DNA of 64,000 bases, from the NCBI GenBank assembly GCA_947172415.1, contig OX359197.1, forward strand, positions 992,001-1,056,000, given 5' to 3'. This document shows positions 1-64,000 of the stretch, in pieces. Positions within the stretch are counted from its first letter, which is position 1. Each line of letters begins with the position of its first letter. This DNA comes from Chondrosia reniformis (lineage: Eukaryota; Porifera; Demospongiae; Chondrillida; Chondrillidae). The notes beneath the pieces were generated by a model. It ran no database searches. It was not told where the DNA came from and saw nothing but the letters and a program-made list of their open reading frames with translations. Both the position numbers and the translations under genes were made by a program.

Positions 1-431
1 ACAGTGTCTTCCTAGGCCGAGGTCCTTCCATATTCACTGTGCATAAAACTGGATCACTCTATCAACGAAAGCCTTCGAATTTCAAATCTAGTATAACAAT
101 ATTGTAGCTTGGACGTCTTCGGTAGCTCGAAGCTTGGACGTCTTTGGTAGTTCGTATATGTACCATAAACGCGGATGCAGTCTACGATGATGCAACATTT
201 TAACTTTGCACGTGCTCAATGGTATGAATATCATTAAACGTACCACTATCTAGCACTTCGAGACAAAACGCAAATATACATTAACAAGCAAAACACTTGT
301 GTTTCCCTTATTTGTAAAAACATAAAATGGATGTTCCATATTTATCTCACTATGGTAACGTTACTTCAGATGTTACAGATTACATAAACTGCAGCACATG
401 TAAGGAGAATGTGTTAATTTAGGATCTATAT
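1..431. other. No gene seen; probable 3' flank
   Basis: AT-rich sequence lying downstream of the minus-strand death-domain gene. I see no splice-bounded coding exon, RNA gene or clear repeat here. A near-duplicated short phrase around 106-145 (agcttggacgtctt and neighbours) is the only local redundancy. Confidence 0.5.
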
Positions 432-1801
432 CTACAACTTACTAGATTGAGACAGAGCTTTAACTAAGCCCTCAGCTTCATCTCTACAATTGCGGTCAAC
501 CAGAATATCTCGGACTGTTTCTAAAGTCCTTCTCTTCTCTCCAGTTCCATGAGCCAATTTCAGCCATTCTGTGAACACATCCAACAGTCGATCTTCATTT
601 GTTTGTTTGTTAGCTTCAATTGTCGTATATTTGTTGACAGCAAATCCCAGAGCAATCGCAATCTCCTTCCATTTGAAGGACACCTCATCAATGACACATC
701 TCTGCAGTGTGTCTAAATGTTGCTCAGCAGTGAGCTGCAGACTGAATACATCATATGAAATAAGAAAAACAGAATTGTCAATTCTGTCAGTAAAGATATG
801 TTATATATGGTGTCTAATTATTGTACATTCGATTCTGTGACATTTGTTTAACAGTCAGTGGACAACTTAATTAAGCCCAATTTTATCAAAACACCATAGA
901 ATGGTTTCATCATGGGAGATTAGCTGAAAGAGGTAACACTAATAGTCAGGTGACAGTTACAGTTAATTATATTCATAGCAGTGTCCTGTAGAGCTGCCTT
1001 ACCTCATATTCTCAGTTACTGTTCTTTCTGACTGGATCACTGGAACAGCTGAATGAGTCAAGTTATTTATTTCCTCTAAAAATGAAGAAAATTCCAAATA
1101 TAAATCATCTCTCATAACTCTTAATGACTTAACTAGCTATGCTGTTGTTAAGTAAGAAGTGAATATATGCGATTATAAGAGCACATTACATTACCACACT
1201 GTGTATATTACTGATGTCTGCACGTACATTCATTGACCCTCTAACATGCACTGGCTATATGTATGTCTGTGAAGAGTGTTTTACATGTCCCCAGTCAGTT
1301 TGACCTTTACTTTTGGAATGGAAAGAGTCGACAACTCTCCAAAATCTACATTGTGTGACAGTGACAAACACTTGTCATTTCAGTAACTGTTTTCTTAACA
1401 AGATACGAATTACGTTTCAAGATGGCAGATACCACATATTTAATTATCCTATCCTAAAATTCTAAAGTGATAACAATTTAATAAAAGAATGTTAATTGTA
1501 TTACAGGGCTGAAGGAGGGGATATCTGTACTCGATAGGTGCTATCTCAAGTAGTCCACACAGATCGAGCAATCTGTACTCTGCCATACTATTACGTTCGT
1601 ATATTAACATTCGAAAATCAAACTAATTCATTCTACTCTGACGAAATGAGAAGATGTGACTTAATCTGCTCTGTTGCTAATCTACTTGAATTACTTTGTA
1701 CCTTATGAGGGGCACCGAGGGGTAACGCCCACAACTCTGAGAAACTAAGTTACTTTTGAAGCTCTAAACAGAATCTCACCTTCTGTTAGCGCCACTGCCA
1801 T
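432..1801 (-). CDS. Small death-domain protein (three exons, about 134 aa)
   Basis: Predicted exons (minus strand) are 1780-1801 (ATG, MAVALTE), 1003-1075 and 432-741, joined through GTGAG and GTAAG donors and AG acceptors with the frame kept throughout. The last exon carries a death-fold signature: FKWKEIAIALGF, followed by acidic and basic helices with EWLKLAHGTGEKRRTLETV, the usual W..IA..LG and TW/EWL pattern of death domains. These domains mediate homotypic assembly in apoptosis or innate signalling. The protein is essentially a lone death domain with a roughly 40-residue N-terminal lead, with no signal peptide, membrane segment or catalytic domain, so it could be an adaptor or decoy. 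The start is chosen because the only upstream exon in frame begins with ATG and ends at a good donor. The family call is fairly sure; the specific role is unknown. Confidence 0.72.
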
Positions 1802-2969
1802 TGTAGATCTACTTGACTACTTAATCAGGCGATGTGCGGGGGTCGCGCTGGAATAATGGGCGTTCCTACCGCTGGCATAGGAATATCTGAAAAAGGATGG
1901 TGCTATGGGAAAAGCAATGACGCTTCGTTACGTTTACGTTTCGTTAAAAGGTCGGTTCCTGTACAATTGTAAACATTGTATCTGGCAGACTATACCATCT
2001 CCTTTTCCCCAAAACCATTAATAATCATCAGAGATATAGCATCCATCTGTACCTATTAGTCTACCTGTAGCTATAGCTACACTTTGATATTAAAACTATA
2101 ATTGATATGTTCTTCTATCGTTCACTGTTCAGTATTCAGTATTTAAGTTAATGGGCACAGTCTACGAGGAGACTTGGGAGAATGATTTGGTGAGAGTGAG
2201 ACATGGATATTATTATACAGGTTTATGGCTTCTCATAAAATGCACTATGCACTATGTATCGCTTGTAAGGCAAAGACCTCGCTCTGGAAATACAAGGAGT
2301 TCAGCAAGTTACTTACTACTTGAGTTGAGACCCTCTATAGCCATTAATCACAAGAAGAGTTGAATTACTAAAGATCTGTCTCGCAATATATATACTAGTA
2401 AACATTGGACATAAATGAACTAAACCTTCCATCCTTTAAGCATTAAAAGACTATTCAGTTAAATTCATATTATCTGGAAACTCAGCATTTGTATTTGTAT
2501 TTGCAATTGTATTGCCCAATCTTGCATCATCGTCAACTGAAAGGAAGAAGTGCAGATACAAAATCTGTATTGTAGACTTGTCATCACCATGGCTTGTGTC
2601 TGTGTCCTTTAATTAATGTGAAATTAATGGAGTGTACATATAATGCATACGTATGTACACATTGAGATTAAAATATTTTGTGATATTACTTATTACTTTG
2701 TTCAGCCATTTTGTGCATCCAAGTAGGTCAGTGCATTCCTCTAATGATATTCATAGTGTTTAAATGGCTTGGCTCCACTGTGTCTGGACTAACATCCGGA
2801 ATTGTCTTATTTGGTAAAATTTGATCTAATTAACTGACTGTGTTATAATGCATATTGTTACAGTAGCACTAAGCTGTTAGGAGTCACTATATTATATACA
2901 TATGTATGAGTATATATATCATATAAATTGTTAAGGTAGATAGCACTAAGTTCTTATAACTAGATCGAT
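1802..2969. other. Intergenic region between divergent genes
   Basis: About 1.2 kb between the start of the minus-strand death-domain gene and the plus-strand BTB gene, so it should contain both promoters. The first 100 bases are relatively GC-rich (gtgcgggggtcgcgctgg). A 70-codon plus-strand ORF at 2151-2363 has no recognisable domain and is not called. An AG just before the BTB start would allow a 5' UTR intron, but no upstream exon can be supported. Confidence 0.45.
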
Positions 2970-4322
2970 ATGGCTGAGCAACTTTTCCTGGGCCTCCCTT
3001 TGAAGAGGAATTCAGACAACCACAGGAAACTTACTTTTTCCAGACAATTCCCTCATCTTGCCAATAGCTATAATGAAGAAAACTCTGATGTCACTTTCAT
3101 TGGACAAGAAGATCAGAATCCAATTAAAGTGCACAAGGAAGTTTTAAGTGTTGCCTCTCCTGTCTTCTTCAAAATGTTTAAAGGCAACTTTAGGGAAAGG
3201 AATGAGAATGAGTTTGCTATACCAGAGGAGTACACTGATGAGATATTCTCAATGGTAATTTCATTCATTTATGGAAAAGAAGTGATCTTGGAAGAGGAGG
3301 GTGACATTGTTCCTCTCTATGAAGCTGCTCATTATTACGAACTTGATGTCCTGATGAACTCAATAAGCCAACTTGTTTCCACTTGGTCTCGTCAAGATGA
3401 TGTAGATTGTAGACTACCTGCTGTTGTTAACCTGTGTATCTCAGCTGAGATGCGTGAAGATCATTCTCCAAGCCAGCTGCAGCTTGTTTTCAATGCAACT
3501 CTCCGATTCATAATCGCAAAGTTGGATTCATTTCTGGAAGAAGCTTACAAACATCATTTTATTAAGCTTATGGATAAAGCTATCTCCAAAATTCTTCAGA
3601 GTGAGGAAGTTGCTATCAAGGAAGTTGACCTTTTCCTTCTAGTACATGATTGGGTGGCTGAAGATAAATACAAAAGGAGGATCTTTGAATTTCTTTCCAG
3701 CATACGATATGGACTGATTTCACAGAAACACCTTGTCTATAAAGTGGCAGAGAAGGAACTGAAGGACCTCAAATTGTTTGTACTAGCCTTAAAACAGCAT
3801 CAAAAGTTTGACAAAGAAACTGCCAAAGGCAATATTACCCAATTTTCTAGCCGCCGTCAACAAAAGGGATTCTCCCCATTTTTCCCCTTGACCAAAACCA
3901 CACTACCATTTATAAGCAATGATTCCTGTAAAGCTGTGTTTGGCAAGGATCAATCACCTGGCATTATTATCTCAAGAAATTCTAGCAGTACTATGAATTT
4001 ACGTGTTGAATTTCCTGTTCAGAATGGGATCTATTACAATTCTATGTCCCTCCAGATTAAGGTCTTTTCATTTGCACCTTTAACAACATCGAAAGAAGAA
4101 TTTATATTTAATCCATCTAATGGTTGCTACAATTATGAAATCCAGTTCAATGCAGATTATATACTATCAGGTTGCCGTGGACCTGGAATCACTATTTGGG
4201 AACTGACTGAACCTAATACCATAAGGAAAAAACCAGTAGTGTACTCTGTGACGTTGCAATGTCCGTGGCTGGTGTCCTTTAAGTATAATTTAGTTGGCTC
4301 AGTGACAATAACACAACACTAG
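2970..4322 (+). CDS. BTB-BACK domain protein, intronless
   Basis: A single uninterrupted 450-codon frame. Residues about 38-135 form a BTB/POZ domain: the start NSDVTFIG, then KVHKEVLSVASPVFFKMF, then YTDEIFSMVISFIYG and YEAAHYYELDVL match the conserved D-V-x-F, H+xVL...S..F..MF and L..A..Y....L positions. Residues about 170-270 resemble a BACK helical region (VDLFLLVHDWV). The C-terminal 150 residues are beta-rich and may be a PHR-like or other substrate-binding module, but I cannot name it. BTB-BACK proteins usually act as CUL3 ubiquitin-ligase adaptors; here that is inference. The lack of introns contrasts with every other gene in the window and would fit a retrocopy or an ancestrally single-exon family. 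Confidence 0.85.
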   Translation: MAEQLFLGLPLKRNSDNHRKLTFSRQFPHLANSYNEENSDVTFIGQEDQNPIKVHKEVLSVASPVFFKMFKGNFRERNENEFAIPEEYTDEIFSMVISFIYGKEVILEEEGDIVPLYEAAHYYELDVLMNSISQLVSTWSRQDDVDCRLPAVVNLCISAEMREDHSPSQLQLVFNATLRFIIAKLDSFLEEAYKHHFIKLMDKAISKILQSEEVAIKEVDLFLLVHDWVAEDKYKRRIFEFLSSIRYGLISQKHLVYKVAEKELKDLKLFVLALKQHQKFDKETAKGNITQFSSRRQQKGFSPFFPLTKTTLPFISNDSCKAVFGKDQSPGIIISRNSSSTMNLRVEFPVQNGIYYNSMSLQIKVFSFAPLTTSKEEFIFNPSNGCYNYEIQFNADYILSGCRGPGITIWELTEPNTIRKKPVVYSVTLQCPWLVSFKYNLVGSVTITQH

Positions 4323-5804
4323 TGCTCTTAAACTTTTGATAATCTAACTTTTCTTTGATAGTTTTTGTAGTACTTCTACCTGATGACTTCTATGCACATA
4401 ATATTATATCTATTTCTTAATTGTCATCAGTCAATTAACGAGTTTTCATTTTAACTAGTTTTGCATGTACAGTACCTGTGTTATAACTCCTTAATAGTTT
4501 AGAAATATTATCGCTCACATGGGAGTTATAGTTAGGTTTAGAGAGGTGGGGGCTATGCCCTATTTATGGAGATGCCACGCCCACTTCCTGTTATTGCGCC
4601 CACTTTTTGCAAGTGGTTGGCTCACAGACTGGTTAGATACATGTATAGTTGCTTGACACATGATGGCATACTAAATATGCATTGCGTGATCGATGTTTGT
4701 TACTTGTGCAAATACGTTATGCATAGCCAGACCTTTTTATAACACAAGGCCTAGGGATTTTACATTACATTAAGGCCATTCATGACCTGCCGAAAAGCAA
4801 CAGGAAGGTCATTTTAGTAATATTATTTTATTATTTAACTGCTATAATATTATTGCCAGCTCATACTATAGAAAAATATGGCCGACTTCCTGTAGTACAT
4901 ACCTGTGGGTGGCAAAAGGGAAGATAAAGAGTGATTTGGAGTGATCTGTCATCTTTTAGTATCTTCCTCTTGTATGTTTCCTTTGCCTCATATGTATGTA
5001 CTTATGTCAACTGTGAATAAGTATACAGGAAAATGATGTTTTAGATTACTCATATATAACAGCTTTTTGATTGAGTACATTTTTAACTAAAATTTAGGAC
5101 AAAAGAAATCATTACAAAAATTCTAGAAAATAATTAAATTGGTTCAGGCCTTGACAATGTAGAAATTACTAGATACATCTCAAGTGTCTTCCTCAGGCGA
5201 ACCCCAAGCAAAGGTATCTGACACAGCTAGACACAAAAGGAAGGTAGTAGTGGTAAATATATACAAGATATCGTCTGGCTAACGTAAACATATTATATAT
5301 AATGAAGTATGGATAATCACTGGAAATTATTATATATACCAACCAAGTGACTGAAGTCTTATCTTGGCTGGGGACATACATATATTCTATAAATGACAAC
5401 CAGCAAGTGATTGCCTCCAACTTATCCAAGATTGAAAAAATCAAAGAAACACAGAAAGCTGTATTGCCCTCCTTTTTGGGGCTCATTAATTGGGAAGGAT
5501 TATTCATATGTTATATCATAGCTCTTGCTGAACATTGTGGAATTAACATTCACTCATAAACACCATATCCTTGGTAGTTATTGTTATGAGTATATCTACA
5601 GGTGTATAATATATAAGTAATATGCATGAACCATGTAAGGCTTGTTAAAATGTAGATGTTTTCTATATACAATAATATAACAAAGCACATACAATAAATT
5701 ATACGTATATAATAGTATATGTAGTCTTGAACACTATCGGGACCCACTCTAGCTATGTACATGTTATCGGGCATTTGAGGTCCAGACAAATATAAGAGTC
5801 TGTT
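4323..5804. other. Intergenic region, no gene recognised
   Basis: Lies between the 3' end of the BTB gene and the 3' end of the minus-strand Tudor-CBM48 gene, so both flanking transcripts converge here. AT-rich, with short ORFs that lack splice context or domains. The Tudor-CBM48 stop codon overlaps a GTAAGT donor-like string, so an extra 3' exon in this interval is possible but none is supported. Confidence 0.4.
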
Positions 5805-8800
5805 CTACTTACAATCTGCTTCCTGTTCTTCAATTGTTTCAAAACTGTTTTCTGAACTCCCAGAAACCTCCTTCTTAGTTGGAGTAGCTACAGCATCTAC
5901 TGTCAGTGAATCAGTACCTTCTGCAGAGGCTGTTAACTGCAAAATAGAGGATCAATCTATTAAAATAGTGCAACATTTCTTTTAGATTGGTAGCCATTTG
6001 TTCAATATAAAAGTATGCATCCTTAATATATATTTACTGCACAGTTATTGTATCTCTGCATTCAAAGCTCTATAGGCTTTCCCAAGGACTAAATCTAGGA
6101 AAATGTTCTATTCCAATATTCTCCTTATTATAGTCTCATACATGACGCCAACCATGTATTTAGGAATGATGATTTACATTATTCATGAGTAATCATTTCA
6201 TTAAAACATAATTTTTACTTGACTGCATTGACCAATTTATTAATTGGGTATATATCAGGATGTACTTGTTCTGGTTGCTGCACACCATTACAGTATCTTA
6301 CGTACATTGTATCAAAGTATCATACGTATGTACAATTACATTGTACAACTCAAACTCAATTTAAAGTTTAAATTATCCAATCAAATTGAAAAAGTTCTTA
6401 AGCAATACTATCCTGGTACAATATAAGAGTTTTTTTCCAGCTATTAGAAACTTACCTCTGAAAGGATTCCTCTTTCAATCTCTTTTGAGCATCAAAGAAG
6501 TGACGGAAGAAGACTCACTGACGTCCAATTAACAGTAAAAAGTTTAAATAAAAAAACTGTCTTTAGATGCTCAAGTGAGATCGAAAGATGAACCCTTTCA
6601 AAGATAATTCTATCTACCTCTTGTCCTGTACTCTCTTCTTCCTCTTCTATAACTATAGTCTTTGTTGGAGTGTCTCCCAGGATGTGAACCTCAACTGCCT
6701 TCCTCCACTCTAGACTCGCAACATCAATGTAGTTCACTAGCTCACCATTGTCATCCTCCATTGTTGGCTGTACACACATCATATAAATACACTTACCATA
6801 TTTATATGATAGGCTATTGAATGTGGTAATAATTCCCTGCTTGTGGAAATGTGGTACAATTAGTTAATAGAAAACATACTAAAGGGAAATCTCAGTTTAA
6901 GACACACTGTAGAACATGTAAAGACATTTTACTACCAAACTGATTATCTTTGAGCATCAACAACACCACTTGGATACAGAAAGTGAACGTTTCGACCTGC
7001 ACGAGTCTTAATTAGCAATCCGCAGGTCAAAATGTTCAATTTCTGTATCCAAGTAGAGTTGCTCAATGATAGCCCATTATCACAACAGATAACTCTTATT
7101 ATTGAGAGGGGCAGAATAAATACTAATATATATATTATATGAACTCTTTAAATTTCAGCTCACAAGATGGGGGTTAACTGTGGAGACTCCATCGACTACA
7201 AATATAAACGTGTGCCTACCAATAGGAAGATCCAGTGTACCTTTCCATGCATCCCTAAATCATATTCAAGCAAATGTATAGTAATTACAGGAAGGTACAG
7301 ATATGTATATAGATTAGAATGATTCAATATCATATAATGGAAACTTAAACTAATACAAAGCAAATTTAAATGATAACTTTTATCTCCTCTCTCTACTTGG
7401 AAACTAGTAAGATCCATGGCCTCCCTTACTCTGGACTAGACTGTCTGTGATACACATATAATACTGTATATACACACATATGTACGTACATACAGCATGT
7501 GTAATATACTGTTTATATACAGTACATATGCATATATACGTACGTACATGTGAAAATGCAACCTACTCTTCCTTAGTTAAAGGTACTTCCTTTTCATTTG
7601 TGAACTTTCCTTTAACGGCAACAGTTGTATTTCCTCCGTCTCCAGTCCATTCAAAGAGAACAGAACAAAGAGAACTTCCCTTGACAAAGTACTTCCCATA
7701 CACAACCTCCCTCTCTTGTAGCCTAAGAGAGAGGGAGGTACAGAATAGTGATAATGACACAGCATTCAGAGGTAGTGAAAAATCTGAGATTATTGACACT
7801 GGTAGCAATACATCCATAGTACAGCAATAGACCAGTGGTCAATAGTAAAGGTATAGTGATAGTAAAGGTATAGGGTATAGTATAGTGATAGTAAAGGTAT
7901 AGGGTATAGTATAGTGATAGTAAAGGTATAGGGTATAGTATAGTGATAGTAAAGGTATAGTGAATCTATGGAATTACCTAAAAGATTGCATTTGCAGTTC
8001 ACGAGGTGGAGTTTGGTTGACTTTCCATGACCTGCTTCTTGTTGGTGTACTGCTACGACTATCTTCTCTATCATCATCATCATCACTATCAAAGTCTTGG
8101 GAGGTTGGGTTGAAACTAATTGACAAGTCCTGTACTTCAGTGTCGTTCTCTACACCACTATCAGTCACCTCAATCAGTTGCCCAGTTCCAGTCCTCTACA
8201 GTTTGGAAGAATAAAATTAAAGTTCTCATTCTCTGTGAAACAAAATAATTATCAAAAAGACTACAAAAGTGATTTAAAAATGGCCACCATTTAATGACCC
8301 TATATGGTAAGAATGTATAAGAAACCTTGTATCCTCATCCAAAGCTCTCACTAGGTTTAATTCCCTATAGACCTTTACATGTACGTATAGCATGTAAGAA
8401 AAATGGTGTATTGATTATTCATAAGATATTGAAAACCACCATTGTGTTCAGCCGTACAGCTGCAAATGTACTTCCTTGTCAAATTATTAGTGACATATTC
8501 AATTTGATTTTGATCTGCTCTTTGATGGTACAGTTTTATCAGATACGGCAGTGTGATTTAATCTAATGTTTTATTGAAATCTTAAATGTAAAACACTTTG
8601 AATTGTAGGACGTAGGTTGAGAACTTAGAAAGTAGACCTTCAATATTTGGTACAGAACCTTATGTACGTACATCAAGCCTCTTCACAGTGACAACCGTTA
8701 TGTCATCTTCTTCTTCTTCTTCTTCAACAGTGACCAGGAAATGATTTGGAGAAGTCTCAAACGGCTTACAGTAATCATGTAAACCGTCTACAATCAAATG

Positions 8801-10807
8801 AGTGAAAAGATTTATATCAATATGCTGCATGTAACTCTGTATATAGTAAATATAGCAAGTACAGTATAAATACAACACACAAGTACAGTATAAATACAAC
8901 ACACAAGTACAGTATAAATACAACACACAAGTACAGTATAAATACAACACACAAGTGCAGTATAAATACAACACACAAGTGCAGTATAAATACAACACAC
9001 AAGTGCAGTATAAAAACAATGTGTACAAACATCTTTTTACCCTTTAGCAATTCAATTTCACTCTGCCTGGTTACCTGGCAACAGCAAGCCATACAAGGCA
9101 CATTAGTGTACTCATCCCTACAAAAGCAGTAAAGGAAACATTTTACAGGATACTCACACAGCCAGACCCTAATGGCTTCCTAACCATACTCAAAGAAGGA
9201 AGTAGAGCAAGCCAAACTCACATACAGTTATACATTACGTACAATTATAGAATATATATACTCTACTCAAAATAGTAGTCCTTTGATACGTATATACATA
9301 TACATATACGTTGTGAAAGGTATGTACGTATGTAATAAGGACAATCATTAGAGAATATTAATGATTGTCCTTATAACATACATACCATTCCTACTTCCTA
9401 CTTGGCAAGTGAAACATGCACCTCAGATGTACTTAATGTGACAAGAATGGTGAAACATTACCACAATAAGTGTACACATACATACATACATATATAGGAG
9501 AGTGTACATATTTAACAGTGTGTGAATATAAGGTATGTATATGAGGATATTCACCAGCCAAGTGACCAGGGGTATGTATGTATGTATGAATAATTGAAGT
9601 GGTTTGTGTGATAGCAAACCACAAGTAATCATTTCAAATACCACGAAGAGGGAAAAAATCTTAAAAGAAACAATTCCTGGGAATTGAACCAAGGACGGCT
9701 GGTTATGACCACCAGTGCTCTGCCACTGAACAACTATGCACATAATTAGTCTTTTTTCACACTAATTAGTGAATTTAGTTATCAGAACACAAACTGATAA
9801 GACCCAAGTACTAACTGTAACTCCCTGACCCTAGTGTAGGGAACATTCCTTTCTTCAGTGCCATAATCGACATACAACATGTGAAAGGACTCTTCAAGGA
9901 CACCAACACACTCGGCTCTGCACCACTGCTCTTCTTCCATATTATCAATCTCATCACCATGACGACTGACAGCAAAGAACTGCGGACGAACTGTACCAGT
10001 TGGGGGAGGCAGTGGATCTGCTCTCCTGTAGTATTCGTTCATGGCAGAACAAAGAGACTTGAAGCTTTCCACATCTTCCTCAATAGGCTATAAGTACATC
10101 AATACCAACTCACCCATTTAAAATACCACATATAAGATAACATCTATAGTAGAATTATCAGAAATCCTATTTACTGGTAATTTTTTTATCTGAAATTTCT
10201 GGCCAGTTATGATATGATTTGTAGTTATGAAGTCTGGTAAACTAAATAGTGTAGTAGGATGACTACTTACTTCACAACTAATTAATAGCTATTTGACTAC
10301 AAGCCACAATATTGACATCAAACGTTATGTTTGTTTACATTCGCATATCGCGGTAACATGTTCTCAATCTCACACAAACAATACCCAATGCTACGTTAGA
10401 GGCGCCCATACAACAGACCTACACAAGTACACCATCTCGCGTTATTGGAGACATACCACGAACCAAGCCCTGTTGCCAACCTCTTCGATACGAGTACAAA
10501 CTGCCACGAATTGGTTCCCGGGGGCACCTCGGCGCTCTATGTGATTCCCTACGTGTACTGTCCACCTGTTTATTAGTGACGAAGCAAGAGGAGGATGACG
10601 ATTTCTACGCCTCCTTCTACAACGAAGGCAGAGCACAAGTAAAATTAATATCGACACTGGTATCCCAAAAGCGAGGAATCTTCTAAAGCGGTGAGAGTAC
10701 CGCATAAAGAATCCACCTCCTTCGTGGAACCACGGCGATAACATCTGAAAGAAGTCGTCGGTCCCGTACAGCTGGTCATCTCCTGCTTCTCCTGGGAGAA
10801 CCTCCAT
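5805..10807 (-). CDS. Membrane-anchored extended-Tudor protein with degenerate CBM48 (10 exons, about 528 aa)
   Basis: Exons: 10457-10807, 9816-10087, 9041-9117, 8672-8787, 7978-8195, 7567-7722, 7164-7254, 6618-6767, 6456-6479, 5805-5936. Residues about 42-64 hold a hydrophobic anchor (FGIPVSILILLVLCL) followed by CRRRRRN. An extended Tudor domain follows (EEQWCRAECVGVLEE, MLYVDYGTEE), then an acidic linker. Exons 6-8 encode a CBM48/AMPK-beta-like module: FEWTGD, VKGKFTNEKEVPL, LDLPIGRHTFIFVVDG, VNPHLP, GELVNYIDV. The tail is acidic and Ser/Thr-rich. Intron phases are identical to those of the TDRKH-like gene on the other side of TXN2, so the two are paralogs. Unlike that gene it has no KH domains, and the sugar-binding Trp/Lys/Trp positions of CBM48 are Glu/Ile/Ser or Val. 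The likely role is a Tudor adaptor on an organelle membrane. Exon 9 (24 nt) and the final stop are the least certain parts. Confidence 0.75.
6951..7065. mobile_element. Foldback element in an intron of the Tudor-CBM48 gene
   Basis: The left arm (tgagca...cttggatacagaaagtgaac) and right arm (ttcaatttctgtatccaag...tgctca) are nearly perfect inverted repeats about 30-40 nt long around a short centre. On the minus strand the centre reads CTAATTA, a short stem, then GGTCGAAAC, which resembles a decayed hammerhead core. It sits between exons 7 and 8. Probably a non-autonomous mobile element. Confidence 0.55.
7842..7966. repeat. 29-bp tandem repeat in an intron
   Basis: About four copies of a unit built on agtaaaggtatagggtatag...tgat, lying in the intron between exons 5 and 6 of the minus-strand Tudor-CBM48 gene. 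No coding role. Confidence 0.8.
8325..8411 (+). mobile_element. 3' fragment of a short interspersed repeat family
   Basis: Begins with cttgtatcctcatccaaagc, then ctcactaggtttaattcc, ctatag and gcatgtaag, matching the 3' half of the copies at 11.4, 17.8, 42.6 and 48.2 kb. The 5' ribozyme-like half is absent here. Confidence 0.65.
8853..9013. repeat. 24-bp tandem repeat in an intron
   Basis: Six to seven copies of gtacagtataaatacaacacacaa-type units with one or two substitutions, located between exons 3 and 4 of the minus-strand Tudor-CBM48 gene. Translated ORFs through it are artefacts of the repeat. Confidence 0.85.
9335..9375. repeat. Short perfect inverted repeat
   Basis: ataaggacaatcatta and taatgattgtccttat are exact reverse complements separated by about 9 nt, giving a strong hairpin in the intron between exons 2 and 3 of the Tudor-CBM48 gene. 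Confidence 0.7.
9660..9745 (-). ncRNA. tRNA-like sequence (SINE head or pseudo-tRNA)
   Basis: On the minus strand the segment has a D-arm/box A-like string (TTCAGTGGCAGAGC), a perfect 5-bp anticodon stem CTGGT/ACCAG, and a T-arm/box B-like string (GGTTCAATTCCC), spaced as in a tRNA gene and followed by a T run. The acceptor stem does not pair, the T stem has a mismatch and the anticodon loop lacks U33. A functional tRNA is therefore unlikely; a tRNA-derived SINE head or tRNA pseudogene fits better. Confidence 0.42.
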
Positions 10808-10923
10808 TTTCTATAATTTTGCAATCGACGCACCTAAACAACTTAATATGGTACAACACTGTAATGTCATAAAATTAAATTCCACTTGCAAGTTTAATGA
10901 CCACTAAATAGTTTTGTTGCCTG

Positions 10924-12258
10924 CTACGAGTCGTCTAGTACATCTAATAAGGCTTCAATGACTTCGTCCCCCTGCACACCAACAAACTGACCCAGCTGTT
11001 CCCCGTCCTTGAAGCCCATGATAGCTGGTACAGCGGTAACCTAGGAGACAAAACAGAGCTGGGTAATTCAATATAATGCAACAACTAATCAAATAAACAT
11101 TTAGTTGCATACAGGACAATTTGGCATTATTTTTGGAAAGTTTGGTATTAAGATATGCTTCATTGAAGTTTCAATTTTGGAATATACAAAGACAATTTAA
11201 ACCTAGATTCAATTAATGTTATATGACTCACAATTTATATACATATGTATATATTTACAGTATAATATGAATAGTATAATAAAAAATATTATAAAACACC
11301 ATTTTCCTACATATTGTGTCCATTTTACAATAAAAGGCCTATAGGAATTAAACCTAGTGAGAACTTTGGACAAGGATACAAGAGTCTTCACTTACATGGC
11401 CCAGTGTAGAAGAAAGCACTTGTATCCTCATCCAAAGTTCTCACTAGGTTTAGTTCCCTATAGGCCTTTTACTCTAAAGTAGATGTAGCATGTAAGAAAA
11501 ATGATGTGTTGTTAGAATAATTATTTACTGCACGTGCTATGTACCTGATGATTGAGTGCAATGTCGGGAAGCACATCAATATCAACCTTTGCCAGATCAA
11601 TTCTGTCCTGTCTTTCCCTCAGAGCAGACTCCAGCTTTGGACCCAAAATCTTACATGGTCCACACCAACTGAATGTGAACATACACACATAGCTAATAGG
11701 ACATTATTGAGTATATAATAATAATAAGAATAATGATTATTGAGTGACAATCAGTAATCTAACCAGCCAAATAGGCTTACTAGTCACAAAAAATGATGGG
11801 GGTAATTACATTAATTAAGTTGTGAATGGCTAAGTTTATACATCTTAAACAAAAATGGATAATTTAATGATCCTTTCAAAAGATAAGTTCGACACAGTTA
11901 GAAGGAACCCTTACTCTATTATCCTACAAGAATCCATCACATCACACATGCCTATTTAGACCATAGATTATCGATGACTACGTAGTTATGGATAATCTAT
12001 CTTTAGAACAAATCCGATCGAACACAAATAAGAATACCTTAAAACTACAGTCTAAGTAATAATCACTTGCTTTGCGTGGAAATCCACCAGAACTGGTTTT
12101 TTACTTTTCAGAACTTTAGTTTCAAAGTCCGATTCTTCGGATACATCAAAGACAGCTCTATTAGCAACGCTTATCCTTAGGCTACGAGCCCTCATAACGT
12201 TACAGCATTGCACGCGCAGAATATTATGCCTTCTTACGAAGCTTGTGAAGGCGGCCAT
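10924..12258 (-). CDS. TXN2: Mitochondrial thioredoxin (three exons, 142 aa)
   Basis: Exons 12071-12258, 11545-11668 and 10924-11040. The first about 40 residues are Arg-rich and lack acids (MAAFTSFVRRHNILR, MRARSLRIS), as expected of a matrix-targeting presequence. The thioredoxin fold follows: PVLVDFHANWCGPCK with both redox cysteines, then LAKVDIDVLPDIALNHQ, and the cis-proline region AVPAIMGFKDG. It reduces protein disulfides in the mitochondrial matrix using thioredoxin reductase. The active-site codon for Asn before WCGPCK is split by an intron whose donor is GC (AA|GCAAGT), a non-canonical GC-AG intron; without it the frame stops before the active site. Its start codon is 92 bp from that of the divergent TDRKH-like gene, and its stop is 116 bp from the start of the Tudor-CBM48 gene. 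Confidence 0.93.
11335..11512. mobile_element. Inverted pair of short interspersed repeats
   Basis: Two copies of the repeat family lie head to head. 11335-11415 is on the minus strand (reads ...gggccatg...cttgtatccttgtcc...ggtttaattcctatagg). 11416-11512 is on the plus strand (cttgtatcctcatcc...ggtttagttccctatagg...gcatgtaag). The pair sits in the intron between TXN2 exons 2 and 3 and could fold into a long hairpin in the transcript. Confidence 0.65.
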
Positions 12259-12350
12259 ATTGTTGTATATTAAAATGGCTGCTTCTGGGACGTCATTAAT
12301 ATTTCCACATCTATTATCTTTTCTGGCACCATAGAGGTAGAGGACATAAG
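12259..12350. promoter_or_regulatory. Probable bidirectional promoter of TXN2 and the TDRKH-like gene
   Basis: Only 92 bp separate the two divergent start codons, both of genes whose products carry N-terminal mitochondrial-type targeting or anchor sequences. There is no room for two independent promoters unless one lies inside the other gene's first exon. No TATA box is obvious; transcription start positions cannot be read from sequence. Confidence 0.5.
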
Positions 12351-15300
12351 ATGGTTTATCTGTCCAGACGATTGCTCTTATTTGTCGGTTTAGGCTCTCC
12401 TTTGTTGCTAGCTTTACTTTACTTTCTTTGTTATTGCGGAGATTCTGATAAACGGAGAAGACGACAAGTGGACCCAACCCGAGTCCAGCCACGCAAGCAT
12501 CCTTCAGAGAATAAAGAGGTCCCCATTCCAAAGAATTATGTAGGCTACATCATTGGGCGAGGTGGAAGTAGAATAAAGAAGCTGCAGGAAGATTACGGAG
12601 TAAAAATCCATTTGAGAGACGAAACGCCTACAGACGAAGATGACACGCGTACTCTAGTCATCGTGGGTGATCAGGAAAGTATTGCAAAAGCAGAAGAGAG
12701 CGTTAAAAAGTTGATAGAGGAGAAATTAAACGCTCCCCAGCCGCAGACCCTTTGTATTTCCATTCCCCAATCTTCAGTTGGTAAGTTAATTGGCAAACAA
12801 GGAAGCAATATCCGTCAGATGCAGAGGGAGTCTGGGGCTAAGATAGAGGTAGACAACGGTCTTGCTACCACATCAGAGAGGTTTATCAAGATTACTGGAC
12901 AGCCCTCCGAGATTGACTATGCTTGTCGCTTGATAAAGGAACTGATTGGACACTTTCACAACCATACGGTGGGTCACGCCCCCACGAGCAGTGAATGGAG
13001 TGGGCCTGTAGAATTAGAAGCCACTATATTACCAAATGGTCCCTTTAAAGCCTTTTCCAGTGCCATCAGCGATGGTGGATCTATTTGGATTCAGGTGAGT
13101 CTAAGAGATGAGAACAGCAATGAAAAGTCCCAAAAACTGAACTATTGAACTGAAAGTGTATATTCAGTTCTGATATGAGATTAGCTGTCATATATACGTA
13201 CCTCTTATAGACCTCCATTTTCTGGAATATTCATATCAATCATTCTGTTATTCTAACGTACCTAGCTCCTGTTAATTTTAGATTTTTGTTTCAATTCCAT
13301 ATCATGTATGTATATGTATAGCGTTGACAGCAAATGCAAAATGTGGCATTTTTTGGCCAAACTGTTGATACAGCAGTTCCATTTGGAGATGTAGTAACTC
13401 TGTCATAGCATAGAGATGACACAGATGCACTTGTGCTATCAGGTAGACATTTTTTCTTTGTCCCAGGTCATTACTTCAGATCTTCACAGACTGCCTGCAC
13501 TTGTTGAGGAAATGACAGGTTTCTATGAGAGGGGTGGAGTTCCCCTTCAAGATGTCTGCCAGGGGAAGGTCTGTGCTGCGGTGTTTGATGTGGACCACCA
13601 ATGGTACCGAGCAGTGGTATTGGAGGAGCTAGAAGGAGGCAAATGGAAGGTCCTCTTTGTAGACTATGGAGACACTGGAGTGTGGCCAGCTTCTAAACTG
13701 AGAGAGCTGAGGTACAGTGTTGTGCAATACTTTACATTACCTTAGCAGGGCTGCATGTAGAACTTGGGGCCAGGTGGGGCAAAATGAATACTGGAGGGAG
13801 GCTATGGTTTATAATATAATTCCTGACTAAAATTCTAAAGCAACAAATTACATATGCAATTTTTGTGGAGGCGGTGGGGTAGGGGAGGAGGAGGAGGGGA
13901 GGGGAGGGGAGGAGGAGGAGGAGGGGAGGAGGAGGAGTGGGAGGGGAGGTGAGGAGGAGGGGAGGAGGAGGGGAGGGGAGGAGAGGGAGGAGGAGGAGGA
14001 GGAGGGGGAGGGGAGGGGAGGGGAGGGGAGGAGGAGGAGGAGGGGAGGGGAGGGGAGGGGAGGAGGAGGGGAGGAGGAGGGGGGAGGGGAGGGGAGGAGG
14101 AAGGGAGGGGAGGAGAGGAGGAGGGGGAGGGGAGGGGAGGAGGAGGGGAAGGGGAGGAGAGGAGGAGGGGGAGGGGAGGGGAGGGGAGGAGGAGGGGGAG
14201 GGGGTACTCTTCTACACTTTGTAATGTAAGACATATTTAGTAGTAATCTAACAGTAATGTTACGTTTTAGATATGAATTTTGTACGTTGAAGGTTCAAGC
14301 AATTAAGTGCAAATTGGCAGACGTGGAACCTGTTGAAGGTACATCTATCATGCACTCATCTTACAAGCTTTAGACACTGTAATTATCAAAATAATAAATA
14401 TTCATGATACAATTTTTAGTACTAGATTCTTACTTATGTGTTTATGCATAAGGCACAATATACATCTTTACAAAATAATAGATAAGGATTTCTTCATTCA
14501 GTATTTAAACAACTCCAATATTCTCCATATCCCATTGTTGGTCAGTAAAGACCTATTTAGTCATGTTGCTAGGATACATGGGTCATATAGCACTATCCAT
14601 GTGATGTTCAATTTACCTGTATATTTAAACTGGACCTAGCTACACACAGTATATATTATTATTATTATTATTGTTGTTGTTATTGTTGTTGTTGTTGTTG
14701 ATTTAAGTACATCATGTGCTGGACGCACACTAGGGCTACATTGCCCCATGTAGCACTGTACAAAGAGTAATGAAACATATACATTCTGGTTAAACATGGA
14801 TAAACACAATCCTTATAGCTTCTAATTCATCCCCTATCCCGTATATAACTAGCCGTCTCACTCCTAAACTCATCGTTCACCTTAAAGGTTTTACTGTCTG
14901 TTTTGTGTTCAAAAGGAACAAAGTGGACGTTTGATAGTTTAAAGGTTTTGGACGATTTGACCATGTGTGCCCACTGGAAGGAAATTACAGTTACAGCTGT
15001 CGACAGGGAGAGTAACCCTCCCTCAGTCTCAATCAAGAATGAGTCAGCTCAACCAGTGAGTTTGTTGCTCTAGATCTGTATAGCTTACCATGTGAATGAG
15101 CTCTTAATGAAGCTTCATACATATACCTACTGGACTGTATGTGGAACTTGGGGCCAGAGGGGGCAAAATGGAAATTTTCAAAATTTAGAGTGGGCAATGG
15201 TATAGAGTGTCGAAGCAGTTTAGGGGGTTCCCAAAAGTCTGAGAGGGGAGGGCAAAATCAAACCTATGGGGGCATTTCTCTATGCAGCCCTGACCTAGAT

Positions 15301-18135
15301 ATGACTTTGGTCACTTGGCTGGTTGGCTGGTTGGCTGGTTGGCGTAATATTTTCAAGTGAATAGCCTTCATATTCCTAGTCAGTTGGTTGTATTACTAGC
15401 CAATATTAAAAAGGGGTTAATATTTAATTAACTCTAATGTTTCTACTAGAGGATACTTTATAAGTACGAGTAGATACTGTATTTCTCTTATAATCTGCTG
15501 ATCCCCCTCCCCTCCTCTTCTCTCCCCTCCCTTCCACTCCACTCCCCTCCTCTCCCCTCCTCTCCCCTCCTCTCCCCTCCTCTCCCCTCCCTTCCACTCC
15601 ACTCCCCTCCTCTCCCCTCCCTTCCACTCCACTCCCCTCCCCTCCCCTCCCTTCCACTCCACTCCCCTCCCCTCCCCTCCCCTCCCCTCCCCTCCCTTCC
15701 ACTCCACTCCCCTCCTCTCTCCTCCACTCCCCTCCCTTCCCCTCCCCTCCTCTCCCCTCCTCTCCTCCACTCCCCTCCCTTCCCCTCCCCTCCCTTCCAC
15801 TCCACTCCCCTCCCCTCCCCTCCCCTCCACTCCACTCCCCTCCCCTCCCCTCCCCTCCACTCCACTCCCCTCCCCTCCCCTCCCCTCCCCTCCACTCCAC
15901 TCCCCTCCTCTCCCCTCCTCTCCTCCACTCCCCTCCCCTCCCCTCCCCTCCCCTCCTCTCCCCTCCTCTCCTCCACTCCCCTCCCCTCCCCTCCCCTTCC
16001 CTCCACTTCACACCACTCCGCTCTCCTCCACTCCTCTTCCCTCCACTCCCCTCCACTCCACCCCTCTCCTCCTCTCCTCTCAGGTGTATGATGTAGCCAC
16101 TGAACTAGTCTCAAGAGGTCTTGCCAAATGGAAGGACAAGGGAGACAGTGAAACAGCTACCCCTGTCCTTCAATCTACACTACATCCAAGGTAAAACGCT
16201 GTTCCCCTGAGAATGTCCCAAGTGCTCATTCCGCTATAGGAATAGCAAGTATAGCTAGTATATGTACTCAAAAATTATTTTTTCCTCCTTTTAATCACTT
16301 CCTGTAATCTGGCTATATTAGTATATAAAGTATATTATTTATGGGTATCTTTAGAAGTGACGCTCCATTATGCTATATACAGGCTCTTCCATTTTAAATA
16401 ACTGATCAAAAGGAGAGCTAACATTCACCATTTTTGGTGATTATTTTTATCTGTAAATTTGAAACTAACTCTTATACCTCACAAAAGTAGTTGAGAAATG
16501 TTTTATTTGCTGGTGACACCACTTATTTATAGATCTCATGATGCAGTCACTTCTCTGAGCTCTGGTACTGGTGAGAAATCAGTAGAGGATGTCACTTCAG
16601 ATAAGCAGCAGTTTACCACTAAATCTTCAACAAAGAATGTCAACATAGAATGGAAAGGAGATGACAAAACTAAACAGGTCTTCATTGTGGGAGATTTCAA
16701 TAACTGGTCAAAGGAATCAGCTCTCCCACAAAGGTACAACATATTACCGTATATCGGGAATTGAATGCGTGTGTCAAAAGAATGCGAATTGCGAGTTTTG
16801 ACTGTATGCGCAATCTTTTGACGTGACGCCTCAATAATTTTGTATACACGTCCCGTACACCTAAGCTTTATCTCGCATTCTTTTAACCACAATGTTTACT
16901 GAAACCCGTAATTCGCAATCTTTTATTCTCGCCATCATATCCCGATATACGGTATGTGCAACTTCAATATTGGTCTTCAATTCAGTGTCTATTAATATCT
17001 TATCCAACAATGAGAAATTACTTTAGATTCAATTCTCTTGCTCTTACTCTATAAAGATTTTTTGAATTACGTCAGTTAAGTGTCATTCACTCTTACTGAA
17101 TTCACTTTACATATGACATGTTACACACATGTTGGATGAAATGATACGGATTGACTCATTTGAATCCCTCTATTACATATGTTGGTATGGCGACTCATTT
17201 GAATCCCTTTATTACATATGTTGGTATGGCGACTTCCCATAGTGATGGCACATATTCATTGAACTACTCATTACCGGTTGGAAGGTATCATTACAAGTTT
17301 GTGGTAGACGATGAATGGATTCACAATCCAAATCTGGTAAGAGGACATTTTATTTGTTAAAATTACAGAAGCTATGAATATTTGTAGCGATCGCTGATCA
17401 CACTTAGCGTTACATGCCCAGTAATATGTATATAATGGAGCTAAGGATAAAAATGTTAGTGTCCTATCTCTTCCCGTCCTGTTGCACTGACTGCACGAGA
17501 CAAAACACGGCAAGATTACGGAGGGACACCTGAAGATTGCACAGAACTGAGTAACAGAAATAACGCAGAAAAGTAGTTTCTTACAGTCAAACACAGAACA
17601 GCTGGTTTAAACAGTGCTAGGGCACCAAGCTATAATTACTATTAGTACTGACTCAATTATTCTTCATTCAATTACCACTGTTCGATTATAATAGTCCTTT
17701 TATTCAATTAGTGGTGATTCTAATTAAAATGGCCTAACACTATTATTGGCCCAATGCTCATCGAAAATGTATAAAATGCAAAAGATATAAAGGATATAAG
17801 AATTCAAAGAAGAACTTCCAGAAGGAAGGCTTCAAGGGTTCACTGATGAAGGGCAGTATTATAGGAACACTGTCTGGCCCAGTGGATTAGAAGAAAGAGA
17901 AAACTTTTGTATTGTATCATTATCCAACGCTCTCACAGGGTTTAGTTCCCTATAGGTTTTTTACTGTAGAATAGATGTAGCATGTAGTAATGGCTTATTC
18001 ATGTCTTTTCACATGTCACCCTTCTGTTTGACGTAGCCATGCTGTGAAGACGGAACAGGAATGTTCTTAAATGTGCTGAATGTAGACCAGCCGGTCACTG
18101 CAGCCATAGATACTAGTTTGGGAAGTGAACTTTAA
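12351..18135 (+). CDS. TDRKH: TDRKH/Papi-like protein: anchor, KH-KH, extended Tudor and C-terminal CBM48 (8 exons, 565 aa)
   Basis: Exons 12351-13094, 13467-13711, 14271-14338, 14916-15055, 16084-16190, 16533-16733, 17243-17336, 18037-18135, all joining in frame. A hydrophobic N-terminus (RRLLLFVGLGSPLLLALLYF) is followed by RRRRQ, a tail-out anchor as in TDRKH of the mitochondrial outer membrane. KH1 (GYIIGRGGSRIKKLQ) and KH2 (GKLIGKQGSNIRQMQ) both keep the GxxG loop. The extended Tudor domain shows HQWYRAVVLEE and VLFVDYGDTG. The last three exons encode an AMPK-beta-type CBM48: VNIEWKGDD, VFIVGDFNNWSKE, LPVGRYHYKFVVDDEW, NPNLP and LNVLNV, with the carbohydrate-contacting Trp, Lys, Trp and Asn positions present. 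TDRKH recruits PIWI proteins for piRNA 3' trimming; the glycogen-binding module is not part of the TDRKH architecture I know. Confidence 0.88.
13868..14210 (+). repeat. Polypurine (GGA/GGGGA) microsatellite, intron 2 of TDRKH-like gene
   Basis: About 340 bp made almost only of G and A on the coding strand (gaggaggaggggagggg and variants). It can form G-quadruplexes or triplex DNA. It is complementary in sense to the C/T tract in intron 4. Long ORFs on both strands here are repeat artefacts. Confidence 0.95.
15129..15292 (+). repeat. Repeat fragment shared with 13747-13805
   Basis: Both places contain ctgyatgtrgaacttggggccag followed by ggggcaaaatg, and this copy ends with gcagccctga, the inverse of cagggctgcat at 13747. 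Probably remnants of one small interspersed repeat in introns of the TDRKH-like gene. Confidence 0.45.
15500..16082 (+). repeat. Polypyrimidine (CCCCT/CCTCT) microsatellite, intron 4 of TDRKH-like gene
   Basis: About 580 bp of C and T on the coding strand (ctcccctcctctcccctcc, with cttccactcc interruptions), running directly into the AG acceptor of exon 5 and so serving as a giant polypyrimidine tract. The G-rich minus-strand frames through it are not genes. Confidence 0.95.
16745..16954. mobile_element. MITE with 15-bp terminal inverted repeats
   Basis: Ends are exact reverse complements: taccgtatatcggga at 16745-16759 and tcccgatatacggta at 16940-16954. About 210 bp, no coding capacity, in intron 6 of the TDRKH-like gene. 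Internal parts also repeat in inverted form (aatgcgaattgcg versus aattcgcaatc), typical of a foldback or MITE; a TA target duplication is possible because the repeat itself starts and ends in TA. Confidence 0.75.
17157..17234 (+). repeat. 39-bp direct tandem duplication just before exon 7
   Basis: Two nearly identical copies (catttgaatccctctattac...ggcgact) lie immediately upstream of the AG acceptor at 17242 of the TDRKH-like gene. They read through in frame as THLNP...VGMA but are better explained as intronic. Confidence 0.75.
17815..18000 (+). mobile_element. Short interspersed repeat with hammerhead-like core (copy 3)
   Basis: Full-length-looking copy in intron 7 of the TDRKH-like gene: cttccagaaggaaggcttc, then cactgatgaagggc, GGAACA (mutated from AGAAACA), ctgtctggcccagtgg, a purine run, tccaacgctctcac, ggtttagttccctatagg and gatgtagcatgtag. 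The CTGATGA box lies at 17843-17849; the GAAA box is damaged, so self-cleavage is unlikely for this copy. Confidence 0.65.
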
Positions 18136-20756
18136 ACTGTTTTTAAGAACACTGTTTCAATTTTCAATCTGTAATCATATTTTATATATTCTTGGAAAAT
18201 TGGAATTATATATGTATTTGTACAACGTTAAATTGTTTGCAAATCAATAGTAAGACAAGTGTTATTCCTTACAAGGAAAACGGTTTTTATCAATTCTTAT
18301 TTGTTTCATAATTTACAATTCAAAAGTTAAACAGCAATGTACGTACGTAAATGCTGTATTTTTAGCTTTAGTTCATCGGAGTATAATAAATGTCCTTTAC
18401 TTGTATTTGAAGGTTAATGAGTGCCATTGTGTCTAATAAATATTTTATAAGAGTTTCAAATACTGTGTTGACTATGAATCTTGCTTGTTTCTTGAATTCC
18501 TCTTCTTAGGCCAAATTAAGGCAGTAACCAGAGTCACGCCCTGCATCATTCCATAGACCCAAAGGTCAGCATTTATACAGAATATATGTGTATATTACTG
18601 TATAATTTTACCTAAGCATATTACAATGGAGATTTTGAGAAGTGAATCATTTGAGGTCAATTTTGAATGAGTTATGCACAATAGAATGAACATGTAAACA
18701 ATCTTGTCTTGCTTGTCTGTGGATTTAATTTAAAACAAAGCATACGTACTAGAAGTTACCACATAACAATACGTATCTGATATATACTGTATCCCTGTTC
18801 TACCTATGAAGATGAGGGTAGCTAACTGCAACCCCAGGTCATGAAACATATGCAGAGACCATTGCCCATTGGAATAGTAAGTCTGTAATGTGTACGTTGT
18901 AGCATAATTGTAATTTACTAAATACATCTTGATTGTATGAAATGGTATTCATTGGTATGTAAATGAATTGAATGGTGGGCTCCTTATAGAGTAGACTAGC
19001 CTATTTGGCTAATAAGCTCCTTCCACCTAAAAGGATTTTAATCCATTATCTATAAAGAAACAGCAAAATTTAAAGAAGTGATGACACTTTCCGTCAAAAG
19101 TATTTCAACCAACCAATCAGCTTTGAGCTCACATTAAGAAGCTTTTAAAGCTATCCATCAGTTTTCCATTTTCATAATCTCCTTCACTTGTTTGTAGACT
19201 CCAGAGCTATCTCCTGCCTCTCCAAGAGTGTACAGTATCCAGAGCCCACCTCTACTACAGACTAGTGGTGCTCCAATCTCCACTCCTTGAATGCCTGAAT
19301 AACTAAATCCCTCTGCTGATCACACCTTTCTGGAGTTTCCTCTTGGAAATACTGATGGAGGTTGATAGAAAATGGTTGGATATCAAAGCTGCTCAGGTAC
19401 TGAATGTTTGAATTTGTCATTATGGATCAATCAGTGGTTTTGAATGCAGTGTTGACATTATATCAGCTTCAAGTTAGTAAAATATCTGTAGATTTTCAAA
19501 TAGAAACTAAAATGGCCTAAATTGAGTGTACTTCTTCCTTGTCTGCTCTAACCAGGTGTTACCTTAGAGAATTGCATGAATTCTTGAACAACTGGTAAAG
19601 TATGTATTTCTCAGGTGCCCACTCTTACTTGTTGTAGTATGTATATAGGTAGAACTATTTTACAATACCCATAATAAATGTTTCCCTTTAATTTGTTCAG
19701 CTGTTGAGAGTCTCATGCTAATGGATTGTTATACTGTCTCCTCCACTGACCAAATGTGAACTGCAACAGGTGTCTATGACTTTGCAGGATAAACTGTAGA
19801 AGACTAGGGTTTTATGATTTTGATTATCAAGAGCTATCAGACCTGCGTACGTAGATGAAGAAGAGCCATGTCTGCTAGCTAGTCCTTGCACAGTGGTTGG
19901 AATCTTAATGACTCCAAAAGAGCCCTTAATATCTGCACTGTAACTGAACATGAAATGGGCCACCACTTACTAGCACACAAGTTGTACACTTATATAATTA
20001 ACAGTCTTTTATTTGTATCCGTGTTCTCTGTATAATAATCACTGATTATTTGTTTGATGTGTTATTTTATACATTGATATTATCATTATTTCTTGATTTT
20101 AATGTGATCTATACGTATGTGGAGTATATACAATGCACTGCTAAAAACTTATAATGGAAACAAGCATATAATGCTAATTAAAGAATGTATACGTATTTTT
20201 ATATATATACTACTGTTGATCTGTGCTTTAATTTGTATCATATTCCTGTCATAGGATTGCATTATATATATAGTTGTTTAACAATAGCTTGCAAACCATT
20301 TAAGTTCATATATTGTCTAACAAGACTATATTATACAAATTTCAGTACTATATATAGTTGTCACACCTAAATAACAACATTTATAATAGTACAGCTCTAG
20401 ATCTATATATCAAGGCAAATTGAACAATTAAAACACTAACTTATAACCAGGCACATGCATATAGCCTGATCATGAAAGTGTACATAATTCACTAGCTGGC
20501 TTGTGGACTTGTAACACAATATGCAGGCACTTCTGAACTTACACTTTATGAAACTGTACATATTAACTTTGAGTTAATGTGTTGTCATTTCGATTCTATG
20601 ACCATTATCTCAGCAGTCCCACATGCAGAGCTATACGTGCTGTCAAACACACTGAGTGTTATATATGCATGAACTCACAAAGGAATACCAATCGAATTTG
20701 TGCAAAACAAATACACAAAATTGAGCGCGCGTACACCTTTAAGTGAACAAGAAGAC
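18136..20756. other. Mostly gene-free interval
   Basis: Apart from the possible gene fragment at 19.16-19.94 kb, I see only AT-rich sequence with short unsupported ORFs and no tRNA, rRNA or clear mobile-element ends. Confidence 0.4.
19158..19943 (-). pseudogene. Possible gene fragment or pseudogene of unknown family
   Basis: On the minus strand 19158-19399 follows an acceptor-like ttcag and shows coding-like translation in two successive frames. First comes LSSFDIQPFSINLHQYFQEE; then, after a +1 shift near 19308-19330, GVEIGAPLVCSRGGLWILYT and SSGVYKQVKEIMKMEN with a stop at 19158. Joining them needs either a frameshift or a 23-nt intron (gtgtga...ttag), shorter than plausible. A further candidate exon at 19843-19943 (ADIKGSFGVIKIPTTVQGLA) and a tiny one near 19569 lie upstream. 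I do not recognise the family. A decayed gene or mis-assembled exon is most likely. Confidence 0.33.
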
Positions 20757-21330
20757 AACTTTAATAGTTAAAGCAAATTTAACGCTCTAATAAATTTTCA
20801 CCTTGTTCAATTACTGTTTCGCCATCAATAACACGTTAACTCTTTTTCAAATATTGTTTCGCCTTCAATAACACGTTAACTCTTGTTCAATTAAATAATG
20901 TTTCACCTAAGCTTTATATAATGCGCATTTCTCTTCCATGTGCATGGGTTCAATTACATTTCATGGATGTTTCGAAATATATATAGCGTAGTACATTAAT
21001 GAACTGTTTTTGTTTGCATAATGCCACGGGAGAATACGAGTCAATGAAAAAGCTCGTGGCTGTGTTGTTGTGACGTTATTGAAGATGTTCTTTCTATGGA
21101 GAAGGTCGTACGTGATCAACAATTTTGTGAGTTGAATAGCTGAATAGCTGAATATACTCATTGTTGCCGAACTTGACATGAAGCAGAAGTATTCACATGG
21201 TAAATAGCTGAATGGATGTACCATTTGTACATCCATTATTCGCGAACACTTATTTTGACGTACAGCGAAAATATTTGTTCAGTAGCTGAATGGATGTACT
21301 ACACGTACCTATTGTTCCCGAACTTGCCAC
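20757..21330. repeat. Two diverged tandem-repeat blocks
   Basis: Block A (about 20757-20910) repeats the phrase ttcaat...gtttcgcc..caataacacgttaactct about three times. Block B (about 21125-21330) repeats gctgaatggatgtac...gtac followed by cattgtt.ccgaacttg about three times. The blocks lead into the GC-rich island at 21.39 kb and could be promoter-type repeats of an element starting there. Confidence 0.6.
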
Positions 21331-21390
21331 CAGAAAATCATTTATGAAAAAATACGTTTATTATAAATAGATCCTAGCAAATTTCATTCT

Positions 21391-21726
21391 TTGGCCTTCG
21401 GGCCCCACTCTGTCCAGCGCCGGTGTAAACGGTTCATTAACCAGCCACCGGGAATTTTGATGCGACAACCATGGCTTAGAGTACGGTCATGGGACCATGT
21501 ACTGCCAAAGGACTTGAGGTTTCGTTCTGAGGGGGATGATTTTCCTCACAAATGGCCTAGGATCCGAGGATCTTCTCCCTATTAATCGCGACCGTAACCC
21601 CGAGGGGCCGGCCGGTTCTCCCGATGACTCGAGGCTGATGGTCTGGAGGCAGTGCGTGGGACCAGTACCCACCGACTCGGCGAAGAGAAGCTCTGACCGG
21701 AGTCCCTGTTTTAGGCTGCCCATTTT
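21391..21726 (+). other. GC-rich island of unknown nature
   Basis: About 335 bp with markedly higher GC than its surroundings (gcgccggtgtaaacgg, aatcgcgaccgtaaccccg, ggggccggccggttctcc, gactcggcgaagagaagctc). Short ORFs run on both strands without any domain I recognise. I compared it mentally with common snRNA and rRNA cores and saw no match. It could be the 5' end of a non-coding transcript or of a retroelement. Confidence 0.4.
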
Positions 21727-22029
21727 AAGGTAATTGCATTGCATACATTTCAGGCATTTGCATATGTTGGCATTGGTTTCTGAGGATCAAATTTGGTGGA
21801 AATTGGTTGTGTATGTTGGCTTTTATGTTGAAGGTAAGTTTTTTGTGCATATATGGGTGATTGTATGTATTTTAGTATATATGTGGAGTTATAAGGCATT
21901 TTTCATGGCAGTTTTTTTCAAGATTAAGATTGCATGGCATTTTTCAAGATCAAGATTTTGGGCATTTTTCAAGATCAAGATTTTGGGCATTTTTCAAGAT
22001 CAAGATTTTTGGCATTTTTAAGAATTTAG

Positions 22030-23230
22030 GCATTTTTAAGATTTTTAACTTCAGCAGGATTTTTAACATTTTTTATATAATTAACTTCCACTAAAAGAAC
22101 TTCAGCAAAGAAATTTTAAACTTAATTAATTTTCAGCAAGAATTTTTTAACTTCAGAAAAGAATTTTTAAATTTCAGAAGAGAATTTTTAGATTTCAGCA
22201 AAGACATTTATTTTAACTTCAGCAAAGTTTTTTTAACTTCAGAAATTTTTTTAACTTAATAAGCAAAGCAATTTTTACCTTCAGGAAAGATTTTTTAACT
22301 TCAAAAAACTTACTTTATGCAGCAAAGAATTTTACTTCAGCAAGGAAATTTTTTCAACTTTAGCAAGGAATTTTTTTAACTTTATATAGCAAAGAATTTT
22401 TTCATGCATCAAAGAAAATGTTTTAAACTTCAAAAAACTTTAATTTTTAACTTTGATCAACAAAGAATTTTACTTCAGCAAGGAATTGTTTTTAACTTCA
22501 GCAAAGGATTTTTTAACATTCTCTTTAACTTCAGCAGACATTTTTTTAACTTCAGCAAGGAATTTTTTTCTTCAGCAAGGAAATTTTTAACTTTAGCAAA
22601 GAATGTTTTCATGCAGTAAAGAAAATATTTTTTAAACTCCAAAAAATTTTTTTTTTCAACTTTAGCAAAGAAATTTTTTTAACTAAGAAATTTTCAACTT
22701 CAGCAAAGATTTTTAACTTCAGCAAAGAAATTTTTTATTTTAAGCAAAGAAATTTTTTAACTTCAAAGAATTTTTTAACTTCAGCAAATATTTTTCAACT
22801 TCAGCAAAAATTAACACTTTTTTAACTTCAGCAAAGACAAGAATTTTTCAACTTCAGCAAAGAATTTTTAACTTCAGCAAATATTTTTCAACTTCAGCAA
22901 AAATTAACACTTTTAACTTCAGCAAAGACCTTCAGGAAAGAATTTTTTAACTTCAGCAAAGAAATATTTAACTTAATTTTCAGCAAAGAAGTTTTTAACT
23001 TAATTTTCAGCAAAGAAATTTTTAACTTAATTTTCAGCAAAGAAATTTTTAACTTATAATCTTCAGCTAAGAAATTTTCTAACTTCAGCAAAGAATTTTT
23101 TTAATTTCAGCCAAGACATTTTTTTAACTTCAGCAAAGAAAGTTTGATCTTCAGCAAAGAAATTATTTTCAGCAAAGATTTTTTAATTTCAGGAAAGATA
23201 TTTTTAACTTCATGATCAGCAAAGAAATTG
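22030..23230. repeat. Degenerate A/T-rich repeat field (cttcagcaaagaatttttaa)
   Basis: Roughly 1.2 kb of irregular units of about 20-30 bp centred on cttcagcaaagaa followed by a T run and aac. Units vary in T-run length and carry insertions such as taattttcagc. No coding potential. Confidence 0.85.
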
Positions 23231-23264
23231 ATTCAGAACCGAGTAATGCACCAAGCAGCCAGAT

Positions 23265-24760
23265 CTATATATACGTCTTTTGAAGGTTTGCCAATTTTAT
23301 AAGTAAATTATCCAGTTGCATTATATTATTTTTTCTACATTCCACAGGTTTTGAAAGCTTTACGTTTGTCATGGCATATTTGAGCTGGATATCCCAATTT
23401 TTGTGGAGTTGTAACTTTGAACCGGCTACCTCTGTTCAATTTTTGACTTGCCACTGAGCTGGCGGTCCCTGGTCTGTTTTTTGATTTGCCACTTTCAAAC
23501 TGTTAACATCCTATTTTGGCTTGCCACTTTGAACTAGCTGTTAACATCCTATTTTGGCTTGCCACTTTGAGCTGGTCGTCTCTGTTCTGTTTAATAACAT
23601 AAGCCACTGAACTGACTTGCTGTTTTGAGCTGATTAATTTTTTGATTTGCCATATTTAAATGTTTTCTCTGCCTGTTTTGATTATTTTTTTGACTAGCCA
23701 CTTTGAGCTGCAACTGTCTTGTCTTTTTGCTTGCACGGCCATCTCTGTTCTGTTCTTGACGTGTATGCCACTTTGAGCTGATTTGCATGTCATTTTAAGC
23801 TGGCTTTATGTTTTGTATTTTTGACTTGCCACTTTGGGCTGGGCTGGCTGTCCCTGTTTTGTTTTTTGACTATAGCCATGCATTTTGAGCTGACTGTCTG
23901 TTCTGTGCTTTGACTTGCCACTTTGAGTTAGCTGTTGATATACTCAAGACATTAATTTCAATATTGGCCTTTTGCTTGCAACTGTTTGCTCAAGAAATTA
24001 GCATTTTTTTGGCATTAAAACACTCAGGAACTTGCATTTAATATAGATTCAGCAAGATTGGCATTTTTGCATTAATTTTGCATTTTAATATCTTAAGACA
24101 TAAAATCAATTGAGATTAGGAAGAAAACATGGATGGCTGTGAATGGTCACTTATTTTTGGCATCTTCTGTGTGAACTTTTAAAATAACATTTTTCTTAAA
24201 TTGCAAAACTCAAGGCATTCAGAATATTCAGCAAGATTATAGGAAGAAAACATGGATGACTGTTGATTAATGGTCACGTAATTTATCTTCTGTGTGAATT
24301 TAAAATAACTGATGATTCTTCACACTTCAACTTAATGCCATGCAAGTAAAAATTGCTATCTCCTAACTGAAAAGAAATAAATCCTAACTGCAAAGATAGT
24401 GTCATGTTCAAATATTATACTTCAGAACAAAAGGACACCGGCCAAAAGATCTTCATCTTTTGAAGGTTTGACATGTTATATATATGTACAATATTCAGTT
24501 GTATTATATATATTTATACATTCCACAGGTTTTGCAAGCTTTTCATATGGCATGATTTGACCTGGATGTCCCAATTGTGGATTTACAACATTCAGCTGGC
24601 AGTCCTTAATTTCATCTTTTGAAAGTGACTGAAGAATTTCTGGTTATTGTTTCTTAAAGGTTTGCAACAGTTTACAGTATATTATTCAGTTGTATATATT
24701 ATATATTTTTCTACATTCTACAGTTTGCATGGACTATTTCAGATGTTCAGACTTGTGTTC
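23265..24760. repeat. Triplicated segment of about 130-150 bp plus decayed minisatellite
   Basis: Three related copies start near 23274, 24459 and 24612 with (a)tcttttgaaggtttg, run through ttcagttgtattatat and tacattccacaggtttt, and end near atggcat.atttgagctgga. Between the first two, about 23400-23960 holds a degenerate repeat of gacttgccactttgagctgg plus a T-rich tail. The copies suggest amplification inside one larger element. Confidence 0.65.
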
Positions 24761-25039
24761 GTCTACTTTATTCGGCACTTAATAGTTCCGGATCCTGCAT
24801 GGTCATGGATTTACAGCTATAGCTTGGCAGTTCCTCTGTGCTGGTTGTCTGATCAATTTTGTCCTATTGTCATTTGAGCTGGCTGTTCTGTCCTATAAAT
24901 GTTTTCACTTGTCATTTCAGTTGGTTGGTCTGTCTGAACTAGCTTGTATTCTGGCCTATTTGCAGCATTTCTTAATGTATTTATGTTAGCCATATTTTAC
25001 TTGTAATGCATATATGCTTGATTATAGTATATTCTTTTT

Positions 25040-25372
25040 GTTCCTACAGTGGTCCCTATCTCACACGAAGGCAGGTCTGATTTGAGGTAAAGTGACGCGC
25101 TGTTCTCTGGTGCTACGCCGGCGTGTCATGATTCTCAATGAAGAAGGTTTGAGGTCCGCCAGGGTCGGGTCATTGTACACGTAGCATTTGTACCTTGATC
25201 TAGTAACTGGTCAATGGGCGGCTAGGTACGCCGAGCCGTTCCCGCGCATCTTCCTCCCCTCCTAGCTGGGAACGTGGAGCATCACTGGGCAGAGTGGGGG
25301 GCACGATGTACTCCCACCTCCGCGTGGTGTGCCCCGGATTCAACTTTTTCATGGTTGGAAGTTGATACAAAG
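25040..25372. other. Second GC-rich island of unknown nature
   Basis: A second block richer in GC than its surroundings (gcgctgttctctggtgctacgc, aggtacgccgagccgttcc, cctccgcgtggtgtgccccg). It lies 3.3 kb downstream of the first island with only degenerate repeats between them. No convincing domain in either strand; a 67-codon minus-strand ORF is not supported by splice signals. Confidence 0.4.
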
Positions 25373-26430
25373 AGGAGTACAAACTAAAAAGAAAAGATTT
25401 CATTATTCTTAAGTGAGTTGAGTTCCAGATTTGTCAGATTTGTATGCCATAAGAAACATTTTATAAATGCATTCTTGTTTCTCTCCCATAGGTTGTTGCT
25501 GCAGTTCATTCAAGGTCCCCTATACTTCAAAGATTGCATTGTATGGACCACAAATCTTGTTCAAGGAACTATAGTGCTAAACCTCAGTTTACCAGCTGCA
25601 TTGCACTCACTAAGTGGAGAGATGGCAATCTCATTTTGTAGTAAGTGTGCAATAATACAATTTGAGAAAATAGAAAGCCTTTGTTTTAATTTTAATTAAT
25701 GTGATTTAGCTATAATCTCCATGTATATATTTGTATGTCTAGAATGTTTAGTTCCTAGGCTCTTTTTAGTCATGCATTTCTAGCCATTTTGCATGTGCCA
25801 GCTGTATTTGGAAATTTAGTCAATAAACATTTTTTTTATTCTGTGTAGTTGAACAAGTAACTGAAAGCTTGACACACTGGACTTGGTCTACTTGCATTGG
25901 AATCCAAGTTTTTTGACAGTGGAACTTGCAATTTAACTGCATTTTATATATTTAAAGTGCATACACATAAATTTATATTTATTGATTTTGAACATCACAA
26001 AAATTGAATTTTTAAGCTAGCTATATGCAAACTAGAAGGATTTGTTATGTCTTTAAAATGGATGAATACATCTTTACTATGGATAAAATTCTATTGCTAC
26101 CAAGGAGATCAAGTGTGAAACAAGTATTTACGAGTTTAAAAAACTAGTGGGGGTCAGGTTTTTAATACCCACGCAGTGTGAAACGTCACCTATCCCTAGC
26201 AAAGTTTTGAATTCCAAAACTTAATTTTGAAGTTGAAACCGTTTATTGATATCGCTATTAACGTAGCAACAGCATAGGCGCCAATGTAGCGATAAACAAT
26301 GCGAAGAACGCATGGAATTACGACTACCATCCTAACTGATAAACGGGAATAACTAAGTCATTATCTCCGCTCCTGGACACAAAGTAACTTGTCTTTGAAA
26401 TAATCCTAAAGAGTATATTTCTCAAGTGAA
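25373..26430. other. Upstream region of the phosphatase gene
   Basis: AT-rich sequence followed near 26.2-26.4 kb by more mixed composition, probably the promoter and 5' UTR of the PTP gene. A splice-bounded 25498-25640 segment is open in one frame but shows no domain and is not needed for the PTP start. Confidence 0.4.
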
Positions 26431-29400
26431 ATGGGTAAGTTTGGATAGTTTGCGTGTGGAACTGATTAACATAATCATGTTCGATTGTACCCTGCAGGCA
26501 GTGTTGAAAGCACCTTTCCATCGCCTCGCGACCCTACAGACGCGATTCCCAACTGGGCCGTAGCAGTCATCGGCGTGGCCTGCGGTGTAATAGCGGTTTG
26601 GCTAATCGCTTTCATTGGACTGGTAAGTAGAGACCCCTATTTATTCATACGTGCTTGTATGAATATTGTCGGAGCGATATGTGCGTGATAGTTAAAGTGC
26701 ATGGAATGAGAGGACGAGGTAGATCCAAGATGAAGTTGTAGGAGACAAGTCTTGATTGAATGATAATGATGGAGCTGTATATAGTATAGATCTACCTAGT
26801 TGACCGTTAGTGCTTGGACCCAATTACTTGTATGCTGTTGGCAGATTTTTACATGCAGTGTATTATATTTTACACATACATACATCTGTATATGTTTGTA
26901 GTAATGTGAGATTGTACAGTTCTTATGGTGTTTCTCTTGTGATTGTAGATTGGGTATGAGATAGCAAAGGAGTATAGGAGACGCTTTTCATCTGAGGAAC
27001 GTGAGAAGTTTGATCACACTCCACCTGGCATTAGAGACTCTCCTGCTAAGAGTATGTGAATATGTACTGGGACGCATGTTTGTGGGGATGGATGGGTGGG
27101 TGGGGGATGAGGGATGGGTGGGTGGGGGATGAGGGATGGATGGGTGGGTGGGGGATGAGGGATGGATGGGTGGGTGGGGGATGAGGGATGGATGGGTGGG
27201 TGGGGGATGAGGGATGGATGGGTGGGTGGGGGATGAGGGATGGATGGGTGGGTGGGGGATGAGGGATGGATGGGTGGATGGGCGGATGGATGGATGGCTG
27301 TATAGGTTGATGGGTGGATGGTTGGATGGATGGGTAAAAGACAGGTGTACGTATTTACACTAACACTATCTCTGTCCTCGTAGCTGATAATATTGAATTG
27401 CAACCATTCCGTGGCCGTGAAGTCGACAGTGCCAAGTCATTCCGTCTTAAAGATTCAAATAAGGTTGAAGAGAATGTGTACGTAACGGCACCAGAGGAGA
27501 TTACTGGAGATGTGATAAGCTCCGGGTCCATTGTGGTGGCGGGTCAGCAGTCTTTGGCCAGAGACTCAGTCACAGAAAACATCTACCAGAGCGACAATGA
27601 GCTGGATCAGATGGAACCGCTGCCAGCTGGTTTGGAAGGAGTGGTGAGTGTACATACGTAGGATTAGCTGCACCATGTGGGATAACAGAAGATTGAATTT
27701 GTCACTCTGTAAATAGGAAAATGTACTTCCTTTAAATTTGTTTTTCTTGTTCATTACATTGACTTCTCTAGCTTCGTACGTACATACGTACGTACATTTT
27801 GAGGCAAACACAATATCTCACAATGTTGAGATTTGTATGTTGTAACACTGTAATATGGTACATATATATCTGTGTATATGTGCACACATATAGATGTATC
27901 TATTGAGTATGTACTAGAGTATGCACTCATTGTATATGTAAGTACATGTTGGTTTAGTCTTGTTCTAAAATTAGTATCTCCTTTTAAAGTGTCATTACCT
28001 GATGCACAATATATTGAATGTACATACCTGAAATAGTGTGTGTTAGTGAGTGATAATGGGTCAGTATTTAAGACCTTTGTGGAAATGGTTGACATTCCTT
28101 TAAATATAGATCCTCAGTTGACACTTTTCAACTTTAGACCTTATCGGCATTATGTGTCTTTTTAGACATTTAAAATTAGGGCAGGATCTAGAAATGTCTA
28201 AAGGAGGTTTGTCAAGTTATATATAGAAGGTGTACAGAAAGAATATGGCTAATAATAAGTCAAACACAAAGAGAGTGCTTCAACACTCAGATCACCCTTT
28301 AATACTGTACCTATGTAATTGTTTCTTACAAACATACTTTTATACATACACCCTATGTATATGAAGTGATAAGGGTTTTTATTGTGTTCATAATAAGTAT
28401 CCTGATTTATTGAGACTCAGCAACGATGAATCATTATGCTGATGAAGACCTCAGGGTCGAAACATACAATTTGTTTTTAAATACACTGAGTCTCAATAAA
28501 TTAGGATACTTAACACCCTATATATATCTATATATGTATATGTATATGTACGTATATCTGTGGTTATTAGTGTCTATAGTTACCACTGGAATGTGATCAC
28601 TTGCCCCCCCTCGCATTCCTTTCTCCAGGTCTTGAGTAGGCCAATAACTGTGAAGCAGCTAGGAGCTACTTTGAGGGAACCCAACTACCTGGAAAATGAA
28701 TTTAAGGTTGATTATATACATAGTATACTGATTAGGGATGTGTGATTAGGTATAGTAATCTAATAATTAGCCTTTAATACACACATATTCATGCATACAT
28801 ACGAATGTAAAATTATTATAATACATTTGTATAAGCTTTTAGAATCTTCTATGTAACAAATTGAACTTAATAGAAATATTGAATGAATCTACATTTTTTA
28901 CAGAAAATCCCTAATACTATTGTCACTAGTGAAGATATTCCTGATGGATCTGCAAAAAAGAATCGCTATAGTAACGTGTTACCAGGTTTGTCTTCTAATA
29001 TATCAATATAAACTACAGTATGTAGTGTACACACGTACGCACATACATACGTATAGCACTTAGCATATATATACGTACTAAATGTGTGCTCCATTAACCA
29101 GTAAACTCCATTTTGCTATCTACAATCCACTCATAAGCATGTATATATCTGCCAATGTAAGTTTTGTAGAAGGTTTGAAAAGGCATCCTCTTGAGCACGG
29201 CCATTTTACTTCCACATGAAAATAATGTTCTATGTTAGGTGATAGTCTTTTGTAGTTTTAGTACATACTAAATGTATGTTAATTACTTGTATTAACACTG
29301 ACATTCACATAACATTAATGCAATTCCACCAATCAGGCTTGAAGGGGAGAGTTTTGCTAGAGAAGACAGAAGATGAGGACCTTGGCTCACGATACATTAA

Positions 29401-32400
29401 TGCCAATTATGTCAGGGTGGGTTTGACCATGTCATTAATCCTGCGTATGTGTGTGTGTTCATACGTATGTAAGGTATGGCTTGTCACCACTAGCAGGTAT
29501 ATACAGTGCAAATAGGGCATGTAATCATAATGTGGAGTATACATACTGTATAGGCAGTAGGAAGAACAGCTATACGCCATACGTACTTTCCATTATATTT
29601 GATACATTCTGTGCATACTACGTATACATGTTCATAATAATGTGGGAATGTCCAAGTCTGTATTAGCACTCATTTTGAGGTGGTACAAGATGAAGATCTG
29701 CAGGGACTACCTAGTGCCAGCTGTGGATGATTAACCACCTGTCACATACATATAAATTATCTCATAATCTCGTTATTACATATACATACGTATGTAAATA
29801 TGTACTGTAACGGTACATACAAATTGGAAAGTTGTATTCCATTTTATAGTCTTGTCACCTTAACTTGATTTGGATGATAGAGATTTCTTCTAACTGAACC
29901 AAACTTACCTTTGAGATGATTCATCTCTAGTCTTTTGAACACCTAGAGACACAGTTTGTTTCTCAAGACACTTCACGTCTTAAGCCTTTGTCTGGTGTTG
30001 TGTAGTTGATTGCTCAAAATGTTCCAAATCATAATGATTGCCCTTATCATTTCATACCTGTATACGTATGTACAAAGAGTGAATAATCACTGGAATATTG
30101 TAATGTATTATTCTCAGGGTTACCAAGGCGCTCCCAAGCAGTACATTGCCACTCAAGGCCCTATGGAGAACACGATTGGAGACTTTTGGAGAATGGCTTG
30201 GGAGAACTTGACTGATATCATTCTAATGGCCTGTGACTTTCAAGAGAAAGGCATTGTGAGTGTATACCTACGTATGTATGTATAATCACTGTGCATTCTT
30301 GTACTAGAACTGTGTATTACGTGTAATATTGGGTAACACATGTTAATTATAAAGTAATTAAAACTAATTAGGCTTGCATTCTTGTGGTAGCATTATATAC
30401 GTTTATCCTTATGTGCAGTCTGTAATATATGTAATTTTTGTTGGGACCTTAAGAGTCGACCATAATTCATAGGCGACCACTCCATCTACATATAGGTGAA
30501 CACTTACACAAGTGTGACTTTACATACTTGTGATGTATACAAATTACTATGGATTACAATTTTGATGTTTTTTTAGGAATAGTTGTAAATCTTTCATTAC
30601 CTTTAAGCTGTTTCTGCCACCTGCAATATTCTAAATATTTTAGCACTTTCACATTTTGTTTTACTTCCCTTCTAAGTTTATACCTGTAAAAATGAAAGTG
30701 CATTCCATCAATATGTGTATGTGTATTGTATTCAAAACGAGGAAACACTTTATAATTTTGAAATAACATAATATAACTGAGTACTAACTTAGCTATGCCT
30801 ATTTACAACAAAAAGTAAAGTTATGTATATATTAATTGAGATGTACACATAATTATTGAATTCTTGTACCTTGTTTATTGGCTATCGTTGTCATGGTTAC
30901 TCTCTCTCTCTCTCTCTCTCTCCCTCTCCCTCTCTCCCATCCTCTCCCATCCTCTCTCTCTCTCTCTAAGGATAAATGTGTAAGGTACTGGCCGACTCAA
31001 GGAAGTGAACAGCACGGGAATCTCGAGGTTACTCTGGTTGACCAAGAAACCTTGCCCAGCTGGATCAAGGCCAACTTGCAAATCAAAAACACAGAGGTGT
31101 GTGTGCTAACACAAACAGATTGTGGGAAATGTTAACTTCCTTTGAAAAGAATAGTCCTACGTACATTTCAAAGGATGTAGCTTCCTGTAATGAAATGGTC
31201 CCAAAGGATATAACTTCCTGTAATGGAATGGTCCCAAAGGATATAACTTCCTGTTATGAAATGTTCAAGGGATAAAACTTCCTGTAATGGAATGGTCCCA
31301 AAGGATATAACTTCCTGTTATGAAATGTTCAAGGGATAAAACTTCCTGTAATGGAATGGTCCCAAAGGATATAACTTCCTGTTATGAAATGTTCAAGGGA
31401 TAAAACTTCCTGTAATGGAATGGTCCCAAAGGATATAACTTCCTGTTATGAAATGTTCGAAAGATTAAACTTCCTATTATGGAAATGTCCCTCTCATTCA
31501 AAAGGATATAACTTCCTATTATGGAATGGTCCAGCAAATCAAAGGATATAACTTCCTGTTATGAAATTATCCCTTAGTTAAGAGGAGCTTTGTTACATAA
31601 AATAGCATGTACATACGTATAAGATCTAATGTCTGTACATTAATACAGTACACACACATTGAGATTCATGCATCTATATACATATGAGCAATACCTATGT
31701 TACTACGTATATTATATATGTAGTATGTATGTATGTACCAGCTTTACTGTGTTCTCTTGCGTGTACATTCTCACAGTCTGGTGAGACCCGCAATATCCAA
31801 CACTACCGTCTTACTAGCTGGCCCGTATCTGGAGTACCCAAGTCCACACAGGAAGTGATTGACTTCTTGATGGAAGTCAAAATGGCTGACTCTGACGGAC
31901 CAGCCATTGTGCACTGCAGTGCTGGAATTGGGAGGACTGGTGTTCTGATAGCCAGTGATATTGGCCTGCAAGCCATCATGCAGGGGGATACCACCATAGA
32001 CGTACTGAGGATCGTGTCCACCGTCCGACAGGACAGGCCAGGGGCCATGCAAACGAAGGATCAGTACAGATTTGTGCATCAGGTACGGAAACAGAACTTG
32101 TAGTACGCATCTACATTTTACTGTAAAATAGTACGTACATATGTAGGAAATAGTGTTATACACTATTTATGTATTCTTTCACTTACCATTATACATACAT
32201 ACTTTGTTTTCATCTAAAATTGTATTTTTGCTCAAGAGCCAAAACACAACAGAAACTGCTGTAATTACTTTTAAAGTGAATAGTTAGTACATAACATGAT
32301 CACTGAATCACTGACAACCTATCTCAGTTTTGGGTGACTGATAAATAATGGTATTTCCAGAAACAGCTGTCCTTCAATATAAAGGAAAAGGGGACTTAGC

Positions 32401-33351
32401 TCTGTTGACACACATGTGTGATATTAAACATCTGGAGTTTCCCAAATTTAGTTCATGTAATGTCCTCTATATACATATTATGTAGGTTTCCCTAAGTAAT
32501 AAGTATAGTAAAATAGGGCTTCATTGAGGGGTTCTCAAAGGTGGTGAATGCCCCCTTGTGAAGAAAAGCCATTATTATTAGCAAACAATCATAATATTGA
32601 ACTAGGCCGCACTTCAGAATTTTGCTATCTTGTTCTCCCATCCCCATTGTGCTGTATTTCTAAGAAAAACCCTTGGAAAACAGTCCCTCCTATTTGTACG
32701 TTTCCTTAGCCCCATATATGTACGTACACGCACGTACATGTTAAACCATATGTACAGGTTAATGGTGTTGTAGATGATTATTCATGTGGTGCCTCAACGG
32801 TTCATTGATCAATCCCATTCTATATCATGACCTACCTACCTATATTACACAGATGCATGAATGCCAACTCTTAATGAAATGAGGTGCCTAGTGAAATTAG
32901 CCAACCACATGAGACTAATTTGATTTGTATTATTAATTTTAGATGTTTACACACACTGCAAAATCCATAAAAATCAACACCACAAATTAGTATGATGGGA
33001 GAAACTACGTAATTACTGACTTACTTATTAGTACATATATGTAAGTGGGGGAAGCATTGCTGTGGCAATTGTAGTAGTTATTTCTTTAATTATCACTTTA
33101 ATTATTCATGAAAACCATAATGATTGATGATAGTCATACACAACCCCTGTATACTCCTGTATACTCCTGTATTTCAACTCTCCATCCTGTATATATATGT
33201 ACTCCTGTATACTCCTGTATTTCAACTCTCCATCCTGTATATATATATGTACACTAGCTGTAGTGACAGTGTTTGTAGATACGTATTTTATGGTATTCTT
33301 TCTATTCCACAGCTCCTGTACGATGTATCTCGTGAGATTACTGCTTCATAG
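26431..33351 (+). CDS. Transmembrane protein tyrosine phosphatase lacking the WPD aspartate (11 exons, 446 aa)
   Basis: Exons 26431-26434 (ATGG only), 26498-26622, 26949-27051, 27384-27643, 28629-28706, 28904-28985, 29337-29416, 30118-30255, 30971-31096, 31777-32082, 33313-33351. A short ectodomain (about 22 residues) precedes a transmembrane segment ([20 protein letters not shown]) and a basic stop-transfer (KEYRRR). A cytoplasmic PTP domain follows: [37 protein letters not shown], the P-loop [10 protein letters not shown] with catalytic Cys and Arg, and QTKDQY. The WPD loop reads SWPVSGVP, so the general-acid Asp is Val. Receptor-type enzymes with this change have weak or no activity and act as substrate binders or scaffolds. 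There is one phosphatase domain only and no Ig/FN3 ectodomain. The first coding exon of 4 nt is inferred from ATGG|GTAAGT and perfect phase. Confidence 0.87.
27083..27330 (+). repeat. G-rich 26-bp minisatellite in a PTP intron
   Basis: About seven copies of tggatgggtgggtgggggatgaggga-type units, decaying into ggatggatgg. Multiple G runs on the transcribed-sense strand could form RNA G-quadruplexes. Lies between exons 3 and 4 of the phosphatase gene. Confidence 0.9.
28395..28511. mobile_element. Foldback element with hammerhead-like core
   Basis: The 26-nt arms at 28395-28420 and 28486-28511 are inverted repeats with one mismatch. Between them, CTGATGA (28439-28445), a perfect 4-bp stem GACC/GGTC with a 4-nt loop, and GAAAC (28459-28463) reproduce the hammerhead core in the right order and spacing. 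It is in an intron of the phosphatase gene, on the sense strand. Whether stems I and III form as needed is not certain. Confidence 0.6.
30898..30970 (+). repeat. (TC)n polypyrimidine tract at a splice acceptor
   Basis: A long CT-dinucleotide tract with ccctctccc interruptions runs up to the AAG acceptor of PTP exon 9. It doubles as the exon's polypyrimidine tract. Confidence 0.85.
31158..31570 (+). repeat. 64-bp tandem repeat made of two 32-bp half-units
   Basis: Repeats of aaaggatataacttcctg with ttatgaaatgttcaaggg, alternating with ataaaacttcctgtaatgg and aatggtccc. About five to six copies, intronic between exons 9 and 10 of the phosphatase gene. Confidence 0.85.
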
Positions 33352-33955
33352 TTTGTTACCTCAACCCAATCTATACATAAATCTATGCACTGCAAACTAT
33401 AACAATGTCTTAGTAGATTAGTCAGTGGGCACTTTATTAGTAGACTTAGTGATTAATACACAATTAACATTGGTTCTATATTGTAATGTACATAGACATG
33501 ATCAATATATTGTATATACATTATATGGAAAAACAATACAATATTCTCAGTAATACATTACAATTTACGTATATAATACATATATATATGAAGTGAATGT
33601 ATATATCATAAATATATACTATAATTGAATTAAAAGGAAAATATTATGAAATCAGCTTACTTGCATGATCATTAAATTGTCACAATATATTTATACCTAT
33701 ATGCATGTGTACGTAAATACTTGTCAAATTTAGGAGATACTTATATACATATCATGATCAATGAATAATACAATATGCACAAAATTCAGCTGAAGCAAAT
33801 AAACTTTTATTATAATATACTGATCATGATTTAAAATAAAACAAACAACAACACAAAATATTTACATCAATGTCAGTTAACATCTGGAGAATATTTACAA
33901 TAACACTTAGTCATAAAATTGAGAACACAAAAGGGTTAAATGTTGCACAATAAAT
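33352..33955. other. Convergent 3' intergenic interval
   Basis: 604 bp between the stop codons of the plus-strand phosphatase and the minus-strand phosphodiesterase. Very AT-rich with several AATAAA-like strings on both strands, consistent with overlapping polyadenylation regions. No gene seen. Confidence 0.5.
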
Positions 33956-36711
33956 TTATTTTTCCTCTCCCCATTTGGACTTGTTACTTTCTAAGTTGTC
34001 CAAAATATGTCTTGAATTGGGAGAGTTTACCAAACGATGCCATAACTGGAAGAGAGGCTTGGCCATGAAATCAATGAAACCTGGAATTTAAGAAATTAAA
34101 AAGTATCTTAATTTGATATTGCATCCTGTTAATCAAATTACTAGCATATGTATAAAATATTACGTAATAGAGAACAGGTAATATAAGTATATTTCAAATG
34201 GTATCTACATACATACATACAGATATGTACGTACATCATATACTATATACTATAATATGTATTTATACACGTACGTACATATGGATCAAGTCAAACACTT
34301 GTCTGACATACGTAGTATATACCTTGTTGTGATTTGGGTATACTGACGCTTGTTCTGTCACACAAAAGGGAGATGGGGAGGTCAAGATGTCGCTCGGAGT
34401 CACCTTGTTTGAAAAACTCCTCCATTATTCTAACTGACCATTCATGACAAATCTCCCACAAACGAGACTGATTGCTGATGTCAGCACATTTGATGACCAT
34501 CTACAAAATAGGAAAACATTTCATCCATCAATTAAATAATTCTCATAAGACAAAGACACAGCTACATGTATTACATGTATTACAAAGTTAAAAAATAAGG
34601 TACTTTAAGTTCGGTTGATGACTTAATTTGTAACTCAATTTAAAATGAAATTTTGTAGAACAAATAAGATTCATAATGTACATTGTTATAGTAAGTTCCC
34701 AAAGCATAAAATTCAATTTATCGCTACGCACACACTTGTACATTTAAAATTGAATTTCCATGGTCTGATTAAATCAACAGAAGTTAAGGCTTTATCTATA
34801 ATATCACTAAAATGGCTTCCTCCATGAGAAGCCATTTTCACTCATCGTGAGTCACAAATCAAAACAAACGTTTTACAACAATCACCAATCAATTACCTTG
34901 AGAACTAGTTTTCTGTCTTCAACGTTCTGCATATCAATTTCTCCAACATTCAGCCTTTCCTCAAATGAGGAAAGATAGCTTTTATGTTGAGTGAAGTCTG
35001 TGGAGAGGATAAGTTCATCCATCAGGTTGAGAATGTCACGCCTCTGATCATCTGGAAGGTGGTCCAACAGTTTCGCCTCTGAGAGAATGCCATGAGCAGA
35101 TTGTATATGATGATGCTCTAATAAGGAAATTTTCTACAAGGAGAAGAATATAATGTACTACCTTTAAAATGATAAAGTAATCACTAAGAAGGGATTGTTC
35201 ACATAAAACTGTAGAAATAATAAGTCATAGTAACTAAAACTCACCCCATGTATGGACGCCAGGTAACTGGATGTATTGATCAGAAAATTCTGGTTAACAC
35301 CTAATAAATTAACAAAAATTGGGATGTCAGTATATGAGGAAACTTGTACTGAAAATAATTACATAGGAACGCTTTAGCTCAATAAACAAAAATGTGGTAT
35401 ATAAATTACCTGGATGTGCAACATCGTGCAATATTGCTGCTATTAAAGATGCCAAAATTTCTTGTGAGGTGAAGTTCGTTAACTGGTGGAAAAAAGAATT
35501 AAATCAGATTAAATATCAAAAAAAAAAGAAATTCTATACATCTAGTCAGTGATGATGTACCATTCTATATTAGATCATGTTTCATTGATCTGACAACTTA
35601 AGAATTATATATTTAATAGATAAATGTTAACCACTACATCAGTTTAATAAGTGACTCAATGATGAAGTAAGGCTAATATTAAATTGGCATGGCAGATCCT
35701 TTGAGTTTTTTAACACAATTAAATGTCCAATTAACAACAGGTAGTACAAATATTTAACAATGAAACACTATCGAGGTGTTAGCAAGCTGTATTTGAATTT
35801 TATGAAAAATGAATAGCCTGGGGGTGGCCATACATCAATAGCCAATTAATCACTTCAAAGCGACAAAGATTTAAAAAAAAAAAACTTTTTCATATTCAAA
35901 AGAAAGGCCATGCAACCACTAAGGCAGACCTTTTATAGACTGTTATACTCTTATTGGCGAGGCCACTAGCTTAGAAGTTACTCTCAAGGACTTAGTACTC
36001 ATACATACATATATACACATTTTCAGGTGACTCACTTTGTCCTCATTAAGTAGGCAGTGGAGACCTTGCAGAACATCTGTTGCATGAATGCTGTTGTGGT
36101 AAGGGGTCTCCGAGTTGTAAGCCAATTCAGTCAGAGCTATAACAGAATAAAGCGATACTCTTAAACTTGTGTACAAACAAGCATTTTCACATTAATGGTG
36201 GCAGTAACTCACACAAAAATCTCATTAGTCGCATAATATCGAGATCAAACTCCTTCACCAGGTTATGCTTTTGAAACAAAATCAGACCGAGATTGAAGAG
36301 CGGGCGACCTAGAATGAAACAGTAGAAACAACAATTACTAACACATACTAAAACCAACTGAACACATAGATATAATGACCGTAGTCTGATGGAAAGCTTT
36401 ACTCACCACTAGTGACCCTGTTGAGGGCGAACACGTTAAAGTCCCAATTATTCGCTGATTGAACGAGATACTGGAAAAGGAAGAAAGAATATTTTATTAG
36501 TTAGATATCCAAAGAGAAGGATTAATCTCAGTCTGATTTCAGCGATGTCTGCGATACTTACATGCAACTGTATACTTCTTAAAGCGTTCTCAACACCATA
36601 CTGACAAAGGTCACTGTCTTTAGTACTACGTTTGTACGTTTGAGTAGGTCCGGCGGCTAAGAGAGACCCGCGCCGCTGACTAGAAATACTTCTGAGAAAC
36701 TGGCCTTCCAT
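33956..36711 (-). CDS. Class I cyclic-nucleotide phosphodiesterase, PDE7-like (9 exons, 359 aa)
   Basis: Exons 36562-36711, 36407-36470, 36213-36308, 36036-36136, 35410-35482, 35245-35300, 34897-35133, 34323-34500, 33956-34080. The catalytic domain is complete: NNWDFNVFALN, YHNSIHATDVLQ (metal His), ILHDVAHPGVNQNFLI (HD metal motif), LLEHHHIQSAHGIL, LSTDFTQHKSYL, MVIKCADISNQSRLW (metal Asp), MEEFFKQGD, LCDRTSVSIPKSQQGFIDF with the purine-clamp Gln. It hydrolyses cAMP and/or cGMP in the cytosol. There are no GAF, PAS or UCR modules. The N-terminus carries SSQRRGSLL, a PKA consensus resembling the RRGA element of PDE7A. The sequence around KCADIS.Q favours PDE7 over PDE4 or PDE1, but a tree is needed for subfamily assignment. 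All junctions are in frame. Confidence 0.92.
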
Positions 36712-37429
36712 TGCAGTGTATGTTCCAACTACCAATAATCATCAATCAGTCGTAGATTCGGTCCGAAGTATATAAGTTTTATTATGAGAGGTAACAGTTT
36801 TATATATGCGTGTGTGAATGCGGAAAGCAAGCGGAAGCATTAGCAATGAATATCATTATATCGGCCACCCCCGTAAAAGCCTTGTTTGCACCTGATCATG
36901 CACGTTTGTATAATTGAAATGAGGGAAGAGATCTAGAATGCTAGTCAGGTAGATCTAGATCTAGAGCTAGGCGGAGAGGATGTCATCAAGAGAGGTATAT
37001 AGCCTACATGGATTGCAGAACTATAGAGAATTGAAGAAACCATATGTATGCATGTGCACAATGATCCTAACTCTCCAGGACCTTCTTGTTCTATATACTA
37101 GAGTTAGGAATTCGAACCAACCTGATAATTATATATATATAGCTTCTAATGTATAATACATTATTATATGTATTATAATTCATAATACATGTATATATAT
37201 AGAGACATGTACGTACGTACATGCATGAATAATGAAGTATGTATACATAATATAATAATACATGTAATAAGTATTCATGTATAGTATTTATTATTATAGA
37301 GAATAATAACAATTATCCAATTACATAGAAAAATTTATCCAGAAATACAAAATCTTCAGGTACAAAAGAACTTTAGTATATTCTTAATTAGTTAGTAGAT
37401 AACTTTCATAATGAGGATGTTCAATACAG
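36712..37429. other. Intergenic interval between PDE start and giant-gene stop
   Basis: About 0.7 kb between two minus-strand genes in tandem. It contains the PDE promoter and the 3' flank of the giant gene. A short inverted motif (ctaactct...agagttag) near 37068-37110 is the only structure noted. Confidence 0.45.
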
Positions 37430-40400
37430 CTAAGCTCTACAGGTTGCACTGAATTTAGAATACTTAAATGTTGTATTGAAGAGGCTTGGGGTGATGTAGT
37501 CCTTGTAAACCCCTTGGATGAGTGAATCATTGGGCCCTAAGAGGAAGAGGAAGAGAGCAATTAATGATGAATGGACACCAAGGGATAAGTAGATTATAGC
37601 ATGTATACTTGGAAACTGAAGAATAGATTGACACATACAGTGTACTTGTATATACTAATATGTTGGTTGTTCTAATTAAACAACTGTCACAGAGACAGAC
37701 ATTTATGAATGGTTTTTGTTATGGAATTTATGAAGAGTGTTTGAACTTCAGCAACATTTACAATAAATTGTGATATTTCTACTAATATGTAGATCTTCAT
37801 CAGCTAAAAATGAGGATTATGTGAGATACATCTCTTCAAAGGGACACTAAAAATTTCTGCAATTCAACATGCATTTGAGGACTGCATTGCTAAGCAACTT
37901 ATCAGTTTTGAATTTACATAATAATTGAGAAATATGAGGTCATCAGGTCATCAATCTGGTCAAGCCACAATGATTGGGGCAACTTGGAAGAGTTCTTACG
38001 TCAGTTAGGGACCCTTAATATATATTTCAATCTCTCTATGTATATGATATATGATACCAGAATGGTTCTCTACAATAAAAATAGGAAGTTTCTAAAATGA
38101 CCCTGTCTACTGTATATTAGATCAATGCAATGGTAAGCCAAACTCAGTATAATATAGGTGTTTGTAAGAAATAAAAAAACAGAGGAATGAGATCATGTGA
38201 TTAACTCATTTACATTAAATATATAATAAAGGAAATACTATAGGCTTAACACACATGAACTTGTAAAATATTGTAATCTAAAAATGAAAATTTCCATTGT
38301 ACCACCTCTAAAAAGGAATTAAGCCACTTGATATCATTCTTCTCCTCCCTTTAATTACATTATACATATTATACAGACACACCATTGTTTACATAAGAAC
38401 ATATTTGTGGTCGTTACAATTAGTCATAATATCTACCATAGACTTATCTACATGTGTTACGTAGTCATAATATATAGTAATTATATATGGGGACCCCATG
38501 TAACTATATTATGTGTAATATATATATATATATAGACATCTAACATTTAAAAAGTATGTCTATACAACTGCATACTTGTCCAAACCATACACGGGTGATT
38601 TAGCTACATTTGATGGTATGGTGATTGATAATCATGAATTTGCTGAGATTCAAAACAAAGAAATAATCCTCCACATATGAATGGTGCCATATTTGGATGG
38701 ATCACAGAATACTTTCTTACATGCGATTGTACAGGCTTACATACAATTGTACAGAACTTACATGTGATCGTACAGGTTTACATGCAATCGTACAGACTTA
38801 CATGCGATCGTACAGGCTTATAATTAGCAACTATAAGTTGACATCTCACTGTATCCAATACAGTACTAACTATTATATTATATACAGCAGCATTCTGAAG
38901 CAGACAACATCCAAAGGTCCAATCCATGTATATTCAGACATACTTACACTCACTGCTTAGGCACATATAAAGTGTTCATTTCTTGACATGGGACATTTTC
39001 TTAAAGCTCATTTATACATACAAGATCAGACATGTTGGCACTTGTTGGAAGCCTTGTAGTGTGTGTTACTTCCTAACCACTCACCAGGTAGATCGGACCA
39101 AGGACCTCCCTGTCTATTTCCACCATACAGACATGGTGTTGGCGTGCGATCCCATGTTCGACTCCACATGTAAGTTGAAAACCTTCTCACCGGTACACCT
39201 GGATATGATACGGTCACCGTATAAGGATTCCTCCTCCTAATAGCTGCTGCTTGTGCTGGTGTTGCTTCAGAAGGTATTTCATAGGGAGACACTGATATAG
39301 GAATATTCCAAAATTGTCCTGCAGAATAAGAAATTTTAATTATGTACAGTAGATACAGTTTAAAAGAATGCTTGTAAGTAATTACAAGATTATGTACAGA
39401 TAACAAAGTGGTATTTCAATAAACCTCTAATTAATTTAAAAAGTGTATACACACATGAGAAAATGAAGTGCGTAAATCAATTCCAAACATATAATTTACA
39501 CTCATAGACTAAGAGGAATTGATTTTGATACTTACATCATTACAATTTCCCATGATTGCTAAGTATATATACACATATATATGTCAGCAATTAATTAGCA
39601 AATACTTAAGTCATTAAGGTTTAGCAGCAGTCATTGTATCAATTAGTATAATGAAGTCCGCCTTGACTTACCAAGCAAGCCGTGAGATGTAGGCCTTAAA
39701 TTGAAACCTCTGCTAACAACAAATTTGATCATTTCTTGTCCGGAGATATTTTGGCAATACACCCAGAAGATGAGATCTTGAGAGACGCAATTAGGAACTA
39801 CAATTCTCACTGTTTTTGAGCTCTTCATTACACTAATGCCATGCTCCGTCTTAAACATCAAAATGGTTTCACCATTAAACTTAGCTGCACAACCATTTAA
39901 GTCAACTTCAATATTGACACACTGGTTTTCCCGGTTCACAGCGACTACGCCAATCTTGGATATAATATTTCCGTGATCTGGATCATTCATTGGTGTGTAG
40001 TAAGAATTGACTGACGTACAGGAATCTGAGATGAGATTAAAGTCCTTGAAAGCCGCACCATGGATCTCATAACAGAGTGACAGCTCATTACTGGCATCAT
40101 AAGTATCATCTCGTATGACCAGTAGCGGAACAGTCAGCAGAGGGTCACCAATTACAGTATCATTCTTAATCACACCTAAGACAATTTATATAAAAGATAA
40201 TATACATACAGGACAAAAATGAATATAGCTAATTACATAACATGATTAGCTGTGCACGTATATTAGAGAATGAAGTTTGAAGCATCTGAGATGAAAGTAA
40301 TTGTGAACATTAAAGACTTGTGATTTTCAGTCTTAACAGATAATTACATTTAAACATGCACTCAAAAGTCAAGATATGTATATATATATATACCATTGAA

Positions 40401-43400
40401 TGGTGGTTACAAATAGGGCGGATGACCACAATATGACAGTGCAAGTACACAGATCACGCTGTTTTGCTAATGAATATCATTATAAACCAATGAATACATT
40501 ATGATAATATTCTGGGTGGTCTTCATCCTGAAATCACTAATGCAATATTATCTAAGCCAGTTAAAAATCCTTTTTTAAACCAGTCCAGTCCAATCAGAGA
40601 GCTTCAATTTCAATTCTTAATAGATATGGGAACAAAACATTATTCTACAGTTGCCTTGAAAATAGAATGACCATAATCACAGAAGGCCTTAATTGAATCA
40701 CATAAACAATCTTATTGGGCTATTTGTTTCAATCTATTTATTGGTTAATAGAGAAGTGCTATAGAATAAGGAGTTTTCTAACTACATCCTTGAACCTATA
40801 TTTGAGGTGGTACATTTTCAATACTTTTTGAATATAGTCACATTGATTGAGGAAGACCATCGAAATGATTAACCAACTGGGGATTTAACGTTCTTTATGA
40901 TATTGATTGATTGATTGATATAGTTCATGCAATGCTCCTATTCCCAAAATCAGTACCTAATAGGTACAAAATTATAGTAGGCCATATGTAACAGATACAA
41001 ATTGAAACTTAAAAAAGGGAATCCTCTCTAATTCATCCATTACTACATCTAACCCTGTTAGGTTATGACTAATACTGTTTTGCTTCATATGTAAATATAA
41101 ACAGTGAAAAAATAGAATACTTCCAAAATGAGAAAATCACAATATTCAATTTATGACAGCAAACTTTAGAACTTTTCAATTATACTCAATATACATTTTA
41201 AAGCAATTGTGTGGACACATTATATACCCATATGTGTAGGTAGGTAGGTAGGTAGGTATTATAAAGGTCTGCAGTCCAAAATGGATGATCTGATGGGTCA
41301 ATCAGTCATGTGACAACATACCTTAGATAACCCAGACACCCATACAGGTCACAAAACTAGCTGTCTCTATAGGGAGAGCCATATCAGAAGTTTAATGGAG
41401 TAGGAAGGTCTAATATCTTTGGGCCTCCTGGATCTCACATTGGTAGCCATGGCAATGTACCAAGTAGATGTGTTCATATATGGTGACTGACAGGACCAAC
41501 CCACCTCATAGTGATAGGGGCGTGACCAACCCACCTCATAGTGATAGGGGGAGTTTCTTTACCCAATTAATGTAATCACCATGTTAAGGTACAACCTATA
41601 CTAGAAATTGTGTTAAATACATTTAGCTTTTAGCTACTGTTGTTTACTACCCCATTGGGTTTTGTAATTTCTGAAAAATGAAAAGAATATGAATACTAAT
41701 GCGATAAGTTTTATTCAAAATTCAATTTATATATTTATGTCCCTCCTATACGTATACGTATATATTCAAAACCAAGGACTATAATAAAGCTTCTTTAAAA
41801 CTTGTCTGTTTACCTCAAAGGTATTGATAATTTACACACCCTGAGCATCTGATTGGACTAAAATGTGTGTATTCAGACTTAAAGGTGATTAACTTCTGTC
41901 CACACAACAGGTAAACGATACATAACAGACAGTCTCCATAGCAACATAATATGTGATTATCCTGTAAAAATGCAATGATATAAGTATAATAGACCTAAGA
42001 ATTGCCACTCAAAAGATATTATACATGGTACACTACAACTATGACAGTTCAATTGCTCAACATCTGAGAGCCAGGTATGGAGGCCATAAAGAGGTCAGCA
42101 TATGTATAAAGGTGAGCTACAGTCATTAGCCAAGGATCTCAGAGACTTCCAGAAAGACTTCCAGGATCACTGATGAATGGTAATATACCCAGAAACAGCT
42201 GTCAGGCCCAGTGGAGGGAAAGAATAGAGAGCTTCAATTTCAATTCTTAATATGTAGATATGGCCACAAAACATTAATCTACAGTTGCCTTGAAAATAGA
42301 ATGACCATAATCACAGAAGGCCCTAATTGAATCACATAAACCATCTTATTGGGCTATTTGTTTCAATCTATTTATTGGTTAAGAGAGAAGTGCTATAGAA
42401 TAAGGAGTTTTCTAACTACATCCTTGAACCTATATTTGAGGTGGTACATTTTCGATACTTTTTGAACATAGTCACATTAATTAGACAACACTATAGAAGA
42501 ATATATCATCATGTCTCTTTATCCCAGTCCTTCATGGTAGCTCCTAACATAAAGTCTGAATGGTAATATACCCAGAAACAGCTGTCAGGCCCAGTGGAGA
42601 GAAAGAATACAAGAGTTCTTGTATCCTCATCCAAAACTCTCACTAGGTTTAGTTTCCTATAGGCCTTTTATGGTAGAATAGATGTAGTGAGTAGTAATGG
42701 TGTTATTTATGACATATGTCCTAAATAAAAAAGCATTAAATTGGTCCATTAATTTGATGATATCTTTATTTGGCACATGTACAAAAGAGGTTGACAAAAG
42801 TTTGAATATAAAAACGTCCAAATGGAGAGCTAGTGATTAGATAAAGACATTACGAGAAGCATGATCAACTTACAATCGTACAAAGAAAATGGCTTCAGAA
42901 AAAAAGGAAGTTAATCATAAAATCTATTTTATGCTGGAATTTTAGGAAAACACTTTGAATGCTAGCCCCACACAAGTTAACACCTAAGACATCATACTCC
43001 TACTACATATCAACATTGTTGCCTTTAACAGCATTGGAGTGGGAGTACCAGCCTGGATACTAATATGTGTATGCATTTGTTATTTAGTACACATATATAG
43101 TACCATAGCTATAGTGTACTACATCAATAGTCTATTGTCTATTATATGAAATTTATATTTAAACTACCTGTACATAAAACATATAATTAAATAGCCAATG
43201 TGATTTCATGATGCATGTATTCTTTAAAGGAATCTTGCTGATATGAATATACAGAATTCTGTTAATTGATATTCCTTTCATATTGATGTATGTATGTATG
43301 TAGATATAAACCATATAATATTATAAATATTGAAATCAATATTTCAATTTACAAATACAGATTATCCCAAAATGATATATACCTATGTATATGTACTTAT

Positions 43401-46400
43401 ATCGTATTACTACACATAGTATGTTAGTTAGAAAAAAGATTTCAACTTAAAGGAAGTTATCAAACATATGTGAAATCATTCACTATTTAGCTACATACTG
43501 AATTATCTGAATACACTTTTTACACTTTTGAGAAGGTCAATAAAAAGATATTAAAATAGCCCAATTGTATTTAATTATAAATAAAACTTGAACGATGAGT
43601 TCAAGGTCATTGTATACAAAGACTAAAGGTCACACCAGAGAGACCATGCACGTACTATTTGATTTTACAAACAGGCCAATCCCCAATTAGTTCGGATAAT
43701 CAACTTTTCTACTGTATACAGACTAAACACATATATGTACAAATATACATATACACTAAGGAAGACAATCACACTAAGTCTGTGAAAAGGTAGAAGTGAA
43801 TAACTGGTTCTACTTTAATAGGACTTTGGCTACCCGGCCATGCAAGACAAGACTTCAGTTGCTTGACTGTTTGGCCATATATATATTCCAGTGAATATAT
43901 ATTCACTTCTACATAGTTACATAGACACATACACATATATACGTACACACATACAGAATACATATCATCACCACCACCACCAACACCATGCTGTTTGCAC
44001 TCCAAGGACCTTTTGAGAGGAGGAGTAGTACAGGTCAAGGAAAATCAGGCGGGTGAAAGAAACTTTCTTTCTTTCATAGAATACATATACACATACAGAC
44101 ATATACACCTACATATATACATATATACACAAAGACTGAATGGTACGTACGTACATACATACAAAGGAGGAGCTTTGTGTGAATAGTTCAGATAATAGAA
44201 CAAAACTCCTAACACAATCTCACACCTTGACTACAGTCTCCACCTATTGATTTGCTGCCACAAGTATTTACTTATGATTGCAATAAAGCTGTTGACCTGA
44301 TTAACTAACTACCTCTAATGGGCCAAAAGTATTAAACAGCAGTATGTGGTTCTTCTATCTTTTACTTACTGATAGGTGATCGCTGGTTGCCACTTTATTC
44401 AGTACCTTTGATTGATTAATTGACTACTTTAATATTTTGCTATCAAGGAGTATGTTAGTGACCATTTAGTAGGGATAGTGGAAAAAATGGCTGCCCTTTT
44501 CAATTAATCAATCAATCATAGTGAAGGGTTTTATCTCCCACCTGCATGGAAGGTTGTCCAGTATGTACAACAAGAGTCCAATAAGGTATTTATATAATTG
44601 GTAATACTAAGTGTCATTTAATAGATAATCCAGCCTTCTCTTCCTGTATTATCCATTAACACCTCATAAATCAAAAAATTGACGATTCACAAAAGTATTC
44701 CCACAAAATTTAGCCCAGCATCTCCTGCTTGTGATCTCATTGCTGAGACTACTACAGCACTTCAGTTTAAATTAGATACATATAATTAGTATATAACATA
44801 TGTATATAGTGTTTATATAAATACACAGTTGTGTATATACACTAATACACTGTACAAATGACTGTTATTAAATGGTAGCTATTATACTCACCACAGTCAG
44901 GGTTGAACTCCCGTAAGAAAGACTCTTCTTTGAGGACCTTCCATGTTTGTATGAACGTCCTAACTTGATCAGGATTGTTGATGTCAGCGGTTTTATTTGA
45001 GTTTCTATATACCAGTTTAGAAGCAGCGTTTCCACACAACCCACAAAGGGGCAGAGGCTGTACATTTTCTTCTCTGTTGAGGGTGACATTTACCACTAAA
45101 GGCTGTCCTTCAACTCTCGTCACATGAATGAGAATACCCAACCGGGTTGCATTAACAAATACATCTTGACTGTTTGATTTTACCACAATACCTCTACTGC
45201 TAAAGTTCCTTTCTTCTGTCTGAAGGCCTCGAAAAGGTACATCTTCAAGGTTTTCAAAACTTAAAGTTAAGTTCTCAGAAATGGTTATCCTGCTCAGATC
45301 ATCTTCACTGTCTCCCTCTTCTCCTACAACCACTCCAACACGACCAGTACTCAAATCTTGCGAGAGGAAGTCAACATGTACTCTAAAGGGAACTGATTCA
45401 TCGCATACCCTCACCAACTCATATTCACACGGTCCCATAAACTTGTAACCCAGCGGAATATTGTTACTGTCATTGACGATGTGGAAAGGCGTAATCACCA
45501 AGGGTTCTTTAACAGTGCAGGATAGGATGACGTCAAATGGTGTTTGCACAACAAAAACTACATCAACAAAAACATTTATGCTAACATTGATACCTATGGC
45601 ACTAATATTTACATAATTTCAATGTAAACAAAGCATCTTGTTTGTATACATACAAATACTTTTAACTATGCATTATACATGGGTATATGTATGTACTGTG
45701 CAAAAGTGGGAGAAATTACATTTTAACACAATACTATGCACAGACACAGTAATAATAAAATTTTATTATAAAGTAGTACAGCTGTTGCCGGGTAATTATG
45801 GAATAAAGGTTTGGTAATAGGCTTCACTGACGGTAAATGGAGAATTTTGTGTGATTGTTCTGTATGTAGTTTAGAATTGTGCTCAAATCAAGTTACTATT
45901 TAAGAGATACAACTGCAGAGTCTCTGTTGAGAGAGTTTGCAATTCAGGTCTTAAGTATATAACGGATTCTGCAAGTAAATTATTTAATCTGTTTATATGA
46001 AACTTATCAAATAAATATTTGAGGCAGAAGTTATGAACTATATTTCAGAGGGTTAGCTGAGACAATAATACATAGCGAATGTGAACATGCAAGACTTGTC
46101 TGACTTACTAGCATCAGTGATGACCACAGTTGTGTCATTACCAGCAATGATAGTGGCATTTGTAACAACTGTAGTTCCATCAATGATTGTAACATTGAAA
46201 ACTCGATCATTTTTCACAATGACTTCCCTCCCAAAAATAGTCACTTTTATGCACTGTTCATTATTATTTGCAGCAAAGGTTACAATCTGGGTTTTCTTCT
46301 CAAAGTCTTCATCAACTACACAAATACACATATATGCACTTGTATAGGATATGAATGATTCATGATTCATGACATGCTACAATTGTACGTAGAGAGAGAG

Positions 46401-49400
46401 AGCATTGAACCGGACCTACCAACTGCAGGGACTCTAGAATCTTTAACAACATCCATCTTGGATACTTCAATAGGAGTTACAGAGAGGCTGACAGAAAATG
46501 GTACCATTCCGTTCTTGCCTATACAAATAGTGACATCCTTTTTCTCCTTTTCACTTATTTCCACTCTATATTCCTCTTCTCTAAACTCAAAGTACACTAT
46601 ATAAAAAGGTATATAAGACACCATAAAGTCATTGTGAAGTATATACTCATTATGTATGTACAAATTAATGGATGTATAAAAATTTCCTAATTACATTCGG
46701 AAAACCAATTAACCTTGACATAGAATTCATTCCTACAAGCCATATACAAGTACATAAAAGGAAAGATTTTTTGAAATAAATTGTTTATTGGTAAAATTGA
46801 ATTGTAATCAAGGTAGTATAACTTTCAAGTTTCATTAGCAAGCCATACTTTCCACATTTACTTAATGGTTACTATACGGTCAAATGGTATTACTAATCAT
46901 TTCAATGCACACAAAAGGCATAAATCTTTTCAATTTAAAAAATCACATTCATAGTAAATTGATTCTCACCATCGTCATTTAGAATGTTTACTGTGACTTC
47001 CTTGGTTGTTCCTAGGGTTACTGCGGTTGAATTCGTAAAGAGGCAAATGTTGAATTTCTCATATTTTTCTATTTCAGCATCATCAAAGACACTGAAATCG
47101 CTGAAGCACTTCATAAATTCATTTGTCTCAAATGTGACTGCCAGCATTACTGGCTTATAGTCAACACCAGCTGTGAACAAAAGAAGTTAAAATGTCATTA
47201 AATTGTAGAGAAATACATATAAACAAAAGTATATGTGTCTATGTAAGTGTAGTATTACAGTATGACTTCGTAGAAATTTATCAACTTTGGTGTATACTTC
47301 TTCCTTTTTTCAATGCTGTTCAATGGTACTGTATATACATATTTGGTAATGGATCCCTTTAGTTGGTTTTAAGCATATTTAATGAATAAGGCAGACTAGG
47401 ATTCACAGAAGATCAAGATCAAGAATAAGGCAAAGATTCCCAGGGTCACTGATGAAGGGTGGAATTCCAAGAAACAGCTGTCTGACCCAGTGGAGCAAAA
47501 GAAGAAAGAAAAGAAAATAAGACTCCTTTTTAGGCATAGCATGTAGGAAAATAGTGTATTAGAATTTTCATTTGTATCTTTGAAAAGGTAAAAATTTCTC
47601 CAAAGAAGTGATTTGAACAGAGTGAAACTTTTAATTGATCTTATGTACATTTGTATTTTAGGTAAGTCATAATTTGCAGTTTGGACTGATTTAAGTATTA
47701 AAATATTCAAACAATGGTTTACATAATTGATACTATATATAGTATCAATATTACACAAACATGCCCTTTGTCATATAATCTCTCATTCTGTATATATACG
47801 TATTCTGTATTCACTTGTACACACATATACGTATGTATATACACGTATATGTGTGTGTGTGTGTATTTGTATATATGAAGATACGTATATACAAAAGTTA
47901 TATATATATTACCTGTAGCCTTGTCTTGACCAGAATAATCACAAGTGTGTAAGTACACTGTCACAGGGCAGTCATTATTCCTACGCTTTGTCACACAAAC
48001 ATTAAATGAGGCTTCACTCTCAATCACATTAATGACTCGGTTGTTAACAAATTGAACAGATACAACTGTATACGGGAAGAGATAGAAAGTTAGGATGATG
48101 ATGTATTCAGGGATAAACCCTATTATTAGGCACTATTCACATGCATATCAACCATATCCTCAGGGAAATGGTTGACAGTTTGATGGAGATTATCACATGG
48201 AATTAGTACTTTCTTATAGCAAAGGCCTATAGGGAACTAAACCCAGTAAGAGCTTTGGATGAGGATACAAGAGTTTTCTCCTTTACTTTTCTTCTTCTTC
48301 TTCACTAAGCCAGACTGCTGTTTCTGGGTATTCCGCCCTTCATCAGTGATCCTGGGAATCCTTGCTATCTTGTTGATCTTTTGTGAGTCCTTGGCTCTCT
48401 GTGTATACACATTACAACACTGCATTAATGAAGTGAGCATCTATACCGTCATTGTCCAAGATGTTGACAGTTGTTGAGATGTTGTATTCAACAACACAGA
48501 GCTCCACCGTCTCAATCGTCTCGACAATATTATCATCCATCACGACAAACTTGGTACAAGCTGTATTCTCACCGGCCTCGAATGTTACAGTGTTTTCCAA
48601 ACGGTAATCTATATTCTCTGTAAGAAATTAAGTAGTGGGGGCTCAATACTCAATGAATATAACATTGCTAAGTAGGCTAAACCCTTTCAATAAAAATCCT
48701 TTCTTCTGAACATTTTTTCATTATATAGGGAATTACAGTGTTGTTATATAACTTGCATGCAAACAGTGTTGCTATATAACTTGCATGCAATCATAACCAC
48801 AAAGGTAGTGTTTTCACTATAATCCTTAAACTGTGTAGGCATATATAAATGAATCACAAAAAAGAGAGTATACAATTGCAAGTATACGGGGTGATACAAC
48901 CAACTTACCAATTATGTCACCACAGGGAGAACTAACAGTCACTTCATTGCACCTACTCAAGGTAACCGTATATGACACAGATGTATCACCAGTTCTGACT
49001 AAACACACATCTACTGAAATATCATCTTCAACAACTGTGATATTTGTACTAACAAATGTGATTGTAATTGGCGTAGGAGTAGGGAGAATATCTGATGAAG
49101 AGGTCACTACATCACTAGAAACTGGTGAGATAGGGAGTGACCCTGTTGGAGTCACTGTCTCTGATCTGGTAACAGATGGCAATGATCTAGTGTCAGGCGG
49201 GACTGGTGAGATAGGTGGTGATACTGTTGGAGTCACTGTCTCTGATCTGGTAACAGATGGCACTGATCTAGTGTCAGGCGGGACTGGTGAGATAGGTGGT
49301 GACACTGTTGGAGTCACTGTCTCTGATCTGGTAACAGATGGCACTGATCTAGTGTCAGGCGGGACTGGTGATGTAGGTGGTGACACCGTTGGAGTCACTG

Positions 49401-52400
49401 TCTCTGATCTGGATACAGATGGCACTGATCTAGTGTCAGGCGGGACTGGTGATGTAGGTGGTGACACCGTTGGAGTCACTGTCTCTGATCTGGATACAGA
49501 TGGCACTGATCTAGTGTCAGGCGGGACTGGTGAGGTAGGCGGTGACACTGTTGGAGTCATTGTCTCTGATCTGGATACAGATGGCACTGATCTAGTGTCA
49601 GGCGGGACTGGTGAGGTGGGCGTTGACACCGTTGGAGTCACTGATCTGGTAACAGATGGCACTGATCTAGTGTCAGGTGGGACTGGTGAGGTAGGCGGTG
49701 ACACTGTTGGAGTCACTGTCTCTGATCTGGATACAGATGGCACTGATCTAGTGTCAGTTGGGACTGGTGATGAAGGTGGTGACACTGTTGGAGTCACTGT
49801 CTCTGATCTGGTAACAGATGGCACTGATCTAGTGTCAGGCGGGACTGGTGAGGTAGGTGGTGACACTGTTGGAGTCACTGTATCTGATTTGGATACAGAT
49901 GGCACGGATCTAGTGTCAGGCGGGAGTGGTGAGGTAGGCGGTGACACGGTTGGAGACACTGTCTCTGATCTGGTAACAGATGGCACTGATTTAGAGTCAG
50001 TCGGGACTGGTGAGGTAGGCGGTGACACTGTTGGAGACACTGTCTCTGATCTGGATACAGATGGCAATGATCTAGTGTCAGGCGGGACTGGTGATGTAGG
50101 CGGTGACACTGTTGGAGTCACTGTCCCTGATCTGGATACAGATGGCACTGATCTAGTGTCAGGCGGGAGTGGTGATGTAGGTGGTGACACTGTTGGAGTC
50201 ACTGTCTCTGATCTGGATACAGATGGCACTGATCTAGTGTCAGGCGGGACTGGTGAGGTAGGCGGTGACACTGTTGGAGTCACTGTCCCTGATCTGGATA
50301 CAGATGGCACTGATCTAGTGTCAGGCGGGACTGGTGAGGTAGGCGGTGACACTGTTGGAGTCACTGTCCCTGATCTGGATACAGATGGCACTGATCTAGT
50401 GTCAGGCGGGACTGGTGATGTAGGTGGTGACACTGTTGGAGTCACTGTCTGTGATCTGGATACAGATGGCACTGATCTAGTGTCAGGCGGGAGTGGTGAG
50501 GTAGGTGGTGACACTGTTGGAGTCACTGTCTGTGATCTGGATACAGATGGCACTGATCTAGTGTCAGTCGGGACTGGTGAGGTAGGTGGTGACACTGTTG
50601 GAGTCACTGTCTCTGATCTGGATACAGATGGCACTGATCTAGTGTCAGGCGGGACTGGTGATGTAGGCGGTGACACTGTTGGAGTCACTGTCTCTGATCT
50701 GGATACAGATGGCACTGATCTAGTGTCAGGCGGGACTGGTGATGTAGGCGGTGACACTGTTGGAGTCACTGTCTGTGATCTGGATACAGATGGCACTGAT
50801 CTAGTGTCAGGCGGGACTGGTGATGTAGGCGGTGACACTGTTGGAGTCACTGTCCCTGATCTGGATACAGATGGCACTGATCTAGTGTCAGGCGGGACTG
50901 GTGAGGTAGGCGGCGACACTGTTGGAGTCACTGTCCCTGATCTGGATAAAGATGGCACTGATCTAGTGTCAGTCGGGACTGGTGAGGTAGGTGGTGACAC
51001 TGTTGCAGTCACTGTCTCCGATCCGGATACAGTTGGCACTGATCTAGTGTCAGGCGGGAGTGGTGAGGTAGGCTGTGACACCGTTGGAGTCACTGTCTCC
51101 GATCTGGTTACAGATGGCACTGATCTAGTGTCAGGCGGGACTGGTGAGGTTGGCGTTGACACCGTTGGAGTCACTGTCTCCGATTTGGTAACAGATGGCA
51201 CTGATCTAGTGTCAGGCGGGACTGGTGAGGTTGGCGTTGACACCGTTGGAGACACTGTCTCTAATCTGGTAACAGATGGTACTGATCTAGTGTCAGGCGG
51301 GACTGGTGAGGTAGGCGTTGCCACTATTGGAGTCACTGTCTCAAATATGTCAATAGATGGCACTGATCTAGTGTCAGTTGGGACTGGTGAGGTGGGTGGT
51401 GACACTGTTGGAGTCAATGTCTCCAATATGTCAATAGATGGCACTGATCTAGTGTCAGTTGGGACTGGCGAGGTGGGTGGTGACACTGTTGGAGTCACTG
51501 TCTCTGATCTGGATACAGATGGCACTGATCTAGTGTCAGTTGGGACTGGTGATGTAGGTGGTGACACTGTTGGAGTCACTGTCTCTGATCTGGTAACAGA
51601 TGGCACTGATCTAGTGTCAGGCGGGACTGGTGAGGTAGGTGGTGACACTGTTGGAGTCACTGTCTCTGATTTGGATACAGATGGCACTGATCTAGTGTCA
51701 GGCGGGAGTGGTGAGGTAGGCGGTGACACGGTTGGAGACACTGTCTCTGATCTGGTAACAGATGGCACTGATCTAGAGTCAGTCGGGACTGGTGAGGTAG
51801 GCGGTGACACTGTTGGAGACACTGTCTGTGCTCTGGATACAGATGGCAGTGATCTAGTGTCAGTCGGGACTGGTGATGTAGGTGGTGACACTGTTGCAGT
51901 CACTGTCTCCGATCCGGATACAGTTGGCACTGATCTAGTGTCAGGCGGGAGTGGTGAGGTAGGCAGTGACACCGTTGGAGTCACTGTCTCCGATCTGGTT
52001 ACAGATGGCACTGATCTAGTGTCAGGCGGGACTGGTGAGGTTGGCGTTGACACCGTTGGAGTTACTGTGTCCGATTTGGTAACAGATGGCACTGATCTAG
52101 TGTCAGGCGGGACTAGTGAGGTTGGCGTTGACACCGTTGGAGACACTGTCTCTAATCTGGTAACAGATGGTACTGATCTAGTGTCAGGCGGGACTGGTGA
52201 GGTAGGCGTTGACACTATTGGAGTCACTGTCTCAAATATGTCAATAGATGGCACTGATCTAGTGTCAGTTGGGACTGGTGAGGTGGGTGGTGACACTGTT
52301 GGAGTCAATGTCTCCAATATGTCAATAGATGGCACTGATCTAGTGTCAGTTGGGACTGGCGAGGTGGGTGGTGACACTGTTGGAGTCACTGTCTCTGATC

Positions 52401-55400
52401 TGGATACAGATGGCACTGATCTAGTGTCAGTTGGGACTGGTGATGTAGGTGGTGACACTGTTGGAGTCACTGTCTCTGATCTGGTAACAGATGGCACTGA
52501 TCTAGTGTCAGGCGGGACTGGTGAGGTAGGTGGTGACACTGTTGGAGTCACTGTCTCTGATTTGGATACAGATGGCACTGATCTAGTGTCAGGCGGGAGT
52601 GGTGAGGTAGGCGGTGACACGGTTGGAGACACTGTCTCTGATCTGGTAACAGATGGCACTGATCTAGAGTCAGTCGGGACTGGTGAGGTAGGCGGTGACA
52701 CTGTTGGAGACACTGTCTGTGCTCTGGATACAGATGGCACTGATCTAGTGTCAGTCGGGACTGGTGAGGTAGGCGGTGACACTGTTGGAGTCACTGTCTG
52801 TGATCTGGATACAGATGGCACTGATCTAGTGTCAGGCGGGACTGGTGATGTAGGCGGTGACACTGTTGGAGTCACTGTCTCTGATCTGGATATAGATGGC
52901 ACAGATCTAGTGTCAGGCGGGACTGGTGATGTAGGTGGTGACACTGTTGGAGTCACTGTCTGTGATCTGGATACAGATGGCACTGATCTAGTGTCAGGCG
53001 GGAGTGGTGAGGTAGGTGGTGACACTGTTGGAGTCACTGTCTGTGATCTGGATACAGATGGCACTGATCTAGTGTCAGTCGGGACTGGTGAGGTAGGTGG
53101 TGACACTGTTGGAGTCACTGTCTCTGATCTGGATACAGATGGCACTGATCTAGTGTCAGGCGGGACTGGTGATGTAGGCGGTGACACTGTTGGAGTCACT
53201 GTCCCTGATCTGGATACAGATGGCACTGATCTAGTGTCAGGCGGGACTGGTGATGTAGGTGGTGACACTGTTGGAGTCACTGTCTGTGATCTGGATACAG
53301 ATGGCACTGATCTAGTGTCAGGCGGGACTGGTGATGTAGGCGGTGACACTGTTGGAGTCACTGTCCCTGATCTGGATACAGATGGCACTGATCTAGAGTC
53401 AGGCGGGACTGGTGAGGTAGGCGGTGACACTGTTGGAGTCACTGTCCCTTTTCTGGATACAGATGGCACTGATCTAGTGTCAGGCGGGACTGGTGAGGTA
53501 GGCGGTGACACTGTTGGAGTCACTGTCTCAAATATGTCAATAGATGGCACTGATCTAGTGTCAGTCGGGACTGGCGAGGTAGGCGGTGACACTGTTGGAG
53601 TCACTGTCTCTGATCTGGATAAAGATGGCACTGATCTAGTGTCAGGAGGGACTGGTGAGGTAGGTGGTGACACTGTTGGAGTCACTGTCTCTGATCCGGA
53701 TACAGTTGGCACTGATCTAGTGTCAGGCGGGAGTGGTGAGGTAGGCAGTGACACCGTTGGAGTCACTGTCTCCGATCTGGTTACAGATGGCACTGATCTA
53801 GTGTCAGGCGGGACTGGTGAGGTTGGCGTTGACACCGTTGGAGTCACTGTCTCCGATCTGGTTACAGATGGCACTGATCTAGTGTCAGGCGGGACTAGTG
53901 AGGTTGGCGTTGACACCGTTGGAGACACTGTCTCTAATCTGGTAACAGATGGTACTGATCTAGTGTCAGGCGGGACTGGTGAGGTAGGCGTTGACACTAT
54001 TGGAGTCACTGTCTCAAATATGTCAATAGATGGCACTGATCTAGTGTCAGTTGGGACTGGTGAGGTGGGTGGTGACACTGTTGGAGTCAATGTCTCCAAT
54101 ATGTCAATAGATGGCACTGATCTAGTGTCAGTTGGGACTGGTGAGGTAGGTGGTGACACTGTTGGAGTCACTGTCTCTGATCTGGATACAGATGGCAATG
54201 ATCTAGTTTCAGTTGGGACTGGTGAGGTAGGTGGTGACACAATTGGAGTCACTGTCTCAAATATGTCAATAGATGGCACTGATCTAGTGTCAGGCGGGAC
54301 TGGTGAGGTAGGTGGTGACACTGTTGGAGTCACTGTCTCTGATTTGGATACAGATGGCACTGATTTAGTGTCAGGCGGGACTGGTGAGGTAGGCGGTGAC
54401 ACTGTTGGAGTCACTGTCTCTGATCTGGATACAGATGGCACTGATCTAGTGTCAGGTGGGACTGGTGAGGTAGGCGGTGACACTATTGGAGTCACTGTCT
54501 CAAATATGTCAATAGATGGCACTGATCTAGTGTCAGTTGGGACTGGTGAGGTGGGTGGTGACACTGTTGGAGTCACTGTCTCTGATCTGGATACAGATGG
54601 CACTGATCTAGTGTCAGGCGGGAGTGGTGAGGTAGGCGGTGACACAATTGGAGTCACTGTCTCAAATATGTCAATAGATGGCACTGATCTAGTGTCAGGC
54701 GGGACTGGTGAGGTAGGTGGTGACACTGTTGGAGTCACTGTCTCTGATTTGGATACAGATGGCACTGATTTAGTGTCAGGCGGGACTGGTGAGGTAGGCG
54801 GTGACACTGTTGGAGTCACTGTCTCTGATCTGGATACAGATGGCACTGATCTAGTGTCAGGTGGGACTGGTGAGGTAGGCGGTGACACTATTGGAGTCAC
54901 TGTCTCAAATATGTCAATAGATGGCACTGATCTAGTGTCAGTTGGGACTGGTGAGGTAGGTGGTGACACTGTTGGAGTCACTGTCTCTGATCTGGTAACA
55001 GATGGCAATGATCTAGTGTCAGTCGGGACTGGTGAGGTAGGTGGTGAAACGGTTGGAGTCACTGTCTCCGATCTGGATACAGATGGCACTGATCTAGTGT
55101 CAGGCGGGACTGGTGAGGTAGGTGGTGAAACCGTTGGAGTCACTGTCTCTGATCTGGTAACAGATGGCACTGATCTAGTGTCGGGCGGGACTGGTGAGGT
55201 AGGTGGTGACACTGTTGGAGTCACTGTCTCTGATCTGGTAATAGATGGCACCGATCTAGTGTCAGGCGGGACTGGTGAGGTAGGTGGTGACACCGTTGGA
55301 GACACTGTCTCTGATCTGGATACAGATGGCACTGATCTAGTGTCAGGCGGGACTGGTGAGGTAGGCGGTGACACTATTGGAGTCACTGTCTCAAATATGT

Positions 55401-58400
55401 CAATAGATGGCACTGATCTAGTGTCAGTTGTGACTGGTGAGGTAGGTGGTGACACTGTTGGAGTCACTGTCTCTGATCTGGTAACAGATGGCACTGATCT
55501 AGTGTCAGGCGGGACTGGTGAGGTAGGTAGTGAAACCGTTGGAGTCACTGTCTCTGATCTGGATACAGATGGCACTGATCTAGTGTCAGGCGGGACTGGT
55601 GAGGTGGGTGGTGACACCGTTGGAGTCACTGTCTGTGATCTGGTAACAGATGGCACTGATCTAGTGTCAGGCGGGACTGGTGATGTAGGCGGTGACACTG
55701 TTGGAGTCACTGTCTCTGATCTGGTAACAGATGGCACTGATCTAGTGTCAGGCGGGACTGGTGAGGTAGGTGGTGACACTGTTGGAGTCACTGTCTCTGA
55801 TCTGGATACAGATGGCACTGATCTAGTGTCAGGCGGGACTGGTGAGGTAGGCGGTGACACTGTTGGAGACACTGTCTCTGATCTGGTAACAGATGGCACT
55901 GATCTAGTGTCAGTCGGGACTGGTGAGGTAGGCGGTGACACTGTTGGAGACACTGTCTCTGATCTGGTAACAGATGGCACTGATCTAGTGTCAGTCGGGA
56001 CTGGTGAGGTAGGTGGTGACACTGTTGGAGTCACTGTCCCTGATCTGGATACAGATGGCAGTGATCTAGTGTCAGGCGGGACTGGTGAAGTGGGTGGTGA
56101 CACCGTTGGAGTCACTGTCTCTGATCTAGATACAGATGGCACTGATCTAGTGTCAGTCGGGACTGATGAGGTTGGCGGTGACACCGTTGGAGTCACTGTC
56201 TCTGATCTGGATACAGATGGCACTGATCTAGTGTCAGGTGGGACTGGTGAGGTAGGTGGTGACACTGTTGGAGTCACTGTCTCTGATCTGGTAATAGATG
56301 GCACCGATCTAGTGTCAGGTGGGACTGGTGAGGTAGGTGGTGACACCGTTGGAGACACTGTCTCTGATCTGGATACAGATGGCACTGATCTAGTGTCAGG
56401 CGGGACTGGTGAGGTAGGCGGTGACACTATTGGAGTCACTGTCTCAAATATATCAATAGATGGCACTGATCTAGTGTCAGTCGGGACTGGTGAGGTAGGT
56501 GGTGACACTGTTGGAGTCACTGTCTCTGATCTGGTAACAGATGGCACTGATCTAGTGTCAGGCGGGTCGGGTGAGGTAGGTGGTGACACTGTTGGAGTCA
56601 CTGTCTCTGATCTGGATACAGATGGCACTGATCTAGTGTCAGTTGGGACTGGTGAGGTAGGCGGTGACACAATTGGAGTCACTGTCTCAAATATGTCAAT
56701 AGATGGCACTGATCTAGTGTCAGGCGGGAGTGGTGAGGTAGGTGGTGACACTGTTGGAGTCACTGTCTCTGATTTGGATACAGATGGCACTGATTTAGTG
56801 TCAGGCGGGACTGGTGAGGTAGGCGGTGACACTGTTGGAGTCACTGTCTCTGATCTGGATACAGATGGCACTGATCTAGTGTCAGGTGGGACTGGTGAGG
56901 TAGGCGGTGACACTATTGGAGTCACTGTCTCAAATATGTCAATAGATGGCACTGATCTAGTGTCAGTTGGGACTGGTGAGGTAGGTGGTGACACTGTTGG
57001 AGTCACTGTCTCTGATCTGGTAATAGATGGCACCGATCTAGTGTCAGGCGGGACTGGTGAGGTAGGTGGTGACACTGTTGGAGTCACTGTCTCTGATCTG
57101 GATACAGATGGCACTGATCTAGTGTCAGGCGGGACTGGTGAGGTAGGCGGTGACACTATTGGAGTCACTGTCTCAAATATGTCAATAGATGGCACTGATC
57201 TAGTGTCAGTTGGGACTGGTGAGGTAGGTGGTGACACTGTTGGAGTCACTGTCTCTGATCTGGTAACAGATGGCACTGATCTAGTGTCAGTTGGGACTGG
57301 TAAGGTAGGTGGTGAAACTGTTGGAGTCACTGTCTCTGATCTGGATACAGATGGCACTGATCTAGTGTCAGTCGGGACTGGTGAGGTAGGTGGTGACACC
57401 GTTGGAGTCACTGTCTCTGATCTGGTAATAGATGGCACCGATCTAGTGTCAGGCGGGACTGGTGAGGTAGGTGGTGACACTGTTGGAGACACTGTCTCTG
57501 ATCTGGATACAGATGGCACTGATCTAGTGTCAGGCGGGACTAGTGAGGTAGGCGGTGACACTATTGGAGTCACTGTCTCAAATATGTCAATAGATGGCAC
57601 TGATCTAGTGTCAGTTGTGACTGGTGAGGTAGGTGGTGACACCGTTGGAGTCACTGTCTGTGATCTGGTAACAGATGGCACTGATCTAGTGTCAGGCGGG
57701 ACTGGTGAGGTAAGCGGTGACACTGTTGGAGTCACTGTCTCTGATCTGGTAACAGATGGCACTGATCTAGTGTCAGGCGGGACTGGTGAGGTTGGTGGTG
57801 ACACTGTTGGAGTCACTGTTTCTGATCTGGATACAGATGGCACTAATCTAGTGTCAGGCAGGACTGGTGAGGTAGGCGGTGACACTGTTGGAGACACTGT
57901 CTCTGATCTGGTAACAGATAGCACTGATCTAGTGTCAGTCGGGACTGGTGATGTAGGTGGTGACACTGTTGGAGTCACTGTCTCTGATCTGGATACAGAT
58001 GGCAGTGATCTAGTGTCAGGCGGGACTGGTGAGGTGGGTGGTGACACCGTTGGAGTCACTGTCTCTGATCTGGATACAGATGGCACTGATCTAGTGTCAG
58101 TCGGGACTGGTGAGGTAGGTGGTGACACTGTTAGAGTCACTGTCTCTGATCTGGTAATGGATGGCACCGATCTAGTGTCAGGTGGGACTGGTGAGGTAGG
58201 TGGTGACACAGTTGGATTCACTGTCTCTGATCTGGATACAGATGGCACTGATCTAGTGTCAGGCGGGACTGGTGAGGTAGGCGGTGACACTATTGGAGTC
58301 ACTGTCTCAAATATGTCAATAGATGGCACTGATCTAGTGTCAGTTGGGACTGGTGAGGTAGGTGGTGACACTGTAGGAGTCACTGTCTCTGATCTGGTAA

Positions 58401-61400
58401 CAGATGGCACTGATCTAGTGTCAGTTGGGACTGGTGAGGTAGGTGGTGAAACCGTTGGAGTCACTGTCTCTGATCTGGATACAGATGGCACTGATCTAGT
58501 GTCAGTCGGGACTGGTGAGGTAGGTGGTGACACGGTTGGAGTCACTGTCTCCGATCTGGATACAGATGGCACTGATCTAGTGTCAGGCGGGAGTGGTGAG
58601 GTAGGTGGTGACACTGTTGGAGTCACTGTCTGTGATCTGGATACAGATGGCACTGATCTAGTGTCAGTCGGGAGTGGTGAGGTAGGTGGTGACACTGTTG
58701 GAGTCACTGTCTGTGATCTGGATACAGATGGCACTGATCTAGTGTCAGGCGGGACTGGTGATGTAGGCGGTGACACCGTTGGAGTCACTTTCTCTGATCT
58801 GGTAACAGATGGCACTGATCTAGTGTCAGGCGGGACTGGTGAGGTAGGTGGTGACACTGTTGGAGTCACTGTCTCCGATCTGGATACAGATGGCACTGAT
58901 CTAGTGTCAGGCGGGACTGGTGAAGTAGGTGGTGACACCGTTGGAGTCACTGTCTCTGATCTGGTAACAGATGGCACTGATCTAGTGTCAGGCGGGACTG
59001 GTGAGGTAGGTGGTGACACTGTTGGAGTCACTGTCTCTGATCTGGATACAGATGGCACTGATCTAGTGTCAGGCGGGACTGGTGAGGTAGGTGGTGACAC
59101 TGTTGGAGACACTGTCTCTGATCTGGTAACAGATGGCACTGATCTAGTGTCAGGCTGGACTGGTGAGGTAGGTGGTGACACTGTTGGAGTCACTGTTCCT
59201 GATCTGGATACAGATGGCAGTGATCTAGTGTCAGACGGGACTTGTGAGGTAGGTGGTGACACCGTTGGAGACACTGTCTCTGATCTAGATACAGATGGCA
59301 CTGATCTAGTGTCAGGCGGGACTGATGAGGTTGGCGGTGACACCGTTGGAGTCACTGTCTGTGATCTGGATACAGATGGCACTGATCTAGTGTCAGGTGG
59401 GACTGGTGAGGTAGGTGGTGACACTGTTGGAGTCACTGTCTCTGATCTGGTAATAGATGGCACCGATCTAGTGTCAGGCGGGACTGGTGAGGTAGGTGGT
59501 GACACTGTTGGAGTCACTGTCCCTGATCTGGATACAGATGGCACTGATCTAGTGTCAGGCGGGACTGGTGAGGTAGGCGGTGACACTATTGGAGTCACTG
59601 TCTCAAATATGTCAATAGATGGCACTGATCTAGTGTCAGTTGGGACTGGTGAGGTAGGTGGTGACACTGTTGGAGTCACTGTCTCTGATCTGGTAACAGA
59701 TGGCACTGATCTAGTGTCAGGCGGGACTGGTGAGGTAGGTGGTGAAACCGTTGGAGTCACTGTCTCTGATCTGGAAACAGATGGCACTGATCTAGTGTCA
59801 GGCGGGACTGGTGAGGTAGGCGGTGACACTGTTGGAGTCACTGTCTCCGATCTGGATACAGATGGCACTGATCTAGTGTCAGGCGGGACTGGTGAGGTAG
59901 GCGGTGACACTATTGGAGTCACTCTCTCTGATCTTGATACAGATGGCACTGATCTAGTGTCAGGCTGGACTGGTGAGGTAGGTGGTGACACTGTTGGAGT
60001 CACTGTCTCTGATCTGGATACAGATGGCACTGATCTAGTGTCAGGCGGGACTGGTGATGTAGGTGGTGACACTGTTGGAGTCACTGTCTGTGATCTGGAT
60101 ACAGATGGCACTGATCTAGTGTCAGGCGGGAGTGGTGAGGTAGGTGGTGACACTGTTGGAGTCACTGTCTGTGATCTGGATACAGATGGCACTGATCTAG
60201 TGTCAGTCGGGACTGGTGAGGTAGGTGGTGACACTGTTGGAGTCACTGTCTCTGATCTGGATACAGATGGCACTGATCTAGTGTCAGGCGGGACTGGTGA
60301 TGTAGGTGGTGACACTGTTGGAGTCACTGTCTCTGATCTGGATACAGATGGCACTGATCTAGTGTCAGGCGGGACTGGTGAGGTAGGTGGTGACACTGTT
60401 GGAGTCACTGTCTCTGATTTGGTAACAGATGGCACTGATCTAGTGTCAGGCGTGACTGGTGAGGTAGGTGGTGACACTGTTGGAGTCACTGTCTCTGATC
60501 TGGTAACAGATGGCACTGATCTAGTGTCAGGCGGGACTGGTGAGGTAGGTGGTGACACTGTTGGAGTCACTGTCTCTGATCTGGATACAGATGGCACTGA
60601 TCTAGTGTCAGGAGGTACTGGTGAGGTAGGTGGTGACACTGTTGGAGTCACTGTCTCTGATCTGGTAACAGATGGCACTGATCTAGTGTCAGGCGGGACT
60701 GGTGAGGTAGGTGGTGACACTGTTGGAGTCACTGTCTCTGATCTAGATACAGATGGCACTGATCTAGTGTCAGGAGGGACTGGTGAGGTAGGCGGTGACA
60801 CTGTTGGAGTCACTGTCTCTGATTTGGTAACAGATGGCACTGATCTAGTGTCAGTTGTTGTCATTGTGACTGTGCCTTCACTTGGGGTTGCTGTGATTGT
60901 AGTAATTACTGATGTTGTTGTTAATGGTGTTAGTTCAACCGTAACTAAAGATGTAAAAGAAAAGGAAAACTAAAAATAATATACATAATTTGAATACAGA
61001 CACCTACCATTATCCAAATTCACTACAACCACAAGTGTTTGGTTTTGATTGACAGTCAAGGTAATGGTAGCATTGCCACCTGTGTCACCACCAGTGATAT
61101 TGAAAGTCGTGGATATAGTATTGTTTACCGGTGTGTCAATACGACCAGTTGTGTTGACTGTATATTCATCATCTTGAATAAAAATAAAGGTAAAAATAAA
61201 CAGTATGCCATACATAGTTATAAGAATAACAAAGATGTAAATTAGAAATAAAAATGCAAGTGCTACAAACTAGGTAATGAGAATGAGTCGATCAATTGGT
61301 TTAACTCACCTCTGCTTTTCACAACGATGGAAACAATTGTGACATTATAACTAGTTTCCACTGTGCCATCTCCAATCTTGACAATGATTGTCACATTCCT

Positions 61401-64000
61401 TTCAGTCTTCTTAATATCTGTAACAATCTGAATTGTAGCTTCTATATGATGTAAAAGTGGATTGTGTCACATGCAGTGTGCATGTCATTAAAAAGAACAT
61501 AATATATACACCTAAATGTTATAGTAAAACATGGCAATAAAGCTTACCATCATTGTCTTGAATGAAGACAGTTGTTGTGTTTATTGCTCCATATTCAGTA
61601 TTATTAATATTCTCAATATCCAGGCAGAGTGTGACATACTCTTCGTTTTCTTTGATGGTGTCATCAATGACATAGAGTTGGTTGCAGTAATTTGAAAAAT
61701 CATCATAAAATGTGACCGTTTCTGGCTGCATGTACATGAAATCTTTCATGTCTGGAGAGGGAGAGAAGTTCTTTCGGTAATAGCCAACCATCACTGATTT
61801 CATTATATCACTGAAACTATTTTTGTATACATTGTATGTATATGTAAAAGGCTGTCTGAAAATCAGTTACATCCAAGTATCTACACATAATATATTAACT
61901 GCATCTACAGCACGTACGTATGTCTGAAATCAGCTATATACGTACGTACACCTTACTACCTTAGAGTCAACATCTCATAGGGTATGCCATTTAAATTGCA
62001 TGTTATATACATCTTTGTTTACAAGAACATTATGACTTAATCAGTTGGTCATTGTTTTTATCTTGCTGTATCAAATTTAAAATTTCCATTAACTTTACTT
62101 TTTGTATGTACATATTTCATAGGGGAGCATGTATACATGCACCTTTTTTATATATATAACTCTGAGGTACGTACGTATAAAAAATAAATTCAATTCTTCA
62201 TGTACGTACTTGAATACAATATATAACTTACCCGTAGCAGGTAGAAGATTAGTTGCTGTAGTTGTTTGATCTTCACACAGATAAATTGTGACATTAATTG
62301 GAAAGTCGTGATTGCCCTTCTTTTCAATGCAAATTTTAACAACATCATCGTCTTCTTTCACAAATGTTTCATTTTTTGAAAAACTGAATGTCACAGCTAC
62401 AAAAATGAGTATAGCATCCTTGTTTATTACTGGTATGTTATGTAAGTATCTGTTGTAATAGATACACATAGCATATGTTATATATATTAGGTTAATGTAA
62501 TATAGGTACATAATGTATAGAATTAGTTTTTGTGAAAAGGAGTTACATACAGTTGTACATATACACACACTAGAAACAATCATTACAAATGAAAATATCA
62601 CTTAAGAGGTTACATTTAGTACTTTTAAACACCACTGCAAGAGTCACTTACAGTCATCATCAAATATTGTTATTTCAGATGTCACTTCAGTAGTTGCTAT
62701 TCTGTCACCTTCCACAACGAAGAGTGTAACAAGAAACGTTTCATCTGGCTCAACATAGTTGTCATTTATGATGTCAACACGGACTTCGATGATGTCCATG
62801 TCAGGGGGAACAGTGACTCTGAATGTCACTGCTTCATAATCACTTCCATCTAATAAGACCAATCAGGAAAAGGATGCAGCATAGCTAATTGACCTTTTAC
62901 AGATCAGAAGATTAATTAGGCATCCCTATATAGTGATTATATTGGTTTTTGTTTGAAAGCTATGACTATATAATAATACAGTGCAAGTTACAATATACTA
63001 AGGTAATGTAATATAATATAAATAATTCATATGGCTCCAAGAAAGGACCTAGAAACAGAATGAGCATATTATCATAAAGTTTAGGGTATAAATTTCATTT
63101 TAAATTAAGGGATGTTTCATTTAGGTCTCCGTTTGTTAGAAAACGGAGGACAAAGTGTGCATATAAATGGTCATAGGACTATAATATATATATACAGCAT
63201 ACTGCTATACATACAACCTTACTTTCTGCTTCTCCATCAAAAGTATGAATTTCAACTATAAACTCCGAGGTATGTAAAGGTGGTCGATTGATTTCAAAGT
63301 TTATTTCTATAAATCCATCATCCTCAAAAACAATATAATCTTTGACAAAAATTGTTATGTTTGTAGCATCTATAAAAACAAACAAACAACAACAACAACA
63401 AGTGTAGATATGTAATATAAGATGCTCTTGCCAGAAAATAGCATGTACAGTATATATACTGTAGTATTGTATGTATTGTACATATATACAGTATATCTGT
63501 ACATCTGCATGTATATACCATGTAATGAATAGAGGATAAATGAATGATTTCTGCCTGTATGCATAGATGTATACACTTATACTCACCATCATCAATTATA
63601 ATGATCTCTGTGGTGTTTATAAAAGTAGTAATGTTAGGATCAGGCACGATGCACAGTTTAAATGTCTCCGTATCCTCTGTAACATTGTCGTTGATAATGG
63701 TTGAACGGATGGATTTACAGTCTGTGTTACTATAAGGTTTTAGGGTAACGGTAGTAGGTTTGTAAATGAAGTCTTCTCCAGCTGTGGAAAAGAGACATAA
63801 CATGACATACAAAGCAGATGATATAAAGGAAAGTACGTAAATTGTTAAGTGAAGGTATTATCCATAAGAGAGACTTTATTTCGTATGAGTGCGACACTAA
63901 CCAAAGTTTAAAATTATACAACCAAACGTTTTGACAACTATTCAGCTGTCTTCATCAGTGGTATCATACAGCAAATGAGAGATGGGGGAGATGACTGATG
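37430..64000 (-). CDS. Giant aggregation-factor-like extracellular protein (partial 5' end; 17 exons seen, about 5,220 aa)
   Basis: Exons: 63587-63781, 63223-63369, 62652-62849, 62232-62396, 61548-61751, 61310-61441, 61008-61172, 48909-60944, 48447-48617, 47913-48065, 46970-47170, 46420-46596, 46109-46315, 44892-45557, 39672-40175, 39085-39318, 37430-37536. Calx-beta domains are split over exon pairs: N-halves (e.g. VTFSFSKNETFVKEDDD) and C-halves (GEDF...VTL...INDNVTEDTETF...IIIIDDG). Two beta-rich exons precede the giant repeat exon. Exon 44892-45557 resembles a VWD domain with CGLCGNAAS; the last three exons (RGFNLRPTSHGLLGQFW, GVYKDYITPSL) complete a conserved C-terminal module. Calx-beta plus VWD plus a C-terminal sponge-specific domain is the sponge aggregation-factor layout, so it probably acts as a Ca-dependent, glycosylated cell-adhesion proteoglycan core. 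The start codon and signal peptide lie beyond the window. Confidence 0.8.
38697..38830. repeat. Tandem repeat of about 22 bp
   Basis: About five copies of tacatgcgatcgtacaggct-like units with substitutions, in the last intron of the giant minus-strand gene. Confidence 0.8.
40592..42480 (+). repeat. Duplicated segment of about 260 bp (40592-40850 and 42222-42480)
   Basis: The two copies share gagagcttcaatttcaattc, ctacagttgccttgaaaatag, attgggctatttgtttcaatc and ttgaggtggtacattttc with few differences. The downstream copy is inserted within a hammerhead-like short repeat, whose ends then flank it as a direct repeat of about 40 bp, suggesting transposition or recombination. Confidence 0.75.
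42163..42705 (+). mobile_element. Hammerhead-like short repeat (copy 4), interrupted
   Basis: The 5' part at 42163-42236 has CTGATGA (42170-42176), a stem II GGT/ACC, AGAAA, the palindrome CAGCTG and TC. The sequence is interrupted by the 260-bp duplicated segment and resumes at 42556 with a second partial core and the 3' half (cttgtatcctcatccaaaac, ggtttagtttcctatagg). Confidence 0.62.
47400..47560 (+). mobile_element. Hammerhead-like short repeat (copy 5)
   Basis: CTGATGA lies at 47449-47455, then a weakened stem II (GGG...TCC), AGAAA, CAGCTG, TC and tgacccagtggagc plus a purine run. The 3' half is truncated. It is in an intron of the giant gene, antisense to it. Confidence 0.62.
48215..48400 (-). 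mobile_element. Hammerhead-like short repeat (copy 6), most complete
   Basis: On the minus strand: ttcccaggatca, CTGATGA (48340-48346), stem II GGG/CCC, AGAAA, CAGCAG, TC, tggcttagtgaag, a purine run, cttgtatcctcatccaaagc, ggtttagttccctatagg. It has the same orientation as the giant gene, within its intron between the giant exon's two downstream exons. Confidence 0.68.
49105..60862 (-). repeat. 81-bp coding minisatellite, about 145 copies, in one exon
   Basis: Every unit is 81 bp and encodes 27 residues, with consensus phrases DTRSVPSVSRSETVTP, TVSPPTSPVPP. Variants recur, e.g. SIDIFETVTPIVSPP, VTRSETVTP, SVSRSQTVTP. Ser, Thr and Pro dominate, with regularly spaced Arg, Asp and Glu, as in mucin-type O-glycosylated stalks. 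The only length variant noticed (near 49640) loses 6 bp and so keeps the frame. A higher-order period of 891 bp (11 units) is visible from the diagnostic string gatccggatacagttggc at 51020, 51911 and 53693. Confidence 0.95.
63926..63966 (-). repeat. Degenerate hammerhead-like core
   Basis: The minus strand reads CTGATGA (63952-63958), a 4-bp stem GACA/TGTC with a 10-nt loop, then AAAAC in place of GAAAC. The order and spacing match the other cores in the window; the first G of the GAAA box is lost. Confidence 0.4.

Follow-up and report, generated by a model that had tools for sequence, protein, structure and literature searches.

The stretch of Chondrosia reniformis DNA analysed here, 64,000 nucleotides in all and referred to as the window, corresponds to positions 992001-1056000 of contig C9, as placed by a search of the sponge's own genome, which is made up of 14 chromosomes plus MT (PMC12181767) and which our own-genome searches covered as an assembly of 117,379,552 bases in 15 contigs. 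On its plus strand lies a predicted gene, TDRKH-CBM48, composed of eight exons whose splice joints are predictions read from the sequence; each of the seven introns has GT-AG borders, and the reading frame stays open for 565 codons before the stop. Exon 1 (12351-13094), delimited from the exon chain and Pfam, holds the start codon, a hydrophobic segment, the two KH domains (KH1 and KH2) and the start of a Tudor domain, the core of which occupies exon 2 (13467-13711), where both the Pfam TUDOR profile and the own-genome TUDOR search find their match. The extended part of this domain, recognised by alignment to the solved TDRKH structure 6b57 (and, for exon 4, from the exon chain as well), runs through exon 3 (14271-14338) and exon 4 (14916-15055) and ends at about residue 421 in exon 5 (16084-16190), which also begins a linker and closes on a phase-2 donor, AAG/GTAAAA. 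A Ser/Thr/Asp-rich stretch of linker and the first part of a CBM48 module, including the equivalent of AMPK-beta W100, follow in exon 6 (16533-16733), the middle of the module with the equivalents of K126 and W133 in exon 7 (17243-17336), and its end, with Leu at the N150 position, in exon 8 (18037-18135), which carries the stop codon. Calculated from the exon chain and the Pfam match, the CBM48 (residues 471-552) extends over plus-strand positions 16639-18093, introns included.

Several other features of the window may be recorded. Introns 2 and 4 of the gene consist largely of purine- or pyrimidine-rich low-complexity runs (about 13868-14207 and 15503-16083), and the run in intron 4 extends directly into the exon 5 acceptor. 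Upstream, a plus-strand open frame of 452 codons (2964-4319) encodes a BTB domain (1.5e-16), detected in a 161-residue piece. Far downstream, positions 49121-60854 are taken up by an 81-base unit repeated in tandem about 145 times, with 91% matches; GC content at 50001-60000 is 0.51-0.53 with a GC skew above 0.3, the array period is a multiple of three, and minus-strand open frames lie near both array ends.

The encoded protein starts with a hydrophobic stretch at about residues 7-28, delimited by eye. It is followed by two KH_1 stretches (7e-36, above the curated Pfam cut-off; window positions 12516-12707 and 12750-12941) with the GxxG loops GRGG and GKQG, and by a TUDOR match at residues 232-346 (1.8e-22, likewise above its curated cut-off). 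The top PDB match of the Tudor part is TDRKH itself (6b57, 3.3e-26), over residues 235-421 and thus reaching into exon 5. The order of the parts, from a hydrophobic N-terminal stretch (a putative membrane anchor in the sponge protein) through paired KH_1 domains bearing GxxG loops to a single extended Tudor domain, is that of TDRKH (also known as TDRD2 or Papi); what sets the sponge protein apart is a C-terminal CBM48 of about 80 residues, as neither PF16561 nor PF02922 figures among the Pfam domains of any of the 16 homologues listed in the KH/Tudor comparison. A second possible affinity is with AKAP1, a mitochondrial protein that also combines KH and Tudor domains, although it has one KH where TDRKH has two. 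A midpoint-rooted tree built with the proteins from the homologue search (15 of the 16, P0009, with KH only, being excluded) groups TDRKH-CBM48 with four TDRKH-type rows as against 11 AKAP1-type rows, at 100/100 and with long branches, the labels of P0001, P0003, P0004, P0008 and P0010 having been assigned by us. Judged by this tree, the KH/Tudor part is on the TDRKH side and not on that of AKAP1. KH and Tudor matches lie close together at a single locus among the genome matches listed.

The tail matches the AMPK1_CBM profile (PF16561) at residues 471-552 with an E-value of 4.9e-23 and 81.6 bits, the curated cut-off being 26.8, while the broader PF02922 stays below threshold (14.2 versus a cut-off of 22.4). 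The match spans exons 6, 7 and 8, the portion from exons 6 and 7 reaching 2.5e-18 by itself, and the top PDB relatives of the tail are AMPK-beta chains (3.9e-13). Eight in-frame exons joining a KH pair with intact GxxG loops and one extended Tudor domain to a C-terminal CBM48 of the AMPK-beta type had been proposed in a sequence-only reading of this DNA, and each of these elements is borne out by the frame and by the profile and structure matches described above. That reading had also held all the sugar contacts of AMPK-beta to be present, which proves correct for the two stacking tryptophans and the lysine (Trp100, Lys126 and Trp133) and incorrect for Asn150: several alignments place Leu at that position, and the late Asn that had been taken for it aligns with Asn151. 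An excerpted review names Trp100, Lys126, Trp133, Asn150, Gln124, Gln145, Leu146 and Thr148 as AMPK-beta contacts to beta-cyclodextrin (PMC9788615). With the numbers of this list placed by us onto chain 2lu3, TDRKH-CBM48 has W, K, W, L, H, G, T and M at W100, K126, W133, N150, Q124, Q145, L146 and T148, so that three of the eight contacts named in the excerpt are identical and N150, Q124, Q145, L146 and T148 are changed, whereas the AMPK-beta of this sponge retains W, K, W and N as well as L146 among the same eight. The Leu at N150 lowers the claim of glycogen binding but not that of the fold. Because the stacking platform is kept, glucan binding by TDRKH-CBM48 is plausible, and its predicted strength and specificity should differ from those of AMPK-beta. 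The sponge protein further departs from AMPK-beta in having no C-terminal subunit-binding domain, since it ends 13 residues past the CBM match, and the CBM domains of TDRKH-CBM48 and of the sponge's own AMPK-beta are 32% identical.

A second, diverged gene of related layout, which the sequence-only reading had not mentioned, occupies positions 6492-10807 on the minus strand. Its exon 1 (10457-10807) encodes a hydrophobic segment, then an Arg run and the start of a Tudor domain, with no KH, and the Tudor core is in exon 2 (9816-10087). Exons 3 (9075-9117) and 4 (8672-8836), with boundaries set by eye, lead to exon 5 (7978-8195), which contains the end of the Tudor region and an acidic linker and finishes on the phase-2 donor TAG/GTAATT. 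The CBM48 begins in exon 6 (7567-7722), preceded by a strong pyrimidine acceptor and with W100 lost, continues in exon 7 (7164-7254), where K126 is Ile and W133 is Ser, and ends in exon 8 (6492-6767), the true 3' end being uncertain. Pfam finds TUDOR (1.2e-12) and AMPK1_CBM (6.6e-18) in this gene model, and no KH domain. At W100, K126, W133, N150, Q124, Q145, L146 and T148, the eight contacts of the review excerpt, the minus gene has a gap, I, S, V, T, D, N and E, and the residue at N150 is consequently aliphatic in both Tudor-CBM48 genes. To judge from these replacements, its CBM48 is not retained for sugar binding, and the loss of W100, K126 and W133 implies that the module need not act via sugar. 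Between the two lies a thioredoxin-family gene (10924-12258, minus strand, ends by eye; Thioredoxin 5.3e-11 for the frame 11521-11703), which is head to head with TDRKH-CBM48, their start codons about 92 bases apart, and may share a promoter with it. The 3' end of the minus gene and its downstream flank are partly duplicated, as 88-89% identical DNA, at two places, one on C9 (L011, C9:952000-961999, about 6028-7297) and one on C10 (L013, C10:4950000-4959999, about 8791-9549); neither was accepted as a third intact gene, as within 20 kb each comprises exons 7-8 or exon 8 only.

How closely the plus and minus genes are related depends on the scale at which they are compared. Each model has eight exons, and their intron phases (0,2,0,0,2,2,0 in the minus gene versus 0,2,1,0,2,2,0 in the plus gene) are equal for six of the seven introns, including the phase-2 intron between Tudor and CBM48; the plus gene served as a guide when exon ends of the minus gene were picked by eye, and this may bias the models towards such agreement. 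When the two proteins are aligned, introns 1, 2 and 7 coincide and intron 6 is one column off; the offset is 14 columns for intron 5, which lies where the linker aligns poorly, and 27 and 33 columns for introns 3 and 4. The Tudor domains share 28% identity over 130 positions and the CBM48 modules 36% over 88 positions, and in both cases the score was reached by none of 200 shuffles. In genome-scale searches, the CBM or Tudor queries of the two genes do not recover each other, and the plus gene is matched instead by Tudor genes elsewhere in the genome, the best at 4.1e-11. The front part of the minus gene has no significant match in the PDB (best 0.081). Their kinship, as far as these comparisons go, is distant, and common descent would rest on layout, introns, neighbourhood and pairwise scores. 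If the two are paralogues, their divergence would make the fusion old.

As for the source of the module, PF16561 has five exon-level matches in the sponge genome at E-values up to 0.001, and these belong to four genes: AMPK-beta (contig C4), a frame with CBM48 and an esterase-like part (C8), a gene near 563 kb on C9, and TDRKH-CBM48 itself; the minus gene, missing from this list, came to light on reading the sequence. Both introns within the CBM48 have equal phases and matching positions in AMPK-beta, the C9:563 kb gene and the plus and minus genes (the positional comparisons with the first two having been made by eye), whereas the C8 frame runs through without introns. On this evidence, an animal gene of the AMPK-beta type was probably the source of the module. 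It has no close relative among the nine other CBM48 domains compared, to which it is 30-36% identical. In the C9:563 kb gene (minus strand, about 5190-7040 of L008), the protein closes with a CBM48 (4e-20) that keeps W100, K126, W133 and N150 and is preceded by a low-complexity acidic, Gly-rich region, seen by eye; the gene was considered as a third Tudor-CBM48 member and rejected, there being no Tudor match nearby. The C8 frame (L007, 5066-6238, minus strand) is a single frame of 390 amino acids with an N-terminal CBM48, its esterase-like part having been recognised by eye.

No KH/Tudor protein with a CBM48 appeared in three limited homologue searches (16, 9 and 1 matches, the last at an E-value of 2.6), nor was any protein among those listed named as belonging to a sponge; the searches require shared exact words, and the one with 16 matches scored 8000 candidates, which makes such absence weak. 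Proteins in the list of nine are without KH or Tudor, and the one with a named organism is from Chitinophagaceae; AMPK-beta was too short to be a candidate in that search. Host contamination was considered and set aside, a scan of prokaryote genome contigs having given nine pattern matches, none confirmed. Among open-licence papers, none was found that joins a Tudor/KH domain with a carbohydrate-binding module or CBM48, none on TDRKH and glycogen deals with such a protein by title or the start of its abstract, and none on TDRKH, sponge and piRNA is about sponge animals by title, in keeping with the earlier reading, which knew of no described protein of this kind. The RNA-backed Ensembl Rapid Release and BRAKER3 annotations (PMC12181767) may already contain both gene models, at 1004351-1010135 (plus gene) and 998492-1002807 (minus gene) of chromosome 9.

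Whether exons 1-5 and exons 6-8 belong together turns on the joint between exons 5 and 6, for which the support internal to the plus gene, read from its sequence, is fair. By a splice-site matrix, the exon 5 donor outscores three of the six other donors. The exon 6 acceptor is weak, with 10 of 17 pyrimidines, a count attained at 26% of the AG dinucleotides on the plus strand of the window; that of the minus gene is strong, its 15 of 17 pyrimidines being attained at 0.27% of AG dinucleotides on the minus strand. It could be argued that a TDRKH-like gene ends after exon 5, at HPR-stop, beside a small CBM48 gene that starts from an ATG at 16498, with the minus-strand counterpart being either a joint copy of the pair or unrelated. 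The plus gene's weak pyrimidine tract and a TATAAA at 16324 would suit this arrangement, as would the immediate stop encountered in both genes if exon 5 is left unspliced and the in-frame ATG found upstream of exon 6 in both, yet a phase-2 donor starting with GTAA always reads as a stop, so the read-through stop carries little weight. By eye, no likeness is seen between the N-termini that the two small proteins would have, and the arrangement also has to contend with exons 5 and 6 being phase-2 compatible in the plus and minus genes alike and with the strength of the minus-gene acceptor; block duplication of two adjacent genes would not account for compatible splice sites in both. Polyadenylation hexamers point the same way, as AATAAA and ATTAAA are absent from intron 5 of both genes and at least one follows the last exon of each, including two AATAAA past the TDRKH-CBM48 stop (at 18385 and 18435, within 18385-18440), but this evidence is weak because such hexamers also occur within plus-gene introns 3, 4 and 7 (14393, 15405 and 17723). 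Hexamers and splice scores alone are too weak to decide the joint. The main support for a single gene comes from the minus gene: since it shares the Tudor-CBM48 order, the exon count and the phase of the linker intron, a mis-joining of two neighbours is unlikely. We consider two adjacent genes quite improbable, though slightly less so in view of the weak kinship of the plus and minus genes at the genome scale. The fusion of a Tudor-KH protein with a CBM48 is, on these grounds, probably real.

The best explanation of such a fusion, to which we give about an even chance (roughly 0.5), is that TDRKH-CBM48 is a TDRKH-type scaffold whose CBM48 tail tethers the platform to an alpha-glucan, be it glycogen or another. 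Mouse TDRKH expressed in HeLa cells requires its transmembrane segment to reach mitochondria and its Tudor domain to bring MIWI there, and it also brings PNLDC1 to mitochondria; the same source describes TDRKH as a scaffold of piRNA 3'-end maturation on these organelles (PMC6411938). By extension, the sponge protein, if spliced as predicted, would be anchored by its N-terminal segment in what is presumably the mitochondrial membrane, would bind RNA through its two KH domains and would dock PIWI through the extended Tudor domain in a putative piRNA role, while the CBM48 at the C-terminus, set off by a linker of about 50 residues, would attach the assembly to glucan. A precedent for the layout is PTST, a non-enzyme scaffold whose C-terminal CBM48 brings its partner to glucan and whose variant with both Trp replaced loses starch binding (PMC4339375). 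The likeness is that of a protein-binding part followed by a C-terminal CBM48, and by analogy piRNA-processing mitochondria could be docked on glycogen, which makes glycogen docking of a piRNA scaffold plausible. PTST belongs to plant plastids and has a coiled coil, and it is not known to carry a KH domain, a Tudor domain or a membrane anchor.

Doubt about this explanation comes from the minus gene, which keeps a CBM48 signature without W100, K126 and W133 and thereby makes the link with energy status one of two live readings. In the other, which we hold possible though tentative, the fusion is real and the CBM48, a domain with an immunoglobulin-like fold, is a protein-interaction or dimer module, any glucan binding being residual from an AMPK-beta-like origin. 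The strong AMPK1_CBM match of a minus gene stripped of its sugar residues and the aliphatic residue at N150 in both genes favour it; the retention in TDRKH-CBM48 of both stacking tryptophans and the lysine that the minus gene has lost speaks against it. A scenario that would accommodate both genes, though it strikes us as rather unlikely as a whole, is an old sponge family of membrane-anchored Tudor-CBM48 scaffolds, in which the KH-bearing member docks the piRNA platform on glycogen, so that stores would set where or when piRNAs mature, and the sister, having lost the sugar site, uses its CBM48 to bind a partner, which might be the KH-bearing member. It is also conceivable, if improbable, that TDRKH-CBM48 serves, instead of a piRNA role or in addition to one, as an anchor for RNA and signalling at mitochondria in the manner of AKAP1, with its CBM48 linking this function to the state of glycogen, a proposal that overlaps both glucan docking and the protein-module alternative and does not exclude either. 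The one KH and Tudor locus among the genome matches listed could stand for TDRKH and AKAP1 together, and the branches in the tree are long; still, two KH domains, a top solved match to TDRKH and a position on the TDRKH side at 100/100 speak against it.

Glycogen and PIWI, the two components that glucan docking by TDRKH-CBM48 would bring together, occur jointly in the stem cells of sponges. A gene pair with and without the sugar site makes the role of sugar binding directly testable. With the fusion, an AMPK-beta-type CBM48 would have been reused outside AMPK in an animal, and its presence on a TDRKH, with a second Tudor-CBM48 gene alongside, would constitute a physical link between glycogen and genome defence in an early-branching animal.
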